DNA from: a virus
Virus record (IMG/VR): IMGVR_UViG_3300020443_000089
Span: 1-40,073 of that record
Strand: one strand, 5' to 3'
Length of the DNA stretch: 40,073 nucleotides
The notes beneath the pieces are model-generated. The model was not told the DNA's origin. It worked only from the letters and a program-made list of their open reading frames with translations, and searched no databases. This document shows, piece after piece, positions 1 through 40,073 of this stretch. Position numbers and translations under genes: made by a program. Numbering within the stretch: the stretch's first letter is position 1; each line of letters opens with the position of its first letter.

Positions 1-2
1 AT

Positions 3-110
3 GTCTATGCTGGTATCGGCTTGCAATATACAGGACCGCGTCCGACTGCACCTTTAATTAAACCAAAGCACACAGGGAAAATTCTAAATGAAGTGTGGGG
101 CAGTGATTAG
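3..110 (+). pseudogene. 3' part of host gene interrupted by the prophage
   Basis: An open frame enters from the left edge and reads 35 codons (VYAGIGLQYTGP...NEVWGSD) to TAG at 108-110. The last codons and the stop lie in the phage terminal repeat (from 105), so the stop is probably supplied by the phage. Joining codon 102-104 to the right flank at 35686 continues the frame as FTEDGTQQ and stops at 35712, 24 bp before a terminator. That arrangement is what an intact gene end should look like. The insertion would replace only about eight C-terminal residues with one, so the product could still work. The family is not recognised from 35 residues; the ending loosely resembles class III CoA-transferase C-termini, which I do not rely on. 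Confidence 0.6.
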
Positions 111-119
111 TTGTGCATA
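105..119 (+). repeat. Left terminal inverted repeat / transposase site L1
   Basis: GATTAGTTGTGCATA is the exact inverted copy of 35666-35680. Its TTGTGCATA core recurs at inner sites of both ends, as expected for an array of transposase-binding sites at a Mu-type phage end. Confidence 0.8.
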
Positions 120-177
120 GGGATAGAGAAGAAGATGTGCCCTTATTATCAACCACTAGGCTAATGATATCAAGGGT

Positions 178-209
178 TAAGCATATTTGGTGGCGCTGGT
201 TATGCACGA
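178..209. repeat. Degenerate inner left-end transposase sites
   Basis: TTAAGCATAT at 178-187 matches the TTGTGCATAT core at 8 of 10 positions. TATGCACGA at 201-209 is the same core on the opposite strand. Mu left ends carry several spaced sites of mixed orientation, so these are plausible but weak members of the set. Confidence 0.4.
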
Positions 210-253
210 ATAGATTTTGAGCAGGAATGAGAGATATTGATATATTTGCGGTG

Positions 254-267
254 TTTAATTGTGCATA
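254..267 (+). repeat. Inner left-end transposase site
   Basis: TTTAATTGTGCATA is the exact complement-strand form of the right-end sites at 35611 and (bar one base) 35644. It lies about 150 bp inside the left end, similar to the distance of the inner left site in Mu. Confidence 0.7.
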
Positions 268-287
268 TATGAGGATAGTTTGATAGG

Positions 288-307
288 CGTTTAAACGATG
301 TTTAAAT
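288..307 (+). repeat. 11-bp-spaced GTTTAA pair, copy 1
   Basis: GTTTAAA at 289 and again at 300, one B-DNA turn apart. It is one of seven such pairs, all in gaps between genes. Confidence 0.5.
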
Positions 308-314
308 AGTGATT

Positions 315-343
315 AAGGGCAGCCGCGATGGTTGCCCTTTTTT
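315..343 (+). terminator. Rho-independent terminator at the left end
   Basis: A 9-bp stem (AAGGGCAGCC with GGTTGCCCTT, one G-T pair, loop GCGAT) is followed by six T. The T-run is on the plus strand, so it would stop host transcription entering the prophage. The other strand could also end the small minus-strand gene. Confidence 0.75.
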
Positions 344-354
344 GTGGGTAATGA

Positions 355-639
355 TTAAGTTGGAAGCCGACCTTTGGGTGAACCGCCCCAAGCTGGGACT
401 TCGTTTGGAGTGGTGATAAGCTCGAAAGTAACCCCGTTCATTTCAGGACGTATTTTAAGCTCAACGCTATGCCAAGTAATAGGGCTGTCCACATAGATGT
501 TGTCGCAGTGGATATAACTGTCGCGCCCTAGATCTGCAAAGGCTTGCGGACTAATATTTATATGCTCAATATGCAAGTCTTCATCCATTACAGCTGCTCT
601 ACAAGCTTCGTTTAGTTGATCGCTGATTGACTCTGACAT
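355..639 (-). CDS. Small unknown protein beside the repressor
   Basis: This is a 94-residue acidic protein of no recognised family. It has no signal peptide, membrane segment or clear fold motif. It starts at ATG 637-639 behind a good ribosome site (AAAGGG, 8 bp upstream). It lies downstream of the repressor on the same strand, 76 bp away, and is therefore probably expressed in the lysogen. That position is typical of lysogenic-conversion or immunity genes, but no function can be assigned. An extended -10 box (TGCTATACT) in the gap suggests it also has its own promoter. Confidence 0.6.
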   Translation of the reverse strand: MSESISDQLNEACRAAVMDEDLHIEHINISPQAFADLGRDSYIHCDNIYVDSPITWHSVELKIRPEMNGVTFELITTPNEVPAWGGSPKGRLPT

Positions 640-661
640 AGTAGACCCTTTGTTAAGTATA

Positions 662-700
662 GCCTGAGTATAGCACTACGTTCTGGTACCGTCATCAATG
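662..700 (-). promoter_or_regulatory. Possible promoter for the 94-residue gene
   Basis: Reading the minus strand, an extended -10 box TGCTATACT lies about 30 bp before the start codon. A poor -35 (TGACGG) sits 17 bp further upstream. An extended -10 can work without a good -35. Confidence 0.4.
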
Positions 701-715
701 AGGGTGCCAGAAGCG

Positions 716-1411
716 CTAATCAGGCAGGTCATAGCTTGTGTGGATGACTTGGCCGCAGATTTCGATGTTGTTGGCTGCCATGTCCGCCTTGGTAATGTCT
801 AGTGGCTCGTAGAACTTGTTGTCGCTGATGAGCCTGAGACCGCCGCCTATGAGCCACTGTGTGCGTTTGACGTAGTGCCTGTCGTCAATGCGGATGACGT
901 AGACCTTGCCGTCCAACGCCTGTGTGTGCTCACGGTTGATAACGACAACGGCGCTCTCTGGAATCGTGGGCGTCATAGAGTCGCCTTTGGTAAATAGTGC
1001 TGCTAATGACTGCTCTCTTAAGCCACGTGCGGTCAGCCACTGTCTGCGGAACGCTAGATGCTTGGTGGCTGTGGCCTCACCTAGACAGACTGAGCCATTG
1101 CCTGCGCTGACTTCTACGTCATAGGCGGGTATGTAGGCATATTCGTCGCTAAGGTCGTCTGTATCGTGGCTATATGTTGCCTGAGGTGCGTTGTCTGTGC
1201 TCGTATTTTCACCAAAAATAAGATAGTGAGGTGTAACATCATATAGCCTTGATAGTTTTTCAAGCGTTTCTAGGGATGCTTCCCTACCGCCAGTTTCCCA
1301 TTGTTGCAGCGTCGTTGTGCCGATATCAACACGCTTTGCTACTTCCCCTCGTGACAAGCTCTTGTTTTCGCGTGCTGCTCTAAGGCGACTACCTATTTCT
1401 TGTCTATTCAT
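716..1411 (-). CDS. LexA/CI-type phage repressor (XRE HTH plus S24 peptidase)
   Basis: This 231-residue protein keeps the prophage silent by binding operators between itself and ner. Residues 4-60 form an XRE-type helix-turn-helix (RLRAARENKSLSRGEVAKRV...TLQQWETG). The C-terminal half is a LexA-like self-cleaving domain with catalytic Ser145 in GDSMTP and Lys182 in YVKR. An Ala-Gly cleavage pair lies at 103-104 (SAGNGS). The family is known to self-cleave on RecA filaments, so induction by DNA damage is the natural inference; the classical Mu c repressor is not of this type. The gene is transcribed away from the early operon, with six operator half-sites upstream. Length is normal for CI-type repressors. 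Confidence 0.93.
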   Translation of the reverse strand: MNRQEIGSRLRAARENKSLSRGEVAKRVDIGTTTLQQWETGGREASLETLEKLSRLYDVTPHYLIFGENTSTDNAPQATYSHDTDDLSDEYAYIPAYDVEVSAGNGSVCLGEATATKHLAFRRQWLTARGLREQSLAALFTKGDSMTPTIPESAVVVINREHTQALDGKVYVIRIDDRHYVKRTQWLIGGGLRLISDNKFYEPLDITKADMAANNIEICGQVIHTSYDLPD

Positions 1412-1432
1412 CAGCTTTAATCCGATATTGAT

Positions 1433-1462
1433 ACTTTACAGTTAAAAACCGTAAAGAGTAAA
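1433..1462 (-). promoter_or_regulatory. Putative repressor promoter overlapping an operator
   Basis: On the minus strand TTTACT (1457-1462) and TAAAGT (1433-1438) are separated by 18 bp. The spacer is almost entirely the dyad operator 1434-1456, which would allow autoregulation. The match to consensus is only fair. Confidence 0.4.
1434..1456. promoter_or_regulatory. Dyad operator, repressor-proximal
   Basis: CTTTACAGTT, AAA and AACCGTAAAG form a near-perfect 23-bp palindrome (one mismatch). It is built from two copies of the half-site TTTAC(A/G)GTTAAA found four more times in this gap. Confidence 0.75.
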
Positions 1463-1486
1463 AAGAATGGTTATTTATTTTCACTT

Positions 1487-1498
1487 TTTACAGTTAAA
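1487..1498 (+). promoter_or_regulatory. Operator half-site
   Basis: TTTACAGTTAAA, identical to the half-sites at 1435 and 1579, isolated between the two operator clusters. Confidence 0.55.
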
Positions 1499-1552
1499 TA
1501 AACCCCTTTTATATCAATACGTTACCTTTATTTAGATGCTTTTCGACTAATA

Positions 1553-1605
1553 TTTAACTGTAAAGTGTCTTTTTACTGTTTACAGTTAAACACTTTACGG
1601 TTAAA
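1553..1605. promoter_or_regulatory. Early operator cluster (three half-sites)
   Basis: Half-sites lie at 1553-1564 (inverted TTTAACTGTAAA), 1579-1590 (TTTACAGTTAAA) and 1594-1605 (TTTACGGTTAAA). The last two overlap the -35 and -10 boxes of the early promoter. Occupancy by the repressor or by Ner should therefore block early transcription directly. Confidence 0.75.
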
Positions 1606-1607
1606 AT
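1579..1607 (+). promoter_or_regulatory. Early promoter
   Basis: TTTACA (1579-1584), a 17-bp spacer and TAAAAT (1602-1607) make a good sigma70 promoter. Transcription would begin near 1614, 26 bp before the ner start codon. Both boxes lie within operator half-sites. Confidence 0.75.
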
Positions 1608-1639
1608 GAATACATTCAATGAGCAAAAGGAGTTATTGA

Positions 1640-1870
1640 ATGTATTCTTTTCAAGGTCAAAAAAAGATGCCAGAAGATTGGCATCAAGCCGACATTATAG
1701 CGGCTATCAAAAAAGCAGGAACGAATATGTCAAAGCTGTCAGAGGCAAGCGGTTATTCCCGTAACAGTTTGCGTAATGCTTTGTATCGTCCTTATCCAAA
1801 GGCTGAACGTATTATCGCAGGCGCTATTGGCGTAGAGGCAAGCGATATTTGGCCAAGTCGTTATTCTTAA
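1640..1870 (+). CDS. ner: Ner-like DNA-binding regulator
   Basis: This 76-residue protein belongs to the Ner/Nlp family: short, basic, with a helix-turn-helix around residues 20-60 and the conserved ending IGVEASDIWPSRY. In Mu, Ner represses both the repressor promoter and, later, the early promoter, committing the phage to lytic growth. Here it is the first gene after the early promoter, facing the repressor, the standard arrangement. ATG 1640 is preceded by AAGGAG seven bases upstream; a second ATG ten codons in (MPEDWHQ) matches the usual family N-terminus but lacks a comparable ribosome site. Confidence 0.92.
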   Translation: MYSFQGQKKMPEDWHQADIIAAIKKAGTNMSKLSEASGYSRNSLRNALYRPYPKAERIIAGAIGVEASDIWPSRYS

Positions 1871-1898
1871 ACAGTCAGTTTTTAACAGGATAAAGGTT

Positions 1899-3878
1899 AT
1901 GGAAGTTAAAAAATGGTTGAATGCGCAAGAATTGGCCGACTATCGGTTAAAGAGTTTACCATCAACAAAAGCTGGTGTCATCTATCGAGCGAAAAAAGAT
2001 GACTGGTCTAACCGAAAACGGTCTGGACGTGGTGGCGGTACTGAATACGCCTTTGACGGTCTGCCTGCTGATGTACAAGCAGAAATCAAAGCCAAGGCTT
2101 ATAAGGCATTGATGCCCAAGCAGTCAACAAAGGCGCAACGTGATATCGCGGTGATCGCTAACCGTAGTATCGACACGCTAGACAGTGACCAACGTGCGAC
2201 TGCTGATGCTCGTTTACGCATGACCTTACTGGTCGATCAATACGAAGTGTCTGCGGGTAGTCGCACTGCTGCTATCAAGCTGGTGTCTGAGATGAGTCGT
2301 GATTTGGCGCTGCCCGTTGATGAGACAACTGACTACAACACGGTCTGTGCAACGGCTTTGGCTAAGACTCGCGGTAAGGCTGGTGTCGGTGTACGCAGGT
2401 TGCACCAGTGGTGTCTAGATGCTGCGAAGTGTGAGACGCCAACCGAGCGACTGCTGGCGCTTGCCCCGCAAAAGCAAGGACAGCCTGTTATTAAACCGAC
2501 GCGTATGGAGTGGATGCCAGACTTTATGGCGGTCTATCGTAATACCAATGGTCTGAGCATGGCTGAAGCGTATCGCACGTTTGAGCTGTCATACGGCGCG
2601 AAACATGGCGCTGATGCTGTCCCTCACTATGACGCGGTGCGCCGTGCGATGGACAAGATGCCGAAATATGTGCGCGAATGTGGCCGTCTGACTGGCGCAA
2701 GCATGAAAGCACTCAAGACCTACGTAAAACGCGACTGGTCAACGCTGGTCAATAACGATGTGTGGACTGGTGATGGTCACAGCTTAAAGATGAAAGTCGC
2801 TCATCCTGACCACGGCAAGCCGTTTACACCTGAGCTTACGCTGATTATGGACACGGCCAGTCGCTATATCGTTGGCTGGTCAATGGCTTACTCAGAAAAC
2901 ATGCTTGCTGTTGGTGATGCGCTGCGTCATGCGATGACCAAGCACGGTATCCCTGCGATTTACTACTCGGATAACGGCTCTGGTCAGAAAAACAAGACGT
3001 TTGATACGGATGTGATCGGTATTTTTCCGCGCCTTGGTGTCCATCATGAGACAGGCATACCAGGCAATCCACAAGGGCGCGGCATTATTGAGCGTGCCAT
3101 GAAAACGATTGCCCATCCTATCGCTCGTGAGTTTGAAACCTATCACGGTCCGAACGTTGATAGCGATACACATCGCAGAATCAGTACCGCTACGACAAGT
3201 CTTGCCAATGCACAGGCTGCGGGACGTGAGGTACTGACGCCTAAGCAGGCTTGGGCTAAGGGCAAACTACCAAGCTGGCAGCAACTGCTTGATGTCACTG
3301 AAGCGGTTATCCACTGGTACAACACAGAGCACAAGCATACCGCGCTTGGCAATGTGACCCCAGCGGCGATGCGTCAACATATCTTTAATCAAATGGATGC
3401 TGAAGACATCATCCTGCTGACTGAAGTCGAAGCCCGCGATATGTTCCGCCCTGCGGTGAGCCGTAAAGTACAACGCGCATGGGTCACGGTCTATAACAAT
3501 GAGTACTGGCATCAGGCGCTAGAAGCGTGGGACGGCAAATATGTCGATATCTTTATCGATCAGCACGACGCGTCAACGGTCATCATCCGTGACAAAGACG
3601 GCAGTTATATCTGTGATGCCATCCTGAATGGCAATAAGCGTCTGGCATTCCCTGAAACACTGGTCGAACGCACCAAGCGTCAACGTGCTGAGACTCGTAT
3701 CAAGAAATTGGATGAGAAAAAAGCACAAGCACTTGCTGAGACTCGCCCAACTATTGAGCACGAAAAAGCGCAGACATTGCACGAGCTGATGCCGACGACT
3801 GTAACACCAGAAGCTAAGACCGAATATTTTATGTTTCTCACAGATGCTGAAGACACTAACAAAAAGCAAGCTAAATAA
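1899..3878 (+). CDS. A: Mu-type DDE transposase (MuA-like)
   Basis: This 659-residue protein is close in length to MuA (663). It binds the end sites and performs replicative transposition and integration. Residues 1-65 resemble the Mu winged-helix end-binding domain (AQELADYRLKSLPSTKAGV). The RNase H-like core spans about 280-420 with the catalytic triad Asp292 (TGDGHS), Asp358 (YSDNGSG) and Glu399 (GRGIIERA). These are spaced as in MuA (Asp269, Asp336, Glu392). The beta-barrel Mu C-terminal region follows, then a charged tail that in MuA contacts MuB. An AGGATAAAGG ribosome site precedes ATG 1899, and gene B follows 15 bp downstream. Confidence 0.97.
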   Translation: MEVKKWLNAQELADYRLKSLPSTKAGVIYRAKKDDWSNRKRSGRGGGTEYAFDGLPADVQAEIKAKAYKALMPKQSTKAQRDIAVIANRSIDTLDSDQRATADARLRMTLLVDQYEVSAGSRTAAIKLVSEMSRDLALPVDETTDYNTVCATALAKTRGKAGVGVRRLHQWCLDAAKCETPTERLLALAPQKQGQPVIKPTRMEWMPDFMAVYRNTNGLSMAEAYRTFELSYGAKHGADAVPHYDAVRRAMDKMPKYVRECGRLTGASMKALKTYVKRDWSTLVNNDVWTGDGHSLKMKVAHPDHGKPFTPELTLIMDTASRYIVGWSMAYSENMLAVGDALRHAMTKHGIPAIYYSDNGSGQKNKTFDTDVIGIFPRLGVHHETGIPGNPQGRGIIERAMKTIAHPIAREFETYHGPNVDSDTHRRISTATTSLANAQAAGREVLTPKQAWAKGKLPSWQQLLDVTEAVIHWYNTEHKHTALGNVTPAAMRQHIFNQMDAEDIILLTEVEARDMFRPAVSRKVQRAWVTVYNNEYWHQALEAWDGKYVDIFIDQHDASTVIIRDKDGSYICDAILNGNKRLAFPETLVERTKRQRAETRIKKLDEKKAQALAETRPTIEHEKAQTLHELMPTTVTPEAKTEYFMFLTDAEDTNKKQAK

Positions 3879-3893
3879 ATAAGGACATTAATC

Positions 3894-4769
3894 ATGAGTA
3901 TCGAACTATTAAAAGCACATATCGAAGCCACTGGCATGAGTCAAAAGCAGGTCGGCTCGCAGCTTGGCTACTCTGCCTCAGTTATCAATCAGTACCTTAA
4001 AGGGACTTATGGCGGCGACGTTAAAAGCATTGATAAGGCGGTTGCCGAGCTGACACAACGCCAAGAGAGCAAAGCGACTGACGTGTCGAGTGAGTTTATC
4101 GCGACGCCAACCGCCAAACGCACGCTCGAAAGCTGTGGTTTCGCTCACGCCATGAACGACATGCAGCTGGTCATTGGTGATGCTGGGCTGGGTAAGACGA
4201 TGGCGCTCAAAGAGTATGCCGCGCGTCATAGCAATGTGGTGATGCTGGAAGTTGATCCGACCTTTAGCGCGAAAGTGTTACTGACTGAACTTTGCAACTT
4301 GCTGGGCGTGACAACTGGACGCAACAACAACGCGATGATGACGGCTGTGATCGAAAAGCTCAAAGGCTCTGACCGTCTACTCATCGTCGATGAGGCTGAG
4401 CTGCTGACGCTGAACTCGCTTGAGATACTGCGCCGCATCCATGACAAAGCTGGCATCGGTATCGTGCTCGCTGGTATGCCGCGCCTACGCGCCAACCTGC
4501 GCGGTGCGCGTGGACAGTACAAGCAAATCTATAGCCGTATCGGCATGGTGCATGATCTCAAAATGCGTCTACCTGCTACTGATATCGCGATGTTTTGTGA
4601 GGCGGCACTGGGTACAGATGCGTTTAATGAGCGTTTAGAGAAAGTATCAGGCGGTAATGCTCGTCGTTTAAACAAACTGCTGCGCGGTATCAATCGCCTC
4701 GCTGTGATTAACAAAGCGCCAGTCACGGTAGAGATGATTGATCGTTTTGCCGATATGTTGATTGATTAA
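3894..4769 (+). CDS. B: MuB-like AAA+ target-DNA-binding ATPase
   Basis: This 291-residue ATPase should form filaments on target DNA, deliver targets to the transposase and give target immunity, as MuB does (312 residues). An N-terminal helix-turn-helix (MSQKQVGSQLGYSASVINQYL) occupies residues 15-37. Walker A is GDAGLGKT (95-102) and Walker B is LLIVDEAE (162-169), with conserved downstream arginines in RLRANLRG. The C-terminal helical domain includes SGGNARRLNKLLRG. It follows the transposase gene directly, as in all Mu-like phages. Confidence 0.95.
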   Translation: MSIELLKAHIEATGMSQKQVGSQLGYSASVINQYLKGTYGGDVKSIDKAVAELTQRQESKATDVSSEFIATPTAKRTLESCGFAHAMNDMQLVIGDAGLGKTMALKEYAARHSNVVMLEVDPTFSAKVLLTELCNLLGVTTGRNNNAMMTAVIEKLKGSDRLLIVDEAELLTLNSLEILRRIHDKAGIGIVLAGMPRLRANLRGARGQYKQIYSRIGMVHDLKMRLPATDIAMFCEAALGTDAFNERLEKVSGGNARRLNKLLRGINRLAVINKAPVTVEMIDRFADMLID

Positions 4770-4782
4770 TAAGGAGATTGAG

Positions 4783-5004
4783 ATGTCTATTAAAGTGAAA
4801 AATGCGCGTGTGGTTTATGACGTGGATTGCCCTGTCTGTCCTGTCACTCTCATCTACCAAACCACTGCCACAGTGCGAGGCATGAAAAGTGAGCACCTAA
4901 GTATTGGTCACTGTACAAACTGCGGAACACGCGTATCTATCGACTATGACAAGTCAACAAACATGGTCGTCGCCACGGTTAAGGAACTAAAAGATGCAAA
5001 CTAA
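4783..5004 (+). CDS. Small zinc-ribbon protein
   Basis: This 73-residue protein has two CxxC knuckles, Cys16/Cys19 (CPVC) and Cys44/Cys47 (CTNC), consistent with one structural zinc ribbon. ATG 4783 is chosen because AAGGAG lies seven bases upstream; an in-frame ATG at 4762 overlaps gene B and has no such site. It sits between B and gemA and its 3' end overlaps gemA by 11 bp, implying coupled translation. No family name is recognised. Small zinc ribbons commonly touch nucleic acid or polymerase, but its role is unknown. Confidence 0.75.
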   Translation: MSIKVKNARVVYDVDCPVCPVTLIYQTTATVRGMKSEHLSIGHCTNCGTRVSIDYDKSTNMVVATVKELKDAN

Positions 5005-5467
5005 AAGAGCAAAAGTAAGCACCGCTAAGATGGCGCTGATGGCAAAGGTGCATATCGGTAAAAAAGAGCTGGGCTTGGACGATGCGACTTACCGCGATGT
5101 TCTGGAGCGTGTGACTGGTAAGCGTAGCTGTAAAAAAATGCTGATTGGTGAGCTGGAAGCGGTCATCAAAGACATGGAGTCACGCGGCTTTACCTCAAAA
5201 GCTGCGCCAAAACACGGCAAAAAACCCAGCGTCATCAGTCGTCGTCAAAACCTGATAAACAAAATCGAGGCGATGCTGGCGGATATGGGCCTGCATTGGA
5301 ACTACGCACACGGGATGGCGGACAGTATGTTTGGCATCAAGCGTCTGCAATTTCTGAATGACAAGCAATTGTACAAAGTAACCCAAGCGCTGAGCGTACA
5401 TCAGCAGCGATCCGCCAAAAAAGCGGCAGCAAAAGCAGCCAAAAAAGCGGTACCAGAACCGAAATGA
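4994..5467 (+). CDS. gemA: GemA family protein (Mu gp16-like, DUF1018)
   Basis: This 157-residue protein has the GemA signature KVHIGKKELGLDDATYRDVLERVTGKRSCKKM split over residues 18-49, followed by the GLHWNYAHGMADSMFGI block typical of the family. GemA in Mu modulates host gene expression and DNA topology; the mechanism is poorly known. The C-terminus is a Lys/Ala-rich tail (KKAAAKAAKKA), suggesting nucleic-acid contact. It lies directly upstream of mor, as in Mu. The stop codon falls inside the first unit of a 10-bp tandem repeat. Confidence 0.9.
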   Translation: MQTKRAKVSTAKMALMAKVHIGKKELGLDDATYRDVLERVTGKRSCKKMLIGELEAVIKDMESRGFTSKAAPKHGKKPSVISRRQNLINKIEAMLADMGLHWNYAHGMADSMFGIKRLQFLNDKQLYKVTQALSVHQQRSAKKAAAKAAKKAVPEPK

Positions 5468-5505
5468 ACGCAAAAAATCGCAAATGAACGCAAATGAACG
5501 CAAAT
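5461..5505 (+). repeat. Tandem 10-bp repeat upstream of mor
   Basis: Four consecutive 10-bp units (gaaatgaacg, caaaaaatcg, caaatgaacg, caaatgaacg) plus a half unit. The period is about one helical turn. It begins in the last codons of gemA and ends 19 bp before the mor ribosome site. Confidence 0.75.
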
Positions 5506-5534
5506 TTATCAAATAAACACAGCTGGAGCCGCCA

Positions 5535-5996
5535 ATGAGCAAGCAACACATCGACATCGACGCATTAGTAAATGAGCTGTTACCTGAACTACTACCAGAC
5601 GTTGTTGTCGATATCTCTAACCTCGTTGGTTATGAAACGACGCTGAAACTTGTACAAGCCTTTGGTGGTGTTGATTTTCCGATGCCAAAAGGCGAAGTCT
5701 CAAGTGCTGCGATGGATAAGTTGATCGCAGCGATTGGCGAAGATGCCGCGCGAAAGCTTATGCAAGCCTTTGGCGGTGATGATGTCTACATCCCACGCTG
5801 TCATGTGGCGCTGATACAGCTACGCAATCAGGAGTTTCGCCAAAAAGTGATGATGATGGTCGCACGCGGTGAGACACAGACCGCTGCTATCCATCTGTAC
5901 GCCCCGCAGTACGGATTTACTGAGCGCTGGGCTTACAAAGTGCTACGCGCTGAGAGCAAGCGAGCTGATACGCAACTGAGTTTGTTTGATAACTGA
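5535..5996 (+). CDS. mor: Mor/C-family transcription activator
   Basis: This 153-residue protein carries the Mor signature: QAFGGDDVYIPRC (77-89), then a helix-turn-helix (about 112-137, GETQTAAIHLYAPQYGFTERWAYKVL). In Mu, Mor and C are dimeric activators that bind just upstream of weak -35 regions to switch on middle and late genes. It is longer than the usual roughly 110-130 residues because the segment before the helix-turn-helix appears twice, GYETTLKLVQAFGG (32-45) and GEDAARKLMQAFGG (68-81). No separate C gene was found, so this one may drive the three late promoters at 9740, 18258 and 24510. GGAG precedes ATG 5535. Confidence 0.93.
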   Translation: MSKQHIDIDALVNELLPELLPDVVVDISNLVGYETTLKLVQAFGGVDFPMPKGEVSSAAMDKLIAAIGEDAARKLMQAFGGDDVYIPRCHVALIQLRNQEFRQKVMMMVARGETQTAAIHLYAPQYGFTERWAYKVLRAESKRADTQLSLFDN

Positions 5997-6031
5997 TTTT
6001 TAATTTTAACCCTGATTTTAACCTTAACGAA

Positions 6032-6451
6032 ATGGTGATGATGATGACAAATACGACGATGAAAAAACCGCCTACACCGCTTGATGTGCCAGTACTGCCT
6101 AGTGCTGATGACTATCGTGACGGCATGAACAAGCTGCGTGCAAAAACCAACTGCCCAGTGCTGAGCACTGATGAGCAAGCGCTGGCTGATGAGCTGCGTG
6201 AGTTTGATTGGGATGCGCCTGCTCATGATGACTATCCCCATCCGCTGCGCCCCAGTGTCGATGAGTATCTCAAAGAGCAATACCAGAAAAATATGCTCGC
6301 TCGCTATCCTGACTTTGAAGCGGCGACTGAGAACGACATTGCAAAGCTGAAGCTGCAAATGGATCAGATGTACGTCTTTAATATGGTCATTGTGGTGTTT
6401 TTGGGCGCGTTGTGCGCGCTTGGGTTGTGGCTGATTTTTTTGATGGTTTAG
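6032..6451 (+). CDS. Unknown protein with one C-terminal membrane helix
   Basis: This 139-residue protein has a soluble acidic N-terminal part rich in Pro and Asp and a single strongly hydrophobic helix at about 114-138 (MVIVVFLGALCALGLWLIFLMV region). It would be a tail-anchored inner-membrane protein. The start is uncertain: ATG 6032 and ATG 6044 are both possible and the surrounding GGTGATGATG is the only Shine-Dalgarno-like sequence. It lies in the early operon after mor. Membrane proteins here in transposable phages are often accessory (for example exclusion), but nothing specific supports that. Confidence 0.65.
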   Translation: MVMMMTNTTMKKPPTPLDVPVLPSADDYRDGMNKLRAKTNCPVLSTDEQALADELREFDWDAPAHDDYPHPLRPSVDEYLKEQYQKNMLARYPDFEAATENDIAKLKLQMDQMYVFNMVIVVFLGALCALGLWLIFLMV

Positions 6452-6463
6452 GGAGATAAAACG

Positions 6464-6925
6464 ATGCTAGTTAGAAATAACTCTAAGCGCGAAAGCGACA
6501 TCACGGCAGATGACGCTACCGAATGGCTAAAACATAATCCGCACCGTACAGCCGAGCACATGACAGGCAAGCTGGCACCAGATGCAGTGATATGCAAATT
6601 GCGTCGCTCTACCAATAACGCTTGCGCTAAGCCTCATCCTGATACATTGATGGATAGTGCTGGTCGCCGCATGAATCCGACAGCTGCTCGTTATACAAAG
6701 ACGATACGCAGCATTGAGTCGAAGCTTAAAGATGGCAAGGTCGTTAACCATGCGGATTTTGACGGCTATAGCACACCCATCATCGTCAAGATGGTCAGAC
6801 AGCTACGCGATAAAGGGTGCGACGTACTGACGCTCACTAGGCTAAACAAGGCCGTCGGTTGGTGCCTTGCATCGACCGTGCTAGATAACCAATCAATTAA
6901 TCCAAAAGGAACTAACGATGAATAA
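6464..6925 (+). CDS. Unknown early protein, possible DNA-binding
   Basis: This 153-residue basic protein is of no recognised family. The C-terminal half (about 97-135, YSTPIIVKMVRQLRDKGCDV then LTLTRLNKAVGWCL) looks like two helix-turn-helix-style helices. GGGAG lies nine bases before ATG 6464. The 3' end overlaps DUF3164 by 8 bp, so translation is probably coupled. A role in early DNA metabolism or regulation is only suggested by position. Confidence 0.7.
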   Translation: MLVRNNSKRESDITADDATEWLKHNPHRTAEHMTGKLAPDAVICKLRRSTNNACAKPHPDTLMDSAGRRMNPTAARYTKTIRSIESKLKDGKVVNHADFDGYSTPIIVKMVRQLRDKGCDVLTLTRLNKAVGWCLASTVLDNQSINPKGTNDE

Positions 6926-7604
6926 CCAAACCCCAAACGCCACCGCCCCTGTCATCACTGACACGCCTACCCAAGAGCAAGCCACCGCCGCCGCGCCTGT
7001 CGTGCCTGACGGCTATATGGTGAACGCCAAAGGCCATCTGATCCCTGTCGATAAGGTCAAACCTGTCGATAAGCTGCGTGATGAGCAAGTGCGCATGATG
7101 ATGAAGCACGCCAAGGCGCTAAATGAAGACATGAAGCGCAAAAAGATCATGCTGTTTGCCGCGTTTAACGACTTTATTACCCTCTCGGCTCAAGAGTATG
7201 ACGTGCAAATCGGTGGCAAAAAAGGCAATACAACGCTGTTGAGCTATGACGGCAAGTTTAAAATCCAATTGGCCGTCAGTGAGAACATCGTCTTTGATGA
7301 GCGTCTGCAAGTCGCCAAGTCACTGATTGATGAGTGCCTGACTGAGTGGACGCAAGGCAGTAATGACAATATCAAGGCGCTGATTAATCAGGCGTTTCAG
7401 GTCGACAAAGAGGGCAAAATCTCGACGCATCGTGTACTGAGTCTGCGCTCGCTAGATATCAATGATGATAAGTGGCTGCGCGCGATGGAGGCTATCAGTG
7501 ATGCGGTGCAAGTGACCGACACTAAAGAGTATATCCGGTTTTATGAGCGGGACGATGAGACGGGCGCGTATCGTCAGATCGCCCTTGATTTTAGTAATTG
7601 TTAG
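6918..7604 (+). CDS. DUF3164 family protein
   Basis: This 228-residue protein matches the DUF3164 family found in the early region of nearly all Mu-like phages. The signature stretches are PDGYMVNAKGHLIPVDKVKP (29-48), YDVQIGGKKGNTTLLSYDGK, and VTDTKEYIRFYER near the C-terminus. Family function is undetermined; some databases mislabel members as sulfate transporters, for which nothing here gives support. The first 28 residues are a low-complexity Thr/Ala/Pro leader. It is in the early operon between small unknown genes. Confidence 0.92.
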   Translation: MNNQTPNATAPVITDTPTQEQATAAAPVVPDGYMVNAKGHLIPVDKVKPVDKLRDEQVRMMMKHAKALNEDMKRKKIMLFAAFNDFITLSAQEYDVQIGGKKGNTTLLSYDGKFKIQLAVSENIVFDERLQVAKSLIDECLTEWTQGSNDNIKALINQAFQVDKEGKISTHRVLSLRSLDINDDKWLRAMEAISDAVQVTDTKEYIRFYERDDETGAYRQIALDFSNC

Positions 7605-7614
7605 GGGGGGCGTT

Positions 7615-7779
7615 ATGGAATATATCAATAAAGACTGGATGGTGATAGCAAGCTTTGCGCTATTGGTTATAAGCGTTTTACTTATACATTTTTTAGGATT
7701 TAATCCAAAAATGCGCCCCTTTGTTGCAGTAGTGATTAGCGCCGCGCTAGGTTTGATGGTTATCGGGAGTCGCTCATGA
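7615..7779 (+). CDS. Small two-helix membrane protein
   Basis: This 54-residue protein is mostly hydrophobic: a helix at about 8-28 (MVIASFALLVISVLLIHFLG) and another at about 33-50 separated by FNPKMRP. ATG 7615 follows a run of seven G (7604-7610) that should act as a strong ribosome site. The 3' end overlaps the next gene by ATGA. It could be an early accessory membrane protein; a holin is less likely because it is far from the lysis genes. Confidence 0.7.
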   Translation: MEYINKDWMVIASFALLVISVLLIHFLGFNPKMRPFVAVVISAALGLMVIGSRS

Positions 7780-7988
7780 GCATTAAAACCGTTATTTTTG
7801 CGCCAAATCCAGCAGGTATCACAGCTCTTGATATCGATACCGAAAAATGGGTCATCAAAAGTACGTGTGCTCATTTAACTGGCCTATACAATCGCGCTTG
7901 CCGTATTGCCAAAAGTGGCAAGCGTTTGGAGTATCGCCAAGGCGACAGATATCAGGAAGTCCCTGCCGATATTAAATCAATAACATAA
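7776..7988 (+). CDS. Unknown small early protein
   Basis: This 70-residue protein starts in an ATGA overlap with the preceding membrane protein, so it is translationally coupled. The sequence (TALDIDTEKWVIKSTCAHLTGLYNRACRIAKSGKRLEYRQGD) shows no known motif beyond a basic central helix. No family is recognised. Confidence 0.65.
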   Translation: MSIKTVIFAPNPAGITALDIDTEKWVIKSTCAHLTGLYNRACRIAKSGKRLEYRQGDRYQEVPADIKSIT

Positions 7989-7995
7989 GGCGGAC

Positions 7996-8304
7996 ATGAT
8001 GAAACGACAACAACATGACCCAAACGCAGCGCCAAGACGTATCAAGCGATATATCAAAAAGCTAAACAGTCGGCTCAATGAACACGGCATCATCGTCCGC
8101 TTTGAGCGTGAGACTCGCCATATCGTTATTTGTAGGCCCGCGTCAAGACAAGGTGATTGCAGCGTCTATCTGAGTGAAGTCAGATACAAAAAGCTGATGC
8201 AATTAAAAAACGCTGATTTGGCGGCGTATTTTAAAGCCTGGCATCGTGACAAAACCATCCATCAATTACCAAAAAACTTATCAACGACAAGGAAAGTATC
8301 ATGA
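7996..8304 (+). CDS. Unknown basic early protein
   Basis: This 102-residue protein is strongly basic (many Arg and Lys), with alternating helix and strand prediction by eye. No catalytic motif is visible. It overlaps the HU gene by ATGA at 8301-8304, so the two are likely made together. The charge is compatible with DNA or RNA binding, which is inference only. Confidence 0.65.
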   Translation: MMKRQQHDPNAAPRRIKRYIKKLNSRLNEHGIIVRFERETRHIVICRPASRQGDCSVYLSEVRYKKLMQLKNADLAAYFKAWHRDKTIHQLPKNLSTTRKVS

Positions 8305-8576
8305 ATAAGCAAGAATTAATCAAAGACATGGCTACTAGCGCTGGTATCACGCAAGTCGCTGCGCGCGCTGCCTTGCAATCGTTCCAAGATAACGTCATGT
8401 TCGCGCTCTCCGATGGTGAAGATGTCGTGCTAGTCAACTTCGGTACGTTTAAGACAAGTCAGCAGCCTGCGCGAATAGCACGTAATCCTGCCACTGGTGA
8501 AGCTGTCAAAGTCCCTGCCAAAAAGCGCGTGAGCTTTGTCGCGGGTAAAGGGTTAAAAGAGGCTATTAACTTATAA
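8301..8576 (+). CDS. HU/IHF-family DNA-bending protein
   Basis: This 91-residue protein is a full-length HU homologue: MNKQELIKDMATSAGIT start, central VLVNFGTFKTSQQPARIARNPATGE beta-arm with the conserved RNPATGE, and the VSFVAGKGLKEAIN end. Mu transposition needs host HU and IHF to bend DNA in the transpososome, so a phage copy at the end of the early operon may make it less dependent on the host. A 20-bp intergenic repeat and a terminator follow. Confidence 0.95.
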   Translation: MNKQELIKDMATSAGITQVAARAALQSFQDNVMFALSDGEDVVLVNFGTFKTSQQPARIARNPATGEAVKVPAKKRVSFVAGKGLKEAINL

Positions 8577-8586
8577 GTTAACTAAT

Positions 8587-8606
8587 CATTAAACGCCATT
8601 TAAACC
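8587..8606 (-). repeat. 11-bp-spaced GTTTAA pair, copy 2
   Basis: CATTAAACGCCATTTAAACC matches the copy at 22755-22774 at 19 of 20 positions. It lies between the HU stop codon and the terminator. Confidence 0.65.
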
Positions 8607-8613
8607 CCTATAA

Positions 8614-8639
8614 AGGCTGGCATTGAGCCAGTCTTTTTT
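8614..8639 (+). terminator. Terminator of the early operon
   Basis: AGGCTGGC pairs with GCCAGTCT (one G-T) across loop ATTGA, followed by six T. It closes the block from ner to the HU gene. The next gene starts only 22 bp later without an evident promoter, so partial read-through must serve it. Confidence 0.8.
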
Positions 8640-8660
8640 ATACCGAATTGGAGTAACACT

Positions 8661-8918
8661 ATGTCAAAGGATCGCAGTATAAACGCCCTTAATGGCCACC
8701 TGCATGACCAGCTCGAACGCTTGCTAAACCCTGATCTAGAAGGTGAAGCCATCGAAGCTGAAATCAAACGTAGCAAAGCCATTGCCAATCTATCAGCGCA
8801 AATCATCGACGGTGAGCGCGTCATCAACGAACGCGCCAGAATCATTGCAGAATATGCGCCAGAGCGTATGGTTGAGACGCTTATGCCAAAGGAGATTACC
8901 AATGCAGGGTCGAAATAA
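8661..8918 (+). CDS. Unknown helical protein upstream of HNH
   Basis: This 85-residue protein is almost wholly helical and charged (LERLLNPDLEGEAIEAEIKRSKAIANLSAQIIDGERVINERARI). The pattern resembles small proteins seen before HNH genes in transposable phages; the function is unknown. GGAG precedes ATG 8661, and the 3' end overlaps the HNH gene by 17 bp. No promoter fits between the terminator at 8639 and this start. Confidence 0.75.
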   Translation: MSKDRSINALNGHLHDQLERLLNPDLEGEAIEAEIKRSKAIANLSAQIIDGERVINERARIIAEYAPERMVETLMPKEITNAGSK

Positions 8919-9501
8919 ACGCGCTATTCCTTACTCAGATGCCGAACTTAGCTGGATAGAGGTTAATCAAACGGGCATCAGTCGCAAAGAGTTGGCGACT
9001 AAATTTAACGCAAAATTCAAGCGTGAGCTGAGCGGCGACAACCTAGGCGCATTGTGCAAACGTAAAAAATGGGCAAATGGCCTTGATACTGTTTTTAAAG
9101 AAGGTCAAGAGTCGTGGAATAAAGGTACCAAAGGACTGACTGGTCGTAACAGAACGTCTTTTAGAAAAGGTCAAATGCCGCATAATCACAAGCCCATCGG
9201 ACATGAGTATACAAACACGCAAGGCTACATCATGATTAAGGTCGCAGAGCCGCGTAAGTTTGAGTTAAAGCATCGTCATGTGTGGCAGCAAGCCAATGGT
9301 AAGATACCAGCGCGGCATGTGATACGGTTTTTGGACAACGATCGCACCAATTGCAGTCTTGAGAATCTGATCTGTGTGCCGGTCGAAGTCAATGGCAAGG
9401 TTAATCACCGCGATGAGCGATTTGCCGATGATGTCGATATCAATAAAGCCGTGCTACTGACCGAAACCCTTAATCATCATGTGAACAATAGAGCGAGGTA
9501 A
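8902..9501 (+). CDS. HNH endonuclease (HNH_3 type)
   Basis: This 199-residue nuclease has three parts: an N-terminal helix-turn-helix-like region (10-58, SDAELSWIEVNQTGISRKELATKF), a linker with the phage-type KGQMPHNHKPIG (89-100), and an HNH core (105-160). Catalytic candidates are His124/His126 (KHRHVW), His139 (ARHVI), Asp145-Asn146-Asp147 and Asn155 (ENLICVP). ATG 8902 is chosen because AAAGGAG lies eight bases upstream. A free-standing HNH in this block may be a homing-type or packaging-linked nuclease; the former is more common for proteins with this DNA-binding layout. Confidence 0.88.
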   Translation: MQGRNKRAIPYSDAELSWIEVNQTGISRKELATKFNAKFKRELSGDNLGALCKRKKWANGLDTVFKEGQESWNKGTKGLTGRNRTSFRKGQMPHNHKPIGHEYTNTQGYIMIKVAEPRKFELKHRHVWQQANGKIPARHVIRFLDNDRTNCSLENLICVPVEVNGKVNHRDERFADDVDINKAVLLTETLNHHVNNRAR

Positions 9502-9504
9502 ACC

Positions 9505-9681
9505 ATGACTTTAGACAATACAGACTACAAAATCATACTCGATGCGCTGTACGTGCTTGCCACTGACGATGAAGTCGATATATCACAAGAAGTCTTAGAG
9601 CTAGGTGCTGAGCGCGAGCGCCGCTTGCTGCTATTGCGCGAGCACTTTAGCAAGCTTGAGCACAAATCACGCCACACTTAA
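9505..9681 (+). CDS. Small unknown protein (58 residues)
   Basis: ATG 9505 follows the HNH stop codon by three bases, with GAGG eight bases upstream. The protein (MTLDNTDYKIILDALYVLAT...) is helical and acidic then Arg-rich (GAERERRLLLLREHF). It ends 20 bp before a terminator. No family is recognised. Coding is supported by the ribosome site, tight spacing and codon use like its neighbours. Confidence 0.65.
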   Translation: MTLDNTDYKIILDALYVLATDDEVDISQEVLELGAERERRLLLLREHFSKLEHKSRHT

Positions 9682-9700
9682 CCAAATTACTGCCGATATC

Positions 9701-9734
9701 AACCCGCTGCCAGTCCTCTGATAGCGGGTTTTTT
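9701..9734 (+). terminator. Terminator before the first late promoter
   Basis: AACCCGCT (9701-9708) pairs perfectly with AGCGGGTT (9723-9730), then more T. It stands six bases before the conserved late-promoter core, so it insulates late block 1 from the early side. Confidence 0.85.
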
Positions 9735-9739
9735 AGTGC

Positions 9740-9788
9740 CTACCTGAACCGCATCATCTAACCGCTCTATCTCAGCATCATCATAATG
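9740..9788 (+). promoter_or_regulatory. Late promoter copy 1 (lysis/packaging block)
   Basis: The 25-bp core starts CTACCTGAACC and ends CATCTAACCG (9740-9764). CATAATG begins at 9782, exactly 42 bp from the core start. At the normal -35 position there is only CTAACC, so an activator is expected. The core would cover about -54 to -30, where Mor/C proteins bind in Mu. The expected start is near 9794, 26 bp before the muramidase gene. Confidence 0.75.
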
Positions 9789-9819
9789 GGCTTACATCAA
9801 TTATTGATATGAGCTTGTT

Positions 9820-10608
9820 ATGTCTGAGCAAAATATTGTTGCAGAGCGAACGCAGTTTTTTGACTGGCTACGCTCTCAGCAAACATCCAAATCACTGACG
9901 CAAGACAATGTCGATGCCGCTCATGTGCTGCTACGTCAGTTTCAAACTGCCGAGCTGCAAGACCTGCTTATCCGCATAGGGCTTGCCAAGCCTGCTGTGC
10001 TGCTTATCCCGCATAAAAACCCGCCAAAAGCCACCCGCGCCGACATCATAGCCGCTGCTAAGCGTATCGATGTAGAGCCTGCTGCTATCAAGGCGCTCAA
10101 TGATGTCGAGTCGCCAAAAGGTGGATTTTATGCAGATGGGTCGCCCGTCATCTTGTTTGAGCGCCATAAATATTATCAGGCATTGACCGCGCGCAGGTGG
10201 TACACCAAGCGCGATGAGATGGTCGATAAATATCCTGATATCTGCAATTCAAGCAGTGGTGCATATAACGCCCGCCCTCAATACGACAAATTAGAGATTG
10301 CCGCCACGCTCAATTGGGACGCGGCGCATGAAGCTTGTAGCTGGGGATTTGGGCAGGTGATGGGCTTTAACTGGCAGATGCTGGGTTATGAGTCTATCCG
10401 TGATTTTGTCACGCGAATGTATGAGTCGGAAGGTCAACAGCTGGACGCGGTATGTCGCTATATCAAAGCGACTGGGCTAGATAAGGCGCTACGTCGCAAA
10501 GACTGGGCTGTATTTGCGCGCGGTTATAACGGCAAGGACTATCAGCGCAATGACTACGACAATAAGTTGGCGCGTGCGTATGCCAAAGCTAAGCGTGAGG
10601 GCTGGTAA
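9820..10608 (+). CDS. Endolysin: N-acetylmuramidase (DUF3380 type)
   Basis: This 262-residue enzyme should cleave peptidoglycan glycan strands to release progeny. Residues 72-262 are the N-acetylmuramidase domain, with the conserved VESPKGGFYADGSPVILFER split around the likely catalytic Glu97 and Glu114, and later CSWGFGQVMGFNW and FARGYNGKDY. Residues 1-60 are a helical N-terminal extension. There is no signal peptide or anchor, so export should need a holin, and a holin-like gene lies downstream. It is the first gene after late promoter 1 and overlaps the spanin gene by one base. Confidence 0.93.
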   Translation: MSEQNIVAERTQFFDWLRSQQTSKSLTQDNVDAAHVLLRQFQTAELQDLLIRIGLAKPAVLLIPHKNPPKATRADIIAAAKRIDVEPAAIKALNDVESPKGGFYADGSPVILFERHKYYQALTARRWYTKRDEMVDKYPDICNSSSGAYNARPQYDKLEIAATLNWDAAHEACSWGFGQVMGFNWQMLGYESIRDFVTRMYESEGQQLDAVCRYIKATGLDKALRRKDWAVFARGYNGKDYQRNDYDNKLARAYAKAKREGW

Positions 10609-11075
10609 TGACTTACTTAATGCTTGCATGGCGATGGCGCTATGAAATTTTGACGTTGTGCTTTGTTTTTGCATTTGCCACTGCTGTCGATAGCTGTAGC
10701 AAAAAAGCTGAGCAGATCAAACAGCTAAAGACCGAGCACGCGCTTGAGCTGACGACATTAAACGCTGACTATCAGACCCGCGCACGCAAACTGGAGCAAG
10801 CTAATTATGAGCAAGTTATCACTGCTATCAACGATCATAAAAAGCGCGAAGCGGCTAATGCTCGCGCCATTGCTAGCGCTAATACTGCTAATGAGCGGCT
10901 GTCACAGACTATCGACCGACTCGCCGCCAATGCCGAAACCGACGCCACCTATCGTGCTCAGTACGCCGCTACCACAGGTCAGCTACTCAAAGAGTGTAGC
11001 GGATCAATTACAGCGCTGGCAGCAGCGGCTGACGGACACGTCAACGACATCAGACTCTTGCAAGATGCAAGGTAG
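10608..11075 (+). CDS. Rz: Rz-like inner-membrane spanin subunit
   Basis: This 155-residue protein has one N-terminal membrane helix (about 12-28) followed by a long Ala/Lys/Glu-rich coiled coil (33-120). This is the classical i-spanin topology. With Rz1 it would fuse inner and outer membranes at the last step of lysis. It starts in a TAATG overlap with the muramidase gene. A complete Rz1 gene is nested inside it in the +1 frame. Confidence 0.88.
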   Translation: MTYLMLAWRWRYEILTLCFVFAFATAVDSCSKKAEQIKQLKTEHALELTTLNADYQTRARKLEQANYEQVITAINDHKKREAANARAIASANTANERLSQTIDRLAANAETDATYRAQYAATTGQLLKECSGSITALAAAADGHVNDIRLLQDAR

Positions 11076-11085
11076 CTGCGAATGA
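10807..11085 (+). CDS. Rz1: Rz1-like outer-membrane spanin lipoprotein
   Basis: The gene is embedded in Rz in another frame and ends 10 bp past it. The 92-residue product has a signal peptide (LMLAPLLALILLMSGC) with lipobox LMSGC and acceptor Cys32. A proline-rich mature segment follows (PPMPKPTPPIVLSTPLP), typical of Rz1. ATG 10807 follows a sense-strand GAG of Rz; the ribosome site is weak, as common for nested spanins. Confidence 0.88.
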   Translation: MSKLSLLSTIIKSAKRLMLAPLLALILLMSGCHRLSTDSPPMPKPTPPIVLSTPLPQVSYSKSVADQLQRWQQRLTDTSTTSDSCKMQGSCE

Positions 11086-11096
11086 GCGAGGTAAAA

Positions 11097-11321
11097 ATGA
11101 AAATCAAACCCGTAAAAAATTGGCGAGATGGCTGGAAGTGGCTTAGCAATTGGGCGTTTGTGCTCGTGGTTTTTTTGGCAACAACCCCGTTACCACCTGA
11201 GCTGCTCATGTTACTGCCAGAAGAGAACCAAAAACAAGCCATTGCTATCGTCGCGTTTGCGGGACTTATCCTGCGGTTTATCGATCAATCAAAAAGAATA
11301 GGACGCGATCATGAGTATTGA
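11097..11321 (+). CDS. Holin-like small membrane protein
   Basis: This is a 74-residue protein from ATG 11097 (MKIKPVKNWRDGWKWLSNW); GAGG stands upstream, and an in-frame ATG at 11082 would add five residues. There are two hydrophobic segments, about 20-37 and 48-66, separated by the loop PEENQKQA. The pattern KPVKNWRDGW...LPEENQ...ILRFIDQ resembles small phage proteins placed next to endolysins and often annotated as holins. Location within the lysis cluster supports that role, but it is not proven from sequence. Confidence 0.7.
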   Translation: MKIKPVKNWRDGWKWLSNWAFVLVVFLATTPLPPELLMLLPEENQKQAIAIVAFAGLILRFIDQSKRIGRDHEY

Positions 11322-11535
11322 AGACGTATGCGGTCAGATTATTGAGCTGACCGATGAAGACTTTGCTGACACTGAAGCTGAGTGTCTGAACCAAGCAAAC
11401 TATCATCATCCGTTAAAGCCTGCGACCAATGTAAAAATGCGCAAGCTTGGACAGCACAATCTTAAAACTTTAAGACTGCTCAAAGCGCTGCAACTGCATC
11501 TTAAGCAAACCGAGCCAATGGAAGTCGAGCTGTAG
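11311..11535 (+). CDS. Unknown small late protein
   Basis: This 74-residue protein starts within the end of the preceding gene, 11 bp overlap, with AGGA upstream. The sequence is acidic at the N-terminus and ends in a basic Leu-rich helix (LKTLRLLKALQLHLKQ). No motif or family is recognised. Confidence 0.65.
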   Translation: MSIEDVCGQIIELTDEDFADTEAECLNQANYHHPLKPATNVKMRKLGQHNLKTLRLLKALQLHLKQTEPMEVEL

Positions 11536-11536
11536 C

Positions 11537-11758
11537 ATGGACGATCTCATCGATAAAGCCAACGAACAAGCGCAGCGCCATCGTGACGCAGTCATAGCAG
11601 CCGCACGGCTTAAACAGCAAGCGCTGACGCCTAGTGATGCAACTCATTGCGAGGACTGCGAAAAGCCTATCGGTGAGAAGCGCAAGCAATACATGCCGTC
11701 TGCCACTCGCTGCATACCTTGCCAGAATGAGTTTGAAGCATGGGAGCGCAGACGATGA
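11537..11758 (+). CDS. DksA/TraR-type C4 zinc-finger protein
   Basis: This 73-residue protein has an N-terminal helix and the four-cysteine finger Cys38/Cys41 (CEDC) and Cys59/Cys62 (CIPC), with the family motif PIGEKRK between them. TraR/DksA proteins enter the secondary channel of RNA polymerase and alter promoter choice. Short phage versions lack the long coiled coil. Placement in a late operon suggests an effect on host or late transcription during lysis. It overlaps the next gene by ATGA. Confidence 0.88.
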   Translation: MDDLIDKANEQAQRHRDAVIAAARLKQQALTPSDATHCEDCEKPIGEKRKQYMPSATRCIPCQNEFEAWERRR

Positions 11759-12039
11759 CTGATACCTTGATTATGTTTGCACTCGCTACCGTTGTCACTC
11801 TCGTGTCTACCGTGTTTTGGCGCTGGGTCAGCTCTATTAGCCAAGTCCAAGAAAAAAACGGCAATCAAATTGATACGGTTGCGGCAGACGTGGCCGCGCT
11901 CAAGGCTGAAGTATATCGCGACTACCAGAGTAAAAATGAGTCGCGCCATGATAATGAGCAAATCCTTGAAATGCTCCGTGAGATTAAAACAAACGTCTCA
12001 AAATTGAACGATAAACTGGACAAAAAGGCGGACAAGTAA
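11755..12039 (+). CDS. Membrane-anchored coiled-coil protein (DUF2730-like)
   Basis: This 94-residue protein has an N-terminal membrane helix (about 4-27, LIMFALATVVTLVSTVFWRW) followed by a coiled coil (35-90, VAADVAALKAEVYRD...EMLREIKTNVSKLNDKL). The order and layout resemble DUF2730 proteins that precede the small terminase in Mu-like phages. The start at 11755 is chosen for its ATGA coupling with the DksA-like gene. Function is unknown. Confidence 0.7.
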   Translation: MTDTLIMFALATVVTLVSTVFWRWVSSISQVQEKNGNQIDTVAADVAALKAEVYRDYQSKNESRHDNEQILEMLREIKTNVSKLNDKLDKKADK

Positions 12040-12040
12040 T

Positions 12041-12304
12041 ATGCCAAACCAGCAACAGCACTACAATCAGCACCCCGCCACACAACCCGTAGACGCATCT
12101 GACGCGCCTAGTGAGGTCGTCCAGCTACTCGGCGATATCAAAGCGCAAAATCAGACCATGATGAGCCAATTTGACGCACTAGAGACTAACATCAGCAAGC
12201 GCGCCACGATGGCGGGTGCGATGGCAGGTGCATTTACTGGTGGTGTGGGCGGTACAGTCGTTAGCCTTGGCATTGAGCTTATCAAAGCTAAGTTTGGAGG
12301 CTGA
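12041..12304 (+). CDS. Unknown Gly/Ala-rich small protein
   Basis: This 87-residue protein has a polar N-terminus rich in Gln/His, a short coiled coil (24-52), and a glycine-zipper-like hydrophobic segment (ATMAGAMAGAFTGGVGG region, 55-80). Glycine zippers insert in membranes or self-associate. It lies between the coiled-coil protein and the small terminase. It could contribute to the lysis set, but no family is recognised. Confidence 0.65.
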   Translation: MPNQQQHYNQHPATQPVDASDAPSEVVQLLGDIKAQNQTMMSQFDALETNISKRATMAGAMAGAFTGGVGGTVVSLGIELIKAKFGG

Positions 12305-12307
12305 TCG

Positions 12308-12808
12308 ATGGCGCACTCGCAGGCTACAAAAGACGAGCTACGCAAAAAGTACATCTTTGATGGCCTATCGCTAACAATGGCGGCTGTCACAACTGATGTC
12401 GGCTATGCAACCGCACAGCGCTGGAAAAACCAAGCAGCTGATGCAGGTGACGACTGGGACAAAGTCAAAGTTGCACACACTATGGCGGGTGGCGACTTAG
12501 AAGACATATCGCGACAAATCTTGACTGATTTTATCATCCAGTTTAAAGCGACGATGGAGTCTATCAAAGCGACTGATGATATTGGGCCAGGACAGCGCGT
12601 TGAGATGCTGACTTCCCTTGCCGATGCTTATAACAAGACCGTCGCATCAAGCCGCAAACTGTTGCCTGAAACGTCCAAGCTGGCTATCGCGCTGCAAGTA
12701 CTGGAGCTGCTTGCTAAGTATATCCAAGAGCACAAGCCTGATTTATTGATTGAGTTTATGAGTGTGCTTGATCCTTTCGGTGATTTGATATCTAAGGAAT
12801 TGAAGTGA
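12308..12808 (+). CDS. Small terminase-like protein (DUF1804)
   Basis: This 166-residue protein matches the DUF1804 family of Mu-like phages (MAHSQATKDELRKKYIFDGLSL, GYATAQRWKNQAADAGDDWDK). It has an N-terminal helix-turn-helix and lies upstream of the large terminase, where the packaging-recognition subunit belongs. In Mu-type packaging it would recognise the left end of integrated DNA. GGAGG precedes ATG 12308. The stop overlaps a small GTG-initiated gene. Confidence 0.88.
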   Translation: MAHSQATKDELRKKYIFDGLSLTMAAVTTDVGYATAQRWKNQAADAGDDWDKVKVAHTMAGGDLEDISRQILTDFIIQFKATMESIKATDDIGPGQRVEMLTSLADAYNKTVASSRKLLPETSKLAIALQVLELLAKYIQEHKPDLLIEFMSVLDPFGDLISKELK

Positions 12809-12915
12809 CCGAATTTGAAACCAAGCTGCTTGAACGATTAAAGACCATTAGCAGTCAGCTGTCATGGGTTTGTATCTGGCTATTTATCATTATGCTAACG
12901 ACGTGTGCGAGATAA
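12805..12915 (+). CDS. Tiny membrane peptide between the terminase genes
   Basis: The predicted product has 36 residues with a GTG start at 12805, AAGGA seven bases upstream, and GTGA overlap with the DUF1804 stop. An amphipathic N-terminal helix (EFETKLLERLKTISSQL) is followed by one membrane helix (SWVCIWLFIIMLTTC). The gene fills the only gap between the terminase genes exactly. No family can be claimed at this size. Confidence 0.5.
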   Translation: MTEFETKLLERLKTISSQLSWVCIWLFIIMLTTCAR

Positions 12916-12916
12916 C

Positions 12917-14539
12917 ATGAAAAACAAAGAGTTTGCTGATCGCCTAAAGGATATTGCCCGTGCGCTGCAAGCCGACATCGATGCGCACTGCAATGACTGG
13001 GATAATGATCCTGCTGCGATCAAAGAGCGCGTTGAAAAAGTCAATGATAAAGTCACAGGCTTTGAGTACTTTGTCACGCACTACTTTCCGCACTATCTGC
13101 GCAACCCGTCGCAGTCGCAGCTGCATAAGTATCTGTTTGCTCGTCTACCACAGATATTATCGTCTGAGCGCTCAGAGCTTGATGCTTTGGCCGCGCCGCG
13201 TGGTGAGGCAAAATCAACCATCGTCACCCGTCTGTTTGCCCTGTACTGTGTTGTCACCGATCAGAAGAAATACATTGCCATCATCTCTGACAGTATCGAT
13301 CAGTCGGCTGAATTTTTGCAAGCCATTAAGACTGAATTAGAAAGTAATCCGCGTATCAGTACCGACTTTCCAAAGATTGTTGGTGCAGGCCGTATCTGGC
13401 AGTCGTACACGATACATACTGCCAACGGCATTAAAATCCAGTGCGCGGGCGCACGCAAAAAGATGCGCGGCTGGGTACATGGTGCGTACCGTCCTGATTT
13501 GGTGCTGCTCGATGATCTTGAGAACGATGAAAACGTAGAGAATCCAGATCAGCGTGACAAGCTACAAAAGTGGCTATTACGCACGCCACTAAAGCTGGCC
13601 GCCGCTGGCGAAAAAATGGATGTCGTCTACATTGGGACTATCCTGCATTACGACAGCGTGCTCAATCGCATCTTAAAGAATAAAGGTTGGACGACGCGCG
13701 TATTCCGTGCATTGCTCGAATGGCCCGACAACATGAAACTGTGGGACGAATGGGAAGCCATTTATCACGATGAGGGCGAAGCGACCGCTATTGCGTTTTA
13801 TCAAAAAAACAAGCGCAAGATGGACAAAGGGTCAAAAGTATCTTGGGATGCGCGCCCTATTCTTGAGCTGATGATTATCCGCGCCCGTGATGGTCATAGC
13901 AACTTTGACAGCGAGTTACAAAACGATCCTGCTGCTGGTGAAGACTCGCCATTTACCGATTCAATCAATTACTGGCGTGAGCTGCCTGCGGGGCTGGTCT
14001 ACTTTGCTGCGCTCGATCCGTCACTTGGCAAAAAAGGCGCTAAGCGTAAGCGTGGTGATCCGTCCGCTATTGTCATTGGTGGCTATGATCGCTTGCATGG
14101 CAAATTATATATCGTATTGGCAGACATCCAGCGCCGCACACCTGACAAAATCATATCTGATGTCATCAAATATCAAAAAGAGTACAACTGCATGGGCTGG
14201 GCAATTGAAGCGGTGCAGTTTCAGGAGTTTTTACGCACTGAGATTGTCAAACGATCCGCCGCCGCTGGTGTCCATGTGCCTGCAATCGCGGTTAATCCGC
14301 ACAATGACAAAATATTGCGCATCACCGCACTACAGCCACATATGGAAAACGAGTTGCTGTTATTGCATCACAAACAAAAGACGCTGATTGCACATTTTAC
14401 GCATTTTCCCAAGCACGAAAACGATGACGGCCCCGATGCGACTGAGATGGTCTGGAAGCTTGCGACCAGTTTTGCTAGAGCCGCTGCGACGCCAATGTCT
14501 GCATTCAACGTCCCTCAGCCAAGCTTGTACCACAATTAG
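12917..14539 (+). CDS. Large terminase (ATPase and nuclease)
   Basis: This 540-residue motor protein packages phage DNA. The ATPase part has Walker A-like APRGEAKST (93-101) and Walker B DLVLLDDLE (194-202), followed by a coupling region around YIGTILHYDS. The C-terminal RNase H-like nuclease shows ALDPSLGKKG with a metal-binding Asp, AIEAVQFQEF and DGPDATEMVW. This is the layout of the phage large-terminase C-terminal family. ATG 12917 is preferred over GTG 12905, which lies inside the preceding small gene. Portal follows 15 bp after its stop. Confidence 0.95.
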   Translation: MKNKEFADRLKDIARALQADIDAHCNDWDNDPAAIKERVEKVNDKVTGFEYFVTHYFPHYLRNPSQSQLHKYLFARLPQILSSERSELDALAAPRGEAKSTIVTRLFALYCVVTDQKKYIAIISDSIDQSAEFLQAIKTELESNPRISTDFPKIVGAGRIWQSYTIHTANGIKIQCAGARKKMRGWVHGAYRPDLVLLDDLENDENVENPDQRDKLQKWLLRTPLKLAAAGEKMDVVYIGTILHYDSVLNRILKNKGWTTRVFRALLEWPDNMKLWDEWEAIYHDEGEATAIAFYQKNKRKMDKGSKVSWDARPILELMIIRARDGHSNFDSELQNDPAAGEDSPFTDSINYWRELPAGLVYFAALDPSLGKKGAKRKRGDPSAIVIGGYDRLHGKLYIVLADIQRRTPDKIISDVIKYQKEYNCMGWAIEAVQFQEFLRTEIVKRSAAAGVHVPAIAVNPHNDKILRITALQPHMENELLLLHHKQKTLIAHFTHFPKHENDDGPDATEMVWKLATSFARAAATPMSAFNVPQPSLYHN

Positions 14540-14554
14540 TGATAAGGATAGATT

Positions 14555-16045
14555 ATGTTTGGCATAAAACCTAAAAAGCAAAAAGTAGATCAAAAGACAC
14601 TCTATGTCGCTTTTGATAGTGCGCTTGAGAGTAGCGATGCGGTCAGCGCTGACGTGCTGCTACAAGAAACGGGCAAGACGCGCCAAGAGTTGCTGGACGC
14701 AGTGATGGCAGATGACGAAGTGCTTAGTTGTCGTGCAGATATTGAAGGTGCTATCAGCGCCGCTGCTTGGCGTATCTGGGGTGATGACGTCGATGAAGCG
14801 TTAATCAATCGATTGTATCGCATGTTTAGGCGACTGTATAAAGATTTTGAGGGTATTGCGGTACTGGCAACTTTTAACGGCTACTGTGTCGGTGAGTATG
14901 TGTTTAAGCGCGAGTCTGACGGTTTTTTGACTATCGATAAAGTCTTATCAAAAGATGGCGAGCTAGACAATTACACGCCTCAGCGTGATGGCTCGGTTTT
15001 GTTGGCGACAGAAGATGACGCCATTGAGATCAATCAAACGATTAAGTACCTAGTGCTTACCAGTAAGGCCGTTCCCGCGCGTCCTGCGGGTGAAATGATG
15101 ATTGTCCGTGCTTATCCTGCGGTCGCACTGCGTCGCCGCGAATGGGCGTATGCAGGTCAGTTTATTGCCCGTTACTCACAGCCCTACGTCGTCGGTATGC
15201 AAGGCTCTGACAGTGGGTTTGGTACGACGCTTAGCGACTTTACCAGTAAGATATTTAGCTTTATCAATGGCGGTGCTGCTGGTATTGGTAAAGACGACAA
15301 GATTGAGATGCACCAGCTGTCAGGTGATGGTGCTGCGTTTGAGTTGTTTGAGCGTCTTGCCAATCGCCGTATCCAAAAGCTGCTACTGGGACGCGTCAAG
15401 ACCAGTGAGCTTACCGCAGGGTCGCGCTCAGCGCAAGAAACGGACGATGAAGCCCGCCAAGACCGAGTGATGTCCTATCTAGGGCTGATGACTCGCGGCA
15501 TACAACATGCTATCGATGCCATTATCGCGGTAAATCAAGCATGGGGTGTGCCAATAAACGCCCCGCAAGGCATCTGGTTTGAATATCCAGTCGTCAAAAA
15601 ATTCAGCAAAGACGAGGCTGAGATTGACGCAAAATACGTCAGTACTGGGCAAGTGCGCTTGACTAAGCAAAGACTGCTCAATGTCGGCTATGAAGAGTCT
15701 GAGTTTGAGATTATTGATAATGCTGCGCCTGCACCGACACCAGTACCGTCTACGCAGCAAATACTTGACCAGCTATCACTGCAATACAAGCTGTCGCAAA
15801 ACCTACCAACCATCATTACTGACCCTGCGACGGATGACGACATCGAGCAAGAGCGCGGTTTGATGGAGCCTAAAATGGCTGCACTCCTTGCACTGGCGCA
15901 AAAATGTGACAGCTATGATGAGCTAAAGCTAGGGCTTGCCAAGCTTGATCTGCCTGATGAGGGTTTGGTTGCCGACCTTGCTGACAAATTGGTCAATAGC
16001 TTTACTGATGGCCTAGGTGTCAATAAGGACGATAAAGATGCCTGA
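14555..16045 (+). CDS. Portal protein (DUF935, Mu gp29-like)
   Basis: This 496-residue protein forms the dodecameric DNA channel at the head vertex. DUF935 features include DIEGAISAAAWRIWG (62-76), RAYPAVALRRREWAYAGQFIARYSQPYVVG, and the conserved LLLGRVKTSELTAGSRSAQ. An extended Asp/Pro-rich C-terminal tail follows. It comes directly after terminase and overlaps the Mu F gene by 8 bp, the Mu gene order 28-29-30. Confidence 0.95.
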   Translation: MFGIKPKKQKVDQKTLYVAFDSALESSDAVSADVLLQETGKTRQELLDAVMADDEVLSCRADIEGAISAAAWRIWGDDVDEALINRLYRMFRRLYKDFEGIAVLATFNGYCVGEYVFKRESDGFLTIDKVLSKDGELDNYTPQRDGSVLLATEDDAIEINQTIKYLVLTSKAVPARPAGEMMIVRAYPAVALRRREWAYAGQFIARYSQPYVVGMQGSDSGFGTTLSDFTSKIFSFINGGAAGIGKDDKIEMHQLSGDGAAFELFERLANRRIQKLLLGRVKTSELTAGSRSAQETDDEARQDRVMSYLGLMTRGIQHAIDAIIAVNQAWGVPINAPQGIWFEYPVVKKFSKDEAEIDAKYVSTGQVRLTKQRLLNVGYEESEFEIIDNAAPAPTPVPSTQQILDQLSLQYKLSQNLPTIITDPATDDDIEQERGLMEPKMAALLALAQKCDSYDELKLGLAKLDLPDEGLVADLADKLVNSFTDGLGVNKDDKDA

Positions 16046-17702
16046 TGCTTATACGGATGCCAACTTTAACATCTTGCCCAATGCCGAGGCGATTGCTGCT
16101 TTTAATGCAAAGATGGTTGGCTCAAGCTTTAGTTATCTAGATGTGCTGGCGCATGAGCACGCTGTCGCCTTTACCGTCGCTAAGATGATGGACGCTGATA
16201 TGCTGGCCGAGACTCGTGATGCTATCAGCGCAGCATTAGAAAACGGTACGGATTTTCGTGACTTCCAAAAGCGTCTGAAGCCGTATCTGATGAGTAAAGG
16301 CTGGTGGGGTGAGCAAGTCATGAGCGACCCAAAAGACGGCTCAGTACAAAAAGTACAACTAGGCTCAACCCGTCGTCTACGGACTATCTATCAAACAAAC
16401 CTGCACACCGCATACGCGGCTGGTCAATGGGATCGTATACAGCAGACTAAAGACGCACTGCCATATCTGCAATATATGCCGTCCTTAGCAACCCGCAAGC
16501 GACGCGACCACAAGCAGTACTATGGCATCATTAGACCTGTTGACGACCCAATCTGGCAGCAAATACTACCGCCAAATGGTTACGGGTGTCTGTGCTGGGT
16601 TAAGCAGCTAACACGCGCCCAAGCCGAACGTGCGGGCGGCGTCACTGAAGATAAAGACATCGAGTACGAGGAAATTGAAAACCCACGTACAGGCAAGACA
16701 GAGCGTGTGCCGACGGGTATTAGCTTAAGCTTTGCGCATAATCATGGCGATAGAATTGGCTCACTACTAAAAATTGCTGAAGGTAAGCATGGTAGTGACT
16801 TTGCCAAGCAGCTGCAAGACGAGGCTAATAAGATACTAGCACGCTACAACGTACCTGAAATAGCAACGGCTATATTGCCCGCTGCTGCTCAGTGGCAAGA
16901 AGCTGCTGCCATTGGTAAAGAAATCTACCGCAAGCACGCCGAGACATTTGATGCCGTCGATTTGGATGAAGCGTACGCATTTTCAGATGCGCTTATAGAG
17001 GTCATGGAGCGTGAGGGCGTGCCCACTGGGGCGCTTGCTAAGCTTGGCGGTGACAAGACCAGTGAGGTGCAAGCGATATTGGGGCGCTATCCGTCATCGT
17101 GGGTCGATAAAGCCAATGAAGCTGGTACGACCTATGTCAGAGAATTGCCGACTCGTGCATTTCACTTGTATGTTGATAGCGATCAAACCTCGAACGTCTT
17201 AAAAACACAAATATCAAGGCATAAGCAGCTGAAAGTGTTTGCTAAATTCGTCGATGATATTGCGCCAGGCGACAGCTTTATGAAAGTTGGCAAGATGGCA
17301 AAAGGTAAGATGGATGCGGCAAGCTTTGATGTTGCCATCCATGAATACGGTCATCGTTTACAAGCCGTCATGCCTGAACTAGACGCTTATTTTAAACAGC
17401 TATGGATAGACCGCACCAAGGGCGAGCGCACGCGACCACTGGCGCTGATACAAAAAGAACGCGGCGAATATCCGTATTACGCACCAAGCGAAGTCGGCCG
17501 CCGAGACAACTTTGCCAATGTCTATATCGGTCGTAACTATGGCAGTGATACAGACCCTAAGCCGCTTGAGCTGATTACTATGACGATGCAAACAATCTTA
17601 GGTAGCGGTCAAGCGCAATCGCTTACGATAAAACACTTGTTAGATAATGACCCTGATATGCTATACTTAGCCATCGCCTTATTGACAAGATACACGCCAT
17701 GA
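16038..17702 (+). CDS. Mu F-like minor head protein with C-terminal metallopeptidase-like domain
   Basis: This 554-residue protein. Residues 1-235 are a Mu F/SPP1 gp7-type minor head domain (RTIYQTNLHTAYAAGQWDR; PPNGYGCLCWVKQL at 178-191). A further roughly 250 residues follow, longer than the morphogenesis part requires. This region carries an HExxH zinc-protease motif, HEYGH (435-439, in FDVAIHEYGHRLQ), with Glu511 (PLELITMTMQT) a possible third ligand. MuF proteins with variable C-terminal toxin domains are a known phage polymorphic-toxin class, usually with an immunity gene next door; the acidic 116-residue gene downstream fits. ATG 16038 has AAGGA eight bases upstream. Confidence 0.88.
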   Translation: MPDAYTDANFNILPNAEAIAAFNAKMVGSSFSYLDVLAHEHAVAFTVAKMMDADMLAETRDAISAALENGTDFRDFQKRLKPYLMSKGWWGEQVMSDPKDGSVQKVQLGSTRRLRTIYQTNLHTAYAAGQWDRIQQTKDALPYLQYMPSLATRKRRDHKQYYGIIRPVDDPIWQQILPPNGYGCLCWVKQLTRAQAERAGGVTEDKDIEYEEIENPRTGKTERVPTGISLSFAHNHGDRIGSLLKIAEGKHGSDFAKQLQDEANKILARYNVPEIATAILPAAAQWQEAAAIGKEIYRKHAETFDAVDLDEAYAFSDALIEVMEREGVPTGALAKLGGDKTSEVQAILGRYPSSWVDKANEAGTTYVRELPTRAFHLYVDSDQTSNVLKTQISRHKQLKVFAKFVDDIAPGDSFMKVGKMAKGKMDAASFDVAIHEYGHRLQAVMPELDAYFKQLWIDRTKGERTRPLALIQKERGEYPYYAPSEVGRRDNFANVYIGRNYGSDTDPKPLELITMTMQTILGSGQAQSLTIKHLLDNDPDMLYLAIALLTRYTP

Positions 17703-18049
17703 CGACCATCGACTTTATGTTTGATAGCCAAAAACTGACTTTAGACCTCAAGAAAGGTTTATTGGTCGGTGATCGTGCTGCCAAAAATAAGCTGGTGGCT
17801 ATCATCGATAGTGCGCAGTCGGCAGCGGTGTACTACGGCTCAGACTATACGCCAGTCCCTGCGATTGCGATAGACGACGCTTATCGCAACATTGAGCAGT
17901 TTGCTACTTGCTTGATGTTTGAGTTGCCTGCTGATGAGTTCCCAGCTGCGCTATCGCCTTATGTTGCAAAATGGCCTGATGATTTGGAGCCGCTCACAGA
18001 CGATGAGCAAATGGCCGCTGAGTTGTTAGACGATCTAATGATTTATTAG
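17699..18049 (+). CDS. Small acidic protein, candidate partner of the MuF protein
   Basis: This 116-residue protein is strongly acidic toward the C-terminus (WPDDLEPLTDDEQMAAELLDDLMIY). Its start overlaps the MuF stop by ATGA, so the two are translated together. No family is recognised. By position and charge it resembles immunity proteins paired with polymorphic toxins; that is inference. It is the last gene of late block 1, ending 17 bp before a terminator. Confidence 0.75.
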   Translation: MTTIDFMFDSQKLTLDLKKGLLVGDRAAKNKLVAIIDSAQSAAVYYGSDYTPVPAIAIDDAYRNIEQFATCLMFELPADEFPAALSPYVAKWPDDLEPLTDDEQMAAELLDDLMIY

Positions 18050-18065
18050 CATCGTATCAATCAAG

Positions 18066-18093
18066 AAACCCACCCTAATCGGTGGGTTTTTTT
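18066..18093 (+). terminator. Terminator of late block 1
   Basis: AAACCCACC (18066-18074) pairs perfectly with GGTGGGTTT (18081-18089) across CTAATC, ending in seven T. It is among the strongest in the window. Confidence 0.9.
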
Positions 18094-18133
18094 GTACCTG
18101 CCGTTTATGACCCTCTCAATCATAACCGCAATA

Positions 18134-18155
18134 GCGTTTAACACCCGTTTAATCG
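18134..18155 (+). repeat. 11-bp-spaced CGTTTAA pair, copy 3
   Basis: CGTTTAA at 18135 and 18146. It lies in the 319-bp gap between late blocks 1 and 2. Apart from this pair, the terminator and the promoter, I see nothing in that gap. Confidence 0.5.
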
Positions 18156-18257
18156 CTCGACTGTGAGGCGCAGACGACAAAGCCCTACCCTTATGCGAAT
18201 AATCCCTCTATGACCGCTTAAATCGCAAATTTGAGCAACTTTACTTTTTATGCGTGA

Positions 18258-18306
18258 CTACCTGAACCGCATCATCTAACCGACTATAGCATCGACCATC
18301 ATAATG
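18258..18306 (+). promoter_or_regulatory. Late promoter copy 2 (head block)
   Basis: The 25-bp core at 18258-18282 is identical to copy 1, and CATAATG begins at 18300, again exactly 42 bp from the core start. The 17 bases between differ from copy 1, which shows that only core and -10 box are conserved. The start should fall near 18312, 57 bp before the protease gene. Confidence 0.75.
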
Positions 18307-18368
18307 AGACTTTATCGACACTCTTTATTTTACGTTGTCACGACTTTACTCATTAGCTGGACGTCATT

Positions 18369-19364
18369 ATGCCAAAAGACCATAAAAAGCCAAATATCTA
18401 CCTGCTCTCTGAAGTCAATGTCGCTGATGCCCCTGCTGATGCTGACAAATCCTTGCCGCGTAAGTTTAGCGGTGTCGCCAATAGTGGCAAGCCGTTTAAT
18501 CATTACGGTGAAATGGTTGTCGTTGACTTAACTGACATTCAATACAAAGCAAACGTCCCAGCGCTATTGCTACATGACCGCGCCCAACGTGCGGGCTTTG
18601 GCACGTTAAGCGTTGAAAGCAATCAGTTGATGATGAATGGCTTACTACTTGATAACCAGTTTGGGCGTGAAGTCGCTGAAGAGTCAGATGCTGGTTTTCC
18701 GTGGCAAATGTCAGTCCACGTCAATGCTAACAGTGTCACCGAGCTGGGACAGAACGAGACGGCAACCGTCAACGGTGCGGAAGTTACTGGGCCTTTAGTT
18801 ATCCTCAAAAATTGCAGTGTCAGCGAAGTCTCCTTTACGCCAACGGGCGTGGACTCTGAAACGAACGCGGTTGCTCTTGCTGACAGCGGCATCCCAAAAT
18901 CAACCACTCAACCTAATACACAAAAGGACACCACCATGACTCCTGAAGAAATCGCAGCCCTACAAAAGCAAGTCGCTGACCAAGCGGAAGAAATCAAAAC
19001 CCTCAAAGAAGAAAAGGCCGAGCTGGTCAAAGAAAAGGCTGAAGCTGAAGCCGAAGCAAAAGCTGCCGCTATCGATGCGCAACTGTCACAAGCTGGTTTT
19101 ACCAAAGCTGAAAACGGCGAAGGCTGGGACGGTATCGGCAAAGCAACAATGAATATGCTGCTGTCTGCATCGCCTGAAGATGCCAAAGAGATGATCGGTG
19201 ATTTGCGTGCGCCTGGTAAGCAAGATGGAACGCCAGAATGGTTGCTCAGCGAGCAGCACAAGCCTAGCGGTAATGGTGGCGGTCAAGACCGTCAGTTGTC
19301 GTCTAATCCGATGCTTGCCAATGCTGAAGCACGCGCCATCGAGGCGTCAAAAAACTATATTTAA
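18369..19364 (+). CDS. Prohead protease with fused scaffold (Mu I/Z-like)
   Basis: This 331-residue protein. Residues 10-180 are a prohead-protease domain; likely catalytic residues are His69 (LLLHDRAQ) and Ser115 (PWQMSVHV), followed by VSEVSFTPTGVD. Residues 190-300 are a Glu/Ala/Lys coiled-coil scaffold. The protein helps capsid subunits assemble and is then degraded. An internal start at 18936 would make the scaffold alone, as for gene Z inside gene I of Mu. It is the first gene after late promoter 2. Confidence 0.9.
   Translation: MPKDHKKPNIYLLSEVNVADAPADADKSLPRKFSGVANSGKPFNHYGEMVVVDLTDIQYKANVPALLLHDRAQRAGFGTLSVESNQLMMNGLLLDNQFGREVAEESDAGFPWQMSVHVNANSVTELGQNETATVNGAEVTGPLVILKNCSVSEVSFTPTGVDSETNAVALADSGIPKSTTQPNTQKDTTMTPEEIAALQKQVADQAEEIKTLKEEKAELVKEKAEAEAEAKAAAIDAQLSQAGFTKAENGEGWDGIGKATMNMLLSASPEDAKEMIGDLRAPGKQDGTPEWLLSEQHKPSGNGGGQDRQLSSNPMLANAEARAIEASKNYI
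18936..19364 (+). CDS. Scaffold protein from an internal start
   Basis: ATG 18936 is in frame with the protease gene (codon 190) and has AAAAGGA seven bases upstream, a stronger ribosome site than that of the full gene. The product is 142 residues: MTPEEIAALQKQVADQ, coiled coil to about residue 50, then a Gly/Pro-rich tail. Nested scaffold genes are known in Mu and lambda (C/Nu3), so separate production is very likely. Confidence 0.75.
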   Translation: MTPEEIAALQKQVADQAEEIKTLKEEKAELVKEKAEAEAEAKAAAIDAQLSQAGFTKAENGEGWDGIGKATMNMLLSASPEDAKEMIGDLRAPGKQDGTPEWLLSEQHKPSGNGGGQDRQLSSNPMLANAEARAIEASKNYI

Positions 19365-19449
19365 GCGATAACCGTGCTGGGCAAACGTCCAGCGCGGACT
19401 GATGTTTCAACCACTTATTAGCTTTATCGATTAATCCTAGGAGCACAAC

Positions 19450-19794
19450 ATGCCAAGCGAACCTTACGTCACTATTGGTGATATTTTGAAGTCTGAAGCA
19501 GACCCGAATAGCCGTATCGCCATTCCCGCCACTGCCGGCACCAAGACTGGGCAACTGGTCAAATACACCGAGCGCAACGAGTATCTCATTGCGTTGACCG
19601 ACGAGACAAACGGCGAAGTACTGGTACAGCCGCATAATTGCACTATCTTTTTGGGCAGTATCCCGCAAGCTAATATCGACGCGGTGTTTACTGATGAAGA
19701 AGGTTCGGTGCCACTGACAGTTGCCACGTTAAAAACCCAAGGCGATCTGTACGGTATCAAGTATATCGGCACGCCTAAAGCTGCAACCACTTAA
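19450..19794 (+). CDS. Head decoration protein (lambda D-like)
   Basis: This 114-residue protein of the lambda head-decoration family would trim and stabilise the capsid at three-fold positions. Typical features are the N-terminal arm before the fold and the short beta-rich core (GTKTGQLVKY, VYVQP-like VLVQPHNCTIFLG). AGGAG precedes ATG 19450. It lies directly before the E-type major capsid gene, as D and E do in lambda. Confidence 0.88.
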   Translation: MPSEPYVTIGDILKSEADPNSRIAIPATAGTKTGQLVKYTERNEYLIALTDETNGEVLVQPHNCTIFLGSIPQANIDAVFTDEEGSVPLTVATLKTQGDLYGIKYIGTPKAATT

Positions 19795-19810
19795 GCGCTG
19801 ACTAACAGCC

Positions 19811-19840
19811 TTTTAAACCCGATCTAAATCATATTTAACG
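19811..19840 (-). repeat. 11-bp-spaced TTTAA triplet, copy 4
   Basis: TTTAAA at 19812, TCTAAA at 19823 and TTTAAC at 19834 are each 11 bp apart. They lie 25 bp before the major capsid start codon. Confidence 0.5.
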
Positions 19841-19864
19841 CAGTATCAATATTAGGAATTACTT

Positions 19865-20854
19865 ATGCCTTTATCTAACGACAGTCAGTATGGCGTAGTG
19901 CCAATGACCGAGGCAATTAACCGATTGCCTGCCAATCCTACCATTATCCGCGAGCTTGGCTTATTTAAGCCGCAGTACGAAAGCACAACGTCTGTCGCTG
20001 TGGAATCCAAAAACGGTGTATTGACGCTAGTCAATGCCGTGCCTCGTGGAACGCCTGGTGATCCTGTAGCAAGCAATCTTGGCAATCGTCAAGTCTTTGA
20101 GATGTTGCATTTGCCTAAGAGCGATATTGTCCGCGCTGATGATGTACAAAACGTGCGAGCTTTTGGTAGTGGCAACAAAGCGCAAACGGTCGCTGAAAAG
20201 GTCAATGACAAACTCGCTGATATGAAGTCAGACATTGAATATACCCGCGAGCATCTAATGCTTGGCGCATTGTCAGGCAAAATTTTGAACGCTAACGGCG
20301 ACCCAATTGTCGATATTTATGATCGCTTTGGCCTCACTCGCCAAACCATCACCTGGACTTTATCGGCGACTAATAGCAATGTCGGATCAATGATTGACAG
20401 CGCCGTGCGTAATTTGAGCAAAAAACGTGGTGGTGAGCCAGTCAATGGCTGGATCGTGCTTTGTTCACCAGAGTTTATGGATGCAGTTATCTACCATAAG
20501 ACCGTCGTGAGCATCTATGAGCGCTATCAAGAAGGCTCTGCCTATCGTAGCGGCGATACGAGCGTCGGTTTTGAGCATAAGAAATTGAAGTTTATTAACT
20601 ACGACCATGTATTCGACTCTGGCCTACAGATCAAAGCAGGTGAAGCGATTATTTTGCCTGCTGGTACCAAGAACACGTTTAAAGAGTTCTTTGCCCCTGC
20701 GGATATGTCGTCCACAGTCAACACCAAGGCGCTACCGTACTACGCAAGTCGTGAAAAGCTCGATCACGACAAGGGCTGGAGTCTTGAAGCGCAATCTAAC
20801 CCATTGCCGCTGTTACTACGTCCTGAGCTGGTCGCTACGCTCAAAATGGCCTAA
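19865..20854 (+). CDS. Major capsid protein (lambda gpE family)
   Basis: This 329-residue protein of the lambda E-type HK97-fold capsid family matches typical length (about 340). Recognisable stretches are LGLFKPQYESTTSVAVESK (32-50), VNDKLADMKSDIEYTREHLMLGAL, and PYYASREKLDHDKGWSLEAQSNPLPLLLRPEL at the C-terminus. AGGAATT precedes ATG 19865. The pairing of E-type capsid with a Mu-type portal shows module mixing. Confidence 0.94.
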   Translation: MPLSNDSQYGVVPMTEAINRLPANPTIIRELGLFKPQYESTTSVAVESKNGVLTLVNAVPRGTPGDPVASNLGNRQVFEMLHLPKSDIVRADDVQNVRAFGSGNKAQTVAEKVNDKLADMKSDIEYTREHLMLGALSGKILNANGDPIVDIYDRFGLTRQTITWTLSATNSNVGSMIDSAVRNLSKKRGGEPVNGWIVLCSPEFMDAVIYHKTVVSIYERYQEGSAYRSGDTSVGFEHKKLKFINYDHVFDSGLQIKAGEAIILPAGTKNTFKEFFAPADMSSTVNTKALPYYASREKLDHDKGWSLEAQSNPLPLLLRPELVATLKMA

Positions 20855-20922
20855 TCGCCTTTCCCCTTGACTGGCGACAGTCGGTCAAGGGTCTTTATAC
20901 AAACTCTAACCAGGACAAAATC

Positions 20923-21147
20923 ATGAGTGATGATAAACCAAAAGTGAAAGGCTATCGCCAGTTATCACCAGCTGAAATTGAGCTGATGAATAGAGTTAAA
21001 GCAAAAGGCGCAGAGATTGGCGAGTTAATCGCTGAGCTACGCGCTATGGACGACTTAGATCAGCGCTGGATTGCTACTGGTGCAACTGATATCCAAAAGG
21101 GCTTGATGTGCGTCACGCGCGGTATCGCCCAGCCTGATAGTTTTTAG
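20923..21147 (+). CDS. acb2: Acb2-type anti-CBASS cyclic-nucleotide sponge
   Basis: This 74-residue helical protein closely follows the Acb2 pattern: GYRQLSPAEIELMNRVKAKG at 10-29, GELIAELR, RWIATGATDIQKGL, and the C-terminal VTRGIAQPDSF. Acb2 from Pseudomonas transposable phages is a hexamer that binds cyclic nucleotide signals and blocks CBASS immunity. Two residues I recall as binding the ligand there, Tyr11 and Lys26, are both present here at the same numbers. It lies just after the major capsid gene, as in the Pseudomonas phages. AGGA precedes ATG 20923. Confidence 0.85.
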   Translation: MSDDKPKVKGYRQLSPAEIELMNRVKAKGAEIGELIAELRAMDDLDQRWIATGATDIQKGLMCVTRGIAQPDSF

Positions 21148-21155
21148 GACTAGCC

Positions 21156-21587
21156 ATGATAACCCAACAAGATTTAATCGACCGCTTTGGCGAAAAAGAA
21201 CTCATCAAGCTGACCGATAGAGACAATTATCAGGTCATTGTTGAGTCTGTCGTTGATACGGCCATTGCTGACGCTGAGGGTGAAGTCGCTTCATATTTGC
21301 GATCAGCCAATCTGGTTAGTGTCGATGCGCTGGGTAAAGTTATCTATCGCAATGGCGCAAAACTGCCATCTGATCTAGCGCTGCATACTTGTAATATCGC
21401 CCGTTATTATCTGTATGGCAACGGTACAACCGAAACGGTCGAAAAACGCTATGACGATGCGGTTAAGTGGCTCGATAAGGTCAAAAAAGACCCAACGATG
21501 CTAACTGGGCCTATCGCTGAGCAGCCCAGTGCTAGTGGTGGTATCAGCGTCATACCTCAAACCGTTCCTAATCTCTATCAGGACTGA
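21156..21587 (+). CDS. Head-tail connector (Mu gp36-like, DUF1320)
   Basis: This 143-residue protein starts MITQQDLIDRFGEKELIKLTD, the hallmark of the DUF1320 family, followed by DTAIADAEGEVASYLRS and CNIARYYLYG. It would act at the portal/neck junction. AGGA precedes the start. It lies between acb2 and the Mu G homologue, the Mu order 36-G. Confidence 0.93.
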   Translation: MITQQDLIDRFGEKELIKLTDRDNYQVIVESVVDTAIADAEGEVASYLRSANLVSVDALGKVIYRNGAKLPSDLALHTCNIARYYLYGNGTTETVEKRYDDAVKWLDKVKKDPTMLTGPIAEQPSASGGISVIPQTVPNLYQD

Positions 21588-21589
21588 CT

Positions 21590-22039
21590 ATGCAGATCAA
21601 TGTCAACAGTCAATTACCAGAGCTACGTGACAATGTCAGCGAGATCTATCTCAAGCTTGGCGGCGACTTAACGCCGCTCATGCGCGGTGTGGCTGCTGTC
21701 ATTGAAAACAGCACCCGCGATAGATTCCGTACCAAGACCGCGCCTGATGGCTCGACTTGGGCAGACCTCAAACCGTCTACGCTTGAGGCCAAAAACGGAC
21801 GTGGTAGCAAGATGGTTGAATATGGCGATCTCATGCGCTCTATCACTAGCCACGCCAACAGTACGTCGGCGGTAGTCGGTACAGATAGACCGTATGCCAA
21901 GTATCACCAGACTGGCACCAAAAACAGCGACGGCTCAGAGCGTATGGAAGCCCGTCCGATATTTGGTATCTCGACTCAGGATCGCACCGATGTACTCGAT
22001 CTCATGAACGACTTTATGGCAGGAGTAGTCAATGGCTAA
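21590..22039 (+). CDS. Virion morphogenesis protein (Mu G-like tail completion)
   Basis: This 149-residue protein of the phage virion morphogenesis family has ENSTRDRFRTKTAPDGSTWADLKPST (39-64), VEYGDLMRSI, and the YAKYHQTGTKN motif. It joins or completes the neck. It overlaps the next gene by 8 bp. Confidence 0.93.
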   Translation: MQINVNSQLPELRDNVSEIYLKLGGDLTPLMRGVAAVIENSTRDRFRTKTAPDGSTWADLKPSTLEAKNGRGSKMVEYGDLMRSITSHANSTSAVVGTDRPYAKYHQTGTKNSDGSERMEARPIFGISTQDRTDVLDLMNDFMAGVVNG

Positions 22040-22508
22040 TGTACCAGCTTGGAGCGACAACGCTTTGGCGTGTTACCCGTATTTGCTTGAACGCTTGAAC
22101 GAGGTGACTCAAGTAAAGCGCGTGTTAGAAGCGGCTGACTTTGCAGCGATTAGCGGTGCTAACCGTACTCAAGTTCCGCTTGATGGCGCGGTCTATTTGA
22201 TACTAGATGGCTATACGCCAACGTCAAGCAATGGCAACAGCCGTGAGCAGCTGATAGAGATTGGCTTTAGTGTGATATTGACCAAGCAGCAATTTACACC
22301 TAACCCTGCGGCTGACGATGTCGGTAAGACACTGACAGCAATATCAAAAGCGCTACAAGGCTTTGATCCAAAGAATGAACAAGGCCAAGCGTTAGTGACC
22401 GAGCCATTTGAGTCACGCACCCCGCTACCGATCCAATACGAAGATGGTTTTGCTTTTTTCCCGCTGCGCTTCACCGCTGAAGTAGCAATCTTATCTGATA
22501 ATCAATAA
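22032..22508 (+). CDS. Tail terminator-like protein (Mu gp37-like, DUF1834)
   Basis: This 158-residue protein has the features of the gp37/tail-terminator group: a long strand region (GAVYLILDGYTP, EIGFSVILTKQQF), and a C-terminal FAFFPLRFTAEVAIL strand. It caps the tail tube on the head side. AGGAG precedes ATG 22032 inside the preceding gene. Confidence 0.8.
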   Translation: MANVPAWSDNALACYPYLLERLNEVTQVKRVLEAADFAAISGANRTQVPLDGAVYLILDGYTPTSSNGNSREQLIEIGFSVILTKQQFTPNPAADDVGKTLTAISKALQGFDPKNEQGQALVTEPFESRTPLPIQYEDGFAFFPLRFTAEVAILSDNQ

Positions 22509-22517
22509 GGATTTACC

Positions 22518-22721
22518 ATGCTCAAACGATATCTAAAACCTATTTTGGCGACTTTACTTATAGGGTTGGCGACAGGCGTCAAAAACTGTTTTCAATCGCC
22601 ACTCACTGTAAATAAAGATTACGCCATTACATATTCAGTTAGTACTTTGGACTTTCGCGCGCCTTGGTTTTTAATTGGGCATAACGCGCGTAATAACCGC
22701 CGCACTAAGTCTAAAAAGTAA
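22518..22721 (+). CDS. Unknown small protein with N-terminal hydrophobic helix
   Basis: This 67-residue protein has a short hydrophobic helix at about 7-21 (KPILATLLIGLATGV) and a basic C-terminus (HNARNNRRTKSKK). AAGGA precedes ATG 22518. No family is recognised. It stands between the tail terminator and the tube, where Mu has small tail genes. Confidence 0.6.
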   Translation: MLKRYLKPILATLLIGLATGVKNCFQSPLTVNKDYAITYSVSTLDFRAPWFLIGHNARNNRRTKSKK

Positions 22722-22754
22722 ATTTAACGTTTTATTAATATACGTTTGTACATC

Positions 22755-22774
22755 CATTAAACGACATTTAAACC
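22755..22774 (-). repeat. 11-bp-spaced GTTTAA pair, copy 5
   Basis: CATTAAACGACATTTAAACC, 19 of 20 identical with 8587-8606. It is 15 bp before the tail-tube start codon. Confidence 0.65.
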
Positions 22775-22789
22775 AGAAGGAATAAGCAC

Positions 22790-23533
22790 ATGGCACAACA
22801 ACGAGGCAAAAAGTATAGCGGTGATCTGTATGCTCGCAAATGGGGCACAGACGACGGCTTTGAAAAAATCGGTAACGCCACTGAGCTGACCACGAGCAAA
22901 GAGTCTGAAAGCAATCAGCTCACCAGTACAGGTCGAGGAGAATATGGTGAAGTACTAGAGTCAGAAAGCGTGCCTGGCGCGACTGAGATCTCTATCAAAT
23001 TCAACACTTTTGATAAACACGCTCTGGCTCGCGTGATGATGGGCGAAGCGGTTGATTTATCAACCACGCCTATCGCGTTTACTGATGAGCCGTTGACCGT
23101 TGGCTTAAACTGGCTAAAGCTTGCCTATCGTGACATCGATGAGACGACGCTGGTACTGACTGACGATGCTGATGCGGTCATCGATGCGACGACCTATGAA
23201 GTCAATCCACGTCTAGGCTTGGTGCGATTTAAAGATACGGCCACCGTCACCGCAGGCGCTGATATTACTTATAGCGGCTCAACCAAAGGCTCGGCAGGCT
23301 ATCAGATTGATGCCAATACGCTGACGTCATTACCGCTTGAGATGTACCTTGACGGTAAGGATCGTATCTCTGGTCAAGATGGCATCTTAGACTTACCACA
23401 CGCCGACTTATCAAGTGATAGCGATATCAACTGGTTTAGCGACGACTGGTGGGAAGGTGGATTGTCTGGCCCGCTTATCAAAGACCCAGGCAAGCCGACC
23501 ATGCGATTCACTGAGTACAAGCAGCAGTCTTAA
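22790..23533 (+). CDS. Major tail tube protein
   Basis: This 247-residue beta-rich protein forms the tail tube. It combines a tube domain (GDLYARKWGTDDGFEKIGNATEL; VPGATEISIKFNTFDKHALARVMMG) with a loop region DEPLTVGLNWLKLAYRDID...VIDATTYEVNPRLGLVRF that resembles an inserted Ig-like module. No sheath gene is adjacent, which argues for a non-contractile tail. AAGGAA precedes ATG 22790, and a terminator follows. Confidence 0.85.
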   Translation: MAQQRGKKYSGDLYARKWGTDDGFEKIGNATELTTSKESESNQLTSTGRGEYGEVLESESVPGATEISIKFNTFDKHALARVMMGEAVDLSTTPIAFTDEPLTVGLNWLKLAYRDIDETTLVLTDDADAVIDATTYEVNPRLGLVRFKDTATVTAGADITYSGSTKGSAGYQIDANTLTSLPLEMYLDGKDRISGQDGILDLPHADLSSDSDINWFSDDWWEGGLSGPLIKDPGKPTMRFTEYKQQS

Positions 23534-23564
23534 GCGTAATCGCTATATAGTTTGATAAACACCC

Positions 23565-23602
23565 AAAGAGCAGTAGACAAATTTTGTTTACTGCTCTTTT
23601 TT
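23565..23602 (+). terminator. Terminator after the tail tube gene
   Basis: AAAGAGCAGTA (23565-23575) pairs perfectly with TACTGCTCTTT (23589-23599) and a run of T follows. It ends late block 2 before the moron-like genes. Confidence 0.9.
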
Positions 23603-23603
23603 C

Positions 23604-23643
23604 GTATATGATGCGATAGATAATATGCTTATATCTCAGGTGG
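23604..23643 (+). promoter_or_regulatory. Possible moron promoter and ribosome site
   Basis: AT-rich gap between the terminator and the lipoprotein gene holds TATGAT (23606) and TAATAT (23621), either of which could be a -10 box; no good -35 is seen. AGGTGG (23639-23644) is a strong ribosome site for ATG 23647. Confidence 0.4.
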
Positions 23644-23646
23644 AAT

Positions 23647-24240
23647 ATGAAAAAGTTGATAGCACCATTGTTTTGTATGATTTTGGCAGGCTGCGGGGGT
23701 GGTTATGATGAGATTGACCAAAAACGAGGCGCATTAATCGGCAGTGACCCCTCAACGTCTAATCCGTCTAACCCATCCAACCCCTCAACGCCCAATCCAT
23801 CGACTGAAGGTTTGTGGGAATATAACCAAACAGGTACATCAAGGTTTGCTGAGATACGATCATCAAATACAATACCGACGTCTAACGAGCTTAACGATGC
23901 AATCATGATTGTTCGTATACAGAATTTTATAGATTCTGCCGGCACACAAAAAGACTATTTGACAATTACGGTGTTGTTTGCAGATACGGATTGCCTAGTT
24001 AACTGCCAACTACGTCACAAAAAAAATGGCAGTACTAGCGGCGTCTATCGCGTCAGACAGAGCATAAACGGTGTATTCAACGAGAATAGCTTTGCGTCAG
24101 GTGATATGGAGAAACTTATAAAGCAGATTAAAATATCAAACAAATCAACGATTAGTGTACCGCTAATAGGTGTGCCAGATGCTGAGTTTGAGTTTGATTT
24201 TTCTGGCTATGATTCAGACTATATGGATGCTGATCGTTAA
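23647..24240 (+). CDS. Phage-encoded lipoprotein (moron-like)
   Basis: This 197-residue protein has a lipoprotein signal peptide ending ILAGC, acceptor Cys16, a glycine run, and a Ser-Asn-Pro repeat linker (SNPSNPSNPSTPNPS, 38-52). A beta-rich domain with two neighbouring cysteines (TDCLVNCQL) follows. It lies between a terminator and late promoter 3, in more AT-rich sequence than the structural genes, the classic setting of a moron. Phage lipoproteins of this kind often block receptors against superinfection; that role is inferred, not seen. Confidence 0.8.
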   Translation: MKKLIAPLFCMILAGCGGGYDEIDQKRGALIGSDPSTSNPSNPSNPSTPNPSTEGLWEYNQTGTSRFAEIRSSNTIPTSNELNDAIMIVRIQNFIDSAGTQKDYLTITVLFADTDCLVNCQLRHKKNGSTSGVYRVRQSINGVFNENSFASGDMEKLIKQIKISNKSTISVPLIGVPDAEFEFDFSGYDSDYMDADR

Positions 24241-24284
24241 ATTATATTTACCTAATAAATCATCAATAAACCTAAGAGGTTGAT

Positions 24285-24509
24285 ATGGCAAGTAAAATAC
24301 AAGAATCATTGGAGTTTTGTCCTACTTGCAATCGCAAGACGGTACATCTAAGGCAGACCAAGCAGATGAGCTGGGGGTTGCATATATTTTTTACGTTTAT
24401 AACGTTTGGTGGTTGGCTGTTGATTTGGGGATTGATGGCTGTTTGGCATGGATTGACCAAGCCTATTGGGGGTAAAAAAACCTGCTCACAGTGCGGACTT
24501 GAGCACTAA
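24285..24509 (+). CDS. Zinc-ribbon membrane protein (moron-like)
   Basis: In this 74-residue protein two CxxC pairs, Cys12/Cys15 (CPTC) and Cys67/Cys70 (CSQC), flank a hydrophobic hairpin (about 31-56, LHIFFTFITFGGWLLIWGLMAVW). Both cysteine pairs could meet on one membrane face to bind zinc. AGAGG precedes ATG 24285. Its stop codon touches the core of late promoter 3. Function is unknown; pairing with the lipoprotein suggests an accessory cell-surface or exclusion role. Confidence 0.75.
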   Translation: MASKIQESLEFCPTCNRKTVHLRQTKQMSWGLHIFFTFITFGGWLLIWGLMAVWHGLTKPIGGKKTCSQCGLEH

Positions 24510-24558
24510 CTACCTGAACCACATCATCTAACCGCTAGCGACCCAATCCGTAACAATG
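24510..24558 (+). promoter_or_regulatory. Late promoter copy 3 (tail block)
   Basis: The core at 24510-24534 differs from copies 1 and 2 by one base (CTGAACCACATC). AACAATG begins at 24552, exactly 42 bp from the core start. The expected start near 24564 lies inside the hairpin just downstream. Confidence 0.7.
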
Positions 24559-24559
24559 A

Positions 24560-24585
24560 CCCTAGTAATTTACTAGGGTTTTTTT
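24560..24585 (+). terminator. Hairpin and T-run abutting the tape measure start
   Basis: CCCTAGTA (24560-24567) pairs perfectly with TACTAGGG (24571-24578) across ATT; seven T follow and the next base is the ATG. It has the form of a terminator, yet its AGGG is also the only Shine-Dalgarno-like sequence for the gene. Transcripts from upstream would form the hairpin; those from promoter 3 would lack part of its left arm. Confidence 0.75.
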
Positions 24586-27500
24586 ATGGCAAATCGCTTA
24601 GATACTGAGCTGCTCATCACTGCTGGTGTGGACGGCTTACAACATATCGACAAGCTAATCGCAAAAATAGAAGAAGCTGGCGGTGATACCGAGCAGCTGC
24701 GCGATGCTGCCCGCCGATTGAATAGCGAATGGGATGATTTGTCCGCTGAAGAGCAAGCCTCTAGGCTGCGTGACCTTGGCAATGCCGCCAATAATAGCGC
24801 TGGTGACTTAGGGCTGTTGCGACGCCGTACAGATGAAGCAAACAATTCAACCGATAGACTGGGTCAAGGTGTCGATAGCGTCAAAGGTGCGCTCAATGGC
24901 CTAAAAGGGTTGATAGCCACCCTTGGTATATCGGTCGGTGCAACAGAGCTGCTAGAGATGGCAGACTCTTACAAAACCCTAGAAGCAAAAATAAAACTAG
25001 CCACTGGTGAGGGTGTCAACTTTATCAATGGCTTTGGCGGTGTGCAAGATATCGCTAACGAGACTTTTACCAGTATAGAGGATACAGGCGAGCTATTTGC
25101 TCGTATTAGCCGTGCTGGTAAAGAGATGAATCTGGCACAGCAAGACGTGCTATCGGTTACTAAAACGATTAACGAGGCGATACAGCTATCAGGCGGTAGC
25201 GCTGAGTCTAATCAAGCCGCGATTACGCAGCTGATCCAAGGCTTGCAGTCAGGTGTCGTACGCGGCGAAGAGTTCAACTCCATTATGGAGCAGTCGCCAC
25301 GCCTCGCACGCGCGATGGCAGATGGTTTAGGCGTCACATTGGGTCAACTACGGTCAATGGCAGCTGAAGGCAAGCTGACATCTGAGGTCGTCATCAATGC
25401 GGTGCAATCACAAGGCGAAGCGATCCAGTCTGAATTTGATGCGATGCCACTTACGATTGGTCAATCGTTAACACAGTTAAAAAACAATTTTTTAAGTTTC
25501 GTCGGTGATATTGATAAGCAGCTCAATTCATCAGGCGGCGTGTCGTCTATTATCCAGCAAATGGCAGAAAGCTTAGATGATATCGATCCCGCTACCGTTG
25601 ATGCCGTAAAAGAGGCATTTGCCCAGCTTGGCGAAGTCGCTCAATTATTAGGCGAAAATGTATTCACAGTAACAGATAATTTAGGTGAGGTCTGGAACGC
25701 TTTTGATGGCACGACTGCTGCTGGTGAAAAGGTTGGACTCTTAACTAAGATAGTTCAAGAGCTGTCTATTTTTATCGGTCATATTGCCGATGGTGTCAAA
25801 GGTTTACAAATCGCAAGTGACCTCGCTTGGGGCGGAATGCTTAAGGGCATCAGCTTGCTGCTCGAAGCCTACGCCAAGCTAACAGGAGGCAGTACTGACG
25901 CCGCTGATGCCATGATGGCAAAAGGCGACGAGATGGTCGCCCGTGCCAAAAAGAATGCTTTAGAATTTGAATCATCTGCGGTCGCTGCTGCTGATAACGC
26001 TGCTAAGACACATCAACAAAGACTGGATGAAACAGCGGTTAAGTCACGTCAAGCGTATGAGCAAATGGCTGCTGACGGTACAGCATCAGCGGGTAAGATT
26101 CAAGAAGCCTATGTCAGAGCGGCGCTGGACGCTATCAAAGCCAATGGTGATGTCGTCGATGCAAGATTAGAGGCTGAGCTTGCTGAGCAAGGTCTTCAAG
26201 CTGAAATTAGTGAGACAGGTCGCGTTACCATTGTTGCTATCGCTGAGCAGTCTAGAGCAATGCAAGATGCTGCTGGCATCTCAGAAGAGCTGAGCCGCGA
26301 GATTGATAAAGCCTCGGCATCGTTTAAGACGCTAGGTCTTGATGCTGAATATTTTGCAACTGGCATGGATAGTAAGGTCACAGCGTCTCTGTCCGCATTC
26401 AGTGAGGTGGCGCAAATAGCGGGTGACGATACCGCTATGCTCGCTCGCGCCTATGGCGCTGCATCTGAAAAGGTCGGTACCAATGTCCAAGCTCAAGCCA
26501 TGCTTCAGCAGCAACTACTTGCATCGACAAATGGTAACAGCCAACTCGCTGACGAAGTCAAACGTGTCGCGATCGAGCAGAAAAACGCCAAGAGCGCGGC
26601 TGATGACCAAGCAGTGGCACTATCTCGCCTCGGCATCAGCATGGATGCCGTCAATCAAAGCATGAGCGCATCAGGGCTTGAGATGGTGACGACGCTACGC
26701 AATGGCATCACCGCTATCAAAGAACAAGCCACCAGTGCCGATGCCTTAAAATCGGCGCTAACTCAAGCATTAGATACTTCACTTGCTGCGGCCAAGACCA
26801 AAGCAGATTTTGAGGCTATTAGCCAAACGCTTAAAGCGGCTGGTGTGTCTGGCCAAGTCACTGCTGAGCAAATGAAGCTACTACAAGTGGGTATGCAGGG
26901 TGGCGCTGATGCGGTAGATGCGCAAACCAAGGCGTTAAACAATAATGCTCTCGCAAACACCTACAACACCAATGCCACAGCTGATAACGCAAATGCCAAA
27001 AAAGAACAGGCTGACGCTGCTGATAAAGCCGCCGCCGCTGTTGCCAAGTCTACCCAAAACGAAAGCGCGAGCCTTGCGGTCATGCAGCAGATCACAGGCA
27101 CTATCAAAGCCAAGATAAGCGCACTTGAGCAGATGGGCGCAACCACTGAGCAAGTCGATGGCGTCTGGCGCAGTTTAACGGACAGCATGAATGGCATGAA
27201 GTTTCTAGGCATCGCTGATTTTGCAAGCAACATGCAGCGTGTCGATGATGCTGTCAGCGAGCAAATTACCAGCTTTGAGAATGCCAAAAATAGAGCTGAA
27301 GAGATGACGCAAGCACTCAGTGGTAGCGCTGTGACCAGCCGTGACCTCGTCGACGCTCAGCACGCGCTGCGCAAAGCAACGGACGCCAATGTGCAAGGCA
27401 TGATACGCCTAGATGACCAAACCTTAGCTAATCTACAAAACGCTATCGACGGTGCTCGCACCCGTATGCAAGGACTGTCTGACGATGCCAAAAATACTGC

Positions 27501-27918
27501 CGACAGCTTAGAAGCAACGCTTGCGAAACTACAAGGCAACGAAGACAAGGCGCGCGACATAGAGCAAACCCGCAAACTTACTGAGCTTGAAGAAAAACTC
27601 AACGAAGCCAAAGCCCGTGGCAATACTGAAGAAATAGCTCAGCTCAATCGTGCCCTCGCTCTGCAAAAGCAAATCAACCGTGAGGAAGACAAAGCGGCTC
27701 GCGAGCGTGAACGTCAATCTCAGCAAAGCAGCACACCGCAATCATCTACTCGTCAGTCTAGCAACACTAATCCCGCCAGTACTGGCAGTAATAACAATGC
27801 AGTTGAGGTTGTAGACGCATTGGATGCACGTATCGAAGCTGCCAAGAAACAAGCGGCAGCTGAAGCAGTGGCAAACTTTACACAGCAACTCAAAGACGAG
27901 GCGAAACGACGCACATGA
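24586..27918 (+). CDS. Tail tape measure protein
   Basis: This 1110-residue protein sets tail length. Residues 100-300 are the tape-measure N-terminal domain (ELLEMADSYKTLEAKIKLATGEG; QLIQGLQSGVVRGEEFNSIMEQSPRLARAMADGLG). A hydrophobic Gly/Leu-rich region around 395-430 follows, then long Ala-rich coiled coils, a heptad block near 985-1055 (EEKLNEAKARGNTEEIAQLNRAL) and a Ser/Gln/Thr linker. Start codon is set against the hairpin at 24560-24585. The tail-assembly chaperone frameshift pair usually found before it was not seen. It overlaps the next gene by ATGA. Confidence 0.94.
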   Translation: MANRLDTELLITAGVDGLQHIDKLIAKIEEAGGDTEQLRDAARRLNSEWDDLSAEEQASRLRDLGNAANNSAGDLGLLRRRTDEANNSTDRLGQGVDSVKGALNGLKGLIATLGISVGATELLEMADSYKTLEAKIKLATGEGVNFINGFGGVQDIANETFTSIEDTGELFARISRAGKEMNLAQQDVLSVTKTINEAIQLSGGSAESNQAAITQLIQGLQSGVVRGEEFNSIMEQSPRLARAMADGLGVTLGQLRSMAAEGKLTSEVVINAVQSQGEAIQSEFDAMPLTIGQSLTQLKNNFLSFVGDIDKQLNSSGGVSSIIQQMAESLDDIDPATVDAVKEAFAQLGEVAQLLGENVFTVTDNLGEVWNAFDGTTAAGEKVGLLTKIVQELSIFIGHIADGVKGLQIASDLAWGGMLKGISLLLEAYAKLTGGSTDAADAMMAKGDEMVARAKKNALEFESSAVAAADNAAKTHQQRLDETAVKSRQAYEQMAADGTASAGKIQEAYVRAALDAIKANGDVVDARLEAELAEQGLQAEISETGRVTIVAIAEQSRAMQDAAGISEELSREIDKASASFKTLGLDAEYFATGMDSKVTASLSAFSEVAQIAGDDTAMLARAYGAASEKVGTNVQAQAMLQQQLLASTNGNSQLADEVKRVAIEQKNAKSAADDQAVALSRLGISMDAVNQSMSASGLEMVTTLRNGITAIKEQATSADALKSALTQALDTSLAAAKTKADFEAISQTLKAAGVSGQVTAEQMKLLQVGMQGGADAVDAQTKALNNNALANTYNTNATADNANAKKEQADAADKAAAAVAKSTQNESASLAVMQQITGTIKAKISALEQMGATTEQVDGVWRSLTDSMNGMKFLGIADFASNMQRVDDAVSEQITSFENAKNRAEEMTQALSGSAVTSRDLVDAQHALRKATDANVQGMIRLDDQTLANLQNAIDGARTRMQGLSDDAKNTADSLEATLAKLQGNEDKARDIEQTRKLTELEEKLNEAKARGNTEEIAQLNRALALQKQINREEDKAARERERQSQQSSTPQSSTRQSSNTNPASTGSNNNAVEVVDALDARIEAAKKQAAAEAVANFTQQLKDEAKRRT

Positions 27919-28316
27919 CCTGGACACTAAAACGCAATACCGATCAGGCGTTGATGAGCCTGCACAACCAATACCACTGGATTGATGAATACGCGTGGTC
28001 GTCGCTTAAGCAGTCAGCGCCCGTCTACACGTTAACAGGCGCGACGGACATACAGCAAGGCACGATGCTTGCGGGTCGTCCCATCACGCTTGATTGTACC
28101 AATGCTCGCATCAAGCGCAGCGAGCTTGAGAAACTGCAAGCGTGGGCGCAAGTGCCTGAGCTGACAATGACGCTGACGCATCCTGATGGCCGCAGCTTTA
28201 CCGTCCTCTTTGCTGCCCCTGCATTGACTGACATAAACCCGCTCAAAGTCATACGCGCAGGTGACGAGCATCCAGATGACAAGTTTACGGCCAACATCAA
28301 TTTATTGACCGTTTAA
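27915..28316 (+). CDS. Tail protein after the tape measure
   Basis: This 133-residue beta-rich protein (AGRPITLDCTNARIKRSELEKLQAWAQVPELTMTLTHPDGRSFTVLF) looks like a compact distal-tail domain. It overlaps the tape measure stop by ATGA, so it is coupled. It would be expected at the tail tip; family name not recognised. Confidence 0.75.
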   Translation: MTWTLKRNTDQALMSLHNQYHWIDEYAWSSLKQSAPVYTLTGATDIQQGTMLAGRPITLDCTNARIKRSELEKLQAWAQVPELTMTLTHPDGRSFTVLFAAPALTDINPLKVIRAGDEHPDDKFTANINLLTV

Positions 28317-28332
28317 CTGGCTATCAAGTCGG

Positions 28333-28353
28333 CATTAAACCCAATTTAAAAGC
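28333..28353 (-). repeat. 11-bp-spaced repeat, copy 6
   Basis: CATTAAACCCAATTTAAAAGC follows the same layout as copies 2 and 5. It lies 19 bp before the next tail gene. Confidence 0.5.
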
Positions 28354-28371
28354 AGCTCAAAGGATTATTAA

Positions 28372-31300
28372 ATGGCAACTGAAACCAAGATTAACCGCAG
28401 CGACTTACAGTTTTTCCCGTCTGAACGCCTCACTGATAATGACGATGGCGGTGGAATGCCGCTTGGTACGCCCATATCTGGCGAGGCAAACGAGCTGTTT
28501 AATCCCATCTCAGGTATTGCTCGCGTCAACGGCGGGTTTTACTCACGTCTTGTCTATGCTGGCGTACTACGTGCTGATGACGAACCATTGATCGGCTCGT
28601 TTGCTGCGATCACCAAGCCGCCTTCTGATGAAACGGTCAGCTATCTACTATCGCGTGCGAACAAGTTTGGTGAGCTACGTCATGAGTCGCTTAATCGCAT
28701 TGAGGCGTATAACGTGGCAACGATTGAGTCGCGGATGCTACTGCTATCAACACAAAGCCAAAACAGTCGATTAATCCAAGCGTATCAGCGCGTCGGTGAG
28801 CCGCTACCATTGGTTGGTGATGTCTATTGTCTGCGTCAGGACAAAGCGGGCTATCCTAAAGTTGAGCAATACATACAGGTTACTCGTGTCACGTCTGAGG
28901 ATCGTACCTTTACCGCGCAAGACAACAGTAAAAAAGAATTTACGCGAACAGTCGTCAAAATGGAGATTAGCAGTCAACTAGAGGCTGACTTTGTCGGTAG
29001 TGATTATCCGTCCGAGAGCTATATTGACAACCCGTGCAAAATCCGTGAGACCGCTGTGGCAGACGCAGCGCAGTATTATGGTGTTAAGCCATTAGCTGCG
29101 GCCATTGCCAAAGACACGCAAACGCTAAAAATCCCAAGCTTGATGGAAAAAATTGTACCAACGAATCAGATTGAAACGTTTTTGACAAATCTGACGGCTG
29201 CTGGTCAACGTCAGACATTGCTTGATGGTGCTAAGGCAGGCAGTGATGGCGTGGTCACGTTAACTGTCAATAAATCACATAGTGCTGGTAGCACCACGTC
29301 GATATATCTAGGCAATGCTGCTGTGCCTAATACCGTATTTATCTCCAATAATGGCAGTTTAATCGCTGACAACGGTGGCACATTGATGCAAGGGGATGTC
29401 GCTGTCGGTACGATTAATTATAGTGCTGGTGAGATACTCATTAATGCCGTGAATTATACGGGCTATATCAACTCTGTATCGTTTAGACCTGCTGGTAGCG
29501 AGCTGCAAGTAGCTGACACAGCTCGTGAGGAAGTCACGATTAATAATCGTGGTAGCAGCTGGACAAAAAATATCAATCCGCCACCAGCGCCAGGCAGTCT
29601 TATCGTCAGCTATCGTGCGCAAGGGCGTTGGTACGACTTGCGTGATGACGGCACAGGTGTACTACGCGGGGCATCAGCCGCTCATGGCTCTGGCGATGTT
29701 AGCTTTGTCACTGGCGGCGCAAAGCTAAGTACGGGCGAATTGCCAGATGTCGGCAGTGCAATTATTTGGTCGTGGGGCACACAGGCTCGCTACTTTAACC
29801 GATCAGATGCTGTGCCAACGGCAAAGATGGTGCTACAACTGTCGCAAGCAGCAGTACCCGCGTCGATTTCGATTGGCTGGAATGATGGTACGGCAAAAAC
29901 GGCTGTCAGTGATGCGCGTGGTAATATTACTGGCAGCTGGACAGGTAAATACAACAAAGACACCCGTCAAATCCTCATTGATACAGGCGCTAACTTCAAC
30001 CATCCAGCGGGTTTACTAGATATCACTGTGAGCTACAGCAGCGGCACAGCTAATGATTTTAATATCACATTATCAGCGCTAGATAGTAACGGCGACACAA
30101 CATTTACCGCGCCTGATTTTTTACCAAACACTTTATCTATACGCTATCAGACAGCATTGCCAAGTGGTTACACTGAGTCGATTAACGGCTATATCGACAG
30201 CATGGTACGTGATGATGGTGTTGGTAACTTGCTCAATGATGCTAACGTGATTGTGGGCACTATCGACTACGAGACAGGACAAGGACGATTCAATCCCGCT
30301 GTCACCAGACGTCTGGCAAAAGCGATATATTCACCTAGTAACTTAGTGCTCGTCGCAAACGGTGGTGCATTTGGTAACGGTGGCGGCTCTGGCGGCGGTA
30401 TTTATATGCAAAACTATTTTTTGGCAGGTTATGAGTATGCAGATGTTGAATGTACGCTATCAACTGACAGCACGACACAGGCAAATGCTATTGCCTTTAA
30501 TGCTACTGCTGCGACCACTGTTACTGAGCAGTTGAGTAGCGGCGATATTGATATCGATTTATTACCAACTTACGCGGAGATTGTTACGCCGTCTAGCGTC
30601 AATTTTACTTACGCAGGTAAAAACTACTTTGACAAAAACGGCAGTATCTATACTGACTTAGATCCAAAAACAGGCGCGGCCACGATTGCAGGTAGTATTG
30701 ATTATCAAGCTGCCCATGTCACTCTGACCGAGTGGCAATGGACGGATGGCGCAAAGCCCGCGCTCAAATCTTTAGCGACTAGCTTAAACGGCAATCCAGT
30801 CGATAGCGTGACATTTCGTACACCATCGGCCCCAATACGGCCAGGGAGCTTAGAGGTGCGAGCCACAACGCTAGACGGCGTTAATCTCAGTGCCAAAGCC
30901 GATCTGTCAGGCAAGTTGGACGCGCCAGGTATCAAAGGCTTTGTCGATGCTGAATACGGCTTGGGACAAGTGCAGTTTGGCAGCTGGATGACAGCAGCTG
31001 GCAACGAGTCAGAGCCGTGGTATAACGCTGATGCGGTCAATGAGGACGGTAAGATATGGCGACCTGAGCACGTATTCGCTAACACGATTACTTACGATAC
31101 ACGCTCATACAGCTACCTACCCATTGATAGCAACGTCGTCAAAATCGATACGGTACGCCTACCACAAGACGGCCGCATCCCGATTTTCCGTCGTGGCGAC
31201 ACTATCATCATTGGTAATCGCCAAACAACCGATATTGGCTCAGCGCACACAGGTGGTCAAACTGTCACGCTACCACGCAATGACGTGACGCGCATCGCTG

Positions 31301-32013
31301 TCATGGATGCGGACGATAAGCAAGTCAATGCTGAGCTTTGGGACTACGACCTTGCCGCTGGCACCATTACCTGGCGCACGCCGCTTGATCTATCTGACTA
31401 TAAAATGCCGTTAAAAGTCATGCACGCACAAGAAGAACGCAATCGCATCCGTGAAGCAGACATTGATGGGACGCTATCGCTCATCTTTGCAAACCGCCGT
31501 AGCTATCCGATTGCTGATACTTATGTGTCTAGTGTTTTGATTGGTGGTGATCTGCAAGTGCGCGTCTCAGTGCCCTTTACACAGCGCTCATGGAATAACG
31601 TTTGGCAAGATACGCCTGTTGGCGAGCAGCTGCTCAACAAGCTCAATCTAAAAGATTACCCGATGGTGCTCACAGATGATGGCGCGATCAAAGAGCGCTG
31701 GATGATTAAGATGACAGGTACAAATCAATTTGAGCTATACGGTGAGACGTTGGGCTTTGTCATGCGTGGTGACACGTTGACTGACTTGCAACCGATTAAT
31801 CCCGCAACAGGCAAACCGTATTTTACGCTACCAAAGCAAGCCTTTGGTGCCGACGCGCCATGGGCTAATCAAGACATTATACGCTTAAACACATGGGGCA
31901 CACTGCTACCGATCCTAGTGCTTTGCGCTGTGCAACCTAATCCAAATCCACCGACTGGCACTGATGGTTATACGATGTGCTTTTATGGTGACACCACTGA
32001 AATGAACGTTTAA
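28372..32013 (+). CDS. Large tail-tip structural protein
   Basis: This is a 1213-residue protein, mostly beta. It contains repeated Ig-like modules marked by a G-x-I-x-Y turn: VAVGTINYSAGEILI (about 343), VIVGTIDYETGQGRF (about 625) and IAGSIDYQAAHVTL (about 772), each preceded by a strand pair. The tail tube shares this style. The C-terminal 250 residues (NRIREADIDGTLSLIFANRRSY; LLNKLNLKDYPMVLTDDGAIKERW) look like a separate domain. It probably forms the baseplate hub or central fibre; no receptor-binding motif can be named. AAAGGA precedes ATG 28372. Confidence 0.85.
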   Translation: MATETKINRSDLQFFPSERLTDNDDGGGMPLGTPISGEANELFNPISGIARVNGGFYSRLVYAGVLRADDEPLIGSFAAITKPPSDETVSYLLSRANKFGELRHESLNRIEAYNVATIESRMLLLSTQSQNSRLIQAYQRVGEPLPLVGDVYCLRQDKAGYPKVEQYIQVTRVTSEDRTFTAQDNSKKEFTRTVVKMEISSQLEADFVGSDYPSESYIDNPCKIRETAVADAAQYYGVKPLAAAIAKDTQTLKIPSLMEKIVPTNQIETFLTNLTAAGQRQTLLDGAKAGSDGVVTLTVNKSHSAGSTTSIYLGNAAVPNTVFISNNGSLIADNGGTLMQGDVAVGTINYSAGEILINAVNYTGYINSVSFRPAGSELQVADTAREEVTINNRGSSWTKNINPPPAPGSLIVSYRAQGRWYDLRDDGTGVLRGASAAHGSGDVSFVTGGAKLSTGELPDVGSAIIWSWGTQARYFNRSDAVPTAKMVLQLSQAAVPASISIGWNDGTAKTAVSDARGNITGSWTGKYNKDTRQILIDTGANFNHPAGLLDITVSYSSGTANDFNITLSALDSNGDTTFTAPDFLPNTLSIRYQTALPSGYTESINGYIDSMVRDDGVGNLLNDANVIVGTIDYETGQGRFNPAVTRRLAKAIYSPSNLVLVANGGAFGNGGGSGGGIYMQNYFLAGYEYADVECTLSTDSTTQANAIAFNATAATTVTEQLSSGDIDIDLLPTYAEIVTPSSVNFTYAGKNYFDKNGSIYTDLDPKTGAATIAGSIDYQAAHVTLTEWQWTDGAKPALKSLATSLNGNPVDSVTFRTPSAPIRPGSLEVRATTLDGVNLSAKADLSGKLDAPGIKGFVDAEYGLGQVQFGSWMTAAGNESEPWYNADAVNEDGKIWRPEHVFANTITYDTRSYSYLPIDSNVVKIDTVRLPQDGRIPIFRRGDTIIIGNRQTTDIGSAHTGGQTVTLPRNDVTRIAVMDADDKQVNAELWDYDLAAGTITWRTPLDLSDYKMPLKVMHAQEERNRIREADIDGTLSLIFANRRSYPIADTYVSSVLIGGDLQVRVSVPFTQRSWNNVWQDTPVGEQLLNKLNLKDYPMVLTDDGAIKERWMIKMTGTNQFELYGETLGFVMRGDTLTDLQPINPATGKPYFTLPKQAFGADAPWANQDIIRLNTWGTLLPILVLCAVQPNPNPPTGTDGYTMCFYGDTTEMNV

Positions 32014-32023
32014 GGAGAGTGAG

Positions 32024-32890
32024 ATGAGTTTATTAACACCAGAGCGCGTGCCAGTTAAAGTTTACAAGTGGGATGACGCGGATGCGCCCGTGCTTGATAA
32101 AAGTGTCGGGTGTATCGGTACAATACTAAAAGCCTGTCTTGTGACAGGGTATGGCACAAAGGAGAGTGCAGGATGGACACTTACTCATGAAGATACGGCA
32201 TCAAAAACAAAGATTTTAGGTTTTGATGATATGACTGGCTTACCTGTATCGCTGCGTCTAAAAAGTGAAGATGCTAATACAATGGGCGTTCAGTTAGTTA
32301 AAGATGTTGTAAGTGCAAATGACGCTACTGTGATTATTGAATGTGAGACCAGATTTAAGTTTTTTGGATCAAAGCTAACTGGCGAATGGACAGTCATAGC
32401 TAGTGAAAAAGGATTTTGGTTTTTTGCTCAAATCTTACATCAGCATGCGCCAGCGAACGAAACGGGTGTTTTTTTATTTGCAGGCACAGTCCCAGGAATG
32501 TTGTCCTCTGCATTTGTAATTAAGCATACAGGCGGCACTTTTGCTGATACTGATGCAGATCGTTTTGGTGTTGCATATGCAGGCAATGGCAAGGACGCTA
32601 CCACACCTGCTGTTGCCTATAGATTAGATAACGGATCAAAAATAAAAGATAATTTTGACACTATGTGGAATAGCACTGATAACAAAACCCCTAATCCTTT
32701 AGTAGCCCCCCTTTACCTTTATGGTGCAGGAGATGTGTATCAAATGCCGCTTTTATCGCCAAGTCGCGCGGACTATCTTAATTTTGCGAACGCGGGTGCA
32801 AATGTCAATGCAATGAATTTTTGTACATCGACACAGTATATTGTAGCACGAGACAATGTTTATATACCTACTGACAGTTGGGGTGTCTAA
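32024..32890 (+). CDS. Tail protein, unknown
   Basis: This 288-residue protein begins MSLLTPERVPVKVYKWDDADAPVLDKSVG, followed by YGTKESAGWTLTHED, a pattern seen in tail proteins of transposable siphophages. A hydrophobic beta-rich middle follows. AAGGAG precedes ATG 32024 at ideal spacing. It is probably part of the distal tail or fibre; the precise role is unknown. Confidence 0.8.
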   Translation: MSLLTPERVPVKVYKWDDADAPVLDKSVGCIGTILKACLVTGYGTKESAGWTLTHEDTASKTKILGFDDMTGLPVSLRLKSEDANTMGVQLVKDVVSANDATVIIECETRFKFFGSKLTGEWTVIASEKGFWFFAQILHQHAPANETGVFLFAGTVPGMLSSAFVIKHTGGTFADTDADRFGVAYAGNGKDATTPAVAYRLDNGSKIKDNFDTMWNSTDNKTPNPLVAPLYLYGAGDVYQMPLLSPSRADYLNFANAGANVNAMNFCTSTQYIVARDNVYIPTDSWGV

Positions 32891-33217
32891 ATGATTTTAA
32901 TGCCAATTATCCACGTCATAAATCATGGCGGCTACATTGCTGGGGCTAATGACGGTATTGTGACAGTACAAGGCAAACCAGTCGCACGTAAAATATGGCT
33001 ACTTAATGCTCAAACCTTAGCAGTTGAGCAAGTTATTACGTCGCTTAAAAACGGTCATTACATATTTATGGGGCTTGACCCCGCTAAAAAATATTTAGTA
33101 ATGGTGCGTGACTATAAAAAAGAGTACGAGCCATTTGTCTGGGATTACGTGGCACCAGCCGACGATTTGACGATTGACGAGCAACAGGCACTATGGCAGA
33201 GCTGGCAAACTAATTAA
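32891..33217 (+). CDS. Small Ig-like/regulatory-type tail domain
   Basis: This 108-residue protein is a single beta-sandwich of carboxypeptidase-regulatory style: GKPVARKIWLLNAQTLAVEQVITSLKNGHYIFMGLDPAKKYLVMVRDYK. Such domains decorate phage tail fibres. The C-terminus is helical (IDEQQALWQSWQ). ATG 32891 has GGGGTG upstream; ATG 32903 is also possible. Confidence 0.75.
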   Translation: MILMPIIHVINHGGYIAGANDGIVTVQGKPVARKIWLLNAQTLAVEQVITSLKNGHYIFMGLDPAKKYLVMVRDYKKEYEPFVWDYVAPADDLTIDEQQALWQSWQTN

Positions 33218-33226
33218 GGCGGATAT

Positions 33227-35326
33227 ATGGCAAGCTCATTAAAATTACAGCTTGAGCGTGTCATTAGCGTTAATCGCTTATCTAATGCGCTAGAGCTACC
33301 GCTTGACCGCAAATTAGGTGACTTATCGCGCTACACGTATGTCTATACTGATGCTTTACCGCTACGCATGGAGCGACGGATTAGCAAGCAGCCAGCACCT
33401 AATGCGCTGTATCTAGCACTCAGCCAGCCGCTTGGCACACTAGCACCGCCTACGTTTGTCACGTCTAATGCGCTGCCGTTACCGCTGTCTGTATTGATAT
33501 CTGAGCAACCAGCATCAAACGTGCTACCGCTTGGTATGAGTCGTAAGCTCGGCACAATATTTGGTGCGCCTGTTATTGTACCGCCAGTTGATCCTACTGA
33601 CCCAACAGATCCGACAGACCCCGTTGATCCAGAGCCACCGCTTGAGTATGCACCGCCAATGACTGCGCTTGCGTCATACATTAGCAGTGTTATCACTGGT
33701 GTACGCGGCATTAATCATTGTCGCGACTGGCATCATAACGGGCGCGATATCGCTAATGACCGCGATGTCATGCGTACAGATGTGGTCAACATTGCACAGC
33801 GCTACTCGATGCAGATGCGTGGATTGATACCGATTGCCAATGATGCGTTTACGCTAACCTCGCAAGTATTTGAGCTAGCACGCGACGCACGCATTAGCTA
33901 TATCGCTTTTATACCTATATACAATGAGCGCCAGTTTAAACACAGCTCAACAGTCGGCTATAGGCGATGTATTAAGGCTCACAGCGCAAAGGTCGCGCAA
34001 TACCGTAACTGCAAGACGCTACCACTCGACCCAGCGGTTAATTTTTCGGCCAGTACTGGTCATAAAGTACATGGCGTTGGTATTGATAGATGCCAAAGCA
34101 CCAAAGTACAGCACGCTGTTCTGGTGCCAGATCGCTATTACCCAATACCGATACCACCGCCTGTTAAACCGCCTAACGTCTGTCGCATTAGACCGCCAAG
34201 CAGCGAGTTACCGCTACGCATGGCACGGCAACGACGCGGATTATTATCAAGCAATTTACCGCTGTCATTAACCTGTTGGCATGATGATCCGCCACCAGTT
34301 ATCCCAAATTTAAGGAGTTATATCGTGCACAACACTATTACGGCAAATGTCGGCGGTATAGCTATTGATCCGCTGTCATTCGGTATTAAAGCTGACATGG
34401 ATGGTTACTACTGGCAAGGTAATATCGCTATCACAGCAAAAGATTACGCTAAGATTAAGCATAAACTGGACGTACCGCGCGGATCAGAACCGATGATTAA
34501 TGTGACAGTAAATGGCTTCCCGTTGAGCTTTATAGCAGAGGATCAGCAGCGCAGTCGTCAGTTTGCACAGCAGACGTACAGCTTGAGCGGACGATCAATC
34601 ACAGCGCGTCTGGGTGCGGACTATGCGGTTTCGCAAGGTGGATTGATTGACCAGGCAAGCTACGTCAGCCAAATTGCAGCGCAGCAGCTTAATGGACTGT
34701 CTATCAGCATTTTGGACTGGGATATTAACGATTGGTTAGTGCCTGCAAGCGCTTACAGCGTTGCAGGTAAGACGCCGATTGCTGTATTGGCTGATATTGC
34801 TAAAGCAGCGGGAGGTTTCCTCATGAGCCACCCTAGCGAACCTACGGTGTCGTTAAAGCCCCGCTGGAAAGTTGCAGCGTGGGACATGGCAACTGCTACG
34901 CCTGATGTGATAGTCCCAGCAGACGTTATTAGACAGATAAATGACCAAAAGCGTGTCAATCCACGCTACAACACTGTGCGGCTTAATGGTGCAACAGAAG
35001 GCGCAGAGGTTTATAGACAAACGCAAGGACGCGACGCTGAAGCATCGACACAAGACCATCCGCTTTACACTGATAGAGACGCAATGTTACCCGCAGGCAC
35101 TGCTATACTCTCTGACAGTGGCACGCACGGTGACTATACGATAAAGCTGCGATGGGCAGATAAATACAATCTACCACTCGCGCAATTAGGCGAGATATGG
35201 CAATTTAATGATCCAGAGGGCGCATGGCGAGGTGTAATTACAGGTGTTAGCGTTGATATCGATCAAGACAACGATGCGCCCACAGTGTGGCAGTCAATCA
35301 GTGTCGATCGCTATTTGGACGCATAG
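33227..35326 (+). CDS. Tail-tip protein with 39-residue repeats
   Basis: This 699-residue protein. Residues 1-110 contain alternating 22- and 17-residue units (NALELPLDRKLG, DALPLRMERRIS, NALYLALSQPLG, NALPLPLSVLIS, NVLPLGMSRKLG) giving a 39-residue repeat. A PTDPTDPTDPVDPEPP linker follows (about 123-138), then a basic region, two more repeat units (ELPLRMARQ, NLPLSLTCW) and a compact C-terminal part (365-699) resembling a tail hub domain. A strong internal ribosome site before GTG 34325 could make this part alone. AAGG precedes ATG 33227. Confidence 0.82.
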   Translation: MASSLKLQLERVISVNRLSNALELPLDRKLGDLSRYTYVYTDALPLRMERRISKQPAPNALYLALSQPLGTLAPPTFVTSNALPLPLSVLISEQPASNVLPLGMSRKLGTIFGAPVIVPPVDPTDPTDPTDPVDPEPPLEYAPPMTALASYISSVITGVRGINHCRDWHHNGRDIANDRDVMRTDVVNIAQRYSMQMRGLIPIANDAFTLTSQVFELARDARISYIAFIPIYNERQFKHSSTVGYRRCIKAHSAKVAQYRNCKTLPLDPAVNFSASTGHKVHGVGIDRCQSTKVQHAVLVPDRYYPIPIPPPVKPPNVCRIRPPSSELPLRMARQRRGLLSSNLPLSLTCWHDDPPPVIPNLRSYIVHNTITANVGGIAIDPLSFGIKADMDGYYWQGNIAITAKDYAKIKHKLDVPRGSEPMINVTVNGFPLSFIAEDQQRSRQFAQQTYSLSGRSITARLGADYAVSQGGLIDQASYVSQIAAQQLNGLSISILDWDINDWLVPASAYSVAGKTPIAVLADIAKAAGGFLMSHPSEPTVSLKPRWKVAAWDMATATPDVIVPADVIRQINDQKRVNPRYNTVRLNGATEGAEVYRQTQGRDAEASTQDHPLYTDRDAMLPAGTAILSDSGTHGDYTIKLRWADKYNLPLAQLGEIWQFNDPEGAWRGVITGVSVDIDQDNDAPTVWQSISVDRYLDA
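34325..35326 (+). CDS. Possible internal-start product of the tail-tip gene
   Basis: TTAAGGAG (34311-34318) lies seven bases before an in-frame GTG at 34325. The product would be 333 residues starting at HNTITANVGG, exactly where the repeat-rich region ends and the conserved hub-like domain begins. This could be an independent start or simply a domain junction. Confidence 0.45.
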   Translation: MHNTITANVGGIAIDPLSFGIKADMDGYYWQGNIAITAKDYAKIKHKLDVPRGSEPMINVTVNGFPLSFIAEDQQRSRQFAQQTYSLSGRSITARLGADYAVSQGGLIDQASYVSQIAAQQLNGLSISILDWDINDWLVPASAYSVAGKTPIAVLADIAKAAGGFLMSHPSEPTVSLKPRWKVAAWDMATATPDVIVPADVIRQINDQKRVNPRYNTVRLNGATEGAEVYRQTQGRDAEASTQDHPLYTDRDAMLPAGTAILSDSGTHGDYTIKLRWADKYNLPLAQLGEIWQFNDPEGAWRGVITGVSVDIDQDNDAPTVWQSISVDRYLDA

Positions 35327-35335
35327 GAGCTACAG

Positions 35336-35563
35336 ATGAATCTATTAAGTCAGTTTGACCAATTGTTCAGTCGTACTGAGCGAGGTACTGCTCTCATCAC
35401 GGGACAGCGTGGCGGTGGCAAGTTAGTCGCTCAGACTGAATCAGGAGCAACTATATTGCTTGATGGAGAGATGGAGACAGGTAAGAAGGTCTATTATGAC
35501 CGAGTGAGTAGCAAGGTACTAGGCGAAGCACCTAATGTCGCTTACGCAGAATATCCCGTTTAA
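35336..35563 (+). CDS. Small tail protein, last phage gene
   Basis: This 75-residue beta-rich protein (GTALITGQRGGGKLVAQTESGATILLDGEMETGKKVYYDR) looks like one small barrel. AGGAG precedes ATG 35336. It is 9 bp after the tail-tip gene and closes the tail block. No family is recognised. No terminator follows inside the prophage. Confidence 0.75.
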   Translation: MNLLSQFDQLFSRTERGTALITGQRGGGKLVAQTESGATILLDGEMETGKKVYYDRVSSKVLGEAPNVAYAEYPV

Positions 35564-35567
35564 TGAG

Positions 35568-35586
35568 CGTTTAAAGGCTGTTAAAC
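35568..35586. repeat. 11-bp-spaced GTTTAA/GTTAAA pair, copy 7
   Basis: GTTTAA at 35569 and GTTAAA at 35580. The pair is also an inverted repeat, GTTTAA-AGGCTG-TTAAAC. It lies between the last gene and the right-end site array. Confidence 0.5.
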
Positions 35587-35594
35587 TATCAGTA

Positions 35595-35680
35595 TTTAAT
35601 TGTACATATCTATGCACAATTAAATGCTTTTTACGTTTTACGTCATGCACAATTAAATGCGTATTTATGCACAACTAATC
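35595..35680. repeat. Right-end transposase site array
   Basis: Four sites: TTTAATTGTACATA (35595-35608), TATGCACAATTAAATGC (35611-35627), CATGCACAATTAAATGC (35644-35660), and terminal TATGCACAACTAATC (35666-35680). The last two start 22 bp apart, the spacing of R1 and R2 in Mu. The first two are head to head and make a near-perfect palindrome. Confidence 0.8.
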
Positions 35681-35712
35681 GCCGTTTTACAGAAGATGGC
35701 ACTCAACAATAA
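35681..35712 (+). pseudogene. Tail of the interrupted host gene
   Basis: After the 5-bp putative target duplication, TTT ACA GAA ... CAA CAA TAA reads FTEDGTQQ to a stop at 35712, in frame with the open frame at 3-104 once the prophage is removed. A terminator follows 24 bp later. Confidence 0.55.
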
Positions 35713-35735
35713 TTTCACGTATTAAACCCAAATAA

Positions 35736-35766
35736 AAAAGAGGTCTGTGTAGATCTCTTTTTTTTT
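35736..35766 (+). terminator. Host-gene terminator beyond the right end
   Basis: AAAGAGGTCT pairs with AGATCTCTTT (one G-T) across GTGT, then nine T. It lies 24 bp beyond the stop of the interrupted gene. It is also the first terminator met by tail-block transcripts leaving the prophage. Confidence 0.85.
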
Positions 35767-35918
35767 GGTAAGCATCTGCTGAACCCCACTTCTTTAGTGA
35801 GCAGATAATATTTATTATTCATTATTTAGGAATTATTAAATCCTATAAATATCATTTATTGGATTAATTTACTTTGGTATTGTGCATATCATTCCCCAGT
35901 TAAAAATAAGGAACAACT
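35767..35918 (+). promoter_or_regulatory. Upstream region of the host dehydrogenase operon
   Basis: This AT-rich gap has an inverted repeat TAGGA-N9-TCCTA (35827-35845) that may bind a regulator. TTGTGCATAT at 35880-35889 equals the phage end-site core although it lies outside the prophage. AAGGAA precedes the next ATG. No confident -35/-10 pair is seen. Confidence 0.4.
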
Positions 35919-36914
35919 ATGAGTAAGATGATGAATGCGCTTATCCTAGAAAATTTCGGTGATCATGAATTTAAACGTGTAGAACTCCCTATACCTCAAC
36001 CAGAGGCTGGGCAAGTTCTAGTACGTATTCATGCCAGTGGTGTAAACCCTATTGATTATAAAATTCGTCTTGGTGAAGCACCATATGCTATGCCAGAGCT
36101 TCCTGCCGTGTTAGGCACGGATATGGCTGGAGTTGTAACTGCTGTTGGTGAAGGTGTCACTCACTTCAACGTCGGAGATGAAGTTTACGGTCTGATTGGT
36201 GGCGTTCGTGGTCTTCAAGGATCTTTAGCAGAATATGTTGCAGTAGATGCTGATCTGATCGCATTAAAGCCACGGAATATCTCTATGCGCGAGGCAGCAG
36301 TACTACCATTGACGTTCCTCACCGCTTGGGAAGGTTTAGTGGATAGTGCGAAGGTCCAACCAGGGCAAACTGTACTTGTTCAAGGTGGTGCTGGTGGCGT
36401 TGGTTATATGGCGGTTCAGCTTGCAAAAGCACTTGATGCAAATGTTTGGGCGACTGGTCGTACAGCTGATCAATCACTGATTTCAGAACTCGGTGCAACA
36501 CCTCTCGATTACACAACAGCATCTTCCGATGACATTATTGCTGCAAGCCCTGAGGGTCAAGGTTTTAACATTGTTTACGACACTGTGGGTGGTCCAGTAC
36601 TCGAAGCGTCACTTTCCATGACGACTCACTATGGCCACATCACCAGCTGTGCTGCATTTGGCAATCATAATTTAGCGAATTCATCTCTACGGAGTGCCAC
36701 AGTGTCTGGCGTATTCGTCCTAATGCCGACGTTAACAGGCAATCGCCGTGCTCATCATGGTGATGTCCTTAAGACCGCGACTCGTCTCGTTGAGGAAGGT
36801 AAACTGCGTGCTATTGTTGATCCTCGTCATTTTACTCTAGACCAAGCGATTGAGGCTCATGATGCTGTTCAAGATCGCTCTGCCAATATTAAGGTAGTTA
36901 TCGATGTCATTTAA
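35919..36914 (+). CDS. NADPH-dependent MDR-family oxidoreductase (quinone reductase-like)
   Basis: This 331-residue enzyme has the medium-chain dehydrogenase/reductase fold: N-terminal catalytic domain (VLVRIHASGVNPIDYKIRLG, VLGTDMAGVV) and a Rossmann domain with QGGAGGVGYMAVQLAKA (about 156-172) for NADPH. The zinc-binding cysteines of alcohol dehydrogenases are absent, placing it with the quinone/enone reductases. The substrate is unknown. It overlaps the next MDR gene by 11 bp, forming an operon. Confidence 0.9.
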   Translation: MSKMMNALILENFGDHEFKRVELPIPQPEAGQVLVRIHASGVNPIDYKIRLGEAPYAMPELPAVLGTDMAGVVTAVGEGVTHFNVGDEVYGLIGGVRGLQGSLAEYVAVDADLIALKPRNISMREAAVLPLTFLTAWEGLVDSAKVQPGQTVLVQGGAGGVGYMAVQLAKALDANVWATGRTADQSLISELGATPLDYTTASSDDIIAASPEGQGFNIVYDTVGGPVLEASLSMTTHYGHITSCAAFGNHNLANSSLRSATVSGVFVLMPTLTGNRRAHHGDVLKTATRLVEEGKLRAIVDPRHFTLDQAIEAHDAVQDRSANIKVVIDVI

Positions 36915-37920
36915 CGCACTTCAGGCCAAGACTTGGCGCTTCAATTGTATTGGAGATACAGATGTTCTGACATTAGAAACACTTCCTGTTGCTTTACCAG
37001 CCGCAGGAGAAGTTCTAATACAGATGAAAACGATCGGACTCAACCGAGCTGATGTAATGTTTCGGCGTGGTACTTATATTCAAAAGGCAGTATTCCCTTC
37101 TCGTCTGGGATATGAGGGAGCAGGCATAGTTCTTGCGGTAGGTGAAGGTGTACGCCAATTTTCTCCAGGAGATGCAGTATCGATTCTTCCTACTGACAAT
37201 CTCGCCAAATATGGGACATATGCGGACAAGCTTCTGATTCCAGAAAATTTTTTAGTTCACAAACCCGATAGCTTAAGCTGGGAAGAAGCTTCTTCAATCT
37301 GGATGCAGTATTTGACGGCTTGGGGTGGTGTCATCCATGCTGGTGGATTATCGAAAGGAAAAACGATCTTGATCACAGCAGCTTCAAGTAGCGTAGGATT
37401 AGCTGCGATACAGATAGCTGAAGCAGCGGGTGCTAAGGTCATTGCAAGTACACAGACGATAGAGAAAAAGCAACGTTTGCTGGATCTCGGTGTTAAAGAT
37501 GTTATAGCCAGTGAAGATGAACCAGATTTGTATGAGGCGCTTGTTTTACGTTTGGGTGGAGAACATCTTGATGTCGCCTTCGATGCTGTAGGAGGGCCAC
37601 ATATCGAACAGATTGCAAAAGCGATGTCTGTGGCAGGAACTATGGTTATGCATGGTGCACTTAGCCCGGAGAATACACCATTTCCCCTTAAAATTGCATT
37701 ACGCAAGAGCTTAACCATGCGAGGTTTTTTGTTCCTTGAGGTTCTCCATGACCCTGTTCTAAGGGAGCAAGCCAGACGATTTATTCTGAGCAGTATAGGT
37801 GCAGGATATCTTCGTCCAGTGATCGACCGTTGCTTTAACTTTGAGGACATGCATGACGCTCAGCGCTATCTTGAATCAAATCAGCAAATAGGAAAAATTG
37901 TAGTTACTCTAGATACATGA
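36904..37920 (+). CDS. Second MDR-family oxidoreductase
   Basis: This 338-residue zinc-independent MDR protein has GLNRADVMFRRGTYIQKAVFPSRLGYEGAG split over residues 39-68, and the dinucleotide-binding motif TAASSSVGLAAIQIAEA (about 157-173). The usual GxGxxG is written ASSSVG, as in many quinone-reductase relatives. Start codon lies within the end of the preceding gene. Two paralogous reductases translated together suggest action on related electrophilic carbonyls, which is inference. Confidence 0.9.
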   Translation: MSFNALQAKTWRFNCIGDTDVLTLETLPVALPAAGEVLIQMKTIGLNRADVMFRRGTYIQKAVFPSRLGYEGAGIVLAVGEGVRQFSPGDAVSILPTDNLAKYGTYADKLLIPENFLVHKPDSLSWEEASSIWMQYLTAWGGVIHAGGLSKGKTILITAASSSVGLAAIQIAEAAGAKVIASTQTIEKKQRLLDLGVKDVIASEDEPDLYEALVLRLGGEHLDVAFDAVGGPHIEQIAKAMSVAGTMVMHGALSPENTPFPLKIALRKSLTMRGFLFLEVLHDPVLREQARRFILSSIGAGYLRPVIDRCFNFEDMHDAQRYLESNQQIGKIVVTLDT

Positions 37921-37934
37921 TGGTCTTATCTGAT

Positions 37935-38834
37935 TTAGGTTTCTATATGGCCCAGCACTTCCACTAAGTAATCAAACAATGCTCGGATTCGCAAAGGTGT
38001 CGGGCCCCGCTGTGGACGATATAAATACAGACGCCAAACGGGAGAGGTTTCCTCATGAAGTATATGAATGAGCTTACCACTCCTAAGCCACGGCAAAACT
38101 AGAAATCCAGGCATGTGTCCGAATCCAACTCCAGCGAGAATAGCTTGAAATTCAGCTTCTAGATCATCTGTAATAAAACGGGGCTTTGATGGCGTAAAGC
38201 TTCGACTTTCGGTGAATGTCCATGGCCAGTAACGCCCTGTTTTATGATCGAATAGTGCTGTTAGAGGGTATTTATCAAGGTCAATAATTTTTTTGGGCAT
38301 TCCAACCTTATCAATTAACTCTGGCGTACCAACAGAATAAAATTTCACTTTAGCCAATTCCCTTGCCACATATCGATTGTCCGGCAAAAATCCAAATCTG
38401 ATCCCGATATCTATCCGCTCATCGATCACATCCGAGTGTGAGTCTGTTAGCACACAATCCACGACAATATCTGGATAACGTGTGGCAAATTCTGCTAGTG
38501 CAGGTACTACCAATTTACGCCCTAACACAGACGACACAGTAAGGCGGACAGTCCCACGCATTTCATCTCGTTTTTCCTTGGTGTCTTTTACAAGCAAAGC
38601 ATCGATCGATTCCACTGCAAGACGTGCTTGCTTTGCCAGACGCTCACCATCAGCGGTAATTTTAATTTGTCGAGTACTCCTGTAAAACAGAATCTCTCCG
38701 CGCTGCTCTTCTAGCTCTTTTATTGCCCGTGTCACTACCTGAGGGGAAATACCCAACTGAGTTGCTGCCTCTTTAAAATTTCGAGACTCTGCTGCGACAC
38801 AAAAGATACGCATCATTTCCAATTTGTTCTGCAT
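37935..38834 (-). CDS. LysR-family transcriptional regulator
   Basis: This is a 299-residue regulator. The winged helix-turn-helix is at about 1-60 (MQNKLEMMRIFCVAAESRNFKEAATQLGISPQVVTRAIKELEEQ), followed by a periplasmic-binding-protein-like effector domain (VRLTVSSVLGRKLVVPALAEF). ATG 38834 is chosen as it matches the normal LysR N-terminus; an in-frame ATG at 38897 would add 21 unusual residues and run across the operator dyad. It converges on the MDR operon and diverges from the SDR gene, both likely targets. Confidence 0.93.
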   Translation of the reverse strand: MQNKLEMMRIFCVAAESRNFKEAATQLGISPQVVTRAIKELEEQRGEILFYRSTRQIKITADGERLAKQARLAVESIDALLVKDTKEKRDEMRGTVRLTVSSVLGRKLVVPALAEFATRYPDIVVDCVLTDSHSDVIDERIDIGIRFGFLPDNRYVARELAKVKFYSVGTPELIDKVGMPKKIIDLDKYPLTALFDHKTGRYWPWTFTESRSFTPSKPRFITDDLEAEFQAILAGVGFGHMPGFLVLPWLRSGKLIHILHEETSPVWRLYLYRPQRGPTPLRIRALFDYLVEVLGHIET

Positions 38835-38858
38835 GTCCAAACCTGTGTTATGGTAATT

Positions 38859-38875
38859 ATTCCGAAAATAGGAAT
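38859..38875. promoter_or_regulatory. LysR-type operator (T-N11-A dyad)
   Basis: ATTCC-GAAAATA-GGAAT is a perfect inverted repeat containing T-N11-A, the classical LysR box. It lies 25 bp upstream of the regulator start, between it and the divergent SDR gene. Confidence 0.7.
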
Positions 38876-38968
38876 TCTGAAAGATAATATTATTCATTTA
38901 TTATACCTAACAAGGCTGCAATACTTAACCCTCCAATATAATTGACAGATAGGTTAAAGGTTACTTGT

Positions 38969-39709
38969 ATGAATAATATAGAAAATAAAGTTATTGTTAT
39001 CACTGGTGCAAGTAGTGGTTTAGGTGAAGCTACTGCTCGCTTACTTGCTAAAAAAGGTGCAAAGGTTGTCATTGGTGCTAGACGTACTGAAAAATTAGAG
39101 GCTATTGTTCAAGACATTCGTGCTGAAGGTGGTCAAGCTGAATTTATTGGTGTGGATGTAACCAAGCCAAATGAAGTGCAAGCACTTATTGAAAAGGCAT
39201 TAAGCGCATTTGGTCAAATCGATGTATTGGTAAACAATGCTGGATTGATGTCTATTGCACCATTAAGTGAGTTAAAAGTTGATGAATGGGATCGTATGAT
39301 CGACATTAATATTAAAGGTGTTCTTTATGGTATAGCAGCTACCCTACCTGTTTTCCAAAAACAAAACTTTGGACACTTTATTAACCTCTCATCTGTTGCA
39401 GGGGTAAAAGTATTTAGTCCAGGAGGTACTGTTTATAGCGGTACTAAGTTTGCTGTAAGAGCCATCTCAGAAGGCCTTCGTCATGAAGTTGGAGAAACAA
39501 TTAGAACGACTACTATTGAGCCTGGTGCAATTGAGTCAGAACTAAAATTCGGTTCTTCTCATAAAGAGAGTTCAGAGTTTGTTACTGATTTCTACAAACA
39601 AGCCATACCATCTGACTCAGTCGCTCGAGCAATTGCTTATGCAATTGAACAGCCTGCGGATGTAGATATTAATGAAATTGTTTTGCGCCCAACGAGCCAA
39701 GAGTTTTAA
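38969..39709 (+). CDS. Short-chain dehydrogenase/reductase
   Basis: This 246-residue classical SDR has the cofactor motif TGASSGLG (12-19), structural NNAG (about 87-90) and catalytic Ser with YSGTK (S-Y-x-x-x-K). It reduces or oxidises a carbonyl/alcohol with NAD(P)H; the Arg-rich GARRTEKL after strand 2 favours NADP. ATG 38969 follows AAAGG eight bases upstream. It is transcribed divergently from the LysR gene and followed by a terminator. Confidence 0.93.
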   Translation: MNNIENKVIVITGASSGLGEATARLLAKKGAKVVIGARRTEKLEAIVQDIRAEGGQAEFIGVDVTKPNEVQALIEKALSAFGQIDVLVNNAGLMSIAPLSELKVDEWDRMIDINIKGVLYGIAATLPVFQKQNFGHFINLSSVAGVKVFSPGGTVYSGTKFAVRAISEGLRHEVGETIRTTTIEPGAIESELKFGSSHKESSEFVTDFYKQAIPSDSVARAIAYAIEQPADVDINEIVLRPTSQEF

Positions 39710-39723
39710 TGATTGAATAACAT

Positions 39724-39751
39724 AAAATGGGAGCACTTCGCTCCCATTTTT
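39724..39751 (+). terminator. Terminator after the SDR gene
   Basis: AAAATGGGAGC pairs perfectly with GCTCCCATTTT across ACTTC, followed by T. Confidence 0.9.
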
Positions 39752-39782
39752 ACTCTATTTTTTTAAAGCTGAGGACAAATCT

Positions 39783-40073
39783 ATGAAAGCCGTATCTTAT
39801 GTTATAAACAACCATGATGATTTTAAAAATTCATTGGTAGATATTGAAAAAGCGAAGCCTACGCTTAAAGAGCGTGATGTACTGGTAAAAGTTCAGACAA
39901 TCTCTGTGAATCCAGTTGATACCAAAGTGAGAAAAAATTCGTCTGAAGCAAATAATCGTATTTTAGGTTGGGATGCCGTTGGGGAAATTATTGAAGTTGG
40001 CTCAAAAGTTACCTCGTTTAAAGTAGGAGACTCTGTTTGGTATGCTGGCGATTTAACCCGAGATGGTAGTAAT
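39783..40073 (+). CDS. Third MDR-family oxidoreductase, 5' part
   Basis: The first 97 codons of another zinc-type alcohol dehydrogenase/quinone reductase relative run off the right edge. Family features are MKAVSYVINNHDDF, VLVKVQTISVNPVDTKVR, ILGWDAVGEIIEVGSKVTSFKVGDSVWYAG. AAAGCTGAGGAC precedes ATG 39783. The remainder lies outside the window. Confidence 0.88.
   Translation, partial: MKAVSYVINNHDDFKNSLVDIEKAKPTLKERDVLVKVQTISVNPVDTKVRKNSSEANNRILGWDAVGEIIEVGSKVTSFKVGDSVWYAGDLTRDGSN

What the first reader, a model, noticed from the sequence alone, without database searches (positions are those of the whole stretch)
16038..18049. MuF protein carrying an HEYGH metallopeptidase-like domain with a coupled acidic partner: candidate phage polymorphic toxin and immunity pair
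Seen: a Mu F morphogenesis domain (1-235) is followed by about 300 further residues with HEYGH at 435-439 and a possible third ligand Glu511. The next gene overlaps by ATGA and makes a small acidic protein. Known: temperate phages carry MuF proteins with variable C-terminal toxin domains, often followed by an immunity gene. Inferred: here the effector is a zinc protease delivered in the virion or released between lysogens, and the 116-residue protein neutralises it. An alternative is a protease acting in head maturation.
Basis: partly seen in the sequence, partly recalled or inferred. Interest (0 to 1): 0.85.

Follow-up and report, generated by a model that had tools for sequence, protein, structure and literature searches.

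The report
Phage zinc-protease toxin and immunity cassette
A bacterial virus carries a swappable add-on to one of its head proteins that looks like a zinc protease weapon, made together with a small antidote-like protein; the antidotes of its relatives come from many unrelated-looking families yet tend to end in the same short tail, as if each plugs the protease in the same way.

Summary
The gene (ATG at 16038) encodes a 554-aa MuF protein. Residues 1-259 are the conserved MuF part; residues ~335-554 form a zinc-peptidase domain with HEYGH (435-439) and Glu511, invariant in homologues found without selecting for it. An acidic 116-aa gene (pI 4.05) overlaps it by ATGA.

The C-terminal slot varies. 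Siblings 88-89% identical over residues 1-259 lack the domain; a 75% relative carries the CdiA tRNase toxin domain, and more distant ones CdiA tRNase or ADP-ribosyltransferase, each with a different small downstream gene. DNA homology to a sibling stops at 16813 and resumes at 18060, so exactly the domain plus partner is the exchanged cassette. This supports a polymorphic toxin/immunity module and argues against a head-maturation protease. Toxicity, delivery and binding are untested.

MuF metallopeptidase toxins as a kind are published (Jamet 2017). What seems new: this zinc-peptidase family has no useful Pfam or NCBIfam model, and its partners (62 non-redundant, ~25 families without detectable homology) share a C-terminal tail, commonly [A/V/R][V/I][Y/F]-COOH (last residue Y/F 36/62 vs 7/146 control genes). 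I propose the tail enters the active-site cleft as a product mimic; docking evidence is inconclusive.

The parts
14555..16045 (+). Portal protein (Mu type), overlaps the MuF start by 8 nt
   Evidence: PF06074 E 1.7e-31
16038..16814 (+). Conserved MuF part of the fusion protein, residues 1-259 (carrier)
   Evidence: PF04233 res 60-187; 88-89% identity to L002/L003 stops at residue 259
16815..17699 (+). Variable C-terminal region, residues 260-554; linker/helical lead ~260-335, zinc-peptidase domain ~335-554
   Evidence: A1 alignment; AF2 model; absent from siblings
17154..17156 (+). R373, invariant Arg upstream of the HExxH helix
   Evidence: A1 and A3
17340..17354 (+). HEYGH, residues 435-439, zinc ligands and catalytic Glu (predicted)
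   Evidence: invariant H, E, H in A1; helix with pLDDT ~90
17523..17540 (+). Y496-x-G-K/R-x-Y501, invariant Tyr pair between HExxH and third ligand
   Evidence: A1, A2
17568..17570 (+). Glu511, predicted third zinc ligand
   Evidence: invariant in A1, which was gathered without motif selection; helix 211-221 of the model
17699..18049 (+). Acidic 116-aa partner, candidate immunity protein, ATGA overlap with MuF stop
   Evidence: 90% identical copy in L014
18035..18046 (+). C-terminal tail L-M-I-Y of the partner, matching the family-wide tail
   Evidence: tail statistics
18063..18093 (+). Hairpin followed by U-run, intrinsic terminator; homology to siblings resumes at 18060
   Evidence: fold -16.8 kcal/mol, z -4.5; boundaries
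18369..19364 (+). Separate head maturation protease/scaffold gene
   Evidence: PHROG 3244 E 1.8e-20

Best explanation
A temperate Mu-like phage of Psychrobacter or a close relative carries a MuF polymorphic toxin. The MuF part puts the protein into the capsid (inferred from known MuF/SPP1 gp7 proteins). The C-terminal domain is a zinc-dependent peptidase that is meant to cut a protein of the recipient cell when the phage injects, or when the protein is freed on lysis (inferred). The co-translated 116-aa acidic protein is the cognate immunity protein, keeping the peptidase inactive in the producing cell and in lysogens (inferred from gene order, cassette exchange and clade-by-clade pairing). 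Most likely the immunity protein's free C-terminal tail (LMIY in the window) enters the substrate cleft as a product mimic, with its carboxylate near the zinc, while the rest of the protein gives specificity (inferred; slightly under even odds). Toxin domain and partner move together as one cassette between homologous MuF and terminator flanks (shown by sequence).
For: Slot polymorphism: L002/L003 88-89% identical over 1-259 but ending at 291 aa; a 75% Psychrobacter relative L028 carries PF18664 CdiA_C_tRNase (E 1.5e-8) plus a 98-aa partner; more distant relatives (L004-L013, L015) carry CdiA_C_tRNase (down to 4.5e-23) or ART (5e-16) with other partners. Cassette edges: DNA homology to L002 ends at 16813 and resumes at 18060. 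Peptidase family: invariant HExxH/E plus R, Y, Y, D in homologues from Bacillus, Lactococcus, Streptococcus, Flavobacterium and Planktothrix phages and Rhodococcus plasmids; confident core model matching phage proteins (BFVD E 8e-5). Nearly all of the 97 pattern-scan loci belong to the family, and most have a 70-116 aa gene starting within about 15 nt of the stop, ATGA overlap the commonest. Tail: last residue Y/F 36/62 vs 7/146 control small genes (P 7e-17), V/I at -2 42/62 vs 26/146; with one partner per family, 9-12 of 25 end Y/F (P about 1e-6). Codons and stops vary, so the constraint is on protein. Partner families follow domain clades. Phage is temperate: MuA, MuB-like, CI/S24 repressor.
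Against: No toxicity, protease activity, binding or packaging data. No significant PDB fold match (best TM to a zincin 0.33, not significant). About 40% of partners end in residues other than Y/F (I, V, L, S, T and others). The window's partner has no homologue apart from its L014 twin in the searches made.
Confidence: 0.6

Rival explanations
1. The zinc peptidase is a head-assembly or self-processing protease that trims the MuF protein or other virion proteins, and the small gene is an assembly chaperone or inhibitor that delays it.
For: It is fused to a virion protein and sits between portal and capsid genes. Polyvalent-protein zincins have been proposed to process the proteins they belong to (PMC5512222).
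Against: Siblings 88-89% identical in the MuF part lack it altogether; others have a tRNase or ART in the same place; a separate head protease gene is present.
Confidence: 0.1
2. The domain is an injected effector that helps infection (for example cutting a host defence or regulatory protein) rather than a toxin against competitors; the partner protects the producing host or keeps the enzyme off before injection.
For: Jamet 2017 offers this kind of role for MuF peptidases; related domains occur in large polyvalent-type proteins.
Against: Exchange with classical CdiA tRNase toxin domains in close relatives fits a competition toxin better, but does not exclude this.
Confidence: 0.25
3. Rival to the tail mechanism only (can hold together with the toxin/immunity reading): the conserved partner tail is not an active-site plug but a degradation signal, or a motif for some other contact.
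For: Labile antitoxins use C-terminal degrons (general knowledge); the tail was not confidently placed in the fusion model.
Against: The same tail recurs over families with no detectable homology that share only the linked peptidase, in phages of several host phyla; partners of CdiA_C and ART MuF proteins seen here lack it.
Confidence: 0.4

Closest known systems
MuF polymorphic toxins of temperate phages (Jamet et al. 2017, PMC5576092)
   Same: MuF part, exchangeable C-terminal toxin domain, small downstream gene, temperate phage; 20% of their 191 MuF toxins had a metallopeptidase domain and 89% a following ORF under 150 aa
   Different: Which metallopeptidase families they counted could not be checked (tables not available), so this family may be among them; no shared partner tail is described in the parts read
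Bxa and Apk2 MuF toxins (PMC11699363)
   Same: MuF fusion in the head gene region with adjacent immunity genes; toxicity and immunity shown experimentally
   Different: ADP-ribosyltransferase and alarmone synthetase, not peptidase; two immunity proteins each
Zincin-like MPTase domains of polyvalent proteins (Iyer et al. 2017, PMC5512222)
   Same: HExxH zincin in phage multidomain proteins; weak resemblance to lethal-factor-type zincins in both
   Different: None of the 55 domain members matched a Pfam MPTase-PolyVal model at E 0.01; dedicated small partner gene
VgrG2b C-terminal metallopeptidase and PA0261 immunity (PMC6899460)
   Same: HExxH antibacterial effector domain fused to a phage-tail-like structural protein, neutralised by a partner that binds it
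   Different: T6SS, periplasmic target, immunity protein exported; no signal peptide is evident in the window's partner
Metallocarboxypeptidase inhibitors PCI, LCI, NvCI (PMC9966942)
   Same: Precedent for a protein inhibitor that puts its C-terminal tail into a zinc peptidase active site
   Different: Small inhibitors of M14 enzymes, unrelated sequence

Membership tests
MuF polymorphic toxin | N-terminal MuF domain | tested here: met
   PF04233 E 7e-17
MuF polymorphic toxin | C-terminal domain varies while MuF part is conserved | tested here: met
MuF polymorphic toxin | Toxin domain shared with other polymorphic toxin systems | tested here: inconclusive
   True of the alternative domains CdiA_C and ART; this peptidase also occurs in proteins without a detected MuF domain, including Rhodococcus plasmid proteins, but was not shown in T5SS/T6SS toxins
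MuF polymorphic toxin | Small immunity gene directly downstream | tested here: met
   Position only: ATGA overlap; across the family. Immunity function not tested
MuF polymorphic toxin | Encoded by a temperate phage | tested here: met
   Mu transposase, S24 repressor
MuF polymorphic toxin | Toxicity and neutralisation | not testable with these tools
   needs expression assays
Zincin (gluzincin-like) peptidase | HExxH plus downstream Glu ligand on a second helix | tested here: met
   A1 invariance; helices 127-144 and 211-221 of the model
Zincin (gluzincin-like) peptidase | Significant fold match to a solved zincin | tested here: inconclusive
   Foldseek PDB: no E below 0.001 for either model; lethal factor had the highest TM-score (0.33) and PPEP-1 and an HExxH carboxypeptidase appear, none significant. 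N-terminal part of the window model is low-confidence
MPTase-PolyVal (Pfam) | Match to the Pfam model | tested here: not met
   not among the families matched by the 55 members at E 0.01

The most novel reading that the evidence does not exclude
Many unrelated immunity families of one phage zinc-peptidase toxin family have converged on, or all retained, the same C-terminal product-mimic tail ([AVR][VI][YF]-COOH) that plugs the zinc cleft: a rule that would predict inhibitors, and hint at the cleavage preference of the toxin, from sequence.
Probability: 0.4. Interest if true: 0.8.

Novelty: new variant of a known kind. Interest (0 to 1): 0.62.

Why it matters
If right, it gives a clean experimental entry to a poorly studied class: phage-borne protease toxins. 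The catalytic residues, the exchangeable cassette with exact edges, and a four-residue tail in the antidote can each be tested by simple mutants. A shared tail on otherwise unrelated inhibitors would be an unusually simple way to recognise immunity genes, which are normally hard to find by sequence, and would hint at what the enzyme cuts.

Tried and rejected
PF18188 PPL4 (Prim-pol 4) matched residues 344-410 near its cut-off in the window protein only, and none of the other 54 members: treated as spurious. The first collection pattern had a missing base and found one contig; corrected. An alignment-based collection scan failed for lack of a conserved stretch; a coordinate error cost. A scan with the window domain alone found no close relatives in viral contigs. 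A first fused alignment misplaced the partner rows (A4) and was not used. The fusion model of the L105 domain plus partner, made by reading the TAA between two in-frame genes as Gly, folded both parts but did not place the tail. PDB fold and sequence searches gave nothing significant. hhalign did not unite the partner families once the tail was cut, apart from c3 with L131 and weakly L134. Whether the kind of last residue (aromatic or not) follows domain phylogeny: only weak clustering.

Full report
What is there. The window is an IMG/VR virus record of 40,073 bases. It holds a Mu-like transposable temperate phage: MuA-type transposase 1899-3878, AAA/MuB-like 3894-4769, CI-type S24 repressor 716-1411 on the minus strand, tape measure 24586-27918, and terminase, Mu portal, MuF, head protease and capsid genes in order. 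Its closest relative found is a Psychrobacter metagenome-assembled genome (L014), 98% identical over the MuF protein and about 89% in DNA over this region.

The protein. P0001 is 554 aa. PF04233 covers residues 60-187. Comparison with siblings puts the end of the conserved carrier at residue 259: homology to L002 runs to 16813 and picks up again at 18060. The rest is a 295-residue extension. Its last ~220 residues belong to a family found by tblastn in phages of Bacillus, Lactococcus, Streptococcus, Planktothrix and Flavobacterium and in Rhodococcus plasmids. In that set, collected without any motif requirement, the invariant residues are R373, H435, E436, H439, R459, T460, Y481, E485, D490, Y496, G498, Y501, E511 and D538 in window numbering. 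An AlphaFold2 model of the window's domain on 55 sequences has mean pLDDT 73 and about 86-97 over most of the HExGH-to-E511 core, with HExGH on one helix and E511 on a later one. Foldseek finds the same fold in phage proteins (BFVD E 8e-5; PaV-LD ORF080 among the hits). Nothing in the PDB is significant; among the insignificant hits lethal factor has the highest TM-score. Pfam and NCBIfam have no useful model for the family; PHROGs 33618, 8561, 19443 and 20397 cover it, annotated at most as minor head protein.

The slot is polymorphic. L002 and L003 have 88-89% identical MuF parts but end at 291 aa. L028 (75%, Psychrobacter genus search) carries CdiA_C_tRNase with a 98-aa gene 3 nt downstream. 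L029 (about 60%) has another, unidentified extension. L004 and L006 carry CdiA_C_tRNase and L009 and L012 carry ART; L005, L007, L008, L010, L011, L013 and L015 are near-copies of L004 or L006 by sequence. PF18664 CdiA_C_tRNase is a classical polymorphic-toxin domain, so the slot is a toxin slot in close relatives of this phage.

The cassette. The 16814-18059 segment, with the domain and partner, is what differs between the window and L002; the hairpin and U-run at 18063-18093 (fold -16.8 kcal/mol, z -4.5) lies in the conserved backbone. The portal-side and protease-side neighbours are shared. Window and L014 copies show purifying selection in the carrier, domain and partner (dN/dS 0.03, 0.10, 0.16), so both cassette genes are kept as working proteins; the partner changes fastest.

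The family and its partners. A pattern scan of 2.9 million viral contigs, plus earlier loci, gave 120 loci with the domain (this count includes repeated contigs). Most are followed by a 70-116 aa ORF whose start lies from about -15 to +15 nt of the stop; the ATGA overlap (-4) is the commonest (20 of 60 rows). The 62 non-redundant partners group into about 25 families that blastp and hhalign do not join; a few of the 62 are probably not real partners (L113, L125, L129, L148, L151) and were left in, which works against the result. Partner families largely follow clades of the domain, as expected for cognate pairs.

The tail. The partners tend to end alike: GVVY, DRVY, NAIY, DVIY, NIIF, GRVY, DCIY, NVTY, and in some clades GAII, GAVS, DAIL. 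The last residue is Y or F in 36/62 against 7/146 control small genes that are coupled to upstream genes in the same loci (P 7e-17); V or I at -2 in 42/62 against 26/146. Taking one partner per family, 9-12 of 25 end Y/F (P about 1e-6 at the minimum); for -2 the corrected value is P about 0.008 at the minimum. Tyr, Val and Ile are written with all their codons and all three stops follow, so the conserved thing is the peptide, not a DNA or RNA signal. Residues -3 to -5 are commonly A/V/R, G/D and E/P/D. Partners of CdiA_C and ART MuF proteins (ending FKPV, KAAA, SIPA, DEAA) do not share it. The window's partner ends LMIY.

How it probably works. Shown: a conserved peptidase-like domain in a toxin slot, moved together with a co-translated acidic partner. 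Inferred from the literature on MuF proteins: loading into the capsid and delivery with DNA (PMC5576092; toxicity and neutralisation have been shown for other MuF toxins, PMC11699363). Inferred here: the partner's C-terminal tail enters the active site as a product mimic. Precedents exist for protein inhibitors with a tail in a zinc-peptidase active site (metallocarboxypeptidase inhibitors, PMC9966942) and for HExxH effectors neutralised by binding (VgrG2b/PA0261, PMC6899460). The one structural test possible, a read-through fusion of the L105 domain and partner (TAA between the two in-frame genes read as Gly), gave well-folded parts and an unplaced tail (last block pLDDT 66): neither support nor refutation.

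Novelty. Metallopeptidase MuF toxins with small downstream genes are a published kind, so the pair itself is a new member. The specific domain family without a Pfam/NCBIfam name, the exact cassette edges and above all the recurring tail on partners without other detectable similarity are, as far as the held papers could be searched, not described; most subscription papers and all supplementary tables were out of reach. I therefore file it as a new variant of a known kind.

Noticed in passing
window 35919-38897: Zinc-binding alcohol dehydrogenase gene (PF08240/PF00107) and neighbours lie beyond the phage-like genes at the right end: host flank of the prophage or cargo. Megablast homology to the Psychrobacter contig stops at window position 23614, close to where that contig ends.
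   Followed up: partly
L003 1843-2139: A sibling without toxin domain keeps a 98-aa ORF downstream of the short MuF gene, perhaps an orphan immunity gene; no Pfam match.
   Followed up: partly
L019 4224-6469 (Planktothrix phage PaV-LD ORF080/081); L151: Two (L151: three) copies of the zinc-peptidase domain in separate ORFs of one locus; in PaV-LD followed by a 91-aa ORF ending DIVY.
   Followed up: no
L016 3300-5339 (Bacillus phage vB_BboS-125, AYP68438.1): Public annotation 'NAD(+)--arginine ADP-ribosyltransferase' covers a protein whose C-terminal domain is the HEMGH peptidase: likely misannotation.
   Followed up: partly
L021, L022 (Rhodococcus plasmids): HEMSH members of the family on an N-terminal part that differs from the phage MuF proteins; no directly coupled partner gene was evident.
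   Followed up: no
L155 (G378 C146): Degraded copy of the domain with stop codons inside, with a partner-like ORF downstream that still ends GAVF.
   Followed up: no
L031, L045, L047 (G292): One genome of the Psychrobacter genus search holds three MuF loci with identical match scores, perhaps copies of one transposable prophage.
   Followed up: no
window 23647-24240: 197-aa protein starting with a lipoprotein-like signal (MKKLIAPLFCMILAGCGGG) in the tail gene region; no PHROG or Pfam match.
   Followed up: no

Follow-up and report, generated by a model that had tools for sequence, protein, structure and literature searches.

A predicted short-form Acb2 gene between the capsid and adaptor genes of a Psychrobacter Mu-like prophage

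The window analysed here, i.e. the whole stretch of 40,073 nucleotides of IMG/VR record IMGVR_UViG_3300020443_000089, contains within a phage head operon a small open reading frame that raises two questions: is its product an Acb2, a phage-encoded sponge against CBASS, as the initial annotation proposed, and does the host lineage meet such defences? The frame, which begins with ATG and ends with TAG exactly at the limits given in Table 1, encodes the following 74 amino-acids protein: MSDDKPKVKGYRQLSPAEIELMNRVKAKGAEIGELIAELRAMDDLDQRWIATGATDIQKGLMCVTRGIAQPDSF. A profile search against the Acb2 family had been suggested as a check, and it gave a clear answer: all 58 positions of the Pfam profile PF24729 (Acb2_Tad1_hairpin) are matched (E 2.1e-16), with a score of 60.3 bits for a curated cut-off of 27 bits. 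By phmmer, the Acb2 of phage PaP2 is the sole match among PDB entries (8h2j, E 1.9e-15; 8ixz, E 3e-15), and the pairwise alignment to 8h2j is whole-length (residues 3-74 versus 3-93). In PHROGs the protein falls into an unnamed family, phrog_717 (E 8e-18). A search of NCBIfam gave no match, a Rv2632c-like Pfam match was discarded because its score is below the cut-off of that family, and a search of phage records at the DNA level found nothing.

The predicted fold points the same way. The AF2 model, obtained for a single chain from an alignment of 63 relatives, has a mean pLDDT of 89 and is a helical hairpin (helices 16-40 and 47-69) with a helical turn at residues 11-13. When this model was submitted to Foldseek, Acb2 8h2x was the only PDB match with E <0.001; 8h2x and 8h2j have a probability of 1.00 and a TMq of 0.68-0.70, and they are followed by more Acb2 chains and by T4 Vs.4 (7uq2), with unrelated helical bundles trailing far behind in E. 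VIA-align placed three Acb2/Vs.4 entries on top (rmsd 2.5-3.2 over 68-69 residues), with a Z of 7.6 that is weak on its own for a helical hairpin; the Acb2 assignment is carried by the sequence match. Profile, pairwise alignment and fold thus agree that the Acb2 pattern extends over the whole length, as had been claimed, and, judged by sequence and model, the product of 20923-21147 is a genuine Acb2-family protein. Since the PF24729 hairpin model is common to Acb2 and Tad1, one could think of a Tad1-type sponge aimed chiefly at Thoeris gcADPR. This is highly improbable: in Tad1 a four-stranded beta-sheet precedes the hairpin at the N-terminus (PMC12043709), whereas our protein has 74 residues and no strand in the AF2 model, and its sequence and fold matches go to Acb2 and Vs.4. 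There were no Tad1 chains among the Foldseek and VIA-align matches, a result which by itself excludes nothing.

The residues that matter for binding are in place. Y11 and K26, the latter of which we take to be a ligand-binding residue of Acb2, align unshifted with those of PaMx33/PaP2 Acb2, in agreement with the initial annotation, and each is kept in 62 of 63 aligned homologues; T55, Q58, G60, R66, A69, P71 and F74 are kept in all 63. In T4 Acb2, changing Y8 to Ala disrupts binding and changing T68 to Met lowers it (PMC12657218, PMC12657230); these two positions align with Y11 and T55. The dinucleotide-pocket residues (Y11, T55 and, presumably, K26) are both unshifted in the alignment and nearly invariant. 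The base-stacking F82 of T4, however, corresponds to A69 here, as it does to an Ala in PaP2 Acb2, so that the ligand contacts of the 74-aa protein would not be identical to those of T4. More generally, the likeness to T4 Vs.4 lies in the fold, the KGY motif and the K, T and R/QP positions, at an overall identity of ∼18% and with a longer hairpin in the 88-aa T4 protein. The PaP2/PaMx33 Acb2 (p26; 8h2j, 8h2x, 8ixz) is closer: homology is whole-length, with 42% identity by tblastn, and N-terminal length, Y11, K26, the T55 equivalent, the QPDSF C-terminus and the hairpin fold are shared. The claim that the N-terminus is shorter than in the Pseudomonas form did not hold, since GYR occupies residues 10-12 in both. 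The two proteins differ in the loop between the two long helices, which has ∼19 residues more in the PaMx33 protein (93 aa) than here. Most of the relatives found in IMG/VR have 74-75 amino-acids, so the short form is the commonest.

Table 1. Features of the window discussed in the text
Feature	Position	Strand	Basis
Mu-like transposable prophage	94..35691		TG...CA ends; 4-bp GAAG repeats at 90-93 and 35692-35695; empty site
Mu-type transposase gene	1899..3878	+	phrog_310, E 8e-163
Major capsid protein gene (lambda gpE type)	19865..20854	+	PF03864 Phage_cap_E, E 7e-82; phrog_29
RNA hairpin of 12 bp in the capsid-acb2 gap, followed by a weak U tail	20864..20891	+	fold, -21.5 kcal/mol
Shine-Dalgarno-like AGGA	20912..20915	+	7 bases before the acb2 ATG; read from the sequence
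acb2 gene, short form	20923..21147	+	74 aa; PF24729, 60.3 bits; 8h2j, E 1.9e-15; AF2 pLDDT 89
Mu Gp36-like head-tail adaptor gene	21156..21587	+	PF07030, E 3.5e-26; phrog_195

The gene belongs to a Mu-like prophage whose limits could be set from an empty site: in the Psychrobacter genome G089 (L138), positions 1-93 of the window are contiguous with positions 35692-38081, at ∼97-98% identity. This fixes the TG...CA ends and the GAAG repeat and, because the site lies in a Psychrobacter genome, identifies the host as Psychrobacter. Besides the transposase (phrog_310), the prophage carries a transposition protein (phrog_296), a repressor, terminase, portal, MuF, protease, capsid, adaptor, neck and tail genes. 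The insertion (window 1-111) is near the 3′ end of a host gene, the last codons of which change from LNEDGTQQ to LNEVWGSD, leaving it nearly whole. Between the major tail gene and the tape measure gene there are two ORFs, one lipoprotein-like (197 aa, 23647-24240, with 63% relatives in L004 and L007) and one for a 74-aa zinc-ribbon/membrane protein (24285-24509); neither has a PHROG or PADLOC match, neither was found in the related prophages L003 and L006, and both are possibly accessory genes. Another ORF, of 116 aa (17699-18049, between MuF and protease), has no family match and, among the compared loci, occurs only in L003 (90%).

In the slot itself, the order is capsid gene, hairpin, acb2 and adaptor gene; the profile matches of the upstream gene bear out the claim that acb2 comes just after the major capsid gene. 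Spacing is tight, the adaptor gene beginning 8 bases past the acb2 stop codon, which its own AGGA overlaps. Could the protein then be a head component with a structural or assembly function, e.g. an accessory protein of the capsid, whose likeness to Acb2 is limited to the hairpin fold? Its place between capsid and adaptor genes, the spacing and the hairpin past the capsid gene would fit, and so would the case of L122, a P22-like prophage of Psychrobacter genome G041 with an acb2 of the same clade behind a 427-aa gene that stands where a coat gene would and appears to be one. We nevertheless consider it very unlikely: acb2 is missing from relatives that share the capsid and adaptor genes, relatives elsewhere adjoin many unrelated genes, e.g. 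those for portal, ribonucleotide reductase, tail sheath or methyltransferase, and conservation falls on the residues of the ligand pocket. The relatives lacking the gene are L021-L024, with capsid proteins 52-54% identical and a Neisseria-type sequence, GCCGTCTGAA, in the capsid-adaptor gap; their adaptor gene starts ∼14 bases past the capsid stop, with no acb2 and no such hairpin between. By sequence comparison, either the Psychrobacter group gained the hairpin-acb2 stretch or the L021-L024 group lost it. Adjacency to a capsid gene does not extend to the family as a rule, since a cap-E match was found for only 4 of the 63 upstream neighbours, all Psychrobacter relatives; the genes downstream of acb2 relatives vary widely.

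The hairpin is shared by all close Psychrobacter relatives, and its 11 core pairs are paired in 66 of 66 cells in 6 relatives. All changes are one-sided, which amounts to conservation with no compensatory change and is not a covariation proof. A plausible role would be attenuation, or protection of the 3′ end of the capsid message, either of which could set the Acb2 dose. Hairpins akin to it are also present after the protease gene (19372) and after the major tail gene (23565).

The initial annotation also likened the placement to that in Pseudomonas transposable phages. This stands as far as the interval is concerned: in the B3-like phage JBD67, gp38 (an Acb2 of 108 aa, 34% identical to ours) lies in the same interval, directly 5′ of the PF07030 adaptor gene. 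There, however, a 64-aa gene (gp37) separates the presumed capsid gene from acb2, and tblastn detected no similarity between the capsid and adaptor genes of the two phages. The tree speaks for separate acquisitions: the seven Psychrobacter-group Acb2 proteins group together with a support of 99/90, and JBD67, VP882 and PaMx33 fall in a separate clade (99/94). Common descent of the two slots is thus unsupported by the tree, which is itself limited by few columns, and with that limit we infer two entries into the same interval. In PaMx33, acb2 is located behind replication genes (polymerase, primase, pyrophosphohydrolase), as against the head operon here.

Within Psychrobacter, the Acb2 proteins of the prophages L003, L004 and L009 and of genomes G041 and G091 fall in the same clade as ours (99/90), and in L003-L009 and G091 the gene occupies the same slot. 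Two alleles are found there, the second one (L003-L009) being 61-64% identical to that of the window. L003 and L006 are close to our prophage in capsid (96% protein identity), adaptor (94%) and neck (98%), against only 64% for Acb2; at the DNA level, acb2 is 70-76% identical and the flanking genes 89-97%, while the first and last 40-50 bases of acb2 are nearly identical. Conversely, L003 and L004 share 93% DNA identity in acb2 versus 58-72% in the flanking genes. These mosaic identities indicate that acb2 moves between phage backgrounds, most simply, from the sequence patterns, by recombination; together with the empty slot of L021-L024, such swapping within Psychrobacter is as for accessory genes. 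The two residues at positions 49 and 63 show a reciprocal size swap: W49 is paired with A, S or C63 in 61 of 68 proteins, and both the second Psychrobacter allele and G041 combine W63 with A or S49, T4 likewise having W at 63. The dN/dS of acb2 is ∼0.08 versus L005 and roughly 0.2-0.4 between alleles, so that selection is purifying.

Does the host lineage meet CBASS? The search covered 105 genomes of Psychrobacter, the genus to which G002 (P. aquimaris DSM 16329) belongs, and 14 of them have SMODS matches above cut-off. The genes scanned in the SMODS regions are CD-NTases, accompanied by 2TM effectors in L119, L120 and L121 and by a 4TM effector in L128. Type II CBASS with E1-E2 is present in L126, L131 and L132, and the L126 operon ends in NucC; L126 has homologues in L127, L129 and L137, and the likeness of L130 to L128 is confined to layout. 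Genome G002, to which L126 belongs, also carries an acb2 prophage (L004). In addition, genome G045, which matches the host flank of the window at 98% identity, encodes a CD-NTase sharing 97% identity with the L126 enzyme. NucC is switched on by cA3, a ligand for which Acb2 has a second binding site (PMC12043709). The CBASS operons of Psychrobacter genomes therefore support the claim of a host lineage exposed to CBASS. Differing CBASS operons lie behind the same 758-aa gene (L126, L127, L128, L129, L137 and L120), a locus which is a defence insertion hotspot in several Psychrobacter genomes. Detectable acb2 was found in only 6 of the 105 genomes, among which G002 alone also gave a CD-NTase in the SMODS search; an acb2-CBASS association was considered, but with 6 versus 14-16 genomes and one overlap the counts are too small for a statistical link. 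One genome of the 105, G072, has an mCpol gene together with one for a Cap15-like beta-barrel protein (L143 3781-4809, minus strand), which on their sequences are a Panoptes-like pair. Panoptes is set off by Acb2 (PMC12657218). With both CBASS and Panoptes present, Psychrobacter offers grounds for keeping Acb2 as well as for losing or altering it.

This leads to another possibility, an Acb2 with lost or changed function, e.g. tuned away from dinucleotides or a relic. The two alleles differ at 36% of residues, with W49/C63 in one and A49/W63 in the other, and Panoptes in the genus would favour loss or retuning. But the frame is intact, dN/dS is well below 1 and the pocket residues are kept, and we regard this as unlikely. 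Very probably, then, on the evidence of sequence, model and analogy, the 74-aa protein is an Acb2 acting as a sponge against CBASS. Acb2 forms homohexamers that have three sites for dinucleotides and two for trinucleotides. By analogy with the characterised homologues, the protein would be expressed from the late head operon once the prophage is induced or a cell infected, and would most likely assemble as a hexamer of two-helix hairpins, the pockets between protomers binding cyclic dinucleotides and possibly also trinucleotides, e.g. cA3. CBASS effectors, i.e. the membrane 2TM/4TM proteins and the NucC nuclease, would thereby be kept inactive.

A new member of the family leaves the known mechanism of Acb2 unchanged. 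It does extend Acb2, already well supported, to Moraxellaceae phages, and it makes clear that the short 74-aa form is usual among close relatives, while the crystal structures derive from longer forms. At this point we may only speculate, with little confidence, that Psychrobacter Mu-like phages use the slot past the capsid gene to swap Acb2 alleles with differing ligand ranges and that the choice of allele follows local defences: for example, one allele could serve against cA3 (NucC-CBASS) and the other against dinucleotides (2TM/4TM CBASS), or one could avoid the Panoptes decoy. Be that as it may, two alleles carried by phages that hardly differ elsewhere, within a genus that has NucC-type CBASS, membrane-type CBASS and Panoptes, constitute a natural comparison, through which the specificity of the sponge versus host defences becomes directly testable.
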